From assembly GCA_949293555.1 (NCBI GenBank), contig CASFDV010000002.1:170210-234209 (forward strand): 64,000 bases of DNA. The letters are read 5' to 3'. Origin of the DNA: an uncultured Bacillota bacterium (GTDB lineage: Bacteria > Bacillota_I > Bacilli_A > RFN20 > CAG-826). The translations under genes and the position numbers were made by a program. Below the pieces are notes generated by a model. It was not told the origin of the DNA. It ran no database searches and saw nothing but the letters and a program-made list of their open reading frames with translations. This document shows positions 1 through 64,000 of the stretch, piece after piece (the stretch's first letter is position 1; every line of letters starts with the position of its first letter).

Positions 1-198
1 CTTCTGGACCTTGCCCGTCATGCGAAGACCATTACCCAAGAGAATGGTATGGTAAAGGCGGTATATGAGTCCGGGGCGACCCTTGTCGCAAGGGACAAGA
101 CCTCGACTCCCGGAAGCGCGGCGATCGATATCCGTTATATAGGGCCATCCGGGAGAGAGAACGCGAATGAAATGGCATTTGAGGGAACACGCGAATGA
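1..198 (+). CDS. 3' end of an unrecognised coding region (5' end outside the window)
   Basis: Frame 1 is open from the window edge to a TGA at 196-198 (65 codons). The C-terminal part contains AAIDIRYIG and GRENANEMA. The pattern Y-x-G-x-x-R followed by A-N-x-x-A faintly recalls the end of HNH-type nuclease toxins of the GH-E/WHH group, but the WHH block that should follow is not in this frame. The next gene starts 33 bases downstream after a strong GGAGG. Codon use is less GC-biased than in the core genes further right. It may be an intact C-terminus, a degraded toxin tail, or chance; the reading frame alone supports only a partial CDS. Confidence 0.4.
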   Translation, partial: LLDLARHAKTITQENGMVKAVYESGATLVARDKTSTPGSAAIDIRYIGPSGRENANEMAFEGTRE

Positions 199-231
199 AT
201 ACCGGACCAAGTCCGGAAGGAGGAAGAAGAA

Positions 232-957
232 ATGAAATTCTTCGGGATCGGCAAGAGGGAGCTCGGTATCCTTAATTCGTTGATCGGCGAAAGGGTCGAG
301 CGCGTTGAGATGGAAAAATGGATCGATGAGCTGAGGCCATATTCCTGCAGCGCTTCGCTCATCACCACGAAAGGGAAGGTATGGATGTGGCCGGAGCTGA
401 AAGACCTCTATATCCGCGACCATGACGAATATAGCAAAGGGATCTATCGCCTGAGTAAGAAAGGAAACGGGGCCCTTTCCAAGTCCCATGACTATTCCCT
501 TATCCCTTTTCCAGCTGGGAAAATCGTTGGCATTGGAAGAATTCAGACGGAGATGGACGTGGACAATCGCAGGCTGGGAAACTGGATTCGCTGGGACTGC
601 GGGCTTTTCCTGGTTACCGATAAAGCCTCCCTTCTTCTTGCCGTCTCCCTCGATGTGATCAATTGGCGCATTGACCTTCGCGAGATGAAGAATTTCGAGA
701 TGCACAACCATTGGAGCGCCAAGGAGGATCAGGAATTCACGATGTTCTGCAAGGACATTTCCACGGGGGAGGAGGACATGATCGGGCGCTACGTCATCAG
801 GTATTCGGAGCAACCTGCATCGAAGCTCGGCTCCACGGCAAGCTTCCGCGAGCTATGGGACGAGCACATGCAGCAGCTTGGCGCCACGCCCGAGGAACTC
901 CTCGAGCGGGGGACTTTGTTATCGGAAATCGCGGAAAGGATGCGCCGCAGGTGCTAG
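232..957 (+). CDS. Hypothetical cytosolic protein, 241 aa
   Basis: Function not recognised. The ATG at 232 follows GGAGGAAGAAGAA, a good ribosome binding site. There is no signal peptide or membrane segment. The sequence is mixed alpha/beta in character, Trp-rich in the middle (WMWPEL, WIRWDCG, NWRIDL), and ends in a helical, charged tail (ELLERG...RMRRRC). The N-terminus (GKRELGILNSLIGERVE) resembles that of the next gene (ISLLDGLKGKRIPLVLGKG), so the two may be distant paralogues. They are separated by 13 bases and are probably co-transcribed. Paralogous small proteins behind a possible toxin tail would fit immunity proteins, but that is speculation. Base composition is lower in GC than in the housekeeping part of the window, in keeping with an accessory origin. 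Confidence 0.75.
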   Translation: MKFFGIGKRELGILNSLIGERVERVEMEKWIDELRPYSCSASLITTKGKVWMWPELKDLYIRDHDEYSKGIYRLSKKGNGALSKSHDYSLIPFPAGKIVGIGRIQTEMDVDNRRLGNWIRWDCGLFLVTDKASLLLAVSLDVINWRIDLREMKNFEMHNHWSAKEDQEFTMFCKDISTGEEDMIGRYVIRYSEQPASKLGSTASFRELWDEHMQQLGATPEELLERGTLLSEIAERMRRRC

Positions 958-970
958 GCGCCTCGTATGA

Positions 971-1627
971 ATGAAAGAGTTCAAGATATCGGACCCTGAA
1001 ATCTCCCTTCTCGATGGCCTGAAGGGGAAACGGATCCCTCTTGTGCTCGGGAAAGGGAAGCGCGCCTTCGGTTACCAAAGGATTTTGCTAAGAACGGCGC
1101 AAGGAAGGGGAGTCGTCTTTCGGTGCGAACCCTTGGTCGGCTCGGCCCCAGGGAAGGCTTTTCGCCTAGTGGCGGAAGAATGGAACCGAAAGCGCGATCC
1201 GGTTTCCGGGTATTTCGCTCTCGATGCGGAGTACTTGGATGTAGTCTTCGGCATCGTCCAATACACGTGGGACGATGATCTGCACATTGACGAAGGCTTT
1301 TTCCTAGTGGAAAGAAAAGCAAAGAGACGCAGGATCTACCTCATGCCCTGCGGCCCGCTGGTCGTTGCGTTTTCCCATGACATTCAGACGAATGAAGATT
1401 CCCCGTGGATATCGCACGGCAATGAGCTAGGGGATCATAGGGCGACGGTGCGCTTGGCCACCCTGGACAATGCCTTGAGCGTGCCGATTGCCAGCTATTC
1501 CGTTTCGATGGCGCCGGACCAGCCTTTCCAAGGCGCGTTTCCTCCCGGAAGGACCGTGACGATGCTGGACGACCCTTCCGTGGGGTGGCGATTTGGACAG
1601 TTTCTGTCGGATCTGGCAAGGCGCTAG
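971..1627 (+). CDS. Hypothetical cytosolic protein, 218 aa
   Basis: Function not recognised. It starts 13 bases after the preceding gene without a strong SD, so translational coupling is likely. There is no signal peptide or transmembrane segment. The middle contains YLDVVFGIVQYTWDDDLHID and a basic patch KRRRIYLMPCG; the C-terminus carries the hydrophobic-basic motif GQFLSDLARR. Opening residues and general plan resemble the upstream 241-aa protein. The TAG stop lies inside a CTAG palindrome (1624-1627) that also supplies the stop codon of the convergent regulator gene, so the two genes end tail to tail in the same four bases. Confidence 0.7.
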   Translation: MKEFKISDPEISLLDGLKGKRIPLVLGKGKRAFGYQRILLRTAQGRGVVFRCEPLVGSAPGKAFRLVAEEWNRKRDPVSGYFALDAEYLDVVFGIVQYTWDDDLHIDEGFFLVERKAKRRRIYLMPCGPLVVAFSHDIQTNEDSPWISHGNELGDHRATVRLATLDNALSVPIASYSVSMAPDQPFQGAFPPGRTVTMLDDPSVGWRFGQFLSDLARR

Positions 1628-2232
1628 TCGTCTGAGCCTTCTTCTATTCGCTTCGCTACATGGTAGAACGCACCCCAAAGGGCCTTCTCTTCTTGGCTCG
1701 CGGACACTGCCTTTTCCATGCTGCCGCCGGGCTTCTTCTTCAGCAGGTTGAGTGAACCTAGCTCGTCCCTATAGATTTTTATCAGTTCCTTTGGGTCCTT
1801 CGGGTCGAATGTGGCCAGATTCATCCATAAATGGATGTAATTGCGGAGGAACTGGGACAGGGGATAGGCGATGCCTAGTTTCATCTCTTTGTTAAAAAAG
1901 AACCCTCCGGTCCGCAGAAGGAGCCTTGTGGCATGGAGCATCGCGATCGTCTCGTCCTGCTCGCCTGACATTTCCTTTTCCAGTTCATTGCCGAACATCA
2001 GAAAATCGCAGGATACTTCGAGTTCCCTTGCGATCTTCGCTAGGACATCCGCCCTAGGGCTCGCTTCCCCCGACTCGTATTTCGCAAGGGTCTGGGACTG
2101 GACGCCTATTCTTTTCGCAAGCGTGACCCTTTTGATTCCTTGGGCCTTCCGCTCATTCAGAATTCTTTGCCCAAGGAGCGATCCGAACCTGTCCTCATCG
2201 AAAAACTCAGGAAGGATGGGGTTTTTCTTCAC
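1624..2232 (-). CDS. XRE-family helix-turn-helix transcriptional regulator, 202 aa
   Basis: Residues about 18-75 form a Cro/C1-type HTH: GQRILNERKAQGIKRVTLAK leads helix 1, then IGVQSQTLAKYESGEASPRA gives helices 2-4 and is followed by LAKIARELEVSCDFLMFG. The remaining 125 residues are helical and unrecognised, perhaps a sensing or dimer domain. Its start overlaps the stop of the upstream gene in an ATGA (2229-2232), so it is the last gene of a three-gene leftward operon with the cyclophilin-like and YjbR proteins. It probably controls that operon or an element nearby; the target is unknown. Confidence 0.85.
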   Translation of the reverse strand: MKKNPILPEFFDEDRFGSLLGQRILNERKAQGIKRVTLAKRIGVQSQTLAKYESGEASPRADVLAKIARELEVSCDFLMFGNELEKEMSGEQDETIAMLHATRLLLRTGGFFFNKEMKLGIAYPLSQFLRNYIHLWMNLATFDPKDPKELIKIYRDELGSLNLLKKKPGGSMEKAVSASQEEKALWGAFYHVAKRIEEGSDD

Positions 2233-3215
2233 GAGAGGGGCTCTCCTTCATACAAGATCTCATAGGTCGTCATGAGGACTCCGTCCTGCGTTGTTATCGC
2301 GTCGAGATAGCGGTATGGCCGGTTGAGGAGCGTGGCCGCGCACTTCTTGCCCTTCCCCGAAGGAAGGGCGAGGAGGCCCGTCTTTATCTTGATCCCGTAG
2401 TTCAGATAGCCCTCGAAGGCGAGCTGTTCCTGCAAGGGGATCACCCCGTGGAGGTATACCTTCTCCACACCTAAAAGGAGCTTTGCGAATTCGAAGGTCA
2501 GAAGGCAGTCTCCATCCCTCCAGGGAAGCGTTTCTGCGCCCATTCGTTTCTCCCAGGGGAGGACAGGCACCAAGGCATCGCCGAACCGTTCCTTCAGGCC
2601 TTCCCACTCCTCCGCGGCCAGCTTCTTCTTCCAGTCGAGCACCAGGAGCCTGGCGCCCATGAGCTCTTGTTTCTTGGGAGGCCCTCCCAGGAGCCGGTCG
2701 TTCATGAGCCACTCCCTCGCCTCGTCCCATCCGACGAGCAATGCGGTCCCTTCTCCTAGGAGCGGATAGACCGCCCTCTCCAGGCCTTTCTTTCCCTCGA
2801 CGCCCCTTTCTTCAAGAACCGAAGCCTCGTTTCCCAGGCTGTCTTCCAAGGAAATCCACTGCAATTCAGGTATCTTTCTCTCGTTTTCGAAAGCGATGTT
2901 GAACTCCTGGCCTTGAAGGGAACCCAGTTGCTCCGCCTCCTCGACTTTTCCGATCGCCGTGTACCGGCGATGGTCCTCCATTTCCTCCATGACGATGAGG
3001 AGGGTGTCGTCCCCGAAGAGCAATATGTCGCCCCTCTTGAGTTGCCTCACCACTTCCTCGTCCTTCGGAATAATCCCCGGAGGAAGGTCCGCCCATAGCT
3101 GCGTCCCGATCCTCGTGGCCTTCCCCTTGAGGGGGAGGAGCGAGGAGAAGGCTTCCGCGGAAGGGATCTCGTAGAGGGTCGCGTAATACGTTTTCCTGCC
3201 TATCTTGATTTTCAT
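2229..3215 (-). CDS. Cyclophilin-like-fold protein with an unrecognised C-terminal domain, 328 aa
   Basis: The first 105 residues match the bacterial cyclophilin-like fold family: MKIKIGRKTYYATLYEIPSA, then AFSSLLPL, a hydrophobic Leu-Pro-Pro turn, KRGDILLFGDDTLLIVM and a conserved ending like YTAIGKVEE. Such proteins are normally free-standing at about 110-160 aa. Here a further 220 residues follow, including a Trp/Asp-rich region and a stretch ending GIKIKTGLLALPSGKGKKCA. I do not recognise that domain. The start lies 1 base after the stop of the YjbR gene, and the stop overlaps the XRE start. The fusion looks unusual. Confidence 0.75.
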   Translation of the reverse strand: MKIKIGRKTYYATLYEIPSAEAFSSLLPLKGKATRIGTQLWADLPPGIIPKDEEVVRQLKRGDILLFGDDTLLIVMEEMEDHRRYTAIGKVEEAEQLGSLQGQEFNIAFENERKIPELQWISLEDSLGNEASVLEERGVEGKKGLERAVYPLLGEGTALLVGWDEAREWLMNDRLLGGPPKKQELMGARLLVLDWKKKLAAEEWEGLKERFGDALVPVLPWEKRMGAETLPWRDGDCLLTFEFAKLLLGVEKVYLHGVIPLQEQLAFEGYLNYGIKIKTGLLALPSGKGKKCAATLLNRPYRYLDAITTQDGVLMTTYEILYEGEPLS

Positions 3216-3216
3216 C

Positions 3217-3873
3217 CTAGATGAGCCTTTCCTTTCTCCTGACTTCCGTGCGCGAACGCTCGATCGCCTCGATCAATGTTTCCTTTGAGGAGTCCTTGAC
3301 GGAGTAGCTGAGCCACTGGGCCTTGTTCATGTGATAGGCGGGGAGGGCCTCGCCTCTCCTTACGATTTCCTCGTGGAGGGGCTCCGGGCATTTCACGTTC
3401 AAAAGCGGGACCTCGCCTTCCCTGCCTTCCTCGAGATACCGGGCGGGTCCCATGAGGAAAAGCGCGTACCAGCTTCCTTTGGGGCCCGTCCTCAGGACGA
3501 GCGACTCCCCGTCCTGGAAAGGGCGCTCGGCCTTCTCCCCGTACTTCTCCTCGAAGTGACGGATCGCCTCCTCCCCGTTCCTGAGGAAGGGGGAGAGGGG
3601 ATAGCCGATCTCCCAGAGGACCTTCTCCATCAGGGCGTCGTGCCTCCTCCTCACGTCCTCGACGAACTCGCCCCTTGCCGCGGGAACTCCCAGGAGGAGA
3701 TAGGGAAGCCCCGTGTCCACCTCGATGGTCTCTTCCTCGATCTCCCCGTCCGTCCTCGCCCTGAGGCGGAGGAAAAAGCCTCCTCCCGGATAGGGAATGT
3801 CCTTGGAAAAGACGCCGTCTTGCTCTTGGAAGCCCTGGCTCAGGAGAACGTTTCTGTCGAGGACTTCTTCCAT
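3217..3873 (-). CDS. YjbR/MmcQ-like protein, 218 aa
   Basis: The C-terminal 110 residues fit the MmcQ/YjbR (CyaY-like fold) family: LLNVKCPEPLHEEIVRRG, then ALPAYHMNKAQWLSYSV and a closing LIEAIERSRTEV. The His-Met-Asn-Lys block is the family hallmark. The N-terminal half is an additional segment with FVEDVRRRHDALMEKVLWEI and LSPFLRNGEEAIRHFEEKYG, possibly a first, degenerate copy of the same fold. The family is sometimes annotated as DNA-binding, but its biochemical role is unsettled. It is the first gene of the leftward three-gene set. No SD precedes the ATG; a TAGGAT hexamer sits 6 bases upstream (see promoter at 3880-3885), so the mRNA may be leaderless. Confidence 0.8.
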   Translation of the reverse strand: MEEVLDRNVLLSQGFQEQDGVFSKDIPYPGGGFFLRLRARTDGEIEEETIEVDTGLPYLLLGVPAARGEFVEDVRRRHDALMEKVLWEIGYPLSPFLRNGEEAIRHFEEKYGEKAERPFQDGESLVLRTGPKGSWYALFLMGPARYLEEGREGEVPLLNVKCPEPLHEEIVRRGEALPAYHMNKAQWLSYSVKDSSKETLIEAIERSRTEVRRKERLI

Positions 3874-3879
3874 GAGGAA

Positions 3880-3885
3880 ATCCTA
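3880..3885 (-). promoter_or_regulatory. -10-like hexamer 6 nt before the 3873 start (leaderless candidate)
   Basis: On the minus strand TAGGAT is followed by TTCCTC and then ATG. No Shine-Dalgarno fits in the gap and no convincing -35 is visible. The spacing places the expected transcription start at or next to the A of ATG. Confidence 0.45.
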
Positions 3886-3934
3886 ACCCATCCCGTTGAC
3901 GGGAGTGATACCTTGGAGCAAAGGAGGGAGACGG

Positions 3935-4570
3935 ATGAAGGTTCTTTTGGTGAACGGCAGCCCGCGCCAGCACGGGTGCACCGACCGCGCCCTGAAGGAA
4001 ATGAAGGACGCCTTGGAGAAGGAGGGCATCGGGACGGAACTCCTTTGGATCGGGGCGAGGCCGATAGGGGGATGCCTCGCCTGCGGGAGCTGCCACCGCA
4101 CGGGGAAGGGATGCGTCCAGAAGGACATCGTCTCCGAAATCGGGGAACGGCTCGACGAGTTCGACGGCTTCGCCTTCGGAAGCCCGGTCTACTACGCGGG
4201 ACCCTCGGGACAGCTCCAGTGCTTCCTGGACCGGCTCTTCTACGCCTACGGGAAGAAGGCCGTCGGGAAGCCGGGCGCCGCGATCGTCTCCTGCCGGAGA
4301 GGCGGGGGAAGCGTCGCCTACGACAGGATCAACCGCTACTTCGGGATGCACCGGATGCCCATCGTCTCCTCCAACTACTGGAACCAGGTGCACGGCAATA
4401 CGCCGGAGGAGGTCGAGGAGGACCTCGAGGGACTCCAGACGATCCGCGTCCTCGGACGCGAGATGGCGAGGATCCTGAAGGCCATCGGCCTTGCGAAGAA
4501 GGAAGGGATCTACTCCGTCGAGGAGGAAGAGAAAGTCCGCACCAACTTCATCCGCCAGGCTGCAAAATAA
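3935..4570 (+). CDS. NAD(P)H-dependent FMN reductase / iron-sulfur flavoprotein family, 211 aa
   Basis: A flavodoxin-fold oxidoreductase. MKVLLVNGSPRQHGCTDRAL is the FMN phosphate-binding start of the NADPH-dependent FMN reductase family; then GGCLACGSCHRTGKG carries three cysteines spaced like those of iron-sulfur flavoproteins, and FGSPVYYAGPSGQLQCFLDR is the second flavin-contact loop. Start chosen at ATG 3935, preceded by AAAGGAGGG; upstream in-frame codons lack family similarity. The cysteine set (C-x2-C-x5-C) may hold a cluster or serve as redox thiols. A second flavodoxin follows 40 bases downstream. Physiological substrate unknown. Confidence 0.85.
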   Translation: MKVLLVNGSPRQHGCTDRALKEMKDALEKEGIGTELLWIGARPIGGCLACGSCHRTGKGCVQKDIVSEIGERLDEFDGFAFGSPVYYAGPSGQLQCFLDRLFYAYGKKAVGKPGAAIVSCRRGGGSVAYDRINRYFGMHRMPIVSSNYWNQVHGNTPEEVEEDLEGLQTIRVLGREMARILKAIGLAKKEGIYSVEEEEKVRTNFIRQAAK

Positions 4571-4610
4571 GGATGAATTACGAATATCCATAGAAAGGAA
4601 CTGGAACTGC

Positions 4611-5075
4611 ATGAAAATCGCGATTGCCTATTTCTCTCCCCAAGGGAGGACCGCGAGGGTCGCGCGCCTCATCCACGAGGCGGTGGGAGGGAAGCTCGTC
4701 GAGATCGAGCCCAAGGACCCCTATTCCATGAAAGACCTCGACTGGAACGACAAGGAGAGCCTGAGCTCAAGGGAGATGCGGAACGAGTTCGCCCGTCCGG
4801 AGCTGAAGGCCATGCCGGACCTCGAGAAGCCGGACGTACTTTTCCTCGGCTTTCCCATCTGGTGGTACGTCGCCCCCAGGCCGGTCGACACCTTCCTCGA
4901 CGGCGAGCCCCTTGAAGGAGTGAGAATCATCCCCTTCGCGACCTCCGGGAGCAGCCCCATCGAAGGCGCGGTCCGGCGGCTACGGGCGACCTACCCCGGC
5001 CTCCATTTCGAGGACGGGGCCCTTCTGAACGACGGGGATCCCGCCCTTTGGGCGAGGAAGGTCCTCGGGCTCTAG
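4611..5075 (+). CDS. Flavodoxin-like protein, 154 aa
   Basis: Short flavodoxin of the Flavodoxin_4 type: MKIAIAYFSPQGRTARVARL is the FMN phosphate loop, followed by LVEIEPKDPYS, the tryptophan-rich flavin loop FLGFPIWWYVAPRP and the second loop FATSGSSPIEGAV. Length matches the family (about 150-160 aa). Start set at ATG 4611, where family similarity begins, with GAAAGGAACTGG just upstream. It lies 40 bases after the FMN reductase and probably shares its transcript. Likely an electron-transfer protein or quinone/nitro-type reductase; the partner cannot be told from sequence. Confidence 0.85.
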   Translation: MKIAIAYFSPQGRTARVARLIHEAVGGKLVEIEPKDPYSMKDLDWNDKESLSSREMRNEFARPELKAMPDLEKPDVLFLGFPIWWYVAPRPVDTFLDGEPLEGVRIIPFATSGSSPIEGAVRRLRATYPGLHFEDGALLNDGDPALWARKVLGL

Positions 5076-5137
5076 TTGCCTGCCATTTACGTTTTGAAGG
5101 GTCTTTTCTGAAAGGCGCTTAATTATCCAGCGCCGCC

Positions 5138-5164
5138 CTAGTTTTCCATATAGAAAGGAACTAG
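5138..5164. promoter_or_regulatory. Inverted repeat upstream of the glycerol operon
   Basis: CTAGTT (5138-5143) and AACTAG (5159-5164) are arms of an imperfect palindrome; the TTCC/GGAA inside extends the pairing with a bulge. It lies about 110 bases before the GlpA-like start and just before a weak -10-like TATAAA at 5191-5196. Another arm pair, GGCGC/GCGCC (5114-5118 and 5130-5134), lies before it and may end the flavodoxin transcript. Operator role is inference. Confidence 0.3.
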
Positions 5165-5274
5165 GTGGTTCTGTAGGAAATTGTTTTCGGTATAAATTAC
5201 TGAAAGCCCTTTCATTTCCCCTCTTGCCAAGGTTTTCCGCCTCCCCCATGATAAGAGCACAAGTGGAGGCTCAC

Positions 5275-6711
5275 ATGGGTCACGACATCATCGTAATAGG
5301 CGCCGGCATCGTCGGTTGCTCTTTGGCGAGGGAACTTTCGCGCTACGAGGTCTCCGTGCTGGTGGTCGACAAGGAGGACGACGTCTCCTGCGGGACCAGC
5401 AAGGCGAACTCCGGCATCGCGCACGCGGGCTTCGACGCCGAGCCCGGCACGCTCAAGGCGAAGTTCAACGTCGGAGGCAACCGTCTCATCAAGAAGCTGG
5501 CGAAGGAGCTGGATTTCCCCATGAAGGAAAACGGCGCCCTCGTCCTTGGCTTCGACGAGGAATCGCTCCCGAAGATCGAGGAGCTCTACGAGAGGGGCGT
5601 CAAGAACGGCGTCCCCGACCTCCGCATCATCCATGGGGAGGAGATCCTGAAGCTGGAGCCCGGGATCAACCCTGAGGTGAGGCACGCCCTCTACGCGCCC
5701 TCCTCCGCGCTCGTCTCTCCTTACGAGATGACGATCGCCTATGCGGAGAACGCCGCCCATAACGGGGCGGAGTTCGCCCTCGGGAAGGAGGTCCGCTCCA
5801 TCTGGAAGGAGGGCGAGAAGTTCCTCCTCGAGTTCACGGACGGCACTCACGAGGAATGCCGCACGCTCGTCAACTGCGCCGGCGTCCACGCCGACCAGAT
5901 CCACATGATGGTCGCGGGCGGGGATTCCCCCTACCACATCGTCCCGAGGAAAGGCGAGTACGTCCTCCTCGACAAGATGTACGGGGGCATGGCCTCCCAC
6001 ACCCTTTTCCAGACCCCCACGAAGATGGGGAAGGGCATCCTCGTCGCACCGACCACCCACGGGAACCTCCTGGTGGGCCCGAACGCCCACGACCAGGGGG
6101 ACAAGGAGGACACAGATACTTCCGTCGAGGGGCTCGATGAGATCTGGAAGAAGGCGCTCCTCACGATGCCATCGCTCCCGAAGAGGGGGATCATCACCCA
6201 GTTCGCCGGGCTCAGGGCGCACGCGAAGGAGACGGATGACTTCATCGTCGGCTACGACGGGAACGTCCAGGGCTTCTACGAGATCGCCGCGATCGAGTCC
6301 CCGGGCCTGACCTCCGCCCCGGCCATCGCCGTCCATGCTTCCTCCGAGATCGCGGGGAAGATGGGCCTCAAGGAAAAGAAGGGCTTCGACCCGGTGCGGA
6401 AGGCGATCCCGCGGATCGCGGAGCTTACCAACGAGGAACGGGAATCCCTTATCAAGGAGAACCCCCTCTACGGGCACATCATCTGCCGCTGCGAGGTGGT
6501 GAGCGAGGGCGAGATCGTCGAGGCGATCCGCCGGGTGCCCGGGGCAAAGGACCTCGACGGCATCAAGCGGAGGACCCGCGCCGGGATGGGAAGGTGCCAG
6601 ATGGGATTCTGCACCCCCAAGGCGATGGAGATCCTCGCCCGCGAGCTGAAGGAAGACATCACCGACGTCACGAAGAAAGGGCGCTCGTCCTTCCTGGCGC
6701 GGAAGAGGTAA
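5275..6711 (+). CDS. GlpA-type FAD-dependent glycerol-3-phosphate dehydrogenase-like protein, 478 aa
   Basis: DAO-family flavoprotein. IIVIGAGIVGCSLARELSRY at the N-terminus is the FAD Rossmann motif; SCGTSKANSGIAHAGFDAEP is the substrate/flavin loop of GlpA/GlpD-type enzymes. The C-terminus has a BFD-like [2Fe-2S] domain with Cys404-x-Cys406 and Cys441-x4-Cys446 (ICRCEVVSEGEI ... GRCQMGFCTPK). Start taken at ATG 5275 after GTGGAGG; the upstream in-frame region lacks homology. First gene of a tight operon with a second flavoprotein, DUF1667 and glycerol kinase, which supports oxidation of glycerol-3-phosphate to dihydroxyacetone phosphate. No GlpC membrane subunit is present, so the electron acceptor is open. 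Similar dehydrogenases act on other 2-hydroxyacids, but the glpK neighbour argues for glycerol. Confidence 0.88.
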   Translation: MGHDIIVIGAGIVGCSLARELSRYEVSVLVVDKEDDVSCGTSKANSGIAHAGFDAEPGTLKAKFNVGGNRLIKKLAKELDFPMKENGALVLGFDEESLPKIEELYERGVKNGVPDLRIIHGEEILKLEPGINPEVRHALYAPSSALVSPYEMTIAYAENAAHNGAEFALGKEVRSIWKEGEKFLLEFTDGTHEECRTLVNCAGVHADQIHMMVAGGDSPYHIVPRKGEYVLLDKMYGGMASHTLFQTPTKMGKGILVAPTTHGNLLVGPNAHDQGDKEDTDTSVEGLDEIWKKALLTMPSLPKRGIITQFAGLRAHAKETDDFIVGYDGNVQGFYEIAAIESPGLTSAPAIAVHASSEIAGKMGLKEKKGFDPVRKAIPRIAELTNEERESLIKENPLYGHIICRCEVVSEGEIVEAIRRVPGAKDLDGIKRRTRAGMGRCQMGFCTPKAMEILARELKEDITDVTKKGRSSFLARKR

Positions 6712-6715
6712 CCAT

Positions 6716-7981
6716 ATGATCCATCATGAGCTAGTGATCGTCGGCGGAGGCCCCGCGGGGCTTGCCGCCGCCCTGGGGGCCTACGAGGAAGGCCTCCGGG
6801 ACATCCTCATCCTCGAGCGCGAGGACCAGCTGGGCGGGATCCTGAACCAGTGCATCCATAACGGCTTCGGGCTCCACACGTTCAAGGAGGAGCTGACCGG
6901 CCCCGAGTACGCCTCGCGCTTCATCCGCGAGGTCCTCGAGCGGAAGATCCCCTACAAGCTCGGCGCGACCGTCATCGACGTGAGCAAGGACAAGGTCGTC
7001 ACCGCCGTCAGCCAGGAGGACGGGCTCCTCCTCATCCAGGCGGACGCCATCGTCCTCGCCTGCGGCTGCCGCGAGCGCCCCAGGGGCGCGATCAACATCG
7101 CCGGGAGCCGCTGCGCCGGCATCTATTCCGCCGGGACCGCCCAGAAGCTCGTCAACATCGACGGGCTCAAGGTCGGGAAGGAAGTCGTCATCCTCGGCTC
7201 GGGAGACATCGGCCTCATCATGGCAAGGCGCATGACCTTCGAAGGGGCCAAGGTCAAGGCCGTCCTCGAGCTCATGCCCTATAGCTCGGGGCTGAACCGC
7301 AACATCGTCCAGTGCCTGAACGACTTCGACATCCCCCTCTACTTCTCCCACACGGTCGTGAGGATCAAGGGCAAGGACCGCGTCGAAAGCGTCACCGTCG
7401 CCAAGGTCGACGAGCATCTCTCGCCCATGATGGACACCGCCTTCGAGATCCCCTGCGACACCCTCCTCCTTTCCGTCGGCCTCCTTCCGGAGAACGAGCT
7501 GGCCAGGGGCTGCGGGGTCGAGCTATCGAGAGTGACGAGCGGCGCCATCGTCGACGAGAACATGATGACGAACCTCGAGGGCGTCTTCGAATGCGGGAAC
7601 GTCCTCCATGTCCATGACCTCGTCGACTTCGTCTCGGAGGAAGCGCGGAACGCCGGGCGCTCCGCGGCGAGATACCTCCATAAGGAAATCTCCTCCGGGG
7701 AAGAGGCGATCGAGATCAAGACGAGCGGGGGCATCCGCTACAGCGTCCCCCAGAAGATCCTCCGGAACGGCGACTTCGCGCCCATCCAGTTCAAGATGAG
7801 GGTCAATAACGTCTACAAGAACGTCGAGATCGCCATTCTCGTCGACGGGGAGACCGTCGCCCGGAAGATCAAGCAGATCGTCACCCCGGGCGAGATGGAG
7901 ACGCTCTTCGCGAAGGAGGACGTCGTCCGGAAGATCAAGGAAGGCAAGGAAGTCGAGATCGCCTTGCGGAGGAGGGGATAG
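6716..7981 (+). CDS. NAD(P)/FAD-dependent oxidoreductase, GlpA partner subunit, 421 aa
   Basis: Pyridine-nucleotide-disulfide-type flavoprotein. ELVIVGGGPAGLAAALGAYE is the FAD-binding motif, VILGSGDIGLIMARRMTFEG (about residues 160-180) the NAD(P)-binding motif, and GVFECGNVLHVHDLVDFVSE the C-terminal FAD loop. ILNQCIHNGFGL and ACGCRERPRGA carry the cysteines typical of this uncharacterised group that always accompanies GlpA-like and DUF1667 genes in anaerobic Firmicutes. It starts 4 bases after the upstream stop and ends 2 bases before DUF1667. The likely job is passing electrons from the GlpA-like flavin/2Fe-2S unit to NAD(P) or another carrier, standing in for GlpB. Confidence 0.88.
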   Translation: MIHHELVIVGGGPAGLAAALGAYEEGLRDILILEREDQLGGILNQCIHNGFGLHTFKEELTGPEYASRFIREVLERKIPYKLGATVIDVSKDKVVTAVSQEDGLLLIQADAIVLACGCRERPRGAINIAGSRCAGIYSAGTAQKLVNIDGLKVGKEVVILGSGDIGLIMARRMTFEGAKVKAVLELMPYSSGLNRNIVQCLNDFDIPLYFSHTVVRIKGKDRVESVTVAKVDEHLSPMMDTAFEIPCDTLLLSVGLLPENELARGCGVELSRVTSGAIVDENMMTNLEGVFECGNVLHVHDLVDFVSEEARNAGRSAARYLHKEISSGEEAIEIKTSGGIRYSVPQKILRNGDFAPIQFKMRVNNVYKNVEIAILVDGETVARKIKQIVTPGEMETLFAKEDVVRKIKEGKEVEIALRRRG

Positions 7982-7983
7982 CC

Positions 7984-8352
7984 ATGCGCGAGCTCATCTG
8001 CATCTGCTGCCCGCTGGGCTGCCACATCAAGGTCGACGACAGCGACATGAACGACCTCAAGGTCACGGGGAACACCTGCCCCAGGGGCGCCAAGTACGCC
8101 AGGGACGAGGTCACCTGCCCCAAGCGCGTCGTCACCTCCATCTGCCCCGTCGAAGGCGGGGAGATCGCGATGGTCTCCTGCAAGACGAAGGACTCCGTCG
8201 AGAAGAGGCTCATCTTCGAGGTCCTCAAGGAAATCCGGGCGAAGAAGGTCGAGGCCCCCGTCCACGAGGGGGACGTCCTCGTCCCGGACGTCATGGGGAC
8301 CGGGGTCGACGTCGTCGCGACCAAGACCGTCCTAAGGAGGCAAGATGGATAG
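7984..8352 (+). CDS. DUF1667 cysteine-rich protein of the glycerol operon, 122 aa
   Basis: Small cysteine-rich protein: [15 protein letters not shown] at the N-terminus and [20 protein letters not shown] follow the DUF1667 pattern (C-x2-C-P-x-G-C then C-P-R-G and C-P). The cysteines probably bind an iron-sulfur cluster. The C-terminal part is a conserved [18 protein letters not shown]. It starts 2 bases after the flavoprotein stop and overlaps the start of glpK by 8 bases (ATGGATAG). In known genomes this family is always linked to the two upstream flavoproteins, so it is likely the third subunit of the complex; its exact role is unknown. Confidence 0.9.
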
Positions 8353-9841
8353 CGGGAAGTACATCCTCGCCCTGGACCAGGGCACCACTTCGTCGCGGGC
8401 GATCGTCTTCGACCGCCACGGGGAGATCAAGGGGCTCGCCCAGCAGGAGTTCGCCCAGATCTACCCCCACACCGGCTGGGTCGAGCACGACCCCGTCGAG
8501 ATCCTCGGCTCCCAGCTCGGAGTCATCCCCGAGGCGCTCATCCGCGCGAAGGTCCAGCCGAAGGACATCATGGCCATCGGCATCACCAACCAGCGCGAGA
8601 CCACGATCGTCTGGGACAAGGAGACCGGGGAACCGGTCTACAACGCGATCGTCTGGCAGTGCCGGCGGACCGCCCCCTTCTGCGACATGCTGATCGAGAA
8701 GGGCTACAAGGACATGATCTACGAGAAGACGGGCCTCGTCATCGACGCCTACTTCTCCGCGACCAAGATCAAGTGGATCCTCGATAACGTCGAGGGGGCG
8801 AGGAAGAGGGCCGAGGAAGGGAAGCTCCTCTTCGGCACGGTCGACACCTACCTCATGTGGCGGCTCTCCGGGGGCAGGGTCTTCGCGACCGACTATACGA
8901 ACGCCTCCAGGACGATGCTCTTCAACATCCACACCCTCGAATGGGACGAGGAGCTCCTCGCTCTCTTCGGGATCCCGCGGAGCATGCTCCCCGAGGTCCA
9001 TCCCTCCTCCTATATGTACGGCTACGCGGAGGAAGGGCTCCTCGGCCACAAGATCCCCATCTCCGGCGTCGTCGGCGACCAGCAGGCCGCCCTCTTCGGG
9101 CAGCTCTGCGTGAAGAAGGGCGAGGTCAAGAACACCTTCGGGACCGGCTGCTTCCTCCTCGCCAACACCGGCGACAAGTGCGTCTGCTCCAAGCACGGGC
9201 TCATCACCACCCTCTCCGCCTCCCTCGACGGGGAGAAGCCGAGCTACGTCCTCGAGGGCTCCGTCTTCGTCGGGGGCGCGATCGTCCAGTGGCTCCGCGA
9301 CGAGATGAGGCTCATCCGGAACGCCGCAGAGACGGAGAAGTACGCCAACGCCGTCGACTCCTGCAACGGGGTCTACATCGTCCCCTCCTTCGTCGGCCTC
9401 GGGGCGCCCCACTGGGAGCCCGACGTCCGCGGCATCGTCTGCGGGCTCACCCGCGGGACGAAGAAGGAGCACTTCATCCGCGCCGCCCTGGAAGGGATCG
9501 CCTACCAGGTCTACGACATCTATAAAGCCATGGAGGAGGACCTCCAGGTCGAGCTCCGCTCCCTCAACGTCGACGGGGGCGCATCCAGGAACGACTTCCT
9601 CATGCAGTTCCAGTCCGACATCCTCGGCGCCAAGGTCGTCCGTCCCAAGGTGGTGGAAGTCACCGCCCTGGGGGCCGCCTACCTCGCCGGGCTCAAGGTC
9701 GGCTACTGGGCGGACATCGAGGACATCAAATGCAACAAGGAGATCGAGCGGGAGTTCCTCCCCTCGATGGACCTGGAAAGGAGGGAAAGGCGTCTCACGG
9801 GCTGGCACAGGGCCGTCCGGATGGCGTGCATGAAGGAATAG
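8345..9841 (+). CDS. glpK: Glycerol kinase, 498 aa
   Basis: FGGY-family kinase forming glycerol-3-phosphate from glycerol and [23 protein letters not shown] is the N-terminal phosphate loop; [20 protein letters not shown] and [10 protein letters not shown] are glycerol-kinase signatures; [20 protein letters not shown] and [11 protein letters not shown] are further FGGY blocks; [20 protein letters not shown] is the C-terminal signature. Full length. The SD AAGGAGG (8334-8340) sits inside the end of the DUF1667 gene. The stretch before DQQAALFGQ ([15 protein letters not shown]) lacks the HFYG-type histidine that HPr phosphorylates in many Firmicute enzymes, so PTS control through HPr is unlikely. 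No glycerol facilitator gene is seen in this window. Confidence 0.96.
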
Positions 9842-9892
9842 CGACCCCATTCTCCGTCCGACTCTAGAAAAGAAAGGAAGAAAGAAGGAAAC

Positions 9893-11956
9893 ATGCTGAA
9901 GAACTACTTCAAAGAGCACAAGAAAAGCCTGATCTGCCTCGCGATCGGCCTCCTTGCCATCCTCATCAGCTCCTTCTGCGGCTCCCTCGTCCAGACGGCA
10001 GGCTATAGCCTAACCGTCTCCGACCTCAGGGACGCGACGAACGAAGGCGTCATGACCTCGATCGTCGTCGACGCGGAAGGGAACCAGACCGAGCAGGAGA
10101 CCGATATCGCCGGCAAGGTCGTCTCAGGCCTCCTCTTCAAGCCCAACTCCGCGACCGCGGAGACCCCGCATCCTGGCGTCGTATTGACCCACGGCTATCT
10201 CAACAACCGCGAGCTCCAGCTCCCCTTCGCGATCGAGCTGGCCCGCCGCGGCTTCGTCGTCCTCGCCATCGACCGCGAGGGCCACGGGAACTACGAGAAC
10301 ACGGGAGACACGGGCGCCATGATGGCCACCAACGGCCTTTATGACTCCGCCAAGTACCTCTATAACCTCGACTACGTCGACAAGGACAGGATTGGCATCT
10401 CCGGCCACTCGATGGGCGGCTTCACCACCGCGATGACCCTCATGCAGGATGCTTCCGTTGGCATCATCTCTGCCGGGCTCATGCAGGGCTGGTCCAGCTT
10501 CATGGGCGCGGGGGCGGACGTCGACGTCGGCTTCCTCAAGGCCAATGACGACGAGTTCTTCTTCTCGGGGGTGGACGCCTCCGGGAACCCCACCATCTCC
10601 CGCGAGTTCCTCCATAGCACGACCGCCGCGAACTTCGTCGGCCTCGCCTATGAGGAAGGCGGCGAGATCAACGTCGAGAACTGCGCCTACTACGTGAACG
10701 GGGAAGTGGTCGATCGCACCCTCGGGACCGCCATCGACGAGCCCTTCCGCGTCATCTACGAGGCGGACGAGATCCACCCGCTCAACCACTGGTCCATCCC
10801 TTCGACGGCGAACCTCGTCGACTTCTTCTACACCGCCTTCGGGACGCCGGATGGCTACTCCGTCATCGACACCTACAACCAGGTCTGGTGGCTGAAGGAA
10901 GCCTTCGCCCTCATCGGCCTCATCGCCATCTTCTTCCTCATCTTCCCGCTCGTCTCCCTCGCCCTCACGATCCCCTTCTTCCAGTCGCTCAGGACCAGGA
11001 GGGTCAAGGCGGAGCTCGCCCTCGCTCCTTCCGGGAATGGCGGCGAAGGCCCCAGGGACGTCGCCATCGCCTATCGCGACGTGCCGGTGACGGAGGAAGA
11101 GGTCAAGAAGGAAGAGAAGCCGCTGAAGGGTCCCTTGGACTGGGTGTTCTACTTCCTGCCGGCCGTCGCCTGCACCATCTTCGCCGGCTTCTCGATCCAG
11201 AGCTTCGTCAACGAATGGGGCGACAGGTGGTTCCCCAACACCCAGCTCTATCCCCAGGATACGACCAACTGGGTGGCGCTATGGTCCGTCGCCTGCGGCC
11301 TCTTCGCCTGCGGCATGGTGCTCCTCTTCTACTTGGTCCGCTACTTCATGAACAAGTGGAAGTACCGGAACAACCCTGATGAGCTCGTGCCCGTCGATAA
11401 CCCCTTCTCGACCGCGAAGATCAGCGGGACGAACCTCATGAAGACGGTCGTCCTCGCCTTCGGGATCGTCATCGTCCTCTACCTCATCCTCTTCATCAAC
11501 TGGGGCATCTGGAAGACCGACTTCCGCATCTGGACGTTCGCCATGAAGGTGTTCAACGTCCCGGAGATGGTCCCGACCGCGATGCGCTACCTCCTCTTCT
11601 TCGGCCTCTTCTACCTCCTCAACGGCATCGCGAACCAGACCTACCGGACCTCGACCATGCCGGAGTGGGCGACGATCGCGATCAATGCCTTCTTCAACGT
11701 CTTCGGCATCTTCCTCGTCATCATGATCCAGTACGGCACCTTCAAGAGCACCGGCGTCCTCTGGCAGGGCGACATGGCCCTCGGCTATATCGTCCTCTTC
11801 CCGATCATCCCGATCCTCGTGATCGCCACGATCATCTCCCGCCTCCTCTACAAGAAGACGGGGAACGTCTGGCTCGGCTCCCTCATCAACGCGATCCTCT
11901 TCACGATGATCACCGTGAGCGGCACCGCGGCCTCCTTCTCCTACGTGATGGGCTAG
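9893..11956 (+). CDS. Alpha/beta hydrolase fused to a polytopic membrane domain, 687 aa
   Basis: An N-terminal membrane anchor (about residues 11-38) is followed by an extracytoplasmic alpha/beta hydrolase: GVVLTHGYLNNRE gives the oxyanion region, LAIDREGHGNYENTGDT a strand-loop, and GISGHSMGGFTTAMTL the nucleophile elbow with Ser173; a late His in EADEIHPLNHWSIP is the probable catalytic His. From about residue 330 on there are some seven hydrophobic segments with a charged loop (KAELALAPSGNGG ... KKEEKPLKGPLDW). Substrate unknown: a lipid, cell-wall ester or drug ester are all possible. SD GAAGGAAAC before ATG 9893. It stands alone, 51 bases after glpK, and ends in a strong terminator. Similar hydrolase-membrane fusions occur in gut Firmicutes but have no assigned function that I know of. 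Confidence 0.8.
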   Translation: MLKNYFKEHKKSLICLAIGLLAILISSFCGSLVQTAGYSLTVSDLRDATNEGVMTSIVVDAEGNQTEQETDIAGKVVSGLLFKPNSATAETPHPGVVLTHGYLNNRELQLPFAIELARRGFVVLAIDREGHGNYENTGDTGAMMATNGLYDSAKYLYNLDYVDKDRIGISGHSMGGFTTAMTLMQDASVGIISAGLMQGWSSFMGAGADVDVGFLKANDDEFFFSGVDASGNPTISREFLHSTTAANFVGLAYEEGGEINVENCAYYVNGEVVDRTLGTAIDEPFRVIYEADEIHPLNHWSIPSTANLVDFFYTAFGTPDGYSVIDTYNQVWWLKEAFALIGLIAIFFLIFPLVSLALTIPFFQSLRTRRVKAELALAPSGNGGEGPRDVAIAYRDVPVTEEEVKKEEKPLKGPLDWVFYFLPAVACTIFAGFSIQSFVNEWGDRWFPNTQLYPQDTTNWVALWSVACGLFACGMVLLFYLVRYFMNKWKYRNNPDELVPVDNPFSTAKISGTNLMKTVVLAFGIVIVLYLILFINWGIWKTDFRIWTFAMKVFNVPEMVPTAMRYLLFFGLFYLLNGIANQTYRTSTMPEWATIAINAFFNVFGIFLVIMIQYGTFKSTGVLWQGDMALGYIVLFPIIPILVIATIISRLLYKKTGNVWLGSLINAILFTMITVSGTAASFSYVMG

Positions 11957-11975
11957 GGCCTGGCCCATCCCCACG

Positions 11976-12000
11976 GGCGCCCCTGCGGGGGCGCCTTTTC
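11976..12000 (+). terminator. Intrinsic terminator after the hydrolase gene
   Basis: GGCGCCCC (11976-11983), a TGCG loop and GGGGCGCC (to 11995) form a perfect 8-bp GC stem followed directly by TTTTCCTTG. Confidence 0.9.
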
Positions 12001-12217
12001 CTTGTCTTGGGAATTTCCTGCCTCCAGTTGAGATCTGCTGGGAAATTCGCAATTAAGCGTTCCGTTTGCGGTGGTTTGCCAAGGCATTGGATGGTTATTC
12101 CTCGCGAATTAACGACGTAGAACTTCCTCAATTTCCCCAGAGGCCTTCTTCATTTTCCCCCGGCTAGCCTGCAAAAGGCGCATCAAACGCTGGAAAAAGG
12201 AAACGGACGATCCATGC
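12001..12217. other. Non-coding gap between two facing terminators
   Basis: The whole gap between the hydrolase and the leftward ABC ATPase is 306 bases (11957-12262). Apart from the two terminators, this middle part has no credible reading frame, tRNA or hairpin. It is more AT-rich than its surroundings; I see nothing else in it. Confidence 0.6.
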
Positions 12218-12246
12218 AAAAAGCCCTCCTCCCGAAGGAAGAGGGC
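12218..12246 (-). terminator. Intrinsic terminator of the leftward ABC ATPase gene
   Basis: Read on the minus strand: GCCCTCTTCC, loop TTCG, GGAGGAGGGC, then TTTTTGC. One mismatch in a 10-bp stem; 17 bases past the stop codon. Confidence 0.9.
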
Positions 12247-12262
12247 GAAGGGATTCCTTCCC

Positions 12263-13735
12263 TTAGAAGATCGCCTTCGTGGAGATGGGATCGAAGACGT
12301 GCGCCTTGAGGGTGTCGAAGGAGAAGCCGATTTCGTCCCCGACGAGGACCGTCTCCCTGGCGTCGGTCTTGGCGACGACGTCCTTCCCTCCGAAGGGGAA
12401 GTGGAGGTCGTACTCGCGGCCCATGAGCTCGGCGACGTCGATCTTCGCCTGGAAGAGAGGGTCCTTCCCTTCCCGGCGGATGTCCTCCGGGCGGATGCCG
12501 TAGAGGATCCTCATCGCGTCCTTGGCCCGTTCGAACTGGAGGCGGTGGAGGGTTTCCTCGAGCTTGGCCAGCTTCTCGCTCCCGAAGTTCCTGAGCGCCT
12601 CCTCCTTGTCCTTGATCTTCGGGTTCTCCTCGATCTCTTCCCTGAGGGCGGCCTTCTCCTCCTCGATCCCTTCCTGGAGGCGCCTCTCGTAGTCGTCGTA
12701 GAAGCCCTCGATCCGGGCGATCTCGTCCTTGGTGAGGGCGATGGAGGCGCCGCCCTGGAAGTGGATGGAGCCGGACTTCCGGTACTCCGCCTCGAGGATG
12801 TTCATCGCCGGGGCCCCGATGAAGGTGGCGACGAAGGCGTTCGCCGGATGGTCGAAGATTTCCTGGGGAGTGCCGATCTGCTGGATCCTCCCGTCCCGCA
12901 TGACGACGATCCTGGTCGCCATCGTCATCGCCTCGGTCTGGTCGTGGGTGACGTAGATGGTCGTGGCCTTCAGCTCGTTATGGAGCTTGACGATGGACGC
13001 CCTCATCTGGACGCGGAGCTTGGCGTCGAGGTTCGAAAGAGGCTCGTCCATGAGGAACACGCGGGCGTTCCGCACGATCGCGCGCCCGAGGGCTACCCTC
13101 TGGCGCTGGCCGCCGGATAGTTCCTTGGGCTTCCGGTCGAGGTAGTCGCCGAGCTCGAGGATCTTCGCGGCGACCTTCACCCTCTCGTAGATCTCCTCCC
13201 TCTTCTCGTGGCGGAGCTTGAGGGAAAAGGCCATGTTCTGGTAGACGTTCATGTGGGGGTAGAGGGCGTAGCTCTGGAACACCATCGCCATGTTCCTGTC
13301 CTTGGGGGCCCGGTTGTTCGCGCGCTCCCCGTCGATATAAAGGTCCCCGGTGGTGATGTCCTCGAGGCCGGCGATCATGCGGAGGGTCGTGGACTTCCCG
13401 CAGCCGGAAGGGCCGACGAAGACGATGAACTCGTGCTCGTGCACCTGGAGGTTGAAGTCCTCGACCGCCTGGACGAAGCCGTCGTACACCTTGTTGACGT
13501 GGCGGAGCTCGAGGAAGCAGTCCTTGTCGGGGAGGTAGGCGCCCTCGGACTCCCGGCGCTCCCTCTCCTCCTTCAGGAGCCGGCGGTAGTTCCGCTCCCT
13601 TTCCTTCAGGCGGAGGCGGTCGCTCTTCTTCGCCTCTCTTCTCGTCCGGAAGCCCTCCTTGATTCCGTCCACCTGCTTCCCGAGCCAGGCGGAAAGGGCG
13701 TTTCCCGTCTTTTTACCTTCTTTTTCCTCAGACAT
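12263..13735 (-). CDS. MsmK/MalK-type sugar ABC transporter ATPase with N-terminal and regulatory-domain coiled-coil additions, 490 aa
   Basis: ATPase subunit for CUT1 carbohydrate importers. [20 protein letters not shown] is Walker A, AMVFQSYALYPHMNVYQNMA the Q-loop, LSGGQRQRVALGRAI the signature, [17 protein letters not shown] Walker B, and IYVTHDQTEAMTM the switch His. Standard family members are about 365-380 aa. Here a 75-residue highly charged helical extension precedes the usual start, and about 75 residues of predicted coiled coil (YDDYERRLQEGIEEEKAAL onward) interrupt the C-terminal TOBE-type domain before YGIRPEDI. Start placed at ATG 13735 after CAGGAGGAAACCCA. It is divergent from the lacI gene and the permease operon, which lacks its own ATPase, so it most likely energises that importer and perhaps others. 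Confidence 0.92.
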   Translation of the reverse strand: MSEEKEGKKTGNALSAWLGKQVDGIKEGFRTRREAKKSDRLRLKERERNYRRLLKEERERRESEGAYLPDKDCFLELRHVNKVYDGFVQAVEDFNLQVHEHEFIVFVGPSGCGKSTTLRMIAGLEDITTGDLYIDGERANNRAPKDRNMAMVFQSYALYPHMNVYQNMAFSLKLRHEKREEIYERVKVAAKILELGDYLDRKPKELSGGQRQRVALGRAIVRNARVFLMDEPLSNLDAKLRVQMRASIVKLHNELKATTIYVTHDQTEAMTMATRIVVMRDGRIQQIGTPQEIFDHPANAFVATFIGAPAMNILEAEYRKSGSIHFQGGASIALTKDEIARIEGFYDDYERRLQEGIEEEKAALREEIEENPKIKDKEEALRNFGSEKLAKLEETLHRLQFERAKDAMRILYGIRPEDIRREGKDPLFQAKIDVAELMGREYDLHFPFGGKDVVAKTDARETVLVGDEIGFSFDTLKAHVFDPISTKAIF

Positions 13736-13767
13736 TGGGTTTCCTCCTGTTAGCGATAACATTTATC

Positions 13768-13796
13768 TTGCAAGCGCTATTATACGCACTTACAAT
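13768..13796 (+). promoter_or_regulatory. Promoter of the lacI-type regulator gene
   Basis: TTGCAA (13768-13773), a 17-base spacer and TACAAT (13791-13796). The expected start is near 13803, giving an 18-nt leader that lacks a good SD and contains the operator at 13802-13815. Confidence 0.65.
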
Positions 13797-13806
13797 ACGG
13801 GTGGAA
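13779..13806 (-). promoter_or_regulatory. Divergent promoter of the ABC ATPase gene
   Basis: On the minus strand TTCCAC (13806-13801), 16-base spacer, TATAAT (13784-13779). It overlaps the lacI promoter and touches the operator, so one bound repressor could cover both. A central AAGCGCTA at 13772-13779 may be a second, weaker operator core. Confidence 0.5.
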
Positions 13807-13815
13807 GCGGTTTCA
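13802..13815. promoter_or_regulatory. LacI-family operator (cre-like) at the divergent promoters
   Basis: TGGAAGCGGTTTCA fits the LacI/CcpA-type operator consensus with a central CG and near-dyad TGGAA/TTTCA arms. It sits at the predicted start of the lacI transcript, which suggests autorepression. Confidence 0.6.
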
Positions 13816-13820
13816 TTTTT

Positions 13821-14789
13821 ATGAGGAGAAACGGCGAGTTCCCGACGCTGCGCGCGATAGCCGACAAGACCGGCTACTCGATCATGACCGTCTCGCGCGC
13901 CCTCAACCACCCCGAGGTGCTGAAGGAGGACACGAGGGCCGCCATCCTTTCCGCGGTGAGGGAGCTCCAGTACTACCCGAACTCGGTGGCGCGCGCCCTG
14001 AGCGCTGGGAAGACCTCGATCGCCTACGTGTACATCCCGAGCGACTACGAGGCCACGAACCTCTTCTTCATGAACGTCGTCGCCGGCATCGGCGAGGCCC
14101 TTGGGGAGCGGGACCGCTCCCTCATCGTCAAGAGGAGCTGGTACGCCGGGGAGCCTTGCGACGGCATCGTCCTCATGGGCCTCCGGGAGCATGACATCGA
14201 GCCGGCGCTCGAGCTTGCGAGGAAGAAGAACTGCGTCCTCTTCGGGCACGTGGACGGGATCGACTCGATCGACGTGAACAACTTCGAGGGCCTCCGCCTC
14301 ATGACCGAGCACGTCCTCTCCCGCGGGAAGAAGAGGCCGCTCTTCCTTTCGATCGACGAGGACCGTCCCTTCGTGCGCGACCGCGAGCGCGGGTTCCTTT
14401 CGATGCTTCCACTGGGCGCGGAGAAGGACATCCTCCGCTCCGCGAACAACGCCGAGGACGCCTACAAGACGCTCCGCGCCGCCTTCGGGGAGGATGGGGA
14501 GATTCCCTACGACGCCATCCTCTGCGCATCCGACGACATGGCCATCGGCACGCTCCGCTACCTGCACGACAGGAGGATCCCCGTTCCGGGAGGGATCGCC
14601 GTCGGCGGGTACGACGCGATCGGGAGGGAGCGCCTGGCCGTCCAGCGCCTCACCAGCGTCCGCCAGCCGATCTACGAGATCGGGAAGATGCTCGCCGAGC
14701 GCCTCGTGGAAAGGATCGACGAGGCGCCGGGCCTTGCCACGGAGTGCCGCCTCATCGTCCCGACCCTCGTCGAGGGGGACTCGACCTAG
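13821..14789 (+). CDS. LacI/GalR-family transcriptional regulator, 322 aa
   Basis: The N-terminal HTH (TLRAIADKTGYSIMTVSRAL, then NHPEVLKEDTRAAILSAVRE) and hinge (LQYYPNSVARALS) are typical LacI; a periplasmic-binding-like effector domain follows (ALCASDDMAIGTLRYL-type block reads ILCASDDMAIGTLRYL, and IAVGGYDAI). Length about 320 aa is normal. Start taken at ATG 13821, where the HTH begins; the open frame runs upstream but that part is the promoter. It probably senses the oligosaccharide imported by the adjacent transporter and represses both the divergent ATPase and the downstream operon, where a second operator-like site lies at 14815-14828. Confidence 0.92.
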   Translation: MRRNGEFPTLRAIADKTGYSIMTVSRALNHPEVLKEDTRAAILSAVRELQYYPNSVARALSAGKTSIAYVYIPSDYEATNLFFMNVVAGIGEALGERDRSLIVKRSWYAGEPCDGIVLMGLREHDIEPALELARKKNCVLFGHVDGIDSIDVNNFEGLRLMTEHVLSRGKKRPLFLSIDEDRPFVRDRERGFLSMLPLGAEKDILRSANNAEDAYKTLRAAFGEDGEIPYDAILCASDDMAIGTLRYLHDRRIPVPGGIAVGGYDAIGRERLAVQRLTSVRQPIYEIGKMLAERLVERIDEAPGLATECRLIVPTLVEGDST

Positions 14790-14814
14790 GGAAGGCTGTT
14801 TTCTTCTTCCCGGA

Positions 14815-14828
14815 TGTTAACGCTACCA
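14815..14828. promoter_or_regulatory. Second LacI-type operator before the sugar operon
   Basis: TGTTAACGCTACCA keeps the central ACGC and TG/CA ends but departs from the consensus at two positions. It lies 30 bases before the binding-protein ATG. No convincing -35/-10 pair was found around it. Confidence 0.4.
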
Positions 14829-14858
14829 CGCAATGTAAATAACAAAGGAGGCATACAA

Positions 14859-16094
14859 ATGTCACTCAAGAAAACCCTGCCGCTCGCCGCGATGGCCCTC
14901 GCCATGGCGGGAGCCACCCTCGCCGGATGCACGGATAATGGCGATACCGGAGGAGGTTCCGGAGCCGCCGAGCAGATCAACTTCATGGTCTACCAGCCCA
15001 GCGACCAGGACGACCAGCGCGCCCTCCAGGGGCTCATCGAGGAGTTCACGGAGGAAACCGGGATCCAGGTCCGCCTGAACGCCGTCCCGAAGGACAACTA
15101 CGACTCCACCTTCAAGTCCGCCATCAGCCGCGGGAGCTATAAGCCCGACCTCGCCTACATGGACCAGCCGCTCATCGCGACCTACGCCTCCGACGGCTCC
15201 ATCAGCGCCATCGACGACCTCCTGCCGGAGACGATCGACCTCGACGCCTTCAACGAGTCCGCCCTTGCGACGAACCGCTACGAAGGGAAGCTTTACGGCC
15301 TTCCCCTGAACCTCACCGCCTCCGTCCTCTTCTATAACCGCGCGCTCGTCTCGGACGAGGAAGCCCCGGAGACCTGGGCGGAATGGAAGGCGATCGAGAC
15401 TCCCGCCGACGTCGCCCTCTTCGACGGCATCGGCTCGGGCGGCTACGCGGGATGGTACTTCCAGGCCTTCATCGAGAACTGCGGGGGCAAGCTCTACGAC
15501 GAGTCGACCGGGAAGGTCGCCTTCAACTCCGAGCAGGGCAAGGAGGCCGCCCAGTTCCTCAAGGACATCTACCGGAACGAGACGGACGACACCATCCGCA
15601 GCAGCACGAACGCCTTCATCAACGGCGACATCATGTTCAAGATCGGCTCCTCCTACGACATCGACAACATGAGGAAGCAGAACCCGAACCTCGACGTCGG
15701 CGCGATCCTCATGCCTTCCAAGACCGGGGAGCACCACTACTCCGTCATGGGCGGGGAGAACCTCGTCATCCCGACCTGCAGCACCAAGCGCGAGAGCGCG
15801 ATGAAGCTCATGGAGTTCCTCATGGAGAAGGAGCAAATGGAGCTTCTCGCCGAATTCACCGGGAACTTCCCCTCGATCACCGAGTACCAGGTGACGGAGG
15901 ACCCCGTGAAGCAGGTCGTCATCGACCAGTTCGACGAGCTTCTCATGCGTCCGATCGTCCCGGGCTGGATGAGCGTCAACGACCTCTATCTCGGCCAGGC
16001 CGTCACCGACATCCTCGACCACGAGGAGCAGCGCGACATCTCCGAGGCCCTCAGCTGGGCCGAGGAAGCCAGCAACAGGACTCTAGAGAAGTAG
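14859..16094 (+). CDS. Sugar ABC transporter substrate-binding lipoprotein, 411 aa
   Basis: Family 1 extracellular solute-binding protein (MalE/UgpB type). The signal peptide ends in a lipobox LAGC with a lipidated Cys followed by TDNGDTGGGSG linker. Mature part: INFMVYQPSDQDDQRAL, LIEEFTEETGIQV, KPDLAYMDQPLIATYASDG and the hinge block LYGLPLNLTASVLFYNRAL are characteristic. Start ATG 14859 follows AAAGGAGG. First structural gene of a roughly 13-kb operon with two permeases, GH30 enzymes and CE2 esterases. The cargo is probably an oligosaccharide released by those enzymes. Confidence 0.93.
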   Translation: MSLKKTLPLAAMALAMAGATLAGCTDNGDTGGGSGAAEQINFMVYQPSDQDDQRALQGLIEEFTEETGIQVRLNAVPKDNYDSTFKSAISRGSYKPDLAYMDQPLIATYASDGSISAIDDLLPETIDLDAFNESALATNRYEGKLYGLPLNLTASVLFYNRALVSDEEAPETWAEWKAIETPADVALFDGIGSGGYAGWYFQAFIENCGGKLYDESTGKVAFNSEQGKEAAQFLKDIYRNETDDTIRSSTNAFINGDIMFKIGSSYDIDNMRKQNPNLDVGAILMPSKTGEHHYSVMGGENLVIPTCSTKRESAMKLMEFLMEKEQMELLAEFTGNFPSITEYQVTEDPVKQVVIDQFDELLMRPIVPGWMSVNDLYLGQAVTDILDHEEQRDISEALSWAEEASNRTLEK

Positions 16095-16098
16095 GCGG

Positions 16099-17067
16099 AT
16101 GAGACGCATCGAGTTATCGAGGAAGGCGAGGAACAACGTCAGCGGCTGGCTTTTCATCCTGCCGCTCGTCGTCTACTTCGCCCTCTTCCAGCTCGCGCCG
16201 ATCATCCTGTCCTTCTTCTACTCGATGACCGACTGGAACGGCTATAGCGAGAGCTATACCTTCCTCGGGCTGGAAAACTACATCGAGGTGTTCACGGACC
16301 CCATCCTCTATCCGGACTTCTGGCCCTCGATCGGAACGACGTTCCTCTACGTCCTCTACACCGTCCCTGCCTCCCTTGTCCTCGCCCTCCTCGTCGCCGC
16401 CCTCCTCAACAGCAAGATCAAGGGGGAGCGCTTCTTCAAGACGTGCTTCTACATCCCCTCGGTCACCGCGGGGGTCGCGGTCTCGGCGATGTGGATCTAC
16501 ATGCTCGATCCCTCCTATGGGCTCGTGGGCGCGATCAACCAGGCGTTCGGGACGGACATCAACCTGCTCCACTCGAGCGACACCGCCCTCCCCACCCTCG
16601 CCTTCATGTCGGTGTGGGGCGGGCTCGGCTACAACGTCCTCATCGTCCTTTCGGCGATGAAGAACATCAACCCGCAGCTATACGAGGCGTGCGAGGTCGA
16701 CGGAGGCGGGGCGATCCGGAAGTTCTTCCACGTGACGATCCCCGGCGTCCTCCCGACCCTCTTCTTCCTCCTCATCACCTCGACCATCGGCGGGCTCCAG
16801 GCCTTCGACCAGATGTACCTCATGACCGACGGCGCCTACGGGACGACGACGGTCATGCTCGAGATCTACGGGCTATATAACGACAACAGCGAGGTCGGGA
16901 TGGCCAGCGCGATGAGCTACATCCTCTTCCTCATCATCATGGTGTTCGTCTTCATCCAGTACGCGGTCGTCCCCCAGGGGGACGGCTCCGGCAAGAGAAA
17001 GAAAAGGAGGGCCTATGGCGACACGCTCCGTCTCATGGTCGAGCTTCAGGCGGAAGGGAACAAGTAG
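16099..17067 (+). CDS. Sugar ABC transporter permease, MalF/UgpA type, 322 aa
   Basis: Inner-membrane subunit with six predicted helices; the first is WLFILPLVVYFALFQLAP. The EAA loop that docks the ATPase reads EACEVDGGGAIRKFFHVTIP. Length normal. It starts 4 bases after the binding-protein stop. The 3' end overlaps the next permease start by 53 bases because this protein carries a basic tail (KRKKRRAYGDTLRLMVELQ). Confidence 0.94.
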   Translation: MRRIELSRKARNNVSGWLFILPLVVYFALFQLAPIILSFFYSMTDWNGYSESYTFLGLENYIEVFTDPILYPDFWPSIGTTFLYVLYTVPASLVLALLVAALLNSKIKGERFFKTCFYIPSVTAGVAVSAMWIYMLDPSYGLVGAINQAFGTDINLLHSSDTALPTLAFMSVWGGLGYNVLIVLSAMKNINPQLYEACEVDGGGAIRKFFHVTIPGVLPTLFFLLITSTIGGLQAFDQMYLMTDGAYGTTTVMLEIYGLYNDNSEVGMASAMSYILFLIIMVFVFIQYAVVPQGDGSGKRKKRRAYGDTLRLMVELQAEGNK

Positions 17068-17929
17068 CAGGAAGGACCCGAAGAAGGTCGCGGCGAAAGT
17101 CGCCACCTACCTCATCCTCGGGATCCTCGCCTTCCTCTTCGTCTTCCCCTACATCTGGCTCGTCCTCGCCTCCTTCAAGACGCCCGAGGCGATCTTCCGC
17201 CCCGGCTTCCAGCTCTTCCCGGTCGACGAGAACGGGAACCTCCAGTTCGTGTTCGTGAACTACACGAACGCCCTTGAGTCACTCAACCTCGGGCGCGTGT
17301 TCATGAACACGATGGTGGTGTGCGTCGTCAACACCGCGCTCAACCTCGTCCTGAACGCGATGGCGGGCTACGCCTTCGCGCGGATCGACTTCGCGGGGAG
17401 GAAGTGGCTCTTCCCCTTCGTCCTGGCCGCGATGATGATCCCGGGCGCCATCATGACGATCCCGAACCTGGTCATCTGCCAGGCGCTGGGCACCATCGAC
17501 ACCATCTGGGCGCTCATCCTTCCCTTTGTGATGTCGATCTACAACGTCTTCCTCATGCGCCAGCAGTTCATGGGGCTTTCCAAGGAGCTCGAGGAGGCCG
17601 CCGTGATGGACGGGGCGGGCTCCCTCCGCGTCTTCTTCACCATCTGCCTTCCCCTCGTCAGCCCGATGCTCGTCGTCCTCGGGATCACGACGTTCATGTG
17701 GAACTACAACAACTTCATGTGGACGCTCCTCGCCCTCCCGACCAACAACGAGGTGTGGACCCTCGCCCGCTCGCTCGGGGAGCTCGTCTCCGCCGGCCGG
17801 AGCGACCCGAACCGCTACCCGCAGATGCTTGCCGGCTCCGTCATCACGAGCCTGCCCCTCATCGTCATCTTCTTCGTCCTGCAGAAATACATCCTCCAGG
17901 GGATCTCCCTCGGAGGCGTTAAGGAGTAA
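17015..17929 (+). CDS. Sugar ABC transporter permease, MalG/UgpE type, 304 aa
   Basis: Second permease. LILGILAFLFVFPYIWLVLA is the first helix; EAAVMDGAGSLRVFFTICLP the EAA loop; it ends YILQGISLGGVKE, the family ending. ATG 17015 is preceded by AAAAGGAGGG inside the previous gene, which supports the 53-base overlap as real rather than a wrong start; no later Met precedes the first helix. It pairs with the 16099 permease to form the channel. Confidence 0.93.
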   Translation: MATRSVSWSSFRRKGTSSRKDPKKVAAKVATYLILGILAFLFVFPYIWLVLASFKTPEAIFRPGFQLFPVDENGNLQFVFVNYTNALESLNLGRVFMNTMVVCVVNTALNLVLNAMAGYAFARIDFAGRKWLFPFVLAAMMIPGAIMTIPNLVICQALGTIDTIWALILPFVMSIYNVFLMRQQFMGLSKELEEAAVMDGAGSLRVFFTICLPLVSPMLVVLGITTFMWNYNNFMWTLLALPTNNEVWTLARSLGELVSAGRSDPNRYPQMLAGSVITSLPLIVIFFVLQKYILQGISLGGVKE

Positions 17930-17933
17930 TCCC

Positions 17934-20438
17934 ATGCAAAAGAAACTTCTTCTTCCCATCCTCGCCCTCGCTCTCGCGCTTCCTCTCGCCTCCTGCGGGG
18001 ACGGGGAAGGCAAGGAAAGCGGGTCCGCCTCGGTCTCCGAGGAGGAAGGCTACACGATCGCGCAGGTCTACGAGACCACCGGCAGCCGGAGCCGCCTCTT
18101 CCAGCGGACGAGCGACATCGAGCTTACGCCCTACGAGTACCTCGGCCATAGCGAGGTCGTCGTCGGGGACGAGTCCATCGCCCCCTACCACGGGAACGGC
18201 GGCGCCCTCACCCATTCCAGCGCCTACCTCCTGAGCCAGCTCGACGAGGAGCTCCGCCACGAGATCCTCGAGTCGCTCTACGGGGAGTCGGGAGCCCACT
18301 TCTCCCTCGTCCGCGTCCCCTGGGGGACGAGCGACTACACGCTCTCGGAGGAAGACTTCTACACCTTCGACGACGTGGACGGGGCGAAGGACTACACCCT
18401 CGAGCACTTCTCGATCGCGAAGGACGAGCGCTTCCTCATCCCTGTCCTCCGCGAGATCGTCGAGATCAACCCCGACGTCGAGATCATCGCCGCCCCCTGG
18501 AGCGCCCCCGCGTGGATGAAGACCTCGGGGAACCTCGTGGGCGGGCGGCTCATCGGCTCGGACAACCAGGAGCTCGAGAATCCCAGCAACGAGGAGAAGG
18601 CCTACGCCCACTACCTCTTCAAGGCCGTCGAGGCCTACGCGGAGGCCGGGGTGCCGGTCGACTACCTTTCCATCGTCAACGAGCCCCTCGTCGGCTTCGT
18701 CCAGTACCCCTGCATGATGATGGACAGCGCCCAGCAGTACCGGGTCGCCAAGCTTCTCGGGGAATACCTCTCCGAAAGCGACTACGAGGCGAAGATCCTC
18801 GGCTACGACCATAACGTCGGGAGCGCCCTCGACCTGACCTTCGACAGCTACGCCGCCGTCCTCGCCGACGGGGACGCCCTCTCCGGGGCGCTCGGAGGCT
18901 TCGCCGTCCACTGCTACGACGGCAACTGGCCCAACGTCTACGGGGACTTCATCTACGAGACCAAGCAGAACGCCACCTATGGGGAATATCCCGTCTTCGT
19001 CACCGAGGTCACCGAGAGCTCGAGCTCCGTCGACTTCGCCCAGAACCTCAGCTGGTCGGCGGATAACGTCGCGATCGGCCCCGCGGGGCAGGGCTACTCC
19101 GGCTCCACCTACTGGAACCTCGTCCTCGACCCCAACGGGAAGCCCGTGAAGGGGAATAGCGCGACCTGCTACGGCATCATCACCCTTAATCCCGACGGCT
19201 CCTATTCCTTCAGCGCCTCCTACTACGCGATGCTCCACCTCTCCAAGTTCTCGCACATCGAGGACGGGGAGATGCCCCAGTGGGTGAGCTCCGAGAGCAC
19301 GAACTTCGGCACCATCGTCACTGCGGCGATGAAGAACCAGGACGGGACGACGACCGTCGCCATCGTCAACACCTCCGACAGGGTCGAGGAGGCCGTCGAC
19401 GTCGTCGTCGGGGACAAGATGGCGAGCGTCACGGTTCAGCCCCAGTCGGTCACGACCCTCCTCCTCACCGACGGGGAGGGCGAGCCCTACGAGGCGATCG
19501 AGCCCGACGGGGTGACCCTCACCCAGACTTCCTACGGCGTCTTCGACGTCGAGATCGAGACGGCGGCGGGGGAGGGAGTGAGCTTCCACCTCGCCGAGGG
19601 AATGATGGCCGACGAGGAGGACCCTCTCCTCGATCTGGCCTATGAGGACGGCGTCTACAAGGGCGTCCTCGAGGCGATGCCCGGGGAGCACGCCCTCCAC
19701 ATGGTGAAGGGGGACGTCGAAGGCGACCTTTCCATCACCATCCCGCGCGCCAACCCCTCGATCGTCGAGATGGAGGGCGGCTACATCCAGACGAACTTCA
19801 CCCTCGACACCGGCATGAGCTGGTCCTCCTTCTGCGATCCCTACGGGAAGGAAGTCTGGCGGAGCAGCGAGCCCGTCTTCGACGAGAGGGCCGAGAAGGT
19901 GAACCTCACCGCGGATGGGGAGGACGATCCCATCTACATCACGACGAACGAGTACATCGACAAGACCCCGGACGAGGAGAAGCCCTACTACTTCATCCGC
20001 CTCATCGGGAAGAACGGCCTCGTCGACTACCGGAGCGCGGCCATCCGCTTCCGCGAGGACTTCTTCGAGGTGGCGGAGGACAAGATCGAGCTCCTCATGG
20101 TCGAGGGAGTGCCGACGTTCCGCTACGAGGGGAAGGTGACCTCGGAGCTTGGACTCGGGAGCGCCATCTACGTGAAGGACATCAACAACGAGGAGCACGT
20201 CTCCTCCGAGGCGATCGACCTCGGGGAGAACAGGATCCGCATCGACTTCGACCTTCGGGTCCTCGAGAAGCGGGGCACCTGGTACGACCTCTTCCTCCTC
20301 GGGCCCGGCGGGAGCGCCTCCTTCGAGTTCACGACGGACGACGCTCCTGACTATTCGGCCACCATCGAAAGCGAAGGCGTCCAGTACAAGTTCGAGAACT
20401 GGGAGGGCGTTGTGAAGATCAACGCGATCGCCCTATGA
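17934..20438 (+). CDS. Lipoprotein GH30 glycosidase with C-terminal beta domains, 834 aa
   Basis: Secreted, lipid-anchored glycoside hydrolase of family 30 (clan A, retaining). Signal peptide with lipobox LASC. Catalytic TIM barrel: HGNGGALTHSSAYLLSQL, AAPWSAPAWMKTSGNL, the acid/base motif SIVNEPLVGF with Glu250, HCYDGNWPN, and the nucleophile VFVTEVTES with Glu358; then SGSTYWNLVLDPNGKPV and the GH30 beta-sandwich ending SVTTLLLTD near residue 520. About 300 further residues form beta-rich modules of unknown role. GH30 members cleave beta-1,6- or beta-1,3-glucan, glucosylceramide or xylan; the subfamily 1-like motifs favour a beta-glucosidic or beta-xylosidic substrate. It starts 4 bases after the permease stop. 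Confidence 0.9.
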   Translation: MQKKLLLPILALALALPLASCGDGEGKESGSASVSEEEGYTIAQVYETTGSRSRLFQRTSDIELTPYEYLGHSEVVVGDESIAPYHGNGGALTHSSAYLLSQLDEELRHEILESLYGESGAHFSLVRVPWGTSDYTLSEEDFYTFDDVDGAKDYTLEHFSIAKDERFLIPVLREIVEINPDVEIIAAPWSAPAWMKTSGNLVGGRLIGSDNQELENPSNEEKAYAHYLFKAVEAYAEAGVPVDYLSIVNEPLVGFVQYPCMMMDSAQQYRVAKLLGEYLSESDYEAKILGYDHNVGSALDLTFDSYAAVLADGDALSGALGGFAVHCYDGNWPNVYGDFIYETKQNATYGEYPVFVTEVTESSSSVDFAQNLSWSADNVAIGPAGQGYSGSTYWNLVLDPNGKPVKGNSATCYGIITLNPDGSYSFSASYYAMLHLSKFSHIEDGEMPQWVSSESTNFGTIVTAAMKNQDGTTTVAIVNTSDRVEEAVDVVVGDKMASVTVQPQSVTTLLLTDGEGEPYEAIEPDGVTLTQTSYGVFDVEIETAAGEGVSFHLAEGMMADEEDPLLDLAYEDGVYKGVLEAMPGEHALHMVKGDVEGDLSITIPRANPSIVEMEGGYIQTNFTLDTGMSWSSFCDPYGKEVWRSSEPVFDERAEKVNLTADGEDDPIYITTNEYIDKTPDEEKPYYFIRLIGKNGLVDYRSAAIRFREDFFEVAEDKIELLMVEGVPTFRYEGKVTSELGLGSAIYVKDINNEEHVSSEAIDLGENRIRIDFDLRVLEKRGTWYDLFLLGPGGSASFEFTTDDAPDYSATIESEGVQYKFENWEGVVKINAIAL

Positions 20439-21793
20439 TCCGCCGCTACCGTACCACGAGGAGGAGCCAGGAGAGGGTGAGCGAGCTCCCGCCCCTCTCC
20501 TTCGACGAGACCCTTTCGCTCGACGCCCGCCTCATCTACGTCGATCCCAGCGAGGAAGGGCCTTCCTTCCTTGGGTTCGGGGGCGCCCTCACCAGGGCTT
20601 CCCAGGAGCTCCTCCACGAGATGGGCGAGGGGACGAGGAAGGAGGCGTTCTCCCTTCTCTTCGGGAAGGAGGGGCTCAACTACTCCCTCCTCCGCCTCAC
20701 CATCTCCTCGACGGACTTCGGGTCCTCTTGCTACGACTACCTCGGGGCAGGGCACGACCTCTCCTCCTTCTCCTTCGAGGAAGAGGAGAAGTCGCTCCTC
20801 CCTCTCCTCCGGGAGATCGCGCCCATGAGGAACGACTGGATCCGCATGGCCACCTCCTGGGCCCCGCCTGCCTACATGAAGGAGAACGGGGACCGCTGCT
20901 ACGGCGGCCATCTCCGGAAGGAATGCTACGGGGACTACGGGGAATATCTCGCCCTCTACCTCGACTCCATGAGGAAGAACGGCTTCCCGATCGACTGGAT
21001 GAGCGTCCAGAACGAGCCGGAGGCCATCCAGCTCTGGGAGTCGATGGAGGTCACCGCCGAGGAGGAGGGGGAGATCATCCTCAAGGGCATCCTTCCCGCC
21101 CTCAGGAGGCATGGGCTCGACACGAAGATCATCATCTGGGACCACAACAAGGACGAGATGGTGAGGCGGGCGAACGTCACCCTCTCCGCGAAGGAGGTCG
21201 ACGCTGCCGTCTGGGGGATCGGCTACCACTGGTACGTCTCCCATAACTTCGGGAACGTCGATCTCACGAAGCGGCTCCATCCGGGGAAGCACCTCATCTT
21301 CACCGAGGGCTGCGTCGAGCTCGCGAACATCGCCTACGGGGCGGAAGGGACCGGCTCCCCCGACCTCTGGGAGCACGCCTGGCGCTACGGGAAGAACATC
21401 ATCGAGTGCCTGCGCCGCGGGACCGAGGCCTACATCGACTGGAACCTCGTCCTCGACGAGAAGGGCGGCCCCACCTGGGTCGAAAACTACTGCGAAGCCC
21501 CCCTGATCTATGACCGCCAGGGGAAAAAGCTCTGCAAGAACCCCTCCTATTACTACATATCGCAGTTCTCCCGGTTCCTCGAGAGGGGCGCCAGGATGTG
21601 CTATAGCCAGAGCGACTTCGAGGAAGGCGTGGACACCCTCGCCTTCAAGAACCCCGGGGGAGAGATCCTCCTCTTCGTCCTCAACCGCGGATGGAACAAG
21701 TCCGCGACCCTCCTCCTCGGCGGGAAGAAGGCCCTCGTCTCCCTTCCGTCCGATTCCCTCACCACGTTCATCATCGAAGAGAAAGGAGTTTGA
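20435..21793 (+). CDS. Cytosolic GH30 glycosidase, 452 aa
   Basis: Second GH30 enzyme, without signal peptide, so probably acting on imported oligosaccharide. GFGGALTRASQELL, MATSWAPPAYMKENG, the acid/base VQNEPEAI with Glu194, GYHWYVSHNF, the nucleophile IFTEGCVE with Glu291, YIDWNLVLDEKGGPTW and a beta-sandwich ending PSDSLTTFII. Length (about 450 aa) is that of a bare GH30_1 catalytic unit plus its side domain. The start ATGA overlaps the stop of the lipoprotein GH30. The pairing of an outside and an inside enzyme of one family suggests stepwise breakdown of one glycan. Confidence 0.92.
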   Translation: MIRRYRTTRRSQERVSELPPLSFDETLSLDARLIYVDPSEEGPSFLGFGGALTRASQELLHEMGEGTRKEAFSLLFGKEGLNYSLLRLTISSTDFGSSCYDYLGAGHDLSSFSFEEEEKSLLPLLREIAPMRNDWIRMATSWAPPAYMKENGDRCYGGHLRKECYGDYGEYLALYLDSMRKNGFPIDWMSVQNEPEAIQLWESMEVTAEEEGEIILKGILPALRRHGLDTKIIIWDHNKDEMVRRANVTLSAKEVDAAVWGIGYHWYVSHNFGNVDLTKRLHPGKHLIFTEGCVELANIAYGAEGTGSPDLWEHAWRYGKNIIECLRRGTEAYIDWNLVLDEKGGPTWVENYCEAPLIYDRQGKKLCKNPSYYYISQFSRFLERGARMCYSQSDFEEGVDTLAFKNPGGEILLFVLNRGWNKSATLLLGGKKALVSLPSDSLTTFIIEEKGV

Positions 21794-21795
21794 CC

Positions 21796-24687
21796 ATGAT
21801 GAAGCGATTCCTGCCACTTCTCCTGGGGCTCGCCCTCTCGGCCCCCCTCATCGGGGATTTCACCCCCCCACTCACGGCGAAGGCCGCTGACGCGCCTTCG
21901 GAAGGAACGGTTCTCCATTCCTTCGCCTACGACGCGCAGAACATTCACGCGAAATACATCCAGGACCAGGTGCCTGCCAACATCACGGAGGAATACAGGG
22001 ACACTGTAGCAACGAATTATCAGCAAGATACGGTCCCCGACCTCTACCACAATAACGCGAGCTACACCCGCATTGTTGTCGATGCGCCGGCGGCAGGCGA
22101 CTACATCTTTGATGTCAGCACCTACGATGCCAACGCGAAACTGTCTGTCTGGGTCTATGTCAACTCTTATGGAAATAAGACGTCGACATCGCTTTCCGGG
22201 GCTGGGTGGTGGATTAAAGACAAGCTTGAGTATAGCCCTCTGACGGTAACGCTTGAGGAGGGGGTCAACGTTATTGTTCTTCAGTGGAACCACTGGGGAA
22301 ACCTCGTGACGTTCGCCTTGGACGATCGTCTGACACTCAAGGACTTCGGATCCACGGAGGAAGGCGTCTACAACCAGGCGGACTTCGCATGGAACTGCGT
22401 CTGGGTGGAAAATCCTCAGGAAACCCTGTGGAACCCGGACCTTTACCCGGAATTCACCTACATCAAGCAGGACGGGAGCGCGGAGTATGAAGGCGCCGCG
22501 GAACTGATCTTCACGCCTGCTTCCGACAGCCGCTCCCTCGATCTTGAGGTCCAGGTTGACGTCTCCGCGGGGCTTGAATCGAGCCTTGCCTTCGCGATCG
22601 ACGGCGGCACCCGCCAGACCTACGTTTTCCAGACTCCCGAGGTCGGGACGGAGGCCACCATCCACCTTCCTTCCTGGTTCCTCGAGGACCTCGGCTATGA
22701 GCCGGGCCGTGAGAACGACCTTCGCATCACCCAGACGGACGGCACCCAGCAGATTCGCGTGCTTGGGCTTTCCGAGTCCACGGTCGTTGATGTTCGGCCG
22801 GGCGAAACGACTGACCGCGTCATCTCAGGCGACGAGCTGAAGTCCTCCGTCCTCGTCAAGGGCCGCTCCCTTGAGATCGAGGAGGGCATCGCCCTCGACT
22901 GGTCTGGCTCCGGCATCGCTTTCGACGTCACCGGCGGCGGCGACGTCCGCGCTTCCTTCAACGCCCTCAGCAACACGATGAACACCCGCTTCGCCGTCGA
23001 GATCGACGGGGAGTTCACCGGCTACGCCGCCCCGACGGAGAATGCCCTCCTTGCCACCGGGCTCAGCGAGGAAACCCACCGCATCGAGCTTACCAAGACG
23101 AGCGAGGCGAACGGCGGACTCACAAACCTTCTCTCCATTACCGTCAGCGAAGGAGCGACCATCGCCCCAGCGCCAGAGAAGGACACGAAGATGCTCTTCC
23201 TCGGCGGCTCCATCATCTGCGGCAACCAGATGGACGAGAACGGGGACGAGGACCAGTACCAGGCCTTCGCCAACTTGCTGGCCAAGGCGTGGGACGCCGA
23301 CTACCAGGTCGTCGCCGCCTCTGGGCGCGGCCTCATCCAGGGCACCCTCGGGGAGTCCGGCTGGGCCGCGGACAACACCAAGCAGATCAGCCACATCTGG
23401 ACCAAGACTTCCTATTTCCGCGACAGTGAGGCGGAATATGCCGTCGATTCCTACGTCCCGGACGCGATCGTCCTGAACGTCGGGAACAATGACATCGGCC
23501 AGTGCGAGAAGTTCGGGAACACCGAGGATGACGTCGCCGCCGAGTGCGCGAAGTTCATCGAGGAAACTCTCCTGGTGAAGTATCCCAACGCCAAGGTCAT
23601 CTTCGCCTGGGGCATCGGCACCACCCATAGCGACACCGCGACCGCCGCCTTCCAGTCCGCGATCGAGGGGATCGAGAACCCCAACGTCGCCTTCGCGAAC
23701 TTCGACCCGCAGATCCAGGGCCAGGGCGGCCACCCCTCCTATTACCAGCACGACTACATCGCCTCCGTCATCTCCGAGACGCTTGCCGAGATGACTTCCG
23801 AGGAAGATCCCTACGTCCGGAAGTACGACTGGCAAAGCCAGGAGTTCGAGGACGCGACGATCAAGAACTCCCCGAACGCCAAGCTTCACGTCTATCCGGA
23901 GACCAAGGGACAGAACTGGTCCGGGAACGCCTACTACGGCGATCTCTCCAACTTCAGCGGCACCATCGACGAGATCCTTCCGGACGGAAGCAACGTCGGG
24001 CACGCCGAGTTCACCTTCACCGTCGAAAAGGACGGGCTCTACAACCTGCAGCTTGGCTACGCGACCAGCGCGACTGTCGACATCGCTTATAACGCCGACG
24101 GAGGAGACTTCCTCCTGGCCGAAGGACTGGGCACCGGCGACTGGTGCGGCGGACACGGGCATTACGCGAACCTCCCCATCGTCCTCACCGCCGGCGCCCA
24201 TGTCATCCGCGTCACCGCGCCCATCGGCGACGGCTGGGCGAACTACGACTACCTGAATCTCCTCTACGTCGCTGAAAGCGAGGTCGTCGCCGAGGCCGAT
24301 GCCTGGGCGGAGAACTTCATGAGCACGACGGGCCCCCTCTGCGAGGGCGTCACCCTCGGAAGCATCGCTTCTTTCCCGGAGGACGCCTGGACGGAGCTCG
24401 CCGATTCCTACGCGGCTCTCTCCGACGAGGCGAAGAACCTCCTCGTGGGCGCGCCCGACTACGAGGACATGAGGGCCCGCTACGGCCAGATCCAGCCCAA
24501 GTACGGCTACGAGGACTTCCTCAAGACCCCGCTCGGGCATGAGGTCGAGAAGGCGGCTTTCTACGCCCCCATGGACGCGAATCCCTTCGTGGAGGACATG
24601 CTCTGGTGGATCCTTCCCGCCGCTCTCGTCGCCCTCGCCCTCATCGGCGGAAGCGCCTACTACGCCAAGAAGAGGAGGGCCCGCTAA
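21796..24687 (+). CDS. Membrane-anchored CE2-like SGNH acetylesterase, 963 aa
   Basis: Signal peptide (MMKRFLPLLLGLALSAPL), then two beta modules (residues about 35-350), a CE2 jelly-roll (from ELKSSVLVKGRSLEIEEG) and an SGNH hydrolase: block I FLGGSIICGNQM with Ser472, block II AASGRGLI, block III VLNVGNNDIG, block V GQGGHPSYYQHD with His646. The Asp of the usual D-x-x-H is Gln here, which fits the Ser-His dyad described for part of CE2. A CBM6/35-like module follows (GTGDWCGGHGHYANLP), then a helical linker and a C-terminal helix WWILPAALVALALIGGSAYY with a KKRRAR stop-transfer. Likely removes O-acetyl groups from the glycan at the cell surface. RBS GAAAGGAG. Confidence 0.85.
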   Translation: MMKRFLPLLLGLALSAPLIGDFTPPLTAKAADAPSEGTVLHSFAYDAQNIHAKYIQDQVPANITEEYRDTVATNYQQDTVPDLYHNNASYTRIVVDAPAAGDYIFDVSTYDANAKLSVWVYVNSYGNKTSTSLSGAGWWIKDKLEYSPLTVTLEEGVNVIVLQWNHWGNLVTFALDDRLTLKDFGSTEEGVYNQADFAWNCVWVENPQETLWNPDLYPEFTYIKQDGSAEYEGAAELIFTPASDSRSLDLEVQVDVSAGLESSLAFAIDGGTRQTYVFQTPEVGTEATIHLPSWFLEDLGYEPGRENDLRITQTDGTQQIRVLGLSESTVVDVRPGETTDRVISGDELKSSVLVKGRSLEIEEGIALDWSGSGIAFDVTGGGDVRASFNALSNTMNTRFAVEIDGEFTGYAAPTENALLATGLSEETHRIELTKTSEANGGLTNLLSITVSEGATIAPAPEKDTKMLFLGGSIICGNQMDENGDEDQYQAFANLLAKAWDADYQVVAASGRGLIQGTLGESGWAADNTKQISHIWTKTSYFRDSEAEYAVDSYVPDAIVLNVGNNDIGQCEKFGNTEDDVAAECAKFIEETLLVKYPNAKVIFAWGIGTTHSDTATAAFQSAIEGIENPNVAFANFDPQIQGQGGHPSYYQHDYIASVISETLAEMTSEEDPYVRKYDWQSQEFEDATIKNSPNAKLHVYPETKGQNWSGNAYYGDLSNFSGTIDEILPDGSNVGHAEFTFTVEKDGLYNLQLGYATSATVDIAYNADGGDFLLAEGLGTGDWCGGHGHYANLPIVLTAGAHVIRVTAPIGDGWANYDYLNLLYVAESEVVAEADAWAENFMSTTGPLCEGVTLGSIASFPEDAWTELADSYAALSDEAKNLLVGAPDYEDMRARYGQIQPKYGYEDFLKTPLGHEVEKAAFYAPMDANPFVEDMLWWILPAALVALALIGGSAYYAKKRRAR

Positions 24688-27600
24688 ATGGCCTCCCTTG
24701 CCTTGAGCCTCGCCCTTGCCGCCCTGTCCCTAGGGGCGGCAGGGGGAGCCCGGATCGCCGAGGATAGCCCCCTCGTCGAGCATCGCTTCGTCGGGGAAAG
24801 CCTCCTCGTCCATGCCCGCTATCCCGGCATTGACAAAGGGAACTGGGGTCATGAGAGGGACGGCTTCGGCACCAACTGGGAGCAAAGCCCGATGCCTTCC
24901 AGCCCCTTCGACCCGAACAGCACCTACGCCCGCATGGTAATCGAGGCCCCGAGGACGGATACCTACGAGGCGTCCATCAGCCACGCGACCAACGCCTATC
25001 AAATCGCGATTTTCACTAATTCGCTTGAGAACCGCCAGGATATCAGTCTCCCAGATAACTCCTGGAATCTCGGGGACACTGCGATCAGCCTCGACCTCCA
25101 GGAAGGAAAGAACGTCGTCATCATCCAGGTGAACAACTGGGGGAGGATGGAATCCCTGAACCTTCCGGAGGAACTGGACGTGGTCGTTCCGGAAAGCGTT
25201 CCGGGCAGCTACGGCACCTACGAGATCGTCTGGCAGAGCGCCTACCCGGAGACGAACGACGAGACCCTCTTCGATCCGGAGGCGGAAGTCTCCTACGCCG
25301 GCCTTAAGTTCGATGGGAGCGACGACTTCGAAGGCGCCGCCGTCCTCTTCATGACGCCCCAGGAGGGGACGAGGTCGCTCGACATCGATCTCACTCCCAT
25401 CCACAGCGACTCCTCCCTCACCGGCACTCCCGCCCTTGGAATCCAGGTGGGGACGGGGCTTGCCAGCTACATCTTCGACCTCGGGGAGCTTCCTCTCGGG
25501 GAGCGTTCCACCTTCCATATCTCGAGCACCATCCTCGATAGCCTCGGCTTTGCCGCGGGGGAAGAGAACTACATCCGCCTCTCGGGGGAGACCTCCGGCT
25601 TCGAGCTCCAGATCCACGAGGTGAGGGAGTCGACGGAAGCGGACGTTGAGGAGCCTGCCGGGCTTCGCGCGATCGAAGGCGAGGAGCTCAAGTCCTCCGT
25701 CGAGGTCCACGGCCGCTCCCTTGAGAAAGAAGGGGCGATCCCCCTCGACTGGTCGCTCTCAGGACTCTCCTTCGTCCATGAGGGCGCGGGGGACGTCAGG
25801 CTGAAGCTCAATATCCAGAGCAACACCCAGGCCACCCGCTTCGCCGTCCTCTACGACGGGGAGTTCGACCACTACGTCACCGCCCTCCCGGAGACGACCA
25901 TCGCCACCGGGCTTCCGGAGGGGGAAAGGACCATCACCATCCGCAAGACGAGCGAGGCGAACGGGAACCTCATGGAGGCGACCGGGCTTCTCGTCGAAGA
26001 GGAAGCCGCGGTGAGCCGTCCCGCGGAGGATCCCGACCAGCTCCGCTTCGAGTTCATCGGGGACTCCATCACCGCTGCCAACCAGGTCGCCCAGAACCTC
26101 GAGGACGCCTACCAGGGCTACGCCAGGAGGCTCGCGGACGCCTACGGGGCCGAGCCCGAGGTCATCGCCGTCTCCGGCAGGGGCCTCATGGAGGGCTATA
26201 ACTCCGAGGACAACTGGGCTGCCTCCAAGGACGCCCAGATGAAGGACGTCTGGAACTACCAGTCCTACTTCAGGGACAATGCCGCCGTCCGCGTGAACGA
26301 GGCCCCGGACTTCGTCCTCGTGAACCTCGGCTCGAACGACCTCGGCGCCAGCATCATGGAGACCATGGGCACGACCATCGAGGACTTCACCGAGGAGGCC
26401 GTCCTCTTCGCTGGGACCCTCCGCTCCGCCTATCCGGACGCGAAGATCCTCTTCGCCTACGGGACCTACGCCAACCGTGACTACGTCGAGGAGTACCGCT
26501 CCGCGATCGAGGGCATCGAAGATGCGAACATCCGCTTCCTCGAGCTCCCGCAGCTCATGCTCGGGGACTCCGGGCACCCCAACGAGCTCAACCATGACGA
26601 GATCGCCGGGCGCATCAGCGAGGTGGCGAGCGACATGCTCGGCATCGAGGACCCCTACGTCCGCGAGTGGAACTACCAGGTCTACGAGGCCGAGGAAGCC
26701 GCGCGGAAGGGCGGGAGCGTCACCCAGGCCGAGGACGGCCAGTACTGGTCCGGCCTCGCTTACGTCGGGAGCATGGGCTTCGACAACAATAACCCCGACT
26801 ACCCGACCTCCGCTTCCGAGATTGCCTCCGACCTCAGCAACGTCTCCTACGTCCGCTTCCATGTGGACGCGCCTTCCTCCGCCCGCTATGAGGCGAGGCT
26901 GGGCTACGCCACAAACGTCGACACCAAGATCGCCTATCGCATTGACAACGGCGAGTGGATCGAGCTCGACGGGCTCAACGTCGACGACTGGTGCGGCGGC
27001 CACGGGAAGTACGAGAGCATCAGCCTCGATCTTGCCAAGGGCGAGCACGACATCACCTTCACGAGCGCCCTCAACGCCGGCGGATGGCTGAACTACGACT
27101 ACCTGGCCCTCGCGGAGGGAGAGAGCCTCCCCTCCGGGAAGCTCACCGCCTCGACCGGGACCGGCTATGAGGTGAGCGGCCTTCCCGAGGAAGCCCTCCT
27201 CGGGGAGGACGTCACCTTCTCCGTCCTGCTCGAAGAGCTCTGCTCCCAGAGCGACATCGTCGTGACCGCGAACGGCGAGACCCTTGCCCCGAACGAGGAC
27301 GGGACCTACACGATCCCCTCCCTGGAAGGCGACGTCCATGTCGAGGTGACGGGCATCTCCCTCAACAAGTGGGAGGTCCGCTACTACGCCAACATGGGGG
27401 ATGAGGAGGCCTTCGCCACCCGCGAGGTCGAGGTCGGCGGGGAAATCCCCGCGGACGTCGGGACTCCCGTGAGGGAAGGCTACCGTTTCCTTGGCTGGGA
27501 CATCTCCTTCGAAGAGATGCCGAACAGCAACATCAACGTCTACGCCAAATGGGAGAAGGTCGACGACTCCCAGGGCGGCACCTCCTCCTCGATTCCCGAG

Positions 27601-27801
27601 GATTCCCAGGGCGGGACTTCCTCCGTCCCCTCGGACTCCCATGGCGGGACCTCCTCCTCTGAGCCGGGAGGCTCCAGCGGTGAGCCTTCCGAGGGACCGA
27701 ACGTCGGCGCGATCGTCGGGGGAGTGGTCGGGGGCATCGCCGCCCTCGCCCTCATTGGCGGGGCCGTCTGGTACTTCTGCTTCCATAAGAAGAAAGCCTA
27801 G
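24688..27801 (+). CDS. Membrane-anchored CE2-like SGNH acetylesterase with InlB-type repeat, 1037 aa
   Basis: Paralogue of the preceding protein; its ATG directly abuts the TAA. Signal peptide, paired beta modules, CE2 jelly-roll (ELKSSVEVHGRSLEKEGAIP) and SGNH domain: FIGDSITAANQ with Ser460, AVSGRGLM, VLVNLGSNDLG, and GDSGHPNELNHD with Asp627/His630, a complete triad. The CBM6/35-like module (DDWCGGHGKYESI) is conserved. After it come a beta domain, a Listeria-Bacteroides (InlB B-type) repeat ending VPVREGYRFLGW-like (PVREGYRFLGWDISFEE, NINVYAKWEK), a Ser/Gly-rich stalk and a C-terminal helix with KKKA tail. The stalk and anchor place the enzyme outside the cell, tethered to the membrane. 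Confidence 0.87.
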   Translation: MASLALSLALAALSLGAAGGARIAEDSPLVEHRFVGESLLVHARYPGIDKGNWGHERDGFGTNWEQSPMPSSPFDPNSTYARMVIEAPRTDTYEASISHATNAYQIAIFTNSLENRQDISLPDNSWNLGDTAISLDLQEGKNVVIIQVNNWGRMESLNLPEELDVVVPESVPGSYGTYEIVWQSAYPETNDETLFDPEAEVSYAGLKFDGSDDFEGAAVLFMTPQEGTRSLDIDLTPIHSDSSLTGTPALGIQVGTGLASYIFDLGELPLGERSTFHISSTILDSLGFAAGEENYIRLSGETSGFELQIHEVRESTEADVEEPAGLRAIEGEELKSSVEVHGRSLEKEGAIPLDWSLSGLSFVHEGAGDVRLKLNIQSNTQATRFAVLYDGEFDHYVTALPETTIATGLPEGERTITIRKTSEANGNLMEATGLLVEEEAAVSRPAEDPDQLRFEFIGDSITAANQVAQNLEDAYQGYARRLADAYGAEPEVIAVSGRGLMEGYNSEDNWAASKDAQMKDVWNYQSYFRDNAAVRVNEAPDFVLVNLGSNDLGASIMETMGTTIEDFTEEAVLFAGTLRSAYPDAKILFAYGTYANRDYVEEYRSAIEGIEDANIRFLELPQLMLGDSGHPNELNHDEIAGRISEVASDMLGIEDPYVREWNYQVYEAEEAARKGGSVTQAEDGQYWSGLAYVGSMGFDNNNPDYPTSASEIASDLSNVSYVRFHVDAPSSARYEARLGYATNVDTKIAYRIDNGEWIELDGLNVDDWCGGHGKYESISLDLAKGEHDITFTSALNAGGWLNYDYLALAEGESLPSGKLTASTGTGYEVSGLPEEALLGEDVTFSVLLEELCSQSDIVVTANGETLAPNEDGTYTIPSLEGDVHVEVTGISLNKWEVRYYANMGDEEAFATREVEVGGEIPADVGTPVREGYRFLGWDISFEEMPNSNINVYAKWEKVDDSQGGTSSSIPEDSQGGTSSVPSDSHGGTSSSEPGGSSGEPSEGPNVGAIVGGVVGGIAALALIGGAVWYFCFHKKKA
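27565..27666 (+). repeat. In-frame stalk repeat, three units of 36/33/33 bases
   Basis: Encodes DSQGGTSSS-IPE, DSQGGTSS-VPS and DSHGGTSSS-EP. It forms a low-complexity linker before the membrane anchor of the second esterase. Confidence 0.85.
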
Positions 27802-27820
27802 GCTTCCTTCTCCTCGGGAC

Positions 27821-27846
27821 GGGTCGCCTCCGGGCGGCCCTTTCCT
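27821..27846 (+). terminator. Terminator of the glycan operon
   Basis: GGGTCGCC (27821-27828) pairs with GGCGGCCC (27833-27840) using one G-U pair, followed by TTTCCTTATG. Confidence 0.8.
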
Positions 27847-27901
27847 TATGTCCGGGGATTCCGGAGGGGCAAGGCCTCCGTTCAGCGGCCCAATGGAATG
27901 C

Positions 27902-27930
27902 TTGGCACATGGAAAAAGATATCGTTATTA
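27902..27930 (+). promoter_or_regulatory. Candidate promoter of the small lipoprotein gene
   Basis: TTGGCA (27902-27907), 17-base spacer, TTATTA (27925-27930), about 80 bases before the 28013 start. Confidence 0.4.
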
Positions 27931-28012
27931 AAAACATGAATGTTATCCGCGGGATTCGTCAGGCGTCCTTGCCGGAAGGCTTCTTCCATCCTGAGGCGGA
28001 GTTCTTCTACAT

Positions 28013-28531
28013 ATGAAAGGGAGAGATATTTGCTTTCTGACGGCCGCCCTTTCTCTCCTCCTTTACTCCTGCGAAAAGAGCGAGCACGTCTTAGGGGGAG
28101 CCATGGACATATACCGCACCGACTCCTTCGCCGACGTCCTCCTTTACGTGGATGCGGTGAACGAGCATGGGGTGGAGTCTCTTGCTCTTCCCGTGGACCA
28201 TGCCCCGAAGTATTGCCCCGAAGGCTACTCTGGTCCGATCTTCGAGGTGTGGATCGGACTTGGCCAGGGAGATGAGGATGCTCCTTTGTGGGAGCACGCT
28301 CTCCGCGAAGGGCAGGAGATCCGGCTCGAGTACAACTGGTTCATCGGGGTGCTCGCCTTCTATCAGAACCTGGAGGGAGGGGATCCTTGCGTCGTCCTGG
28401 TACGAGATACCATCCTCTTTCAAGGCTTTTCTTTTCATGATCTTCCTCAGGGGGAGCCTGGCGAGCGCCTCCAGGAGGAGTGGAAGGAAGCCCTCCTTTC
28501 TCCTGTCCCGTCCGGCGGCATGAGCATCTAG
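28013..28531 (+). CDS. Small putative lipoprotein, 172 aa
   Basis: Function not recognised. The N-terminus (MKGRDICFLTAALSLLLYSC) looks like a lipoprotein signal with lipobox LLYSC. The mature part is acidic, with GGAMDIYRTDSFADVLLYVD and VVLVRDTILFQGFSFHDL, and no known domain that I can name. GAGGCGGAG lies about ten bases before the ATG. It stands alone between the glycan operon and the ribosomal cluster. Codon choice is somewhat less GC-biased than its neighbours. The small lipoprotein at 56223-56729 is of similar size and architecture, but I see no clear sequence similarity. Confidence 0.65.
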   Translation: MKGRDICFLTAALSLLLYSCEKSEHVLGGAMDIYRTDSFADVLLYVDAVNEHGVESLALPVDHAPKYCPEGYSGPIFEVWIGLGQGDEDAPLWEHALREGQEIRLEYNWFIGVLAFYQNLEGGDPCVVLVRDTILFQGFSFHDLPQGEPGERLQEEWKEALLSPVPSGGMSI

Positions 28532-28598
28532 CCCGGCCAAGGCTCGCCCCGTGGGATCCAATGTTTTGAGGCTCGCCTGGCAATCGTGCAATTCGCCC

Positions 28599-28627
28599 TT
28601 GCCTCGCCCTTTTCCTGCGCGTATAGT
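28599..28627 (+). promoter_or_regulatory. Promoter of the rpsL-rpsG-fusA operon
   Basis: TTGCCT (28599-28604), exactly 17 bases, TATAGT (28622-28627). A second possible pair, TTGACA (28646-28651) with TATCTG (28668-28673, 16-base spacer), lies nearer the gene. Confidence 0.6.
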
Positions 28628-28722
28628 CCGCGTTGGCCGCTCGCTTTGACACGCACGGAAATGTGTGTATCTGAGGAGCGGATTCCAGAGTCGAAGAAGA
28701 AAGAAGAAAAGGAGAAAGAGCC

Positions 28723-29139
28723 ATGCCGACAATCAACCAGCTCGTCAAGAGCGGCCGCCATGCCGCCCGGACGAAGAGCAAGGCGCCGGCCCTTGGCAAG
28801 AGGTGGAACAGCCTCACCAAGCGCCAGGGCAACCAGGCGAGCGCCCAGAAGAGGGGCGTCTGCACCCGCGTGGGCACCATGACCCCGAAGAAGCCGAACT
28901 CGGCGATGCGGAAGTACGCCCGCGTCCGCCTCTCGAACGGCTTCGAGGTGACCGCCTACATCGGCGGGGAGGGGCATAACCTCCAGGAGCACAGCACCGT
29001 GCTCATCCGCGGAGGCCGCGTGAAGGACCTCCCGGGCGTCCGCTACCACATCATCCGCGGATGCCTCGACTGCGCGGGCATCGAGGCCCGCCGCCAGGGA
29101 CGCTCCCTCTACGGGACGAAGCGTCCGGAGAAGAAGTAG
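28723..29139 (+). CDS. rpsL: 30S ribosomal protein S12, 138 aa
   Basis: [12 protein letters not shown] start, [20 protein letters not shown] block, [20 protein letters not shown] and [20 protein letters not shown] match S12 throughout; length 138 is normal. The lysine of TPKKPNSA, the site of common streptomycin-resistance changes, is the wild-type residue. ATG 28723 follows AAAAGGAGAAAGAG. First gene of the str cluster; 11 bases to rpsG. Confidence 0.99.
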
Positions 29140-29150
29140 GAGGAGACCAT

Positions 29151-29621
29151 ATGTCGCGCAAAGGAAAGATCGCGAAGCGGGACGTCCTCCCCGATCCCGT
29201 CTATAACAGCAAGCTCGTGACCCGCCTCATCAACCGGGTCATGTACGACGGGAAGAGGGGCACGGCCCAGCAGATCATCTACGGCTCCTTCAAGATCATC
29301 GAGGAGCGCACCAAGAAGCCGGCGATCGACGTGTTCGCCACGGCGATCAACAACATCATGCCCGGCGTCGAGCTCAAGGCCCGCCGCATGGGCGGGGCCA
29401 ACTACCAGGTCCCGACCGAGGTCAGCCCCGAGAGGAAGCAGACCCTCGGACTCCGCTGGCTCGTCACCTTCGCCCGCCTCCGGAACGAGAAGACGATGGA
29501 GGAGAAGCTCGCCGCCGAGATCATCGACGCGGCCAACGGGACCGGCGCTTCCGTGAAGAAGAAGGAAGACGTCCACCGCATGGCCGAGGCGAACAAAGCC
29601 TACGCCCACTACCGCTGGTAA
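29151..29621 (+). CDS. rpsG: 30S ribosomal protein S7, 156 aa
   Basis: S7 binds the 3' major domain of 16S rRNA and starts head assembly. [40 protein letters not shown] and the C-terminal [15 protein letters not shown] are all canonical; 156 aa is standard. SD AGGAGGAG at 29138-29145. It lies 11 bases after rpsL and 9 bases before fusA. Confidence 0.99.
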
Positions 29622-29630
29622 GGAGAAGAC

Positions 29631-31733
29631 ATGGCCAACGACGAGAACCTGATCAAGGAGGAGGGCTACGACCTCCCCCACACCCGGAACATCGGGATCA
29701 TGGCCCACATCGACGCGGGCAAGACCACGACGACCGAGCGCATCCTCTACTACACCGGGCGCACCCATAAGATCGGCGAGGTCCACGAAGGCACCGCCGT
29801 CATGGACTGGATGGAGGAGGAGCAGGAGAGGGGCATCACGATCACCAGCTCCGCCACCACCTGCTTCTGGAAGGGCCACCGCATCAACATCATCGACACC
29901 CCGGGGCACGTCGACTTCACCGTCGAGGTCGAGCGCTCCCTCCGCGTCCTCGACGGCGCGGTGACGGTCCTCGACTCCAAGAACGGCGTCGAGCCCCAGA
30001 CGGAGACCGTCTGGCGCCAGGCCGACAAGTACAACGTCCCCCGCCTCGTCTTCTGCAACAAGATGGACGCGATCGGCGCGGACTTCGAGATGTGCCTCGA
30101 CACGATCAAGGAGCGCCTCGGCGTCGACTACGCGGCGATCCAGCTCCCGGTCGGGCGCGAGTCGGGCTTCATCGGCGAGATCGACCTCGTGACGATGAGG
30201 GCCTACATCTATAACAAGGACAACAAGGACGACGCGCCCGTCGAGCAGGAGATCCCCTCCGAGCTCAAGGAGAAGGCGGAGCGCTACCATGCGACCCTCC
30301 TCGAGAAGCTCGCCGGCTACGACGACGAGCTCATGATGAAGGTCCTCGAGGGCGAGGAGCCCACGGTCGAGGAAATCAAGGCCGTCATCCGCAAGGCCGT
30401 CATCACCGGGAAGTTCTTCCCCGTCCTCTGCGGCACCGCGTTCAAGAACAAGGGCGTCCAGCTCCTCCTCGACGCGGTCGTCGACTATCTCCCCTCGCCC
30501 CTTGACATCCCGGGCGAGAAGGGCGAGCTGAAGGGCGAGGAGTACTCCTGCAAGACGACGGACGATGCCCCCTTCGTCGGCCTCGCCTTCAAGATCGCGA
30601 CCGACCCCTTCATCGGGCGCCTTGCCTACGTCCGCGTCTACCAGGGCGTGCTCAAGAGCGGCTCCTACATCCTGAACTCCTCCAAGGGGAGCCAGGAGAG
30701 GATCTCGCGCCTCGTCCTCATGCACGCGAACAAACGCCAGGAGGTGAGCTGCCTCCACGCCGGCGAGATCGGCGCGGTCGTCGGGCTCAAGAACACCACC
30801 ACCGGCGACACCCTCACCGACCCGAACGAGCCCGTGGTCCTCGAGCGCCTCGAGTTCCCCGAGCCCGTCCTCGAGGAAGCCGTCGAGCCCAAGACCAAGG
30901 CGGACATGGAGAAGATGTCCATCGCCCTCCAGAAGCTCGCCGAGGAAGACCCGACCTTCCGCGTCCACACGAACGCGGAGACCGGCCAGACCATCATCGG
31001 CGGCGTGGGCGAGCTCCAGCTCGACGTCCTCGTCGAGCGCATGAAGCGCGAGTTCGGGGTCGTCGTGAACGTCGGCGCCCCGCAGGTCAACTACCGCGAG
31101 ACGATCCGCAAGACCGGCGAGGCCCAGGGCCGCTACGTCAAGCAGACCGGCGGCCACGGCCAGTACGGCGACGTCTGGATCCGCTTCGAGCCGAACCCCG
31201 GCAAGGGCTTCGAGTTCGTGGACGCCATCGTCGGCGGCGCCGTCCCGAAGGAGTTCATCAAGCCGACCCAGCAGGGGCTTGAGGAAGCCATGCAGAGGGG
31301 GCTCGTCGCCGGCTACCCGGCCATCGACATCAAGGCCACCCTCTTCGACGGCAGCTACCACGACGTCGACTCCTCGGAAGCCGCCTACAAGATCGCGGCC
31401 TCCCTCGCCCTCAAGGCGGCCGCCGGCAAGTGCGACCCCGTCATCCTCGAGCCGATCATGAAGGTCGACATCACCGTCCCCGACCAGTACTACGGCGACG
31501 TCATCGGCGACGTCTCCCGCCGGAGGGGGACCGTCGAGGAGGAGAGCCAGCGCGGGAACGCCAAGGTCGTCACCTGCTCCGTGCCCCTTGCCGAGATGTT
31601 CGGCTACGTCACCGACCTCCGGTCGATGACCCAGGGACGCGGGACCTTCACGATGACTTTCGACCGCTACGGCGAGACCCCCCGCTACATCCAGGACGAG
31701 ATCATCAAGAAGAGCCAGGGGACGGGCCGCTAG
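29631..31733 (+). CDS. fusA: Elongation factor G, 700 aa
   Basis: Translocation GTPase. G1 [21 protein letters not shown]2 region [15 protein letters not shown]3 [21 protein letters not shown]4 [12 protein letters not shown], then domain [22 protein letters not shown] and the C-terminal domain V ending near [14 protein letters not shown]. Length matches EF-G (about 690-700). The N-terminus carries about ten residues before the conserved part, which is within normal range. AAGGAGAAG precedes the ATG. Confidence 0.99.
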
Positions 31734-31754
31734 GCCCTATCCCCGCGCTCCTCG

Positions 31755-31783
31755 TTGCCTTCCGTAGGAAGGTGCGCTAATAT
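31755..31783 (+). promoter_or_regulatory. Separate promoter of tuf
   Basis: TTGCCT (31755-31760), 17 bases, TAATAT (31778-31783), in the 95-base fusA-tuf gap. The spacer contains CCTTCC-GTA-GGAAGG (31758-31772), a small hairpin that may be chance. The same TTGCCT -35 is used before rpsL. Confidence 0.6.
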
Positions 31784-31828
31784 CCACGAGCGCCAAAAAA
31801 TCTGAAAGCCAATATTGGAGGAACAGCA

Positions 31829-33022
<1,194 letters not shown>

Positions 33023-33036
33023 GAGGGATGCCCAGG

Positions 33037-33065
33037 GGGCCGCGGGGGACCGCGGCCCTTTTCTC
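33037..33065 (+). terminator. Terminator of tuf
   Basis: GGGCCGCGG, GGGA loop, CCGCGGCCC, then TTTTCTCTT. Perfect 9-bp stem. Confidence 0.93.
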
Positions 33066-33092
33066 TTGCCCACACGCGCGCGGGATGTGCCT

Positions 33093-33098
33093 TATAAT
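33093..33098 (+). promoter_or_regulatory. Consensus -10 seven bases before the first RDD start (leaderless candidate)
   Basis: TATAAT followed by CCACCCC and ATG 33106; no SD. The best -35, TTGCCC at 33066-33071, is 21 bases away, longer than ideal. Confidence 0.5.
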
Positions 33099-33105
33099 CC
33101 ACCCC

Positions 33106-34767
33106 ATGGACTCCAAGCTGAAGCAAGCGGGCTACTGGAGGAGGACCTTCGCCTTCCTCATCGACGCCCTTTTCCTCATCCTTTGCACCGTCATCGTCTA
33201 CGCGAACCTCACCTCGACCTACCTCATCTCCGCGATGGGAGGGGACAAGGCGAACGAGGAGATGCTCCGGTACGCCTACGACACCGGGCTCTACAACATG
33301 GAGGAGACCGAGGAGGGAGGCTACCGCTTCAAGGACGGGAACGGGTATCTCAGCTACGCGGCCGAGCCCCAGTCCACCACGACCTCGAATTCCGAAGGGA
33401 AGGAGGAGACGATCGTCACCCAGGAGAAACGGGGCTACCTCCTCTACTGGGACGCGATGTGGTCCTACTGGACCGGCTTCTTCCTCGAGGACGAGCGGGC
33501 GGTCCCCTTGAGCGAGATGGACGCGGAGGGGAACGAGATCGAGCTCCCGCGCCCGACGGGGACGGAGGATCCGAACTTCGCCTCCTACGGGCGCTACTTC
33601 AGCCAGGAGTTCATGGGGCTTCCTGAGCTCAGCGAGGTCGAGGAGGCGACGAACTGGAAGGAATACGCGGAAACCCACGAGGACTGGGAGCGGAACCTTT
33701 CCGACCGGGGCATGGGCCAGGGGAAGGTCGGCTACTACCGCTATTCCCTGAACGAGGAGGGATTCGTGGACTACTCGCTCCCGCCCGTCCTCACGAGCGC
33801 CTCGGAGGAGGGGCTTTCCTCCCCGCAGACGAGCGCCCAGTGGTCGAGCGCGCTCCTCGGCCATTTCTATGATCCCGACGTCGGGGAAGGCTGCTACTTC
33901 GACCTCGCAGACTGGGCGATCGGCTGGGGGGACAGCCCCCAGGCCTACTACCGGGAGCGCTATGACGCGATCAACGACTACGCCTCCTATGCGCTCGACG
34001 TCGCCTACGCCCCCTTCCTCTTCCTCTTCTTCTACCTCATCCCCGCCCTCATGCGGGACGGGAAGACGCTGGGGAAGGCAATCCTCCGCATCGCCGTGGT
34101 GAAGCGCGAAGGGACGAGGATCGGGCCCAAGGAGAGGCTGCTCCGGCCGCTCGTGGTCATGGCGATGCTTTCCCTCATCTTCATCCCGAACCTCTGGCTC
34201 TCCCTCATGTTCCTGATGCTCGTCGTCCTTCTGGACTTCATGCTCATGATCCTCCACAAGTCCCACCTCACCGTGGAGGACATGATCTTCGGCACCATCG
34301 TCATCGACGCGAGGGAGTCCCTCTGGTTCCGGAGCGAGGAGGAGAAGGAACGCTACCTCGCCGCCCATCCGGAGCGGAGCAAGTCCGCCCCCAAGACCCC
34401 GGAGGAGGAGCAGCTGGAGAAAGAGCTCCAGATCCTCGACCTCTCGACGATCGACGCGCGGAGGGAGGAGGCGAGGAGGATGACTTCCTTCGACGCGTTC
34501 GAGGAGGAGCAGGACCGCCTCCACAAGGAGAGGATCGAGTCGATCCGCGCGGGGACGCTTCCCAGGAAGGAAGAGGTTCATTCTGGGGAAGAGGAAGGAA
34601 CGGGGGATATTCCCGCGGAATCTGCGAAAACTTCGCAGAATCCCTCCGAAAGCGAGGATTCTTCCGGAATCCAGGAGGAAGGGGACCCTTCTGCGGAGGT
34701 TTCGGGGGACAAGGACGAAAATTCCTCCCCGGAATCGGATTTTGCCGACGAAGGCGGGGACGAATAG
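33106..34767 (+). CDS. RDD-family membrane protein with large extracytoplasmic loop, 553 aa
   Basis: RDD domain split by an insertion. GYWRRTFAFLIDALFLILCT is the first RDD helix with its Arg and Asp; roughly 250 residues of hydrophilic, Tyr-rich loop follow, then ALDVAYAPFLFLFFYLIPAL, the RDD motif GKTLGKAILRIAVVKREGTR, two further helices and LTVEDMIFGTIVID. A C-terminal cytosolic tail of about 150 acidic, Ser/Glu-rich residues follows. The start is ATG 33106, where the family begins. Function of RDD proteins is largely unknown; some have been linked to ion or solute exchange. First of three tandem homologues. Much smaller RDD proteins (about 150-250 aa) are usual. Confidence 0.85.
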   Translation: MDSKLKQAGYWRRTFAFLIDALFLILCTVIVYANLTSTYLISAMGGDKANEEMLRYAYDTGLYNMEETEEGGYRFKDGNGYLSYAAEPQSTTTSNSEGKEETIVTQEKRGYLLYWDAMWSYWTGFFLEDERAVPLSEMDAEGNEIELPRPTGTEDPNFASYGRYFSQEFMGLPELSEVEEATNWKEYAETHEDWERNLSDRGMGQGKVGYYRYSLNEEGFVDYSLPPVLTSASEEGLSSPQTSAQWSSALLGHFYDPDVGEGCYFDLADWAIGWGDSPQAYYRERYDAINDYASYALDVAYAPFLFLFFYLIPALMRDGKTLGKAILRIAVVKREGTRIGPKERLLRPLVVMAMLSLIFIPNLWLSLMFLMLVVLLDFMLMILHKSHLTVEDMIFGTIVIDARESLWFRSEEEKERYLAAHPERSKSAPKTPEEEQLEKELQILDLSTIDARREEARRMTSFDAFEEEQDRLHKERIESIRAGTLPRKEEVHSGEEEGTGDIPAESAKTSQNPSESEDSSGIQEEGDPSAEVSGDKDENSSPESDFADEGGDE

Positions 34768-34770
34768 GGA

Positions 34771-35859
34771 ATGGCCCGGGAAGACGACTACGCGGAGGAG
34801 GGCTATCCCCTCGCCCCGCTCCTCCTGAGGATCAGCGCCGCGGCGCTGGACGCGGTCTTTGCCTTCACGCTTTTCTTCCTTCTCGCCGTCTTCCTATATC
34901 CGCATGGCGGCTTCCCTACCTTGGGGAAGGCGATCGGGATGGAGGAGGACTGGGCGACGATCGAGCGCTACCTCGCCGCCTCCGGACTCATGGAGACGGA
35001 GGAGGCGGACGGGATTCTCGTCCCCACCCAGGACATCGTCTCCGACGACTGGGAGGACTACGAGAGGAGCATCCGTTCCTACTATTTCGACTACCAGCTT
35101 CTCGAGGACCCTTCCCTGAACCCGAACCCGCACCCGGAATGGGCGAGGGAGCGATGGTACAACGTGAACGTCCTCGGGCTTCCGGAAAGCGAGTCCGCGG
35201 TGAACGAATCCCCCTTGTTTTCCTTCGGCAGGGACGAGGAAGGGAACGCGGACCTCGACGTTCCCGCGGAACTGAGGCCCGGGCTTTTCGAGGAAGGGGA
35301 GGGGGGAGAGCCCGTCCTTGGGGAAGAGGCCGAGAAGGACCTTCTTTCCTTCTACCAGGAGCAGTACCGGATCGCCCAGGACAGGATCGTCGCCGAGGAG
35401 TTCTACCAGGCGCCCTATTCCCGTTACGAGACGGGGCATTTCCTGACTCTCGGGATCGCCCTTTCCATTCCCGTGCTCGTCTTCTATCTCGCGGTGCCCC
35501 TCCTTTCCCGGAACGGGGCGACGTTCGGGAAGATGATCTTCCGCCTGGGGCTCCTTCGCTACGACGGGATGCCCTTGCCGCGCCTCCTCATCGTCCCGCG
35601 GGCGATCCCTCTTCTCTTCAGCCTTCTGGGGGCGCTTCTCGCCAACGAAGTCATCGTCTCCGGCTCGATCCTCCTCCTCGTCTTCCTCATCAGCCTGACC
35701 ACCGGGCTCCTCACCCCCAAGAGGAGGGCACTCCACGACTACTGCGCGATGTCCGTCGTGACCAGGGCCTGGGCCAGCGAAAGGGCCCATGAGCCCGACT
35801 TCCTCGACATCGTCCGGAACGGACCTCCCGGGAAGGAGAATGAGGAAGATGGAAGGTAG
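34771..35859 (+). CDS. RDD-family membrane protein, second of three tandem homologues, 362 aa
   Basis: Same plan as its neighbours: a first helix around LLRISAAALDAVFAFTLFFL, a hydrophilic loop of about 170 residues containing WYNVNVLGLPES, a second helix FLTLGIALSIPVLVFYLAVP, the RDD motif GATFGKMIFRLGLLRYDGMP, two more helices and RALHDYCAMSVVT. The loop motif WYNVNVLGL recurs as WYNVNVIGL in the third gene, showing that loops are homologous between these two. It begins 3 bases after the first gene's stop. Function unknown. Confidence 0.85.
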   Translation: MAREDDYAEEGYPLAPLLLRISAAALDAVFAFTLFFLLAVFLYPHGGFPTLGKAIGMEEDWATIERYLAASGLMETEEADGILVPTQDIVSDDWEDYERSIRSYYFDYQLLEDPSLNPNPHPEWARERWYNVNVLGLPESESAVNESPLFSFGRDEEGNADLDVPAELRPGLFEEGEGGEPVLGEEAEKDLLSFYQEQYRIAQDRIVAEEFYQAPYSRYETGHFLTLGIALSIPVLVFYLAVPLLSRNGATFGKMIFRLGLLRYDGMPLPRLLIVPRAIPLLFSLLGALLANEVIVSGSILLLVFLISLTTGLLTPKRRALHDYCAMSVVTRAWASERAHEPDFLDIVRNGPPGKENEEDGR

Positions 35860-37024
35860 GAAGTACGTCGAGGCGCCTCTCCACAGGCGCTTCCTGGCCT
35901 CCCTCGCCGACCTCGCCCTCTTCCTTTTCGTCTTCCTCGGGATCTTCGCGATCTTCGAGGCGGCCTTCTCCGCGAGCGACTGGTACAAGGGGGCGCACCA
36001 AAGGACGGAGGCGCTCCTTTCCGAGTCTCTTCTCTTCGTCCAGGGCGAGGACGGGGAATGGGGCGCCCCGACGGGGGCCAAGGACTACCTCGCCTACCAG
36101 GACCTCCTCCTTTCCTACTATGAGGAAGGCATCCACGAGACCGTGCCCGAGGAAGCCCCCGACCTCAAGGGGAGAAGCCTCGCCTACTGGTACAACGTCA
36201 ACGTCATCGGCCTCGAGGACATCGACCGCGCCTTTGGTTACCTGGAGCTTCCGCCCCCTGCGAAGGAAAAGGGGAAGGAGCTCTTCCAGTGGCCCCTCCT
36301 TCCGGACGGGACGGTGGACAAGGGCGGCCTCGCCGTGCCCGCGGACAAGCTTTTCCAGAGCGGCTCGGCCTACGACGAGGAAGGGAACGCGCGCCCCCTC
36401 GCGAACCTGACGGAAGAGGGAAGGGAGGAGCTCCTCCTCTTCTTCTATGACGAAAGCGGGGCTTCCCCTTCCGTCTACTACAACGTCGCGGAATCCTTCC
36501 TCTCTTCCTCCCCCTACCAGTCGCTCCTCAACGAGGAGAAGGCGATCCGCAGGGCCTACCCGATGGCGATCGGGCTCGCCATCGCCTTCCCCCTCGTCTA
36601 CCTCCTGCCGGCACTTCTTTTCCGGAACGGGGAGACTATCGGCAAGAAGGCCCTGAAGATCGGCCTCGTCAACACGCTCGGCTACCAGGTGACGAGGCCG
36701 CAGATGTGCCTCCGGACGCTTCCTTCCTACTTCTTCGGGGCGATCATCCTCCTCTTCGTCCCCCAGGAGACGATCGCCCTCGCGGTCCTTCTTGGCGTCC
36801 TCTTCCTTTCCTACCTCCTCTCCCTCTTCACGAACGGCCACCGGGCGATCCACGACTACATCGGGGCGACGATCGCCGTCGACATGCGCTCGAGCTCGGT
36901 CTATCGCTCGCGGGCGGAGGAGGAGGCGGCCGAGGAACTCATCCGCAAGGCAGGCGAGGAGGGCGAGCGCCTCCTGGAGGCTGGCGAGAAGGCACTTGAA
37001 GAGGAGAGGAAGGAAGAGGGATAA
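35849..37024 (+). CDS. RDD-family membrane protein, third of three tandem homologues, 391 aa
   Basis: APLHRRFLASLADLALFLFV is the first RDD helix; a loop of about 190 residues with WYNVNVIGLEDIDRA follows; then MAIGLAIAFPLVYLLPALLF, GETIGKKALKIGLVNTLGYQ, two more helices and RAIHDYIGATIAVD. A charged C-terminal tail of about 50 residues is helical. The start is at ATG 35849 with AGGAG ten bases upstream; ATG 35840 in the same frame is possible. It overlaps the end of the second gene by 11 bases, so the three genes form one transcript. Confidence 0.83.
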   Translation: MEGRKYVEAPLHRRFLASLADLALFLFVFLGIFAIFEAAFSASDWYKGAHQRTEALLSESLLFVQGEDGEWGAPTGAKDYLAYQDLLLSYYEEGIHETVPEEAPDLKGRSLAYWYNVNVIGLEDIDRAFGYLELPPPAKEKGKELFQWPLLPDGTVDKGGLAVPADKLFQSGSAYDEEGNARPLANLTEEGREELLLFFYDESGASPSVYYNVAESFLSSSPYQSLLNEEKAIRRAYPMAIGLAIAFPLVYLLPALLFRNGETIGKKALKIGLVNTLGYQVTRPQMCLRTLPSYFFGAIILLFVPQETIALAVLLGVLFLSYLLSLFTNGHRAIHDYIGATIAVDMRSSSVYRSRAEEEAAEELIRKAGEEGERLLEAGEKALEEERKEEG

Positions 37025-37086
37025 TTCCGATTACATCTTAAAGAATCGCGCGCGTGGAAAGCACTTCACGAGCAAGAGGGGGCTTG

Positions 37087-37115
37087 TTGTCGCACCCTCT
37101 CTCCCGTGCTATCCT
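37087..37115 (+). promoter_or_regulatory. Promoter of the nuclease-linked ABC operon
   Basis: TTGTCG (37087-37092), 17 bases, TATCCT (37110-37115), 40 bases before the ATG, which has its own SD CCAGGAGGAACAGG. Confidence 0.5.
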
Positions 37116-37154
37116 CGCTCTGACTGAAGAGGTCGCGATTCCAGGAGGAACAGG

Positions 37155-39116
37155 ATGGAAGTCAAGATCGAAGAGCTCTCCAAGGTCTTCCGGAGCCACA
37201 AGGGCTCCCACATGACCGCGGTCGACCGCATGTCGTTTACGATTCCGGACGGCAAGCTGGTCGGTCTCCTCGGCCCCTCGGGATGCGGCAAGTCCACGAC
37301 GCTCTACATGATCGCCGGACTTCATAAGCCGACCGGGGGGCATATTTATTTCGGGGAGGAGGAAGTCACCAACGTCCCGCCGGAGAACCGCGGGATCGGC
37401 CTCGTCTTCCAGAACTACGCCCTCTACCCCCACTTCTCCGTCCAGCAGAACATCACCTTCCCGCTCGACAACGTCCGCCTTCCCGGCGCCTACGGGAACG
37501 AGCAGGACGCCGTGAGGAGCGCGAAGGACGCCCTTTCCGAGCTTTCCCTCAAGATCAGGAGGGACAGGATGGCCCTGGGGAAGTATGAGAAGATGGAAGG
37601 GGAAGGGACCCTCGCCACCGAGGAGGAGATCGAGTCCCTCAGGAACGACCTCGAGAGCAAGAAGGCCGCGCTCGACGAGGAGCGGGACGTCTACTCCATC
37701 AAGGCCAAGGCCGCCTCGGAACGGAGGAGGGAGCGCCTTCACCGGAAGCACGTCGCTTCCGCGGAAAAGGACGTCCTCCGCGGGGAGAAGACGCTCCTCG
37801 TCCTTGAGAAGGAGCATGCCGACGAGCGCGACATCGAGCTCACGAAGGAAGATAACGCCAGGCGCCAGGCCGCCCTCGACAAGGTGCGCTCGGAGCACGA
37901 GGCGCTCGAAAGGAATGCCCAGGAGGCCGAGAACGCCTACGCCGAGCTGAAGGCCCGCAGCCCCGAGCAGGCCTCGGGGAAGGCATACCGCCTCGCCCTC
38001 AAGGCGTTCAAGGAGGCCGGGAAGAAGCTCCGGTCCAGGGAGCGTCCCGTCCGCGAGCTCGCGCGCATCCGCGAGGAAGCGCCTCTCGACGAGGAGAGGA
38101 AGGTCGAGCTCGAGTCCCGGCTCCACGAGGCCGAGGAGGCGCTCGAGGCCGCCAAGACCGCCTTCGAGGAACTGAAGAAGAGCAACCCGCGCCAGGCGAA
38201 GATCGCCAACAAGAAGCGCCTCTCCCAGAGCGAGAAGACGGCGATCGCCCACGAGATGGCGAAGATCGTCGACATCGAGCCCTACCTCGCGAGGAAGCCG
38301 AAGGAGCTCTCCGGCGGCCAGCAGCAGCGCGTCGCCATCGCCCGCGCCCTCGCGAAGAAGCCGTCCGTGCTCCTCCTCGACGAGCCGCTCTCGAACCTCG
38401 ACGCACGCCTCCGCCTCCAGACGAGGGAGGAGATCAAGCGCATCCAGCGCTCGACGGGCATCACCACCGTCTTCGTCACCCACGACCAGGAGGAGGCGAT
38501 GTCGATCAGCGACGTCATCGTCGTCATGAAGCTTGGCATCATCCAGCAGATCGGGAAGCCCCAGGACGTCTACGACGAGCCGGCGAACCTCTTCGTCGCG
38601 AAGTTCCTCGGCTCGCCCGCGATCAATGTCTTTGACGGCGAGATCAAGGACGGGAAGCTTTACCTGAACGGCGTCCTCTTCGACGAGGACGAGTGCTACG
38701 GGAAGCCTTACCGCAAGACCGTCTACGACGGGAAGGCGCTCACCCTCGACGACGTCGCCGAGAAGAACGTCGACGCCGGGGTCGACATCGAGGAGAACCC
38801 CGAGGTCGCCCTCCAGACCGTCCCGAGCCACGTCGAGGAGGTTCATGACCGTCCCGTCAAGATCGCCGTCCGCCCCGAGGCCTTCGGGCTCGCCGCCCCC
38901 GCCGCCAAGCGCGGGGTCGTCCCCGTCGCCGTCGAGATGATCCAGCACATCGGGCGCGACATCTCGATCGTCGGCGAGGTCAAGGAGCAGCCGGGGAACG
39001 GCGTCAAGGTCATCATCCCGAGCGAACTCCGCGAGAAAGTCGGCGGCAAGGAGGAGATCCGTCTCCTCGCCAAGCGCTTCTACGTCTTCGAGGAAGAGGG
39101 GGAGAGGATCAAGTGA
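37155..39116 (+). CDS. UgpC/MsmK-type ABC ATPase with giant coiled-coil insertion, 653 aa
   Basis: Walker [21 protein letters not shown] and Q-loop [20 protein letters not shown] lie in the first 110 residues. Then about 270 residues rich in Glu, Lys, Arg and Ala (for example [20 protein letters not shown]) intervene before [20 protein letters not shown], where the normal helical subdomain resumes; signature [15 protein letters not shown], Walker [16 protein letters not shown] and switch [13 protein letters not shown] follow. All catalytic parts are intact, so the insertion is tolerated and probably functional. Family members without it are about 370 aa. The long heptad-like helices suggest a protruding coiled coil in the helical subdomain that faces the permease or a partner. 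Mycoplasma homologues beside membrane nucleases carry an insertion in a similar place. Confidence 0.92.
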
Positions 39117-40189
39117 GCCTAGCTGCCAGCCCCCGGGCGAATCTCAAGGAGAACATCCGCTACGCCTTCAGCCGGCCGACGCCGGCGATGGAGCGCGAGC
39201 ACGAGGAGATGGTCATCCGCTCCACCCTTTCGGTGAAGCGCGCCTCGCGCCTGAGGATCGGGGAGGCGGGGAAGGCGTGGATCGCGCTCATCCCAGCGCT
39301 CATCTTCCTCACCTTCTTCATGATCTACCCGATCATCAACTCCTTCCTCATGTCCTTCTTCGAGAAGTTCACCTTCGTCGGAGGGACGAACACCTCCTTC
39401 GTCATCACCAACGTCATCGCCGCGCTCCAGAACTCGCGCGTGAAGGACCCGGTCTTCGGCTTCGGGAACTACGTCAACGTCCTGAACGACAACCTCTTCA
39501 CCAAGGCGCTCGGAAACACGGCGCTCATGGTCGTCTTCAGCGTTCCCCTGACGATCATCATCGGGCTTCTCATCGCCGTCGCCCTCTATTCCATCAAGCC
39601 TTTGCAGGGATTCTTCCAGACGGTCTTCTTCCTTCCCTACGTGACGAACACGATCGCCCTGGGCATGGTGTTCCAGACGATCTTCTCCAGGGGCGGCCTC
39701 TTCAACGCGATGTTCGGCCTCGGGGACGTGGCGTGGATCGACGTCACCGCCAACCGCTGGTCGATGTTCTTCGTCCTCGTCGTCTACGCGATCTGGAACG
39801 GCCTCGCCTTCAAGATCCTCGTCTTCATGTCGGGGCTCGCCTCGATCGACCGCCAGTACTACGACGCGGCCCGGATCGACGGGGCGAAGCGCTCCACCAT
39901 CCTCCGCCGCATCACCATCCCCCTCCTCAGCCCGCAGATCCTCTACATCACGATCACGAGCTTCATCGGCGCCTTCAAGGCTTACACCGAGGTCATGTCG
40001 ATCTTCGGCGGGAACAACGACTTCGGCGGCACGACCAAGCAGGAATGGATCACCGTCGTCGGCTACATCTACACCTACATCGACAGCGCCCCCGACCGCG
40101 CGGCGGCCGGGTCGATGGTGCTCCTCGTCATCATCCTCCTCATCACCCTCGTCCAGATGGTGGTGAGCAAGAAGAGGGTCCACTACTAG
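39113..40189 (+). CDS. ABC transporter permease, MalF/UgpA type, 358 aa
   Basis: Starts with GTG in a GTGA overlap with the ATPase stop. About 60 polar residues precede the first helix [23 protein letters not shown] loop [20 protein letters not shown]. Typical six-helix core. The polar N-terminal extension is longer than usual and could contact the ATPase insertion; that is conjecture. An ATG inside (EREHEEM) is an alternative, shorter start. Confidence 0.92.
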
Positions 40190-40200
40190 GAGGGAACGAG

Positions 40201-41184
40201 ATGGCAGCGCACGAGACCTACTTCGCCACGACGAAGCAGCTGCGGCTATACAAGGCCAAGCAAATCCTCCACAACGTCCTCGTCTATGGCTTCCTTACGC
40301 TCGTGGGGATCTTCATCGTCATCCCCTTCCTCTACATGATCATCGCGAGCTTCCGGAACCCGACCGCCTTCGACCAGGAGGACGCCTTCCACATGTTCGT
40401 CCTCTTCCCGAACTGGTGGAACGACAGCCTCCTCCAGCCCAACTACACGCTGGACAACTACATCACCGTCTTCACCTACCGGGGCGCGAGCGGCCATTCG
40501 ATCAACTTCGGGCTCTACTACGCGAACACCCTGTTCGTCTCCGCCGTCTCGACCATCTTCACCATCGCGACCTCGGTCCTCGCCGCCTTTGCCTTCGCGC
40601 GCTGCGAGTTCAAGGGGAAGAACCTTCTCTTCACCATCCTCCTGGCCACGATGATGATCCCGGGCGAGATGATGGTCATCACCAACTACCAGACGGTCAA
40701 GATCATCGGCTGGGAGAACACGTATAGCGCCCTGATATTCGTCCACGGCGTCTCCGTCTTCTACATCTTCTACCTCCGCCAGACCTTCCAGCAGATCCCC
40801 AACGAGCTCTTCCTCGCCGCGAAGGTGGACGGCTACGGCCACTTCCGCTACCTCTGGAGAGTCATGATCCCCATCGCCTCCCCGACGATCCTGACGATCG
40901 CCATCCTCTCCCTCATGGGCGCCTGGAACGCCTACGTGTGGCCGAACCTCGTCGCCTCCGGCACTTACAAGAACGCCTGGATGTTCGGGATGAAGGAGGG
41001 CTGGTCGATGTGGCTGGTGTCCAACGGCCTCATGAACCTCTTCTCCAACACCGACACGGGCCTCGACCACCAGACGGTCCGCATCGCCGGCTCCGTCATC
41101 GTCACCGCGCCTCTCTTCCTCTTCTTCCTCATCTTCCGGAAGTACATCATGCGCGGCATCTCGCGCTCGGGCATCAAGGGATAG
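40201..41184 (+). CDS. ABC transporter permease, MalG/UgpE type, 327 aa
   Basis: Partner permease. FLTLVGIFIVIPFLYMIIAS is the first helix, TILLATMMIPGEMMVITNYQ a conserved helix, AAKVDGYGHFRYLWRVMIPI the EAA loop, and it ends FRKYIMRGISRSGIKG. SD AGGAGGG at 40187-40193. It lies 11 bases after the first permease. Confidence 0.93.
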   Translation: MAAHETYFATTKQLRLYKAKQILHNVLVYGFLTLVGIFIVIPFLYMIIASFRNPTAFDQEDAFHMFVLFPNWWNDSLLQPNYTLDNYITVFTYRGASGHSINFGLYYANTLFVSAVSTIFTIATSVLAAFAFARCEFKGKNLLFTILLATMMIPGEMMVITNYQTVKIIGWENTYSALIFVHGVSVFYIFYLRQTFQQIPNELFLAAKVDGYGHFRYLWRVMIPIASPTILTIAILSLMGAWNAYVWPNLVASGTYKNAWMFGMKEGWSMWLVSNGLMNLFSNTDTGLDHQTVRIAGSVIVTAPLFLFFLIFRKYIMRGISRSGIKG

Positions 41185-41203
41185 CCCGAAGAACTTGGCC
41201 AAA

Positions 41204-41221
41204 CGGGACATCGGAGTCCCG
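41204..41221 (+). promoter_or_regulatory. Intercistronic hairpin before the first binding-protein gene
   Basis: CGGGAC (41204-41209) and GTCCCG (41216-41221) with a 6-base loop, not followed by T residues. The SD AGAAAGGA lies just after it. Such hairpins can protect or partly end transcripts, allowing more binding protein than permease. Confidence 0.45.
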
Positions 41222-41248
41222 CGGCAATATCTAGAAAGGACAAGAAAC

Positions 41249-42883
41249 ATGCAGAAGAAAGCCTTCTCTCTTCTCGCCTTCTCCGCCATCGCCATCGCGG
41301 CCGGGGCCGGGCTGAGCTCCTGCGGAGCCCCTTCCACGGGCGCCGACTACCTCCCGGACATGGGCGTGGACACCCGCGGGGTCGAGATCACCTTCTGGAC
41401 CGGCTTCGGGGACACCGTCTCCGGGCAGCTCAACCAGGTGATCGAGGACTTCGAGGAAGCGACGGGGATCGTCGTGAACCACGAGTCCATCCAGGGCGGC
41501 TACGACGGGCTCGCCAAGCAGATCAACCTGAGCGCCTCCAGCGACACCTACCCGAACGTCGCCGTCGGCTACCCCGACCACATGGCCTCCTACCGCGACT
41601 CCGACATCATCATGAGGCTCGACCAGTTCATCGAGCACGACGGGGAGATCCCGGCCACCCGGACGGGCACCGCCGCGGACCCGAACGCCGAGGGCACCTT
41701 CGAGGAGCTTCCGGCCTTCGACTACGACGACTTCTTCCAGGACTACAAGATCGAGAACGAGTCCCTTGAGTACAAGGAGGACGGGACGGGCTACATCCTC
41801 GGCGTCCCCTTCAACAAGTCGACCGAGGTCATGGTGTATAACGCCACCTTCTTCGAGAACCCGCTCATCATCGAGGCCGGCATCAAGCTCCCCGAGACCT
41901 GGGACGAGGTCCTGACCGAGGGGAAGGAGATCATCTCCTGGATCAAGGGCAAGGACGGCTTCGGCAAGATCATCATGGCCGACGGCACCGTCTACGAGGA
42001 CATGAAGGACGTCCCGACCCACGAGGACCCCACCCATCCCGGCACCATGCTGACCGACCCGATCCTCCTCAACCTCGACAACGTCGCCGAGGATAGCTTC
42101 TACCCCCTCTCCTACGACTCCCAGGCGAACTTCTTCATCACCGCGGTCCGCCAGTGGGGCGGTGCCTACACCGAGGTCGACCCCGTCACCCTCGAGGGCA
42201 AGATCGTCTTCGATAACGACGGGACGAAGGCCGCCCTCACCAAGCTCAACGAGCTTTACGAGGCCCACGTCCTCGGCATCCCGGCGAGCTTCGGCGAGAG
42301 CAGCTACTGCAGCGCCCACTACAAGGTCAACGAGTCGCTCATGAACGTCGGCAGCTCCGCCGGCGTCAACAACTGCGCCGCCGCCCCGGCCTTCGACAGC
42401 AAGATCGCCCCGGTTCCCTATAACAGCGCCGACAGCAAGTTCGTCATCTCCCAGGGGACGAACCTCATCCTCTTCAAGGCCCACTCCGGCGACGAGGAGC
42501 TGAACGACAAGCAGCTGGTCGCCTCCTGGAAGCTCCTCAAGTACCTTTCCCAGGTGGGGAACGGCAAGTTCGCGATGCTTTCCGGCTACTTCCCGACCTG
42601 CGAGACCGCGCAGCAGGACGATGGCTACCAGGAGTTCATGAACGCCGAGCCGGGGAAGGGCGAGACCGAGGCCTACACCCTCCAGCGCTACGCCGCCCAG
42701 GTGAACAACAACGTCTACATGGACGAGGACGAGGCCTGGACGAAGTTCGTCGACCCGGGCTTCAGCGGCTCCTCCTTCATCCGCCAGAGGGTGGACACCA
42801 TCACCGGGCAGGTGTTCATCGACGGCAAGAGCCCCGATGAGGTCATCCGCACGATCTACAACGACCTCCGCGACTACCAGTGA
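41249..42883 (+). CDS. ABC substrate-binding lipoprotein, 544 aa
   Basis: Signal peptide MQKKAFSLLAFSAIAIAAGA with lipobox LSSC. Solute-binding protein family 1: ITFWTGFGDTVSGQLNQVIE, FEEATGIVVNHESIQGG, YPNVAVGYPDHMASY and LGVPFNKSTEVMVYNATFF. Longer than sugar-binding proteins (about 420 aa). Start ATG 41249 with AGAAAGGA; the frame is open upstream but without homology. It has a paralogue immediately downstream that shares the FWTGFGD, YPDHMA and PFNKSTE motifs. Confidence 0.92.
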   Translation: MQKKAFSLLAFSAIAIAAGAGLSSCGAPSTGADYLPDMGVDTRGVEITFWTGFGDTVSGQLNQVIEDFEEATGIVVNHESIQGGYDGLAKQINLSASSDTYPNVAVGYPDHMASYRDSDIIMRLDQFIEHDGEIPATRTGTAADPNAEGTFEELPAFDYDDFFQDYKIENESLEYKEDGTGYILGVPFNKSTEVMVYNATFFENPLIIEAGIKLPETWDEVLTEGKEIISWIKGKDGFGKIIMADGTVYEDMKDVPTHEDPTHPGTMLTDPILLNLDNVAEDSFYPLSYDSQANFFITAVRQWGGAYTEVDPVTLEGKIVFDNDGTKAALTKLNELYEAHVLGIPASFGESSYCSAHYKVNESLMNVGSSAGVNNCAAAPAFDSKIAPVPYNSADSKFVISQGTNLILFKAHSGDEELNDKQLVASWKLLKYLSQVGNGKFAMLSGYFPTCETAQQDDGYQEFMNAEPGKGETEAYTLQRYAAQVNNNVYMDEDEAWTKFVDPGFSGSSFIRQRVDTITGQVFIDGKSPDEVIRTIYNDLRDYQ

Positions 42884-42891
42884 GGAAACGA

Positions 42892-44457
42892 ATGAACAAG
42901 AAGAAACTCACGCTGGCGCTCCCGCTCCTCCTCGCCGCCTCGATCGCCGGGGGCTCCCTTTCCTCCTGCTCCCTGGGGGACGGGGTCGACCCCTACTCCG
43001 TCGACGTGAACATGGAGATTCCGGAAGGCACCACCATCCAGTTCTGGACCGGCTTCGGCGACGACATCAGCGGTCCTCTCCAGGAGCTCCTCGCCCAGTT
43101 CACCGACGAGACGGGGATCGTGGTGGAGTACGAGAGCAAGAGCGGCTACGACAGCCTCAAGCAGAACATCGGCCTTTCCGCCTCCTCGAGGAGCTACCCG
43201 CACCTCGCGCTCGCCTACCCCGACCACATGGCCGACTACGTGATGCGCGACATCATCGTCCGGCTCGACTACTACGTGGAGACCGACGAGGGAGAGGACA
43301 AGATCACCCCGGACGACTTCTACGAGGACTACATGGTCGAGAACTACGAGGTCGAGTTCGACGAGGAGGGCGAGCCCTACCTCATGGGCATCCCCTTCAA
43401 CAAGTCGACCGAGGCGATGACCTACAACAAGACCTTCTTCGAGTGGGCCGCCAAGCTCGACCCCTCGATCCACGTCCCCGCGACCTGGGACGAGGTCCGC
43501 TCCGTGGGGCACGCGATCAACGACCTTCTTGAGAAGGGGACCGCCGCCTCGGGGAACAGCACCTACTTCGGCAAGATCGCCGGGCCGGAGGGAGAGACGT
43601 ACAGCACGTGGGAGGAGGTGAACGCCGCTGGCCTCGCCCAGGGCGACGTCCTCGACTTCCGCCTCGTGACCGCCGAGCTCTTCCATCCCCTCGGCTACGA
43701 CTCCGGGGCGAACTTCTTCATCACCATGGTCCGCCAGTGGGGCGGGGAGTACACCGGGATCGACGAGGAGACCCGCGAGGGCTACGTCGCCTTCGACTCC
43801 GACGTCGTGAAGGAGGCCCTCGCCTACTTCAAGACGCTCCACGAGGAGGACGTCGTCGCGATCCCCGCCGACTTCGGCGAGACTTCCTACTGCTCCGGCC
43901 CCTTCACCGAGCTCCAGTCGGTCATGAACATCGGCTCCACCGCCGGGACCGCCCATAGCGTCCCCGCGGCCGCCCGCTTCGTCACCGACGTCGCCCCCGT
44001 CCCCTACAAGGACGCGGAGCACATGTACGTCATCTCCCAGGGGACGAACCTCGTCCTCCTCGACAAGGGGACGGAAGAGGAGCGCGCCGCCGCCTGGAAG
44101 CTCCTCAAATGGCTGACCAAGTGGCATAACGGCGAGTTCTGCGCCGAGACGGGCTACTTCCCGAGCTGCGAGTACAGCGAGAAGTCCGCGGCCTACCAGG
44201 AGTTCCTGACCAGGGAGCCCCAGAACTACGCCGACTACGTCGCCCAGTCGACCTCGCTCGTGAACAGCGAGCACTACATCAACCCGGAGAAGGGCTGGAC
44301 GAAGTTCGTCGACACCCCCTTCGTCGGAAGCTCGATCGTCCGCGATTCGGTCGACGCCATCATGCAGATGCTCTTCTTCGGCGAGGGGGCGACCCCGGAG
44401 TCGGTCATCCAGGACCGCTACCAGGACATCCGCGCCGCCGGCATCGAAACGAGGTGA
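42892..44457 (+). CDS. Second ABC substrate-binding lipoprotein, 521 aa
   Basis: Paralogue of the preceding protein: IQFWTGFGDDISGPLQELLA, YPHLALAYPDHMADYVMRD, LMGIPFNKSTEAMTYNKTFF, and FFITMVRQWGGEYTGIDEET. Lipobox SSC after a 25-residue signal peptide. It begins 8 bases after the first gene's stop with GAGGAAACGA as weak SD. Two adjacent binding proteins for one permease pair suggest either a broadened substrate range or successive capture of related ligands. The next gene, a nuclease lipoprotein, begins 4 bases later. Confidence 0.92.
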   Translation: MNKKKLTLALPLLLAASIAGGSLSSCSLGDGVDPYSVDVNMEIPEGTTIQFWTGFGDDISGPLQELLAQFTDETGIVVEYESKSGYDSLKQNIGLSASSRSYPHLALAYPDHMADYVMRDIIVRLDYYVETDEGEDKITPDDFYEDYMVENYEVEFDEEGEPYLMGIPFNKSTEAMTYNKTFFEWAAKLDPSIHVPATWDEVRSVGHAINDLLEKGTAASGNSTYFGKIAGPEGETYSTWEEVNAAGLAQGDVLDFRLVTAELFHPLGYDSGANFFITMVRQWGGEYTGIDEETREGYVAFDSDVVKEALAYFKTLHEEDVVAIPADFGETSYCSGPFTELQSVMNIGSTAGTAHSVPAAARFVTDVAPVPYKDAEHMYVISQGTNLVLLDKGTEEERAAAWKLLKWLTKWHNGEFCAETGYFPSCEYSEKSAAYQEFLTREPQNYADYVAQSTSLVNSEHYINPEKGWTKFVDTPFVGSSIVRDSVDAIMQMLFFGEGATPESVIQDRYQDIRAAGIETR

Positions 44458-44461
44458 GAAC

Positions 44462-45991
44462 ATGAAAAAGGCATACCGCATCCTCTCCTTCCTCTTCGCG
44501 CTCGGGGCCATCGGGAGCGTCCTCGCCTCCTGCGACCAGGGGACCACTTCCTACAGCACCCTCCCCGAGGGCCACGAGAACGATCTCGTCGAAACCCCGA
44601 TCACGGACGCCCTCGAGTTCGAGTTCGCCGACGACGTCGCCAACTACAACTTCAAGGAGGAGGCCGACTCCGGCAAGACCGGCGTCATCTACGGCCTCAT
44701 CCACCTCATGGGCGTGACCGACGGGGACACCATCTCCTGGAAGGGCGAGCTCGGGACGGGCGAGGCCTCCAGCTCCCTCCGCATGCTCGGCATCGACACC
44801 CCCGAGTCGACCGCCAACGTCGACCCTTGGGGCGTGAAGGCGAGCAAGTTCGCCTCGAGCGTCCTCGAGGGCTGCTACCGCTACGCCCTCGTCAACGACA
44901 TCAAGACCACCACGGGCGACCAGTCGGGCTACGACAAGATGGACAGCAACGGCACCCGCTACATGGGCTTCCTCTGGTACCAGAAGACCGAGGACTCCGC
45001 CTGGCGCTGCTACAACCTCGAGTGCATCGAGCAGGGCTATAGCGAGAACGGCCTCTTCAACGACAGCGACCTCGGCTATCTCCAGAGCTTCATCGACGCG
45101 GGCGAGAAGGCCAAGGCCATGAAGCTCCGCGTCCCGGGCAAGGTGAAAGACCCTGACTACGACTACAGCGACAACGTCGTCGAGACCACCATCTGGTACA
45201 TCCGCGACCACTACGACGAGATCGGCATCAACATGGAGGCCGGCACCTCCGGCAAGCGCCTCCGCGTCACCGGGCTCGTCGTCGGCATGATCGGCGACAA
45301 CCTCGTCCTCCGCGACATCGTCCGGAGCGACTCGGACGGGGACGGGGAGAGCGATCAGGACGGGGAGTACCGCTCGATCTACGCCTACGCCGGCTACGGC
45401 TCCTCCCTCGGCTCGATGGTCGGGGTCGGCGACATCGTCCGCTTCTACTGCCGCGCGACGAAGTTCCCCAAGGACAGCGACACCATCCAGCTCTCCGACA
45501 TGGAGACGGCCTCCTACGGCGACTACAAGTTCGAGGTGATGGCGACCTACGGATCGCCCGAATGGCAGGAGCTCGCCGGCGAGGGGAACTCCATCGATCC
45601 CGTCGTCCCCGAGAGGATCCCGGAGACGAAGGAGGAGCTGGGCGCCCTCGCGGGCCTCTACGTCACCCTCCCCGTCCAGATCCGCGTCGCCCAGGGCGGC
45701 GAGTACGACGAGGACGGGAACTGGATCGAGTCCGGCATCAACTCCTACTACAACAAGGGCAAGAGCGGCACGACCATCTACGCCTACCTCGACGGGACGA
45801 GGATCGTCTGCAACCTCCGCATCGACCACGAGTCCTACCCGCGCCTCAGCGAGAACGACTTCGCCGAGGGCCAGAGGTGGGAGGTGACCGCCTACCTCAA
45901 CCCCTACTTCGACAACTACCAGCTCGCTCTCCTCAACTACACGCCGACCAACTGCCATCTCATCGAGACCTCCTCCGAGGCCGCCCTCTAA
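44462..45991 (+). CDS. Staphylococcal-nuclease-type (SNase) lipoprotein with OB-fold domain, 509 aa
   Basis: Signal peptide with lipobox LASC (Cys24). SNase-like domain: GVTDGDTISW (Asp87, Asp89, Thr90), SLRMLGIDTPES (Arg107, Asp112, Thr113, Glu115) with the same 5/1/2 spacing as Arg35, Asp40, Thr41, Glu43 of staphylococcal nuclease; DPWGVKASKFASS is the conserved helix; Arg166 in NGTRYMGFLW is a candidate for the second active-site Arg. The domain is enlarged by loops. The second half holds an OB-like domain (RVTGLVVGMIGDNLVLRDIV) and further beta strands. It probably cleaves DNA or RNA at the cell surface. It sits 4 bases after a binding-protein gene in the ABC operon, so breakdown and uptake appear linked. 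Confidence 0.85.
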   Translation: MKKAYRILSFLFALGAIGSVLASCDQGTTSYSTLPEGHENDLVETPITDALEFEFADDVANYNFKEEADSGKTGVIYGLIHLMGVTDGDTISWKGELGTGEASSSLRMLGIDTPESTANVDPWGVKASKFASSVLEGCYRYALVNDIKTTTGDQSGYDKMDSNGTRYMGFLWYQKTEDSAWRCYNLECIEQGYSENGLFNDSDLGYLQSFIDAGEKAKAMKLRVPGKVKDPDYDYSDNVVETTIWYIRDHYDEIGINMEAGTSGKRLRVTGLVVGMIGDNLVLRDIVRSDSDGDGESDQDGEYRSIYAYAGYGSSLGSMVGVGDIVRFYCRATKFPKDSDTIQLSDMETASYGDYKFEVMATYGSPEWQELAGEGNSIDPVVPERIPETKEELGALAGLYVTLPVQIRVAQGGEYDEDGNWIESGINSYYNKGKSGTTIYAYLDGTRIVCNLRIDHESYPRLSENDFAEGQRWEVTAYLNPYFDNYQLALLNYTPTNCHLIETSSEAAL

Positions 45992-46016
45992 AGGAATAGG
46001 AAAGGACTAGCAATCC

Positions 46017-47117
46017 ATGAACAAGAAGAGCCTCCTCCTCGCCCTCCCCGTCCTCCTTCTCGCCTCCTGCGGGAACGGGAATCCCGACGGGCTTCCCGCC
46101 ACCAACCAGGAGCTCGTCGACTACGTCGCCGGAAGAAGCGGCCTCGCGATCCTCGACAACGGCCAGCACCTCCGCTACGGGGACGAGGGGAACCACCTCC
46201 CCTCCGGCTCCGTCGTGAACCTCGTCCCGAGCGTGAACGCGAAGATCTGGGACGGGGCGGCCGCCCAGACCATCGCCGTCCCCATCGAGTGGACGGTGGA
46301 CAAGGAGGACTCCTGGACGATCGACGAGCAGGACGACGTCGTCGTCTGCACGCCGGAGACCCCCCTCTACGGGGAGCCCGACCTCGAGAGCACCTTCACG
46401 GGCGCCATCACCTGGGGGGACGCCAGCGCCTCCATCACCGTCAGGGTGACGATCCAGGCCATCCAGGAGCCGCCCGTCGAATACACCTCGATCGGAGAGC
46501 TCTGGAACGACTTCTTCGTGGACAAGACCATCACCACCGGGACCTACGTCACCGTCACCGGCTACGTGACCGGCGTCAACAAGAGCCGCCAGAACGTCTA
46601 CATCCAGACCGACGAGTACGCGGTCCAGCTCTACAAGGCCGACGCCTATAGCGCCCTCTTCACCGAGGGGAACCTCATCACCGCGACCGGCTCCATCACC
46701 AACTACTACGGCCTCGAGCTCGAGGACATCAGCTCCGTCGTCGCCTCCGATGCGGAGGGGATCCCCGCGGCCGTCGCCACGCCCCTCACGAAGGAGATCA
46801 TCGACTCGGTCACGGCCAACGGCACCAAGTGGGACAACTCCATGGTGAAGGCCACCGCGACTCTCGTCGAGGACCAGACCGAGGAGGATAGCGACGAAGG
46901 CACCTATCTCATGCGCCTCGAGGACGGCGGGGAGTTCTACCTCTTCACCAAGCACACGATCGACGAGGCGTGGAAGGCGGAGTACGACGCCCTCCTCCAG
47001 GATCCCGCGAACATCGGGAAGTCCTTCGAGGTCCAGGGCCTCGTCTCCTTCTACTCCAAGACCTCGATGTTCGAGGTCATCCCCTTCAACGACAACTGGG
47101 TCGCCCTCGCCGAGTAG
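46017..47117 (+). CDS. OB-fold lipoprotein, 366 aa
   Basis: Signal peptide with lipobox LASC. An N-terminal Ig-like beta domain (residues about 25-150) is followed by an OB-fold region beginning YTSIGELWNDFFVDKTITTG with YVTVTGYVTGVNKSRQNVYI and ITATGSITNYYGLELEDIS. The segment AAVATPLTKEIIDSV recurs nearly unchanged in form in the 908-aa lipoprotein at 49314 (AAVAATPLTAEIVENW), so the two share a module. OB folds of this YhcR type often accompany extracellular nucleases. It lies 25 bases after the SNase gene and ends in a terminator, so it closes the operon. Ligand unknown. Confidence 0.8.
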   Translation: MNKKSLLLALPVLLLASCGNGNPDGLPATNQELVDYVAGRSGLAILDNGQHLRYGDEGNHLPSGSVVNLVPSVNAKIWDGAAAQTIAVPIEWTVDKEDSWTIDEQDDVVVCTPETPLYGEPDLESTFTGAITWGDASASITVRVTIQAIQEPPVEYTSIGELWNDFFVDKTITTGTYVTVTGYVTGVNKSRQNVYIQTDEYAVQLYKADAYSALFTEGNLITATGSITNYYGLELEDISSVVASDAEGIPAAVATPLTKEIIDSVTANGTKWDNSMVKATATLVEDQTEEDSDEGTYLMRLEDGGEFYLFTKHTIDEAWKAEYDALLQDPANIGKSFEVQGLVSFYSKTSMFEVIPFNDNWVALAE

Positions 47118-47135
47118 GCGGAGGAGGCTTCCGGA

Positions 47136-47162
47136 AGGCGGGCCGACGCGCCCGCCTTTTCC
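47136..47162 (+). terminator. Terminator of the nuclease-linked ABC operon
   Basis: AGGCGGGC, CGACGC loop, GCCCGCCT, then TTTCC. Eight-bp stem. Confidence 0.9.
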
Positions 47163-47178
47163 TTCGGGGCGAAAAGTG

Positions 47179-47207
47179 TTGACGAGACCATCTCCGGGAG
47201 GTTTAAT
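47179..47207 (+). promoter_or_regulatory. Promoter of tRNA-Lys
   Basis: TTGACG (47179-47184), 17 bases, TTTAAT (47202-47207), ending 10 bases before the tRNA. Confidence 0.7.
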
Positions 47208-47217
47208 CTCGTCCGCT

Positions 47218-47293
<76 letters not shown>

Positions 47294-47302
47294 AGCGCAT
47301 GG

Positions 47303-47330
47303 AACGCCCTTCGGGGCGTTTTCTCTTTAT
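47303..47330 (+). terminator. Terminator of tRNA-Lys
   Basis: AACGCCC (47303-47309), TTCG loop, GGGCGTT (47314-47320), followed by TTCTCTTTATC. Confidence 0.85.
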
Positions 47331-47386
47331 CTCGCCCTCTGACTTCGTTAGACTAGCCATGCGATAAGCGAAGGAGAACAAGATTC

Positions 47387-49075
47387 ATGAAGCGCAAGTT
47401 CGCAGCGATTCCCCTTCTCGTCCTCGCCGGCGGAGCGTTGGTCCTCGCCGGGTGCGACCAGAAGACCACCATCTCGGTGCCGAGCAGCACCGAGCCCACG
47501 AGCTCCTCCACCTCGGAGGGCCCCGCGATCGTCGACCCGGATCCCTCCACCCCGTGGATGGACGAGATCGAGGAAGGCACCTACCGGCTCGGCCTCTACC
47601 AGAGCACCCTTGAGAAGTACCTCTGGCTGACCGGGGACATGGACGGCTTCTACCTCGCCTCCACCGAGGATTATTCCGAGGCCGCGGACGTCGTCGTCGC
47701 TGCCTCCGGGGACGGCTGGACCCTCAGCCCGACCGCTGGCGAAGGCAAGGGCAAGTACATCGGCGGCGAGCATGTCACTGGTTCCGACGGTAAGGAGCAC
47801 GACAACATCCTCTTCCAGGCCGATCCCTTCGTCTGGAAGTGGAACTCCGAGGTCGGGTATTTCTATGCGACCGTCGGGGAGAACGACCTTTACATCGGGA
47901 ACTACCAGTCCTACACGACCTTCAGCCTGAGCAACGTCAAGTACGCCTCGACCGCGGGGAACAACCACGCCCGTCTCTTCCTCGAGGAGGCCAAGGTCGA
48001 GGTCGAGCCTGACCCCGTCGCGGACTACGTCGAGACCCCGGTCAGCGGGACAACCTACGCGATCGGGATGTACAACCCCCTTATGACCCGCCAGTACTAC
48101 CTGCTCGGCGAGATGTCGGGCCACTACGGCGCCTCCACGGGGGACATCGAGGAAGCCGACGGCATCCTCATCACCGAGGGCGAGTACGGCTGGACCCTCC
48201 AGATGACCTCCGGGGAGGAGAACGGGAAATACATCGCCGTCGTCATTAGCGGCACCTTCACCAACTTCGCCTTCCAGGAGAACCCCTTCTACTGGGAGTG
48301 GAACGAGGAGCACAAGACCTTCCTCGGGAGCCCGGCCGGATCCGAGGCGCTCTACTTCATGGGCACGACCGGGGAGTACAACACCTTCAACGTCGTCGCA
48401 AACGAGAAGCTGACGGACGAGACCGCCTCGATCGCCCACCTCTACGTGGGGGGGAAGACCGAGACTCCCGTGGAGCCTGACGAGCCCGTCGTCCTCGAAG
48501 GGGAGACCCATCTCGCCCTGAGCTTCGATAGCGCCTTCGGGAACACCGACGGGGACACCGGCGGCCTCACCAACTCCTACCTCAAGCCTTGGTCGACCGA
48601 CGTGACCGACGAGGGCGGCGCGATCGCCAGCTACAATATGAGCGGCTGGGGACTGGCCAAGCAGAAGGACTACCTCCGCCTCGGCGGGAAGGCGGTCCAC
48701 GCTGACGCCACCGGGGACGAGGCCGGCTACGGCTACTTCCAGATCGACACCGCGACCACTTCCGCGATCGCCGGCATCAACATCGATGTGAAGAACACGC
48801 ACTCTACCTTCACCGCCCTCCACGTCCTCGTGGACGACGCCGCCTTCCCGGCCGTCCCTGCGGACGATGCGGGCACGACCAGCCTTCCCGAGGGCCTCGT
48901 TGACCATGTCGAGGTGACCTCCCTCCCCGCGGGCTCGACCATCGCGATCGTCCCGAGCGAGGGCGTCGCCTGGGCCGCCGGGAGCTACTTCCGCATTTTC
49001 GTCGAGAAGGCCGACGGCTCCAATAACGGCGGCGTGGACTTCACCGAGCTCCGTCTCGTCGAGGCCGCTGCCTAA
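47387..49075 (+). CDS. Large lipoprotein with two internal repeats, 562 aa
   Basis: Signal peptide with lipobox LAGC, then a Ser/Thr-rich linker. Two homologous beta modules of about 130 residues: the first from EEGTYRLGLYQSTLEKYLWL (about 47570-47990), the second from SGTTYAIGMYNPLMTRQYYL (about 48045-48460); both contain a GWTL block and an F-x-W-x-W-N block (PFVWKWN, PFYWEWN). The C-terminal 190 residues form another beta domain (ETHLALSFDSAFGNTDGDTG). No catalytic motif seen. Surface-exposed binding role is the simplest guess. SD AAGGAG at 47371-47376. It has its own terminator. Confidence 0.8.
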   Translation: MKRKFAAIPLLVLAGGALVLAGCDQKTTISVPSSTEPTSSSTSEGPAIVDPDPSTPWMDEIEEGTYRLGLYQSTLEKYLWLTGDMDGFYLASTEDYSEAADVVVAASGDGWTLSPTAGEGKGKYIGGEHVTGSDGKEHDNILFQADPFVWKWNSEVGYFYATVGENDLYIGNYQSYTTFSLSNVKYASTAGNNHARLFLEEAKVEVEPDPVADYVETPVSGTTYAIGMYNPLMTRQYYLLGEMSGHYGASTGDIEEADGILITEGEYGWTLQMTSGEENGKYIAVVISGTFTNFAFQENPFYWEWNEEHKTFLGSPAGSEALYFMGTTGEYNTFNVVANEKLTDETASIAHLYVGGKTETPVEPDEPVVLEGETHLALSFDSAFGNTDGDTGGLTNSYLKPWSTDVTDEGGAIASYNMSGWGLAKQKDYLRLGGKAVHADATGDEAGYGYFQIDTATTSAIAGINIDVKNTHSTFTALHVLVDDAAFPAVPADDAGTTSLPEGLVDHVEVTSLPAGSTIAIVPSEGVAWAAGSYFRIFVEKADGSNNGGVDFTELRLVEAAA

Positions 49076-49100
49076 GGTTCCTTTCCAGGGACAGGGAAGA

Positions 49101-49127
49101 GGGGCCCGCTCAGGCGGGCCCCTTTCC
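49101..49127 (+). terminator. Terminator of the repeat lipoprotein gene
   Basis: GGGGCCCGC, TCAG loop, GCGGGCCCC, then TTTCC. Perfect 9-bp stem. Confidence 0.9.
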
Positions 49128-49218
49128 TGTTCTCCTTGCCGACGTCCGAAACTGGGCGATGCCAAGGCGTTCTTCCGGGTTGGAATACCAGATTACTCCC
49201 TTTCTCCTTCCCTTTCGA

Positions 49219-49237
49219 CATGAAAGCGGATTTCATG
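49219..49237. promoter_or_regulatory. Perfect inverted repeat upstream of the 908-aa lipoprotein gene
   Basis: CATGAAA-GCGGA-TTTCATG. It resembles the 13802 LacI-type operator (TGAAAGCG core, TTTCA arm) with one extra central base. It is 77 bases before the gene start, consistent with a regulator site. Confidence 0.5.
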
Positions 49238-49313
49238 AAGTCAAGAGAAAAGTCCTGTATTCCACCGGAAAACTTCCTGCTAAAGTTGGCTCGTAATAGA
49301 AGGAAGGAGATCT

Positions 49314-52040
49314 ATGAAGAAAGTCGTTCTATTACCAGTCCTCGTCCTCGCATCGGCGATGGTCCTCGCCGGATGCGACACTAGCACGACGTCCACTGCC
49401 TCCGAGAGCGGTTCCGAGACCGCCTCCTCCTCCGTCAGCGAGGGGACCGGGAGCGACAGCGCCTCCGCATCCGCTTCCGAAAGCGAGCCCGAGCCCGACG
49501 AACACGACGACATCTCTTCCATCACTGCCGCCGGCACCTACTCCGTCGAAGGCCAGGTGGTCGCCGAGCACACCCAGGGCTTCATCGTCCGCGATGACAC
49601 CGGGGCCGTGTACGTCCACCACGGCAAGAACTACGACAAGGACCTTGTCGCCATCGGCGATGTGGTCGAGGTTGCCGGAACGATTTCCGACGGGGACTAC
49701 AACCCCTACAACGGCTACTATCAGTTCGACAGCAAGGCCACGGTCGAGAAGACCGAAGGGACCGCGCCTGCCGCCGTCGCCGCCACACCCTTGACCGCTG
49801 AAATCGTCGAGAACTGGGCCACGGTCGCAACCGACGACAAGCAGCAGCTCCTCCCTCGTTCCGAAATCAAGGAGTACACCTGGACCGCGACTGCGGGAAA
49901 GGCCGGGAATTTCGACATCCTTAATCTCGAAGGATGCGACATCGACATCGAGCCGCTATACGTCGATTCCTCCGTCTTCAGCCTCAAAGTCGGAACGGAG
50001 TACAAGGTGAATGCCTACTTCTACGGCTATAACGTCAAGTACGGCTACGCGGGGGTCATGCTCACCGGGCTCGAGGCCCTGAGCACTCCCGATCCTGACC
50101 CAGAGCCCGAAGAGGTGAAGTATCTTGACGAGATCCTGACCCTTGCCCAGGGCGATACCTACACCGGGCGCGCCGTGTACATGGGTTCCAGCACCCTTGC
50201 CAACGACAGGGGCTATAGGAACGCGACCTTCGTCGCCGACGGGGACGACTGGTACCAGCTCTATCAGATCGACACCGAGCTCTACGATGCCCTCGGGACC
50301 CTCGTCCCGGGAGAGACCGTTCTCGAGTGGAAGGGCACCATCTCCGACTATGGGGCGACCAAGCAATCCAAGGTAAGCGCAATCTCCGTCGTCACCGACG
50401 CTGAGGTGACCGCGGGGTCCTGGACGCCGCTCGCGGAGGGATACGTTCCCAACCTGGCCGACGTCAACAAGGGCTTCCAGGTGACCGACGCGACCATCGC
50501 CAAGCTGTCGAGCGACAAGCAGAACATCTCCTTCACCCTCGGAGACAACGCGGTCGAGTACGACATCTATCTCAACAAGTACAACACCGATCTCACCATC
50601 GACGCGATTGCGAACCTCGAGGTCGGGGACAAGCTCACCTTCAAGACTTTCGGCGGCGACAACTACGACAGCGACCAGCAGACGAGCGAGTTCGAATTCA
50701 TCTATATGATCGACCCGGTCCGCACTCCTGGCGAGGGCGGCGAGGATCCCGAGCCCGAACCCACCCTCACCACGATCGCCGATCTCTATGAGATGGAGAT
50801 CGACACCGATGCCACCATCAGCGGCGTCATCGTGGGCATCTGGAAGCAGGGCATCGTGATCGACGACAACACCGGCACCATCTACCGCTACGACAACCAG
50901 TCCGAGACCCTTGGCTTCGAGGTCGGGGACTACGTGACCGTCTCCGGCGCCATCGGCGAATTCAACGGGATCAGGCAGTTCAACTACTCGAGCGACATCG
51001 CTGCCGCCGAAGGGACCGCTCCGACCCTCGCCACCACGACCCCGACCGAATGGACCGCCGCGGACATGGATGCGTTCGCCCCCTCCAGCCGCTCGCCGCT
51101 CGTGAAGATCGCGGGTACCGTCGATTCCCTCGGGCAGTACAACAACGTCACCGTCCCGGGCGCCGAGAAGACGCTGAGCCTCTTCCTTTCCGAGACCATC
51201 TCCGCCACCCTCGAGGTCGGCAAGTCCTATGACTTCACCGGCTACGCCCTCTACATCTCCGGTGGCAAGTACGTCAACGTCCTTATCACTTCCGCGACTG
51301 AGATCCAGCCTTCCGCTCCGACGGCCATCGAGATCTCGAGCCCTGTCACCGAGATCATGGTCGGCAGGACTGCGGAGCTTTCCGTGAGCTATGAGCCCGC
51401 CATTTCCGAAAAGGGCGTCTCCTGGGCCTCCAGCAACGATGAGGTCGCCACCGTCGACGAGAACGGCGTCGTGACCGCCATCGCCGAAGGCGAGGTCACC
51501 ATCACCGCCACCTCCACCGCCGACGAGTCCGTCAAGGACGAAATCGCCCTGACTATCATCGCCGCTCCCGAGACCACCCTTGCGGGCACCATCGATTTCA
51601 GCAGCCTGACTGGGAAGGGCACCAAGTATGGCAATGCGGCCGACCTTCAGTCGGACCTGAGCGCTTGCATGGACAGCGAGAATGGTCTTTCCATCACCGT
51701 TTCCTCGGTCGCGAATGTGTACGATGGAAATGGATCTGGTGGTTACCTCTCGCGTACGCCCGGCCTCATCAAGACCGGGACCGGCGACGAGAAAGGCACC
51801 ATCGCCGCCACCATCAGCGCCTCCGTCGTCCGCATCGAGATGGATTGCGCCAAGTGGAACGATAGCGCAAGCGACACCATCTCCCTGAATGGCGTCACGT
51901 ACGCCGCCCCTGCCTATGACAGCAAAAATGCCGAGTGGGGGACCCTTGCCTGGGACTTCGCCGAGGGAACCACTGACTTCAACGTCGAGACGAACAAGCG
52001 CGTCTTCATCAAGGCGATCCGCTTCTACGTCGCTGCCTAG
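49314..52040 (+). CDS. Multi-domain OB-fold/Ig-like lipoprotein, 908 aa
   Basis: Signal peptide with lipobox LAGC, then a Ser/Thr/Glu-rich stalk of about 40 residues. Three OB-like modules: one with GTYSVEGQVVAEHTQGFIVR and DVVEVAGTISDGDYNPYNGY, one with DTYTGRAVYMGSSTLANDRG, one with ATISGVIVGIWKQGIVIDDN and YVTVSGAIGEFNGIRQFN. Then a bacterial Ig-like (Big_2) domain with VSWASSNDEVATVDENGVVT, and a C-terminal beta sandwich starting TIDFSSLTGKGTKYGN. No catalytic residues are apparent. The OB modules match those in the 46017 lipoprotein. Probably binds nucleic acid or carbohydrate at the surface. AGAAGGAAGGAGATCT precedes the ATG. Confidence 0.82.
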   Translation: MKKVVLLPVLVLASAMVLAGCDTSTTSTASESGSETASSSVSEGTGSDSASASASESEPEPDEHDDISSITAAGTYSVEGQVVAEHTQGFIVRDDTGAVYVHHGKNYDKDLVAIGDVVEVAGTISDGDYNPYNGYYQFDSKATVEKTEGTAPAAVAATPLTAEIVENWATVATDDKQQLLPRSEIKEYTWTATAGKAGNFDILNLEGCDIDIEPLYVDSSVFSLKVGTEYKVNAYFYGYNVKYGYAGVMLTGLEALSTPDPDPEPEEVKYLDEILTLAQGDTYTGRAVYMGSSTLANDRGYRNATFVADGDDWYQLYQIDTELYDALGTLVPGETVLEWKGTISDYGATKQSKVSAISVVTDAEVTAGSWTPLAEGYVPNLADVNKGFQVTDATIAKLSSDKQNISFTLGDNAVEYDIYLNKYNTDLTIDAIANLEVGDKLTFKTFGGDNYDSDQQTSEFEFIYMIDPVRTPGEGGEDPEPEPTLTTIADLYEMEIDTDATISGVIVGIWKQGIVIDDNTGTIYRYDNQSETLGFEVGDYVTVSGAIGEFNGIRQFNYSSDIAAAEGTAPTLATTTPTEWTAADMDAFAPSSRSPLVKIAGTVDSLGQYNNVTVPGAEKTLSLFLSETISATLEVGKSYDFTGYALYISGGKYVNVLITSATEIQPSAPTAIEISSPVTEIMVGRTAELSVSYEPAISEKGVSWASSNDEVATVDENGVVTAIAEGEVTITATSTADESVKDEIALTIIAAPETTLAGTIDFSSLTGKGTKYGNAADLQSDLSACMDSENGLSITVSSVANVYDGNGSGGYLSRTPGLIKTGTGDEKGTIAATISASVVRIEMDCAKWNDSASDTISLNGVTYAAPAYDSKNAEWGTLAWDFAEGTTDFNVETNKRVFIKAIRFYVAA

Positions 52041-52057
52041 TACCTAGTAGGCGCATG

Positions 52058-52082
52058 GGACCCCTCCGGGGGTCCTTTTCTT
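52058..52082 (+). terminator. Terminator of the 908-aa lipoprotein gene
   Basis: GGACCCC (52058-52064), TCCG loop, GGGGTCC (52069-52075), then TTTTCTTG. Confidence 0.9.
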
Positions 52083-52092
52083 GTCCCGAAGG

Positions 52093-52112
52093 GAGCCCCC
52101 ATAAGGGGGCTC
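52093..52112. terminator. Second hairpin after the lipoprotein gene
   Basis: GAGCCCCC, ATAA loop, GGGGGCTC, with no T-run after it on the plus strand. It may reinforce the terminator or shield the downstream promoter from read-through. Confidence 0.4.
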
Positions 52113-52118
52113 TCCCCA

Positions 52119-52147
52119 TTGTGTCCCCCTATCCGGGGTCCTATACT
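52119..52147 (+). promoter_or_regulatory. Promoter of the pyruvate:ferredoxin oxidoreductase gene
   Basis: TTGTGT (52119-52124), 17 bases, TATACT (52142-52147), 32 bases before the ATG. AGGAGA lies in the leader at an unusually long distance (about 14 bases) from the ATG. Confidence 0.6.
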
Positions 52148-52179
52148 TCCAAAGAACACAGGAGAACGAATAGACAACA

Positions 52180-55100
52180 ATGCCTGACATCAAGAAGTCG
52201 TTCATGTCCGTGGACGGGAACACCGCCGCGGCCATCGAGAGCTACTACTTCAGCGAAGTGGCGGCCATCTACCCGATCACTCCCTCCTCCCCGATGGCGG
52301 AGTACGTCGACGTCCTCGCCAGCAAGGGGGAGAAGAACTTCTTCGACTCCCCGGTGAAGGTGGTCGAGATGCAGTCGGAGGCCGGCGCCTCGGGCGCGGT
52401 CCACGGCGCCCTCCAGGGCGGGGCCCTCGCGACCACCTACACCGCCTCCCAGGGCCTCCTCCTCATGATCCCGAACCTCTACAAGTGGGTCGGCGAGGAG
52501 CTTCCCGCGGTGCTCCACGTCTCCGCGCGCTCCCTTGCGACGAGAGCCCTTTCGATCTTCGGCGACCAGGCCGACATCTACGCCTGCCGCCAGACCGGCG
52601 CGACGATGATCGCGAGCAACTCCGTCCAGGAGATCGCCGACCTCGCGCCCGTCGCGCACCTCGTCGCGATCGAGAGCTCCGTCCCCGTCCTCCACTTCTT
52701 CGACGGCTTCCGCACCTCCCACGAGGTTCAGCGCGTCGAGTTCGTCGACAAGGCGGAGTGGAGGAAGCTCCTCCCGATGGAGAAGGTCGAGGAGTTCCGC
52801 AAGAGGGCCCTCAACCCCCACACCCACCCCGTGACCCGGGGCGGCGCGGAGAACGACGACATCTACTTCCAGGCGAGGGAGGCCCAGAACAGCCACTTCG
52901 CGAAGGTCGTCGCGGTCGCCGAGAAGTACTTCGCCGAGGCCACCAGGCTCACCGGCAGGACCTACGCCCCCTTCGTCTACTACGGGGCGAAGGACGCCGA
53001 GAAGGCCATCGTCGCGATGGGCTCCGTCTGCGAGACCGCCGAGGAGGTCGTCGACGAGCTTCTCAAGAGGGGGGAGAAGGTCGGCCTCGTCAAGGTCCAC
53101 CTCTACCGCCCCTTCAGCGCCTCCCTCCTTTCCAAGGCCATCCCTTCCTCGGTCAAGAAGATCGCCGTCCTCGACCGCACCAAGGAGAACGGTTCCGAAG
53201 GGGAGCCGCTCTACCTCGACGTCGCCGTCGCCCTCATGAACGAGGGGCGGAAGTTCGAGAAGATCCTCGGGGGCCGCTACGGGCTCTCCAGCAAGGACAC
53301 CCAGCCCAAGGACGTGAAGGCCGTCTACGACTTCCTCGACAGGGACGACGCCTGGAACGGCTTCACCATCGGGATCGAGGACGACGTCACCCGCCTTTCC
53401 ATCCCGAGCGACCCGAAGTTCGTCATCCCCCACGCCTACACGAGCTGCCTCTTCTACGGCCTTGGCTCGGACGGGACGGTCTCGGCGAACAAGAGCTCCG
53501 TCAAGATCATCGGCGACGCCACCGGGCAGTACGCCCAGGCCTACTTCCAGTACGACTCCAGGAAGGCCGGCGGCACCACGAGGAGCCACCTCCGCTTCGG
53601 GAAGGAGCCCATCAAGAGCGAGTACTACGTCAAGAACGCGGACTTCATCTCCTGCTCCCTCGACACCTACATCCTCCGCTTCGACATCCTCCAGAACCTG
53701 AAGGAGGGCGGCACCTTCCTCCTCAACACCGACATGTCGGACGAGGAGCTCGAGAAGGCGATGCCCAACCGCATGAAGCACCTCCTCGTCGAGAAGCACG
53801 CCCGCCTCTATGTCATCGACGCGAACCGCATCGCCCGCGAGATCGGGATGGGGCGGCACACCAACACCATCCTCCAGGCCTCCTTCTTCTACCTGAACCC
53901 GCAGATCATGCCCTACGAGGATGCGAAGGCGTGGATGAAGAAGTTCGCCGAGAAGAGCTACGCCAAGAAGGGCCAGAAGGTCGTCGAGCTCAACTGGCGC
54001 GCGATCGACGCCGGGACCGAGGGCCTCCGCGAGGTCAAGGTGAAGCCCGAATGGATCGATTGCCCCGTCCTCAAGGTCGTCCCGACCGGGGAGGACGAGT
54101 ACTTCGACTCCTACGTCGAGACCATCGACCGCCTCGACGGGGACGAGCTCCCGACCTCCGCCTTCCTCAAGAGCGAGCTCGAGGACGGCACGATGGAGCC
54201 CAACATCACCTTCCGCCAGAAGAGGGCGATCGCCGACATGGTCCCCCAGTGGAACCCGGCCTACTGCATCCAGTGCAACCAGTGCGCCTTCGTCTGCCCC
54301 CACGCGACCATCCGCCCCTTCCTCCTCGACGAGAAGGAGCTTGAGAACGCCCCCGAGGTCGTGAAGAACGGAGTCAAGGACGCGATGGGCCCGACCGCGA
54401 AGGGCCTCAAGTACCGCATTCAGGTGTCGACGATGAACTGCGTCGGCTGCGGGCTCTGCGTCTCCGAGTGCATGGCCAACCAGACCGCGAAGAAGCTCGG
54501 GAACGACCACTTCGCCCTGAAGATGGTCGAGGCCAAGAGCCAGTTCGCCGAGCAGGAGGGCGCCGACTACCTGTACAAGCACGTCGCCTACAAGGCCGAC
54601 AAGTACCCCCTGACCAACCCCAAGGGCGTGGGCTTCCTCATGCCCTACATGGAGGTCTCTGGCGCCTGCGCCGGCTGCGGCGAGGCCCCCTACTACCGCC
54701 TCGTGACCCAGCTCTTCGGGAAGGACATGCTCGTGGCCAACGCCACCGGCTGCAGCTCCATCTACTGCGGCTCGACGCCCCTCACCCCCTTCGTCACCGA
54801 CAAGGACGGGCAGGGCCCGGCCTGGGCGAACTCCCTCTTCGAGGATAACGCCGAGTACGGCTTCGGCATGAGGATCGCCACCGACTACAAGCTGAGCCAG
54901 ATCGTCCGCATCCTCAAGGACATGATCGCCTCCGGGAAGGGCGAGGAGACGCTCGTCAAGGCCGCGGAGGACTACCTCGCCCACATCAAGGACAAGGCCT
55001 ACGTCCGCTCCCTCGTCCCGACCCTCATGGAGGAGGTCGAGAAGAGCGCCTACGAGCCGGTCAAGGAGCTCCGCGAGTACTACCGCGACCTCATCGACAA

Positions 55101-55749
55101 GTCGGTGTGGATCGTCGGCGGCGACGGCTGGAGCTACGACATCGGCTACGGCGGCCTCGACCACGTCCTCGCCAACGAAGCGGACGTGAACGTCCTCGTC
55201 CTCGACACGGAGGTCTACTCCAACACCGGCGGCCAGGCCTCGAAGAGCAGCCAGACCGGCTCCATCAACAAGTTCACCGCCTCTGGCAAGAAGGAGGCGA
55301 AGAAGAACCTTGCCCTCATGGCGATGGCCTACGGGCACGTCTACGTCGCCCAGATCGCCCTCGGCGCGAACCCGATGGCGGCCATCAAGGCCCTCAAGGA
55401 GGCGGAAAGCTACGACGGGCCCTCGCTCGTGATCTGCTACTGCCCCTGCGTCAACCAGGGCATCAAGGGCGGGCTCGTGAACTCCATCCGCGAGGAGAAG
55501 GACGCCGTCGAGTGCGGCTACTTCACCTGCTTCCGCTACGACCCGAGGAGGGTTGCCGAGGGCAAGCCCGGCCTTGAGATCGACAACCCCAAGGAGCCCG
55601 ACTTCACGAAGTTCCGCGACTTCGTCATGAAGGAGACCCGCTTCAGCCAGCTCCCGGTGGTGAACCCGGAGCACGCCGAGGAGCTCCTCAAGAAGAGCGA
55701 GGCCTACGCCATCAAGAGGTGGGAGGCCATCAAGAAGTTCGGCCTCTAG
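52180..55749 (+). CDS. nifJ: Pyruvate:ferredoxin (flavodoxin) oxidoreductase, 1189 aa
   Basis: Single-chain enzyme oxidising pyruvate and CoA to acetyl-CoA and CO2 with reduction of ferredoxin or flavodoxin. AAIYPITPSSPMAEYVD is the domain I motif; EMQSEAGASGAVHGALQGGA follows. Two [4Fe-4S] motifs: CIQCNQCAFVCPHATI (first Cys696) and CVGCGLCVSECMANQ. The third cluster uses the GACAGCGEAPY cysteines together with ATGCSS. The thiamine diphosphate site is GGDGWSYDIGYGGLDHVLA with NTGGQASKSSQTG. Full length (typical 1170-1200 aa). It marks an anaerobic metabolism and would supply reduced ferredoxin or flavodoxin. Transcribed alone. Confidence 0.98.
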   Translation: MPDIKKSFMSVDGNTAAAIESYYFSEVAAIYPITPSSPMAEYVDVLASKGEKNFFDSPVKVVEMQSEAGASGAVHGALQGGALATTYTASQGLLLMIPNLYKWVGEELPAVLHVSARSLATRALSIFGDQADIYACRQTGATMIASNSVQEIADLAPVAHLVAIESSVPVLHFFDGFRTSHEVQRVEFVDKAEWRKLLPMEKVEEFRKRALNPHTHPVTRGGAENDDIYFQAREAQNSHFAKVVAVAEKYFAEATRLTGRTYAPFVYYGAKDAEKAIVAMGSVCETAEEVVDELLKRGEKVGLVKVHLYRPFSASLLSKAIPSSVKKIAVLDRTKENGSEGEPLYLDVAVALMNEGRKFEKILGGRYGLSSKDTQPKDVKAVYDFLDRDDAWNGFTIGIEDDVTRLSIPSDPKFVIPHAYTSCLFYGLGSDGTVSANKSSVKIIGDATGQYAQAYFQYDSRKAGGTTRSHLRFGKEPIKSEYYVKNADFISCSLDTYILRFDILQNLKEGGTFLLNTDMSDEELEKAMPNRMKHLLVEKHARLYVIDANRIAREIGMGRHTNTILQASFFYLNPQIMPYEDAKAWMKKFAEKSYAKKGQKVVELNWRAIDAGTEGLREVKVKPEWIDCPVLKVVPTGEDEYFDSYVETIDRLDGDELPTSAFLKSELEDGTMEPNITFRQKRAIADMVPQWNPAYCIQCNQCAFVCPHATIRPFLLDEKELENAPEVVKNGVKDAMGPTAKGLKYRIQVSTMNCVGCGLCVSECMANQTAKKLGNDHFALKMVEAKSQFAEQEGADYLYKHVAYKADKYPLTNPKGVGFLMPYMEVSGACAGCGEAPYYRLVTQLFGKDMLVANATGCSSIYCGSTPLTPFVTDKDGQGPAWANSLFEDNAEYGFGMRIATDYKLSQIVRILKDMIASGKGEETLVKAAEDYLAHIKDKAYVRSLVPTLMEEVEKSAYEPVKELREYYRDLIDKSVWIVGGDGWSYDIGYGGLDHVLANEADVNVLVLDTEVYSNTGGQASKSSQTGSINKFTASGKKEAKKNLALMAMAYGHVYVAQIALGANPMAAIKALKEAESYDGPSLVICYCPCVNQGIKGGLVNSIREEKDAVECGYFTCFRYDPRRVAEGKPGLEIDNPKEPDFTKFRDFVMKETRFSQLPVVNPEHAEELLKKSEAYAIKRWEAIKKFGL

Positions 55750-55764
55750 GCCATGACGTCATGG

Positions 55765-55792
55765 GGAGGGCCCGGAAGGGCCCTCCTTTTCT
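55765..55792 (+). terminator. Terminator of nifJ
   Basis: GGAGGGCCC, GGAA loop, GGGCCCTCC, then TTTTCTT. Perfect 9-bp stem. Confidence 0.93.
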
Positions 55793-55813
55793 TATGTCCC
55801 CGCGCTCCCTCTC

Positions 55814-55882
55814 TTGCGCCAAAGATTAGGAAAATCGACTGCCAAAAATACCAGAAATAGACTGCCAAAGATTCCAGTTTGC
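55814..55882. repeat. Degenerate 23-bp tandem repeat, three units
   Basis: GCCAAAGATT, GCCAAAAATA and GCCAAAGATT begin at 55818, 55841 and 55864, an exact period of 23; flanking GACTGCC and CCAG are shared by units two and three. It lies in the 354-base gap between nifJ and tRNA-Pro. No gene supported there; the rest of the gap (55883-56067) holds nothing I can identify. Possibly a remnant of a mobile element. Confidence 0.5.
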
Positions 55883-56070
55883 TGGTATTTGCTCGCATAT
55901 GATGGAATTCACCATGTCGATGTCAGTAGGCTCTCGCGCTTATTTGGCAGGCGATTCCTCCCGCCTTTCGCGCAAGGGCAAGCCTGGGCCGCTGTCCGCT
56001 CCGTATCTCCCGGAAAACCTTGGTTTTTCGGCGGGCTGGACGGGAATATGGCGAAGGTCGGCACCGAATC

Positions 56071-56093
56071 AAAAAGGCCGCTTTCCGCGGCCT
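56071..56093 (-). terminator. Terminator downstream of tRNA-Pro
   Basis: Minus strand AGGCCGC, GGAAA loop, GCGGCCT, then TTTT. Confidence 0.88.
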
Positions 56094-56103
56094 CTTCTTC
56101 ATC

Positions 56104-56180
56104 TGGTCGGAACGACGAGATTTGAACTCGCGACCCCTACCACCCCAAGGTAGTGCACTACCAAGCTGTGCTACGTCCCG
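56104..56180 (-). tRNA. tRNA-Pro (anticodon TGG)
   Basis: A 77-nt cloverleaf on the minus strand: acceptor CGGGACG/CGTTCCG with one wobble, D-arm TAGCACAGCTTGGTAGTGC, anticodon arm CTACCTTGGGGTGGTAG with TGG, T-arm CGAGTTCAAATCTCG, encoded CCA (56106-56104). A TATAGT at 56197-56192 (minus) is a likely -10. Confidence 0.97.
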
Positions 56181-56222
56181 GACGCGTGGTAACTATACTC
56201 GCTTTCCTAAGGATATCCACTC

Positions 56223-56729
56223 TCATTTGCCCTCAGGGAGGGAGGAGGAGAAGGATGCCCCTTCGCTTGCGGAGCTCGACGAGGGAAGATGGGCCTCGCT
56301 TGTGACGGGAACCCCTCCTTTCGTGAAGACGAAGAGGGGCTCCGCTCCTGCGGAGGGGCCTATGAAGGAAAGGGCGTCCACCCCGTTGTAGGTGAGGAGG
56401 GCGACGCTCGTGCGGTAGCGGCTTTCCCCGATCGTCAGGAGTCCCTGCATCGTCCCGGAAAGGAAGCCGTCCAGGGAACAGGGAAGAGGGGTCTCTCCCT
56501 GGTCCGAAAGCGAGAGCTCCAGGAGGTAGTAGGAGCCGTTCCAGCTGAGGAAGTTCCCGTTCTCCTCGTCGCTCAGGCTTACCTTGAGCGTGCCTTCGAA
56601 CTCGTCCTTCATCGTCCCGATCCCGGATTCCGGAATCGTCCAAGTGCCTAGGAGGATGTCGGGCTTCTCCACGCAGGAGGTGAGGGAAAGAGAGAGGAGG
56701 AGGGGGACAAGGAAGGCCGCTTTCTTCAT
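56223..56729 (-). CDS. Small putative lipoprotein, 168 aa
   Basis: Signal peptide MKKAAFLVPLLLSLSLTSC with lipobox; the mature part opens with PDILLGTWTIPESGIGTM, a pattern of lipocalin-like small lipoproteins (G-x-W near the N-terminus), and ends in a Ser-rich tail. Beta-rich, no catalytic motif. It is upstream of tRNA-Pro on the same strand. No SD: TAGGAT lies 6 bases before the ATG, so the message may be leaderless. Function unknown. Confidence 0.7.
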   Translation of the reverse strand: MKKAAFLVPLLLSLSLTSCVEKPDILLGTWTIPESGIGTMKDEFEGTLKVSLSDEENGNFLSWNGSYYLLELSLSDQGETPLPCSLDGFLSGTMQGLLTIGESRYRTSVALLTYNGVDALSFIGPSAGAEPLFVFTKGGVPVTSEAHLPSSSSASEGASFSSSLPEGK

Positions 56730-56735
56730 GGGGCT

Positions 56736-56741
56736 ATCCTA
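56736..56741 (-). promoter_or_regulatory. -10-like hexamer 6 nt before the 56729 start (leaderless candidate)
   Basis: Minus strand TAGGAT-AGCCCC-ATG. A sequence ATGCCT, one base off the TTGCCT -35 used by rpsL and tuf, lies 17 bases further upstream. Confidence 0.5.
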
Positions 56742-56787
56742 TCGCACCTAAGCGCGGCAGGCATTCATTTCCCAAAAGGGAACGAGG

Positions 56788-57396
56788 TCAGTAGGCAAAC
56801 TCGAAGGAAAGCGAGCCGAGACCCTCCGGCTCCAGGAACGCCATCACTAGGATTCCCTTCTCGGTGAATTTCAAGCTGTGACCGAAGCCCGGATTATAGT
56901 AGTCCTTGAGTTCTTCCTCGGGAACGCTCTTTAGAGATCCGGAAGGATAGGCTCTTCTGCTGAGGATACGGTTCCAGTCCGCCTTGGGAATCGTATAGCA
57001 CTTGGCGTAAAGCACGTCCAACGATCGGCCGTCCTTCTCTACGGCAAGGGAGAAGGAGTAGTTCCTCCCGTGGAAGGAGAAGGCGTTCAGGAGGCATTTC
57101 TCTTGTTTCCGGAGATACCGATCATCGGAAGGTATGACGTAATCCACTGTCCTTTGGAAGCCCGTCAAATCTTCCTCTTCGCGGAGCACTAGCGTGGCGG
57201 TCGCCCTTTCGTCCTGGGTGACATACGTCCCGGGGACAGGGCGATGGGTGTTCATCTCTTCGATGACAGCCATGGTGACGGGAATGGCGATTGCGATGGC
57301 CGTAATGAGCACGAGGAAGCTCGAAAGGAAAATAATCCCAGCCTTCTTGCCGGTGGAAAGGTTGATCCACCAGAGCTTCAGCCTGATCGCCCCCAT
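56788..57396 (-). CDS. Single-span membrane protein of unknown function, 202 aa
   Basis: A basic cytosolic start is followed by one helix (residues about 20-45, IIFLSSFLVLITAIAIAIPV) and an extracytoplasmic domain of about 155 residues with RPVPGTYVTQDERATATLVL and YSFSLAVEKDGRSLDVLYAK. No known domain recognised. The helix has no lipobox. The reading frame is well supported by its length, membrane pattern and an exact TATAAT upstream. It points the same way as the small lipoprotein 58 bases downstream. Confidence 0.7.
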   Translation of the reverse strand: MGAIRLKLWWINLSTGKKAGIIFLSSFLVLITAIAIAIPVTMAVIEEMNTHRPVPGTYVTQDERATATLVLREEEDLTGFQRTVDYVIPSDDRYLRKQEKCLLNAFSFHGRNYSFSLAVEKDGRSLDVLYAKCYTIPKADWNRILSRRAYPSGSLKSVPEEELKDYYNPGFGHSLKFTEKGILVMAFLEPEGLGSLSFEFAY

Positions 57397-57402
57397 GAAC
57401 TA

Positions 57403-57408
57403 ATTATA
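57403..57408 (-). promoter_or_regulatory. Consensus -10 six bases before the 57396 start (leaderless candidate)
   Basis: Minus strand TATAAT-TAGTTC-ATG with no SD. TTGCCT lies upstream with a short 14-base spacer. Confidence 0.55.
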
Positions 57409-57819
57409 AAACCAATGAGTCCAGGCAATAGGCGTTCTCGATTCACCTCTCTCCCTATGACTTTATGGCGGGAAGGCGTTCATTTCTTCAGGTAGCTAAC
57501 CATTTTCTAAAGAAATAATCGGGATTGAGAGGGATATCAGCTGGTTTTCCAGGAAAATTGGCCGAATTCCTGAATGCACTCGTTCCCTGCATTAAAAAAC
57601 GTTTGTTTCCATGATTTGAAACAGGAATTGCAGGCAAAACCCCCAATCCTAGATCCAAGTTTTCCAGTCCCTATCTAACAGCCAGGTATCCTGCAGAAGG
57701 CTTCCTAGGAGCGATTAACAGGCTTCAGCCTTGGTGAGCGAAAGGCGGCCCCTTTCCTCTTGAAGAAGCATGGAGACCGTTTTCTTCCCACTTGGTCCAC
57801 CTCCCTTGAGCAAGCCTCC
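57409..57819. other. AT-richer non-coding gap before uvrA
   Basis: About 410 bases with no supported gene. Composition is clearly less GC-rich than the surroundings. A small GTTTC/GAAAC pair occurs near 57607-57624. I see no tRNA, terminator or long repeat. Confidence 0.5.
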
Positions 57820-57820
57820 G

Positions 57821-57848
57821 GATTATCGGGGTGAGCCCCGCTATAATC
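57821..57848. promoter_or_regulatory. Inverted repeat overlapping the uvrA -10
   Basis: GATTATCGGGG (57821-57831), TGAG loop, CCCCG then CT and ATAATC (57836-57848): an 11-bp arm interrupted by two bases, whose right arm contains the -10 TATAAT (57842-57847). It does not look like the Bacillus LexA box. Operator function is inference. Confidence 0.45.
57842..57847 (+). promoter_or_regulatory. Consensus -10 nine bases before the uvrA start (leaderless candidate)
   Basis: TATAAT-CTCCGGGCA-ATG, leaving room for a leader of about 3 nt and no SD. Confidence 0.5.
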
Positions 57849-57856
57849 TCCGGGCA

Positions 57857-60697
57857 ATGGAACAAGATAGCCGCAAGTACATCCTTGTCTCGGGCGCGAG
57901 GGAGAACAACCTGAAGGACATCTCCCTTTCGATTCCCAAGGAAACCCTGACCGTCTTCACCGGGCTTTCCGGCTCCGGGAAGAGCACCCTCGCCTTCGAC
58001 ACCATCTACGCGGAAGGCCAGAGAAGGTACGTGGAGTCCCTTTCCCCCTACGCCCGCCAGTTCCTTGGGGGGATGGAGAAGCCCGACGTCGACTCCATCG
58101 AAGGGCTTTCCCCGGCAATATCGATCGACCAGAAGACGACATCCCATAACCCCCGTTCCACGGTGGGCACGGTCACGGAGATCTACGACTTCCTCCGCCT
58201 CCTCTACGCGAGGATCGGCGTCCCCTACTGCCCCGAGCACGGCATCCCCATCGTCTCCCAGACCCCCGTCGCGATGACCGACCTCATCCTCCAGTACCCC
58301 ATGGGCACGAAGGTGGTGCTCCTTGCCCCCGTGGTCCGCCACGAGAAGGGGAGGCAGGAGGAAGAGCTCGAGAGGATTCGCCGGGCCGGCTTCGAGAGGG
58401 TGCGCGTGGACGGGGAGATGTCCCTTATCTCCGAGCTTCCCCAGCTGGACAAGAACAAGCGGCACGACATCGACGTCGTCGTCGACCGGCTGATCCTGAA
58501 GGAAGGCGTCCGTTCCCGCCTCGCGGGAGACGTCGAGCTCGCCCTTGACCTTGGGCACGGCTATCTCCGGATCATCGCCGGGGAGGAGGAACGCCTTCTT
58601 TCGAGCAACCACACCTGCCCCCAGTGCGGCTTCTCGGTCCCGAAGCTCGAGCCGCGGCTCTTCTCCTTCAACGCGCCCCTTGGATACTGCCCTTCCTGCA
58701 AGGGGCTCGGAGTGTCCCGCACCGTCAGCCTTTCCCTTTTGGTCCCCGACCCCACGAAAAGCATCCGCGAGGGGGCGATCCGCTACTACAAGAACACCGT
58801 CGGAACCGCCAACCTCGAATGGCAGGAGTTCCAGACGCTCCTCGACCACTATTCCATTCCCATGGACGTGCCCTTCCAGGACCTGACCAAGGAGCAAAGG
58901 GACATCGTCCTCCATGGCTCGAAGGGACCGATCGAGAGGAAGCTCGTCTCCGTGAACGGGAACGTCACGAGGCGCTCGACGAGGATCGAAGGGGTGCAGG
59001 ACAAGATCGAGAGGCTTTATTCCGAGACCACCTCGAAATGGATGCTCCCCTACTACGAGAGCTTCATGCACGACGAGGAATGCCGGAGCTGCCACGGGGC
59101 GAGGCTTTCCCGCGAGGCGCTCTCGGTCAAGGTGAACGGCCTCAGCATCTACGAGTGCACCTGCCTCCCGATCGGGAAGTTCCTCTCCTGGCTCGGGGAG
59201 CTTGAGGATTCCCTCAAGGAAAACGAAAGGCACATCGCCGGGCTCCTCATCAAGGAAATCCGCTCGAGGGCGGAGTTCCTCCTAAACGTCGGGCTCGACT
59301 ACCTCACCCTTTCCCGGATGGCGATGACCCTTTCCGGGGGAGAGAGCCAGCGCATCCGCCTCGCCACCCAGATCGGAAGCCGCCTCTCCGGCGTCCTCTA
59401 CGTCCTCGACGAGCCTTCGATCGGGCTTCACCAGAGGGACGGGGAGAAGCTCATCGGGACTCTCCGCGAGATGCGTGACCTCGGGAACACCCTCATCGTC
59501 GTCGAGCACGACGAGGAAACCATCAGGAGCGCCGACTGGATCGTCGACATCGGCCCCGGGGCCGGCATCCACGGGGGCCAGGTCGTCGCGGAAGGGACGC
59601 TCGAGGACATCGAGCGCTGCCCTGAGTCCATCACCGGGGCCTATCTTTCCGGGAGGATGAGGATCGACATTCCGAAGGAGAGGAGGAAGGGGAACGGGAA
59701 GAAGCTCGTGCTCAAGGGCGCCTCCTGCCATAACCTCAAGGGCATTGACGTAACCTTCCCCCTCGGGAAGTTCATCGCAGTGACCGGCGTCTCCGGCTCG
59801 GGGAAGAGCAGCCTCGTCAACGAGACCCTTGGGAAGATCCTCGCGAGCCGCCTCAACGGGGCGGACGAGACCCCCGGCCCCTACCGCTCGATCCAGGGCC
59901 TCCAGAACCTCGACCGCGTCATCCGCGTCTCCCAGGACCCGATCGGAAGGACCCCCAGGAGCAACCCCGCGACCTACATCAAGCTCTTCGACGACATCCG
60001 CGCCCTCTTCGCCGAGACCCCCGAGGCCAGGGCGAGAGGCTACGAGAAAGGGCGCTTCTCCTTCAACGTGCCCGGGGGGCGCTGCGAGAAGTGCCAGGGA
60101 GCGGGGGTCGTCTACATTCCGATGAACTTCCTTCCGGACGTCTATGTCCGCTGCGACGAATGCGAGGGGAAGCGCTACAACCGCGAGACCCTGGAATGCA
60201 CCTACCGGGGCAAGAACATCTACGAGGTCCTCGAGATGCGGGTGGAAGAGGCGCTTAAGTTCTTCGAATCCCGCCCTCAGATCGCCCGGAAGATCCAGAC
60301 CCTTTATGACGTCGGGCTCGGCTACATGAAGCTCGGCCAGCCCGCGACCACCCTTTCGGGCGGGGAGGCGGAGAGGGTGAAGCTCGCCAACGAGCTCCAG
60401 CGCCGCCCCACGGGGAAGAGCATCTACCTCATCGACGAGCCGACGACGGGCCTTCATACGGACGACGTCTCGCGCCTCATCAAGATCCTGAACCATCTCG
60501 TCGACAACGGGGACACCGTCATCGTCATCGAGCATAACCTCGACATCGTCAAGGTAGCCGACTGGGTCATCGACCTCGGGCCCGAGGGCGGGGACGCCGG
60601 GGGCGAGGTCATCGCCGAGGGGACGCCCGAGGATGTGGCGAGGAACCCGAGGAGCTACACCGGCCAATATCTCAGGAAGATTCTTCCTGAGAGGTAG
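57857..60697 (+). CDS. uvrA: UvrABC excinuclease subunit A, 946 aa
   Basis: Damage-sensing ATPase of nucleotide excision repair. [20 protein letters not shown] start, Walker [21 protein letters not shown], zinc modules CPQCGF...CPSC and CRSCHG (first) and [13 protein letters not shown]...CDEC (second), signatures [18 protein letters not shown] and [18 protein letters not shown], second Walker [19 protein letters not shown], Walker B blocks [13 protein letters not shown] and [13 protein letters not shown]. Length normal. Start chosen at 57857, where homology begins. uvrB is not in this window. Confidence 0.98.
60671..60691 (+). promoter_or_regulatory. Hairpin at the end of uvrA
   Basis: CTCAGGAAG, ATT loop, CTTCCTGAG: perfect 9-bp stem inside the last codons of uvrA, without a T-run. 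It may reduce read-through into lgt or protect the 3' end. Confidence 0.4.
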
Positions 60698-60717
60698 TTA
60701 GCAAGGTGCCCTAGGCG

Positions 60718-60723
60718 TATCAT
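60718..60723 (+). promoter_or_regulatory. -10-like hexamer 6 nt before the lgt start (leaderless candidate)
   Basis: TATCAT-CGCGCC-ATG with no SD. The -35 region (TAGTTA, 17 bases upstream) is weak. Confidence 0.5.
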
Positions 60724-60729
60724 CGCGCC

Positions 60730-62655
60730 ATGGACATCGCGCTTCTTGTGATCGGCCTCCTCGCCTTCGGGGGCTTCTTCTACCCGCTGATCCGCGGACT
60801 TTATTCCTATCGGAAGGCGAAATCCCTGCCGTTTCCAAATAAAACGCAGGGTTTTCTGATTCTGGGAGGGGCCTTGGGCATCTCGCTCGGATTCATGCTC
60901 CTGAACCTTGCCCTCGTCCTTGCCAACCCCTCGTGGGCGGAAGTTACCGCCTGGGCGGAGGGCACGGTGTTCGAAGGGGAGGCAGTGAGCTACGGGGGGA
61001 ACCTCGCCCTCATCCTCATCTTCTCCTTCCTGTTCGCCCTCTCCTTCGTGACGCTCTGGGGCAACTTCTATCTCCACTTCCGTAAGGAAGGGTTCGACGA
61101 GAAGGCGAGGAAGCTGAACAACTGGTTCCTTTATGGCGCAATCCCGCTTGCCGTCATCTTCTTCTGCCTCTTCACTTCCGGCTACGGCCCCTATCTCTCC
61201 TACCCTTTCATCAACGGGGCCTCGATCGGCGGGAAGTCCGGGTGGCTATGGACGACCGCGCATGACAGGGGCGCGACCGAAGGCGGGCTCCACGTCGCCT
61301 TCTATGGCATCTTCATCGTCTTCGGCGTTTTCGTCTGCTACTGGATCAGCGACCACTACTTCTTCAAGAAGTACGGGAAGCATGGGATCCTCGACCTCAT
61401 CGCCGTCGTCGGTTTCCTCTGCGGCATCATCGGGGCGAGGCTCTGGTACGTCGTGGGGAACTGGGACAGGGAGTTCGCCAACGCCTCCTTCGACAAGGTG
61501 TTCGCTATCTGGGACGGCGGGCTCACGATCCTCGGGGGCGCCGCCCTCGGCATCCTCGGAGGAGTCATTACTGCCCGGCTCGCGAAGCCTTACGTCGACC
61601 TTCGCTGGGGCGTCGACGTCATCGTCCCGACCATCCTCCTCGCCCAGGCGATCGGGAGGACGGGGAACTTCTTCAACTGCGAGGTGTACGGGCAGGTCGT
61701 ATCCGTGGATGGCTGGCGCTTCCTTCCCAACTGGCTCCTCGCCCAGATGGGCATGAACGGGGGCAGCGGCCATCTGGCGCCCGGGCTCATCCACGTGCCC
61801 CTATTCCTCATCGAGGCGGCCGTCTCGATCTGCGGCTTCTTCGTCCTCTACGTGGTCATCGGGAAGCTCCTCGCCAAATGGAGGAGGCCCGGCGACCTCG
61901 CGGGCTGCTACTTCATCTGGTACGGGGTCGTCCGCGCAATCATGGAGCCCCTCCGGGACAGCGCCTACAACATGGGCACCGACAACGCCTGGAGCGTCGT
62001 CAACTCCCTCGCCTACATCCTCATCGGGGTGGCGATCGTCCTCTTCTTCCATCTCTTCGACGACTTCAGGAAGCGGAAGGACGGGACGCCCTCCTCGATC
62101 GCGAGCGCCTTCTTCCTCCTCGTCTCCCTCTTCCTTCCTCTTGCCGTCTCGCTCACCGCGACGGAAGGGACGAACACCTTCCTGATGGGCTACGTCGGCT
62201 ACGACATCATCTTCTCCGGGAAGGCGCCCGCCGACCTCGCCGCCTGGGTGCTGGCCCTCCTCGCCCTCCTTCTTTCGCTCGCCTCCATCGGAATCCGTTA
62301 TTGGAAAAAGGAAGCGCCTTTCTACAAGTATTTCCTATATGGGGCAGGCCTCCTCGCGGTGATTTCCGCGGCCCTCCTCTTCTTCGCCACCGGGAACGGC
62401 GGCATCGAGGAAGTCCCCGGGGCGACGAAGGACGAGGTCAATTTCAACGTGTCCTATGGCTTCGCCATCATGGCGATCCTCCTCCTCGTCTCGCTCGTTC
62501 CTTCCGCCTCAATCCTTATCGCGGACATCATGAAGGCGCGCGAAGGGAAGAAGGCCCTTGCCGAAGGCCCGGAAGGAACCGCGGAGACCTCTTCCCAACC
62601 CTCGGAAGAGGAGAGGGACAAGCCCTCCGAGGCGAAGGGCGGGGATGAGGACTAG
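60730..62655 (+). CDS. lgt: Prolipoprotein diacylglyceryl transferase, enlarged, 641 aa
   Basis: Transfers diacylglycerol from phosphatidylglycerol to the lipobox Cys of prolipoproteins. The central 270 residues hold the Lgt core: YWISDHYFFKKYGKHGILDL, IWDGGLTILGGAALGI, the signature GRTGNFFNCEVYGQ, LIHVPLFLIEAAVSICGFFV and GCYFIWYGVVRAIMEPLR. About 190 extra residues precede it (four predicted helices, two of them GFFYPLIRGLYSY and ALILIFSFLFALSFVTLWGN) and about 200 follow (further helices and a charged tail). Usual Lgt is 260-300 aa. At least ten lipoprotein genes in this window need it. Order uvrA-lgt-phosphatase matches Bacillus apart from missing hprK. Confidence 0.93.
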   Translation: MDIALLVIGLLAFGGFFYPLIRGLYSYRKAKSLPFPNKTQGFLILGGALGISLGFMLLNLALVLANPSWAEVTAWAEGTVFEGEAVSYGGNLALILIFSFLFALSFVTLWGNFYLHFRKEGFDEKARKLNNWFLYGAIPLAVIFFCLFTSGYGPYLSYPFINGASIGGKSGWLWTTAHDRGATEGGLHVAFYGIFIVFGVFVCYWISDHYFFKKYGKHGILDLIAVVGFLCGIIGARLWYVVGNWDREFANASFDKVFAIWDGGLTILGGAALGILGGVITARLAKPYVDLRWGVDVIVPTILLAQAIGRTGNFFNCEVYGQVVSVDGWRFLPNWLLAQMGMNGGSGHLAPGLIHVPLFLIEAAVSICGFFVLYVVIGKLLAKWRRPGDLAGCYFIWYGVVRAIMEPLRDSAYNMGTDNAWSVVNSLAYILIGVAIVLFFHLFDDFRKRKDGTPSSIASAFFLLVSLFLPLAVSLTATEGTNTFLMGYVGYDIIFSGKAPADLAAWVLALLALLLSLASIGIRYWKKEAPFYKYFLYGAGLLAVISAALLFFATGNGGIEEVPGATKDEVNFNVSYGFAIMAILLLVSLVPSASILIADIMKAREGKKALAEGPEGTAETSSQPSEEERDKPSEAKGGDED

Positions 62656-63280
62656 GCTCCTCGTCCTTGACATGGACGGGACGATCGCCGACACCGACCT
62701 CCTCCTCGTCCTCAGCTGGCTCGAGCTATATCGGAGGCACGCGCCAGAAAAGAAGCCTTCCCTTTCCCGGATCATGGAGTTCTCGGGACCGCCGATCCGC
62801 GATTCCCTCGCCGAGGAATTCCCGGACAAGGATCCGGATCTTTTGGTGAAGGAGTTTTCCGAGATTTCCGGCTCGCTTTACGAGAAATGGGTCTCCACCT
62901 ACCCGGGATGCCTCGACGCCCTCAGGAAATTCAAGGAGAAGGGGGTGCTCCTCGCCGTCCTCACGAACAAGAGGCAGGACCTCGCGGAGAAAGTCGTGAG
63001 GATCCTCGGGATGGAAGGCCTCTTCTCCCTCGTCCTCGGGGGAGGATCCGTCCCTCCCAAGCCCGACCCGACGGGCCTTCTTGAAGTTTTCTCCCGCCTC
63101 GGGGTCGCCCCTGAGGAGGGCTTCTACATGGGTGACACGGAGTTCGACATCCTCGCCGCGCGGAACGCCGGCGTCCCATCGATCCTCGCCGACTGGGGTC
63201 CCCGGAGGCTTCCCAAGGGACTTTCGCCCGACCTTCGGGTATCCTCCTATCAGGAACTTGTGGAGGTATTGGACGCATGA
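62645..63280 (+). CDS. HAD-superfamily phosphatase, PpaX/Gph type, 211 aa
   Basis: LVLDMDGTIADTDLL is motif I (nucleophile Asp), AVLTNKRQDLAEKVV motif II, PPKPDPTGLLEVFSRL the motif III Lys, MGDTEFDILAARNAG motif IV. The subfamily 1 helical cap lies between I and II. Position after lgt matches Bacillus ppaX, a pyrophosphatase of the serine-46 phosphorylated HPr system; without hprK that role is uncertain, and phosphoglycolate phosphatase is an alternative. It overlaps lgt by 11 bases and trxB by ATGA. ATG 62645 is the first start at the motif I end. Confidence 0.93.
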   Translation: MRTRLLVLDMDGTIADTDLLLVLSWLELYRRHAPEKKPSLSRIMEFSGPPIRDSLAEEFPDKDPDLLVKEFSEISGSLYEKWVSTYPGCLDALRKFKEKGVLLAVLTNKRQDLAEKVVRILGMEGLFSLVLGGGSVPPKPDPTGLLEVFSRLGVAPEEGFYMGDTEFDILAARNAGVPSILADWGPRRLPKGLSPDLRVSSYQELVEVLDA

Positions 63281-64000
63281 GGAGAACGGACGTCCTTGTC
63301 GTCGGGGCGGGTCCTGCGGGGATCGCGCTTTCCATTTACCTCAGGCGGGCGGGGACGGACTTCCTGCTCCTTGAGAAAGGCGCCCCGGGCGGGAAGCTCC
63401 TCGAGGTCGCCTCGATCGAGAACTACCCCGGTTTTCCGGGCGGTTCCGGCGTCGATCTCGCGCTTTTGATGAACGAGCAGCTTTCTTCCCTGGGAATCGA
63501 GCCCGTCCAGGACGAGCTGAGGACCTTGGAACGGACGGAGGATGGGCTCTTCCTTGCGAAGGGGGAAAAAGAGAGCTACCTCGCGAAGGTCGCGATCGTC
63601 GCGACCGGCCTGACGAACGCCCCCGGGATCCCGGGGGAGAAGGAGTTCCTCCACAAAGGAGTCAGCTACTGCGCCACCTGCGACGGACCTTTGTACAAAG
63701 GGAAGGACGTCGCCATCATCGGCCACGGGGAGAGGGCGCTGGAGGAAGCGCTCTACCTCGCTCCTCTCGCGCGGAAGCTATATTTCCTCCTCGACCAGGA
63801 GGAGGAAGGCTCCCTCCTGGAGGGGCTGAGGGGCAGAAAGAACGTGGAGATCCTCCGCGGCTGGCCTGTCCGGATAGAAGGGGAAGGTTCCGTGAGCGCC
63901 CTTCTCGTCGAGGCGGAGGCCCAGGAAATGCGCCTTCCCGTCTCCGCGGTGTTCCCCCTCTCAGGGACGAAGTCCGCGACCGCCTTCCTGAGCCCCTTGC
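63277..64000 (+). CDS. Thioredoxin reductase-like flavoprotein, 5' part (runs off the window)
   Basis: VLVVGAGPAGIALSIYLRRA is the FAD motif; APGGKLLEVASIENYPGFPG the TrxB loop; SYCATCDGPLYKGKDV has the redox pair C-x2-C; IIGHGERALEEALYLA is the NADPH motif, with His in place of the usual second Gly. About 241 of an expected 300 residues are inside the window, and the frame is open at position 64000. It starts in an ATGA overlap with the phosphatase. Reduces thioredoxin with NADPH. In many Firmicutes trxB follows the hprK-lgt-ppaX block. Confidence 0.9.
   Translation, partial: MRRTDVLVVGAGPAGIALSIYLRRAGTDFLLLEKGAPGGKLLEVASIENYPGFPGGSGVDLALLMNEQLSSLGIEPVQDELRTLERTEDGLFLAKGEKESYLAKVAIVATGLTNAPGIPGEKEFLHKGVSYCATCDGPLYKGKDVAIIGHGERALEEALYLAPLARKLYFLLDQEEEGSLLEGLRGRKNVEILRGWPVRIEGEGSVSALLVEAEAQEMRLPVSAVFPLSGTKSATAFLSPL

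Follow-up and report, generated by a model that had tools for sequence, protein, structure and literature searches.

A surface-nuclease-linked ABC operon of an uncultured Bacillota bacterium that probably imports short pieces of nucleic acid

The window is the whole stretch of DNA that was analysed (64,000 nucleotides). On its + strand, seven co-directional genes are tightly packed at positions 37155-47117. The first gene (37155..39116) encodes an ABC ATPase of the UgpC/MsmK/MalK type (653 aa; Pfam ABC_tran) and overlaps by 4 bases with the gene for permease A (39113..40189; UgpA/MalF-like; BPD_transp_1). Permease B (40201..41184; UgpE/MalG-like; BPD_transp_1; C-terminal end GISRSGIKG) follows after 11 bases: its ATG at 40201 stands behind GGAGGG, and a mechanical ORF list places the start far upstream. 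After a gap of 64 bases come binding lipoprotein 1 (41249..42883) and, with a 4-base overlap, binding lipoprotein 2 (42880..44457), both matching SBP_bac_8. An SNase lipoprotein (44462..45991; Pfam SNase) lies 4 bases further on, and a further lipoprotein (46017..47117; gap, 25 bases) is the last product of the operon. An earlier note on this DNA had described this seven-gene operon, with gaps of 25 bases or less except for about 65 before the first binding protein; the gene calls and Pfam matches confirm the operon, and the measured gaps agree. The note had also named one terminator. A hairpin is present on the + strand at 47134..47159 (10-pair stem, with a T-rich part inside and behind the stem), but its z value of -0.9 is no better than that of shuffles and it is absent from the list of a terminator pattern scan, so that its role is only plausible. 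Three genes in a row precede the operon, of which the first and third have RDD matches. The third (35789..37024, + strand) encodes an RDD-family membrane protein, and genes of its cluster are found upstream of the operon in many relatives.

The SNase lipoprotein scores 24.3 bits with Pfam SNase (cut-off, 21). Its nuclease domain covers approximately residues 84-245, a beta-rich part follows the domain in the structure model, and the model matches staphylococcal nuclease structures. D89, R107, D112, T113, E115 and R166 are at the positions of the staphylococcal active site, which we take to be D21/R35/D40/T41/E43/R87. In 17 aligned SNase rows, D89, R107, T113, E115 and R166 are invariant and D112 is D or N. 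The complete catalytic set is present, in agreement with the spacing that had been noticed. The window copy is predicted to be an active nuclease at the cell surface. The last lipoprotein had been labelled an OB-fold protein. No Pfam match bears out this label for the window gene. In other loci, PF01336 matches some longer genes that follow SNase, and a gene of the same loose cluster as the last lipoprotein comes after SNase in many relatives.

Is the nuclease gene regularly linked to the ABC genes? At loci selected through permease B alone, SNase was present in 69 of 80, including all 41 Clostridia-titled ones. The recurrent order was ATPase, permease A, permease B, binding protein and SNase; at 7 of the 80 loci, a lipoprotein without a detected SNase domain took the place of SNase. 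Thus, the combination of SNase, ATPase and two permeases, which the earlier note had proposed as a search pattern, recurs widely. Around SNases of six other family codes (31 loci, L090-L120), no locus had a permease A, permease B or binding-protein match of 100 bits. At L081, L083, L087, L088 and L146, an SNase was in view with no ABC genes of the family, and the first four represent genomes that keep SNase apart from the ABC genes. L039 has SNase and a binding protein and no permeases within 14 kb, and L084 gave nothing above threshold. The operon is also seen in the record of Haloplasma contractile (L224). The mycoplasma-code genomes have the same parts in a different gene order. Three of 14 mycoplasma-code loci (L290, L294 and L295) have no SNase before the ATPase. 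At several mycoplasma-code loci (L150-L152, L154-L156, L158, L161, L166 and L167), another SNase is located away from the operon.

In the permease tree, 51 nuclease-linked systems form one clade (support, 100/99) apart from 15 outgroup systems, two of which are E. coli Ugp and Mal. The careful tree was made without six rows that had long branches or, in one case, were a second copy (L309, L310, L312, L313, L319 and L320); the quick tree places L310, a second permease pair of an f11 genome, within the linked clade. The Clostridia-titled loci nest among rows of the window's class in the quick tree and their titles are the submitters' own, so that transfer or wrong titles are possible. The window permeases therefore group with the nuclease-linked systems instead of with ordinary Ugp/Mal/Msm-type importers, and they share ancestry with the mycoplasma permeases to the exclusion of the other Ugp/Mal-type systems tested. 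The link to the mycoplasma nuclease-ABC loci is supported. The earlier note had set one outcome against its own reading, namely that the genes fall among maltose-type systems and show no steady association with SNase; neither the permease trees nor the linkage counts gave this outcome.

The ATPase insert behaved differently. In the window ATPase, a charged insert of approximately 245 residues lies between the Q-loop and the signature, a span of 301 residues as compared with 54-58 in uninserted relatives. The composition there (43% E/K/R/D/Q) fits the putative coiled coil that had been noted. An insert was counted as present when Q-loop and signature stand 120 or more residues apart. Among 139 ATPases, a set that includes near-copies, 53 carry the insert, 78 lack it and 8 are intermediate. 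It was found in 20 of 20 mycoplasma-code ATPases and in none of 32 Clostridia-titled ones, and parsimony on 45 rows of the permease tree requires three or more changes of state. With 78 of the 139 lacking it and at least three changes, we rejected a common insert as a marker of the nuclease-coupled system. The insert had been counted as a part of the set shared with mycoplasmas, and this is not supported: both have an insert, but it may not descend from a common ancestor, and by parsimony the inserts of the mycoplasma and window ATPases would have arisen separately.

The system had further been suggested to predate wall loss. Among 38 genomes searched, PF00905 (penicillin-binding transpeptidase, PBP) matched in 10, six of which bear the operon (G025, G034, G072, G082, G107 and G372). 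Clostridia-titled organisms are taken as walled. Because PF00905-positive operon genomes and Clostridia-titled records carry the system, an origin before the mycoplasmas is supported. The window genome has no PF00905 match, and we did not retain it as a walled lineage with the system.

We then consider what the binding proteins may hold. By profile and fold, their best solved relative is a dinucleotide-binding ABC protein that carries UpG, and each of the two ranks this protein first in single-sequence searches: 7c0y/7c0f by sequence for binding lipoprotein 1, and 7c0f..7c1b by profile, Foldseek and VIA-align for binding lipoprotein 2. The match to the UpG-bound protein has a profile E of 9.5e-42, a Foldseek E of 8.5e-23 and a VIA Z of 34.0, at an identity of 17-20% over the fold. 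Eight presumed ligand-site positions of the solved protein were taken from mutants named in PDB titles. Binding protein 2 is identical at Y56, S127, Y224 and Q274, has conservative replacements at F79 and T240, and does not keep the other two (N81 is D, and Y246 falls in a variable column with Y in 18 of 51). An alignment of 51 family members shows no variation at Y113, S176, S353 and Q387, whereas the Y90 and Y337 columns hold Y in 49 and 50 members, respectively; in five further linked rows, the Y337 column is not Y in two. According to the PDB titles, UpG was "endogenously bound": it came along with the solved protein and may not be its natural ligand.

Other comparisons limit this kinship. 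The fold scores are close (Z 34.0 for the dinucleotide-binding protein versus 32.7 for GacH/UgpB), UgpB is the next-best profile match, and UgpB shares four presumed phosphate-site residues with the window family. Two Tyr and two Ser of UgpB are said to hold phosphate (PMC12718374); these probably correspond to Y90, Y113, S176 and S353. This Y/Y/S/S set is also found in the UgpB-like binding protein of L303, which its permeases place in the outgroup. Against the dinucleotide-binding protein, binding protein 2 reaches 44 bits and the sugar-type binding protein encoded elsewhere in the window reaches 55, which counts against the import reading; the two differ only in rank, as the sugar-type protein finds the dinucleotide-binding protein 11th, behind maltose-type proteins. 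The mycoplasma binding protein tested had no PDB relative in its own search; for mycoplasmas, the dinucleotide argument depends on weak profile scores (29-55 bits, three proteins) and on alignment columns that may be misplaced. The earlier proposal of a nucleic-acid substrate rather than sugar is nevertheless supported by the SNase link, the permease clade and the binding-protein kinship. We infer a narrower substrate range, dinucleotides or short oligonucleotides, which the window binding proteins would hold and the pump would move.

Short oligonucleotides, once imported, would be finished by cytosolic enzymes. Genes for NrnA-like nanoRNases (matches of 257 bits or more, among the matches listed) lie within 10 kb of permease B in at least 21 of 62 genomes, where 1.29 are expected from genome sizes. 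The 62 are the genomes with the operon or a sister locus retrieved and not a random draw, and the corresponding P of 1.7e-20 assumes an independence that the genomes do not have. The genomes with NrnA nearby, at least 21, fall in eight family codes (f12, f14, f16, f18, f19, f22, f27 and f29). By fixed windows, NrnA was found at 0 of 20 outgroup loci, a count not usable as a control because the outgroup stretches are shorter (approximately 7-11 kb) and only 6 of 155 linked loci have NrnA within 5 kb. In the window itself, the NrnA-like genes lie far away from the operon. In Clostridia-titled loci with NrnA nearby, most pairs are oppositely oriented, so that these genes adjoin the operon without belonging to it. 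In two sister operons, the ATPase, permease A, permease B and binding-protein genes are followed by NrnA and then SurE, and SNase is missing from the operon. In some relatives, SurE or 5'-nucleotidase genes are near the operon. Firmicutes relatives of NrnA act on 2-4-mers (PMC9757072). In family-model searches with one marker per pathway, the window genome had no match to PurH (purine) or to dihydroorotate dehydrogenase (DHO_dh; pyrimidine). A Pfam SNase search of this genome missed the SNase gene, which another search found, and, therefore, the PurH, DHO_dh and PBP misses are weak evidence.

The computed observations are the gene set and its conservation, permeases of common descent, binding proteins akin to a dinucleotide-binding protein, and NrnA genes close by in many relatives. 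We propose, at a probability of roughly 0.7, that the operon serves nucleic-acid feeding. The SNase lipoprotein, anchored outside, would reduce DNA or RNA to short fragments, of which the two binding lipoproteins would catch dinucleotides or slightly longer oligonucleotides by the phosphodiester. Permeases A and B, driven by the ATPase, would bring them in. NrnA-like DHH/DHHA1 phosphoesterases and, in some relatives, SurE or 5'-nucleotidases would convert them to nucleotides and nucleosides in a receiving cell without marker genes of purine and pyrimidine synthesis.

The strongest competitor, which we regard as improbable, keeps the scavenging operon and lets the pump take nucleosides or mononucleotides made by SNase and surface phosphatases. 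The mycoplasma operon is usually said to import nucleic-acid precursors (PMC3585158 and PMC9740415), and other ABC systems import nucleosides in mycoplasmas (PMC12892991 and PMC12838404). However, the nearest solved relative holds a dinucleotide, and NrnA-like genes are near the operon in many relatives. Moreover, P48, the nucleoside system named, is of the PnrA type, presumably a different binding-protein family from that of the operon. A glycerophosphodiester (UgpB-like) or sugar importer that stands beside a nuclease gene by chance is more doubtful still. The NCBIfam top matches of the ATPase and permeases are Ugp-type, every one under its cut-off, and UgpB is the second solved relative, but SNase stays linked in many family codes and in Clostridia-titled records, the permease clade excludes all 15 outgroup systems, and Q387 and Y337 are as in the dinucleotide-binding protein, unlike UgpB. 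It is very unlikely that the nuclease mainly clears extracellular DNA (biofilm, traps) with the ABC genes co-expressed for another reason: some mycoplasma nucleases degrade extracellular traps (PMC9740415), but both the relatives of the binding proteins and the neighbouring NrnA, SurE and 5'-nucleotidase genes indicate intake, and the two sister operons pair the pump with cytosolic enzymes and have no SNase within the operon.

If short oligonucleotides are imported, the meaning extends beyond this genome. It is rather probable that many Bacillota and mycoplasmas share one ABC importer family for di- and oligonucleotides, which is coupled outside to a surface nuclease and, in many lineages, to NrnA, SurE or 5'-nucleotidase genes nearby. 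This would be a complete route by which RNA and DNA are consumed in the form of short fragments instead of nucleosides, behind sugar or glycerol-phosphate labels. In mycoplasma papers, the ABC system linked to the nuclease is supposed to supply the cell with nucleic-acid precursors (PMC3585158 and PMC9740415). With binding proteins akin to a dinucleotide-binding protein, and with NrnA and SurE genes nearby, this supposition becomes testable with one ligand class. The same system occurs in many uncultured bacteria, some without a PurH match, and a common life on host, food or neighbour RNA and DNA may be reflected. There is also a case for re-labelling genes whose best family matches are UgpC, UgpA and UgpE. 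The literature searched, mostly without subscription papers, gave no paper that treats the nuclease-ABC operon in organisms other than mycoplasmas or that reports uptake of oligonucleotides through it.

Finally, we compared the operon with known systems. Among the closest is the mycoplasma nuclease-ABC operon, of which MG185-MG189 are an example. The five components are the same, the permeases are in the same clade and all 20 ATPases measured there carry an insert. The order there is binding protein, SNase, ATPase and permeases, whereas the nuclease and binding proteins come after the permeases in the window, and one large lipoprotein (PF03305/PF03202, MG185/MG260 in L162) stands there against two smaller ones here. 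Gene order is not counted as defining this type of operon. The dinucleotide-binding protein (7c0f-7c1b), probably the one reported by Chandravanshi et al., FEBS J 2021, is approximately 120 residues shorter than the window precursor, besides its low identity. In M. agalactiae, MAG_5030-MAG_5070 place a binding lipoprotein, an SNase lipoprotein, an ATPase and two permeases together (PMC3585158). The window SNase has the fold and catalytic residues of the staphylococcal nuclease family; unlike that family, it is a lipoprotein with approximately 260 extra C-terminal residues, beta-rich in the model. UgpBAEC differs in that its permeases are outside the linked clade and that, where the window family has Y337 and Q387, E. 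coli UgpB carries E and G.

The seven operon genes of the window (37155-47117) and the spacing between them, both claimed in the earlier note, were found among the ORFs, and domain searches agreed with its inserted ATPase, two permeases, two binding lipoproteins and SNase lipoprotein. In Pfam, the domain of the ABC ATPase is interrupted by an insert, both permeases carry BPD_transp_1, both binding lipoproteins carry SBP_bac_8 and the SNase domain scores over the cut-off. The Pfam search gave no match for the last lipoprotein gene, and the OB-fold proposed for it gained no backing. The first hint of mycoplasma kinship came from NCBIfam, where both binding proteins weakly matched P68, a surface-lipoprotein family of mycoplasmas, with values of 3e-5 and 1.8e-10 that fall far short of the cut-off. 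Three adjacent RDD-type genes lie upstream of the operon (33028-37024; RDD matches in the first and third), and genes of the same sequence cluster are also 5' of the operon in many relatives. At 47387-52040, 3' of a tRNA-Lys gene, there are two more lipoprotein-like genes. The product of the second, 908 aa long, contains a Big_2 domain and weakly matches the ExeM/NucH nuclease family, with a score far below the cut-off.

The window SNase query was found in 19 of 31 genomes (its own and relatives), from which 18 SNase neighbourhoods were taken. Permeases, binding protein(s) and SNase occur together in the window order in 17 of them (the ATPase is lost to a contig end in one); the remaining neighbourhood has a binding protein and SNase only. 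A profile search gave SNase matches in 255 of 395 genomes of the class, and 100 chosen stretches were examined besides the 18 neighbourhoods. Across both sets, the linked genes are present among loci of families f1, f2, f3, f5, f8, f10, f12, f14, f19, f21, f23, f26, f27 and f28. In f16, the SNase is near ABC genes, mostly without adjoining the binding protein. SNase presence alone brings no ABC genes: the 31 loci L090-L120 (f15, f17, f18, f20, f24 and f25) all encode a protein that matches SNase, of 161-336 residues in 30 loci and of 1648 residues in the other, but in none of them does any gene reach 100 bits against PermA, PermB or the binding protein. For the SNases in L081, L083, L087, L088 and L146, ABC genes of the family are absent from the stretch in view.

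The earlier note had called for a search for conserved gene order with SNase. As an SNase-independent test, named genomes were scanned with permease B. Among the best 80 of 577 relatives, 69 loci have an SNase of at least 170 bits, which bears the expected linkage out. Four of the other 11 stop at a contig edge (L178, L181, L182 and L201). In the remaining seven (L185, L186, L190, L192, L194, L195 and L196), the SNase position is taken by a lipoprotein that belongs to the same loose cluster and has no clear SNase match; it may be a different nuclease or a component that binds nucleic acid. Record titles among these 80 include Bacilli, Erysipelotrichaceae, Haloplasma, Anaeroplasma and Acholeplasmataceae. 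A further 41 titles, sorted by title alone, are of Clostridia type (Oscillospiraceae, Lachnospiraceae, Christensenellaceae and others), and an SNase lies within 9 kb in 41/41 of these loci.

Permease trees, also suggested earlier, were built from concatenated PermA and PermB (a quick tree of 72 rows; a careful tree of 66, six being left out). The outgroup had 15 rows: two from E. coli (Ugp and Mal), one from the window's own second ABC system and 12 others. This second system is a sugar-type set at 12263-17929, with the ATPase ORF on the minus strand, the binding protein at 14814-16094 and permeases up to 17929. In the 66-row tree, the 51 linked rows all fall in a single clade (bootstrap 100, SH-aLRT 99) apart from the outgroup, E. 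coli Ugp and Mal included. Within it, the 14 mycoplasma-code rows group together (100/99), as do the 37 other linked rows (92/98); the SNase-type core is a clade of 32 (100/100). With the root set at the E. coli rows, the simplest reading is that the system is older than mycoplasmas. Because Clostridia-titled rows are nested among rows of the class in the 72-row quick tree, the system may have moved between lineages, or the titles may be wrong.

Families f22, f29 and f11 read TGA inside genes, as in mycoplasmas. In these mycoplasma-code loci, the SNase gene precedes those for the ATPase, PermA and PermB, in that order; the binding-protein gene, where detected, lies 5' of the SNase. In one set of 14, an SNase-like gene is 5' of the ATPase in 11, and none precedes it in L290, L294 and L295. 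One locus, L162, encodes a binding protein of the MG185/MG260 family (PF03305/PF03202), an SNase with PF00565 and, 3' of permease B, a DHH/DHHA1 protein; its gene order is that of MG185-MG190. With the same parts in these loci and the permeases in one clade, the proposed kinship with the mycoplasma nuclease-ABC loci holds.

The cargo was considered from the binding proteins. An AlphaFold2 model of binding protein 2 (42880..44457; mean pLDDT 92.8) was searched with Foldseek. The first 25 rows all belonged to a single protein or mutants of it, an ABC-transporter dinucleotide-binding protein carrying uridylyl-3'-5'-phosphoguanosine (the UpG-binding protein); UgpB came next. VIA-align gave Z 34.0 for the UpG-binding protein (rmsd 2.6, 378 residues, 20% identity); since the runners-up, GacH and mycobacterial UgpB, reached 32.7, the fold alone discriminates little. 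In a profile search, the UpG-binding protein scored 9.5e-42 (with a shorter best stretch) versus 4.7e-34 for E. coli UgpB. In single-sequence searches it was the top PDB match for both window binding proteins. For the sugar-type binding protein (14814-16094), a maltose-type protein was top and the UpG-binding protein ranked 11; because the latter is nevertheless matched there with more bits than by binding protein 2, the single-sequence result hangs on rank. This nearness by profile and modelled fold to a UpG-carrying protein would favour nucleic-acid rather than sugar cargo, as the earlier note had suggested.

Mutant positions in PDB titles were mapped onto the printed alignment with a numbering shift of two, taken from the T240A entry. 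In this remote alignment, whose columns may be misplaced, UpG-binding-protein positions Y56, F79, N81, S127, Y224, T240, Y246 and Q274 correspond to Y90, Y113, D115, S176, Y337, S353, H359 and Q387 of binding protein 2. Conservation was read from 51 aligned members of the family, the two from the window plus 49 selected among the best 80 of 577 permease-B loci. Y113, D115, S176, S353 and Q387 do not vary among them; Tyr is present in 49 members at Y90, in 50 at Y337 and in 18 at column 359. According to a 2025 paper (PMC12718374), two Tyr and two Ser that hold the phosphate are common to UgpB, glycerophosphocholine-binding and UpG-binding proteins and are not kept in glucose-binding proteins. 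Judged from the alignment, this set is probably Y90, Y113, S176 and S353. Binding protein 2 agrees with the UpG-binding protein at Q387 and Y337, whereas E. coli UgpB disagrees at both. Columns again being possibly misplaced, the six residues Y90, Y113, S176, Y337, S353 and Q387 recur in four mycoplasma-code binding proteins, save W for Y90 in one, and Y337 differs in two of five other linked rows.

Near the operon, relatives variously carry DHH/DHHA1 (NrnA-like) pairs, SurE, a uridine-kinase-family gene and an endonuclease I lipoprotein. Several Firmicutes NrnA proteins are reported to favour 2-4-mers (PMC9757072). An NrnA-like match was present in 62/62 genomes searched and, among the matches listed, lay within 10 kb of permease B in 21 (1.29 expected from genome sizes); none is near the operon in the window's own genome. 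NrnA-SurE sets are mostly on the opposite strand in Clostridia-titled loci and thus are neighbours rather than part of the same transcript. Two f18 genomes have the order ATPase, PermA, PermB, binding protein, NrnA, SurE, without SNase in the operon. Upstream of the operon, 7 of the 41 Clostridia-titled loci from the best 80 of 577 (L204, L212, L215, L229, L233, L235 and L239) have a fused 5'-nucleotidase (NT5C)-guanylate kinase gene, separated from the ATPase by an RDD-cluster gene. In place of SNase, the sister permease systems L298 and L299 have two other genes: one, beside the ABC genes, for a hydrolase of metallo-beta-lactamase fold, and one that is 5'-nucleotidase-like. In L298, the hydrolase (RMMBL match slightly under the cut-off) and the nucleotidase flank the binding protein; in L299, the nucleotidase is about 10 kb off. 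In an Anaeroplasmataceae-titled record, a 992-residue lipoprotein with endonuclease I and metallo-beta-lactamase domains lies 3' of the operon (L213:15315-18290).

The window's genome (97% complete) had no match for AICAR formyltransferase (PurH; 3/58 order genomes match) or dihydroorotate dehydrogenase (33/58 match, 22 over the cut-off). This fits a dependence on outside purines and pyrimidines, though a single marker for each pathway, looked for in a draft assembly, does not prove it. Penicillin-binding transpeptidase had no match in this genome or its order relatives G011, G019, G020 and G022, and four in G025 of the same order; wall loss in this group separate from that of mycoplasmas is possible.

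The window operon is a member of a widespread nuclease-coupled importer family that takes in the mycoplasma systems, and its cargo is most likely dinucleotides and short oligonucleotides. Our literature searches found nothing on the wider spread of the importer, its dinucleotide-binding-protein kinship or its NrnA/SurE company. The mycoplasma form is already known: in M. agalactiae, the gene set of the mycoplasma-code loci is reported to be co-transcribed and was proposed to import nucleic-acid precursors (PMC3585158).
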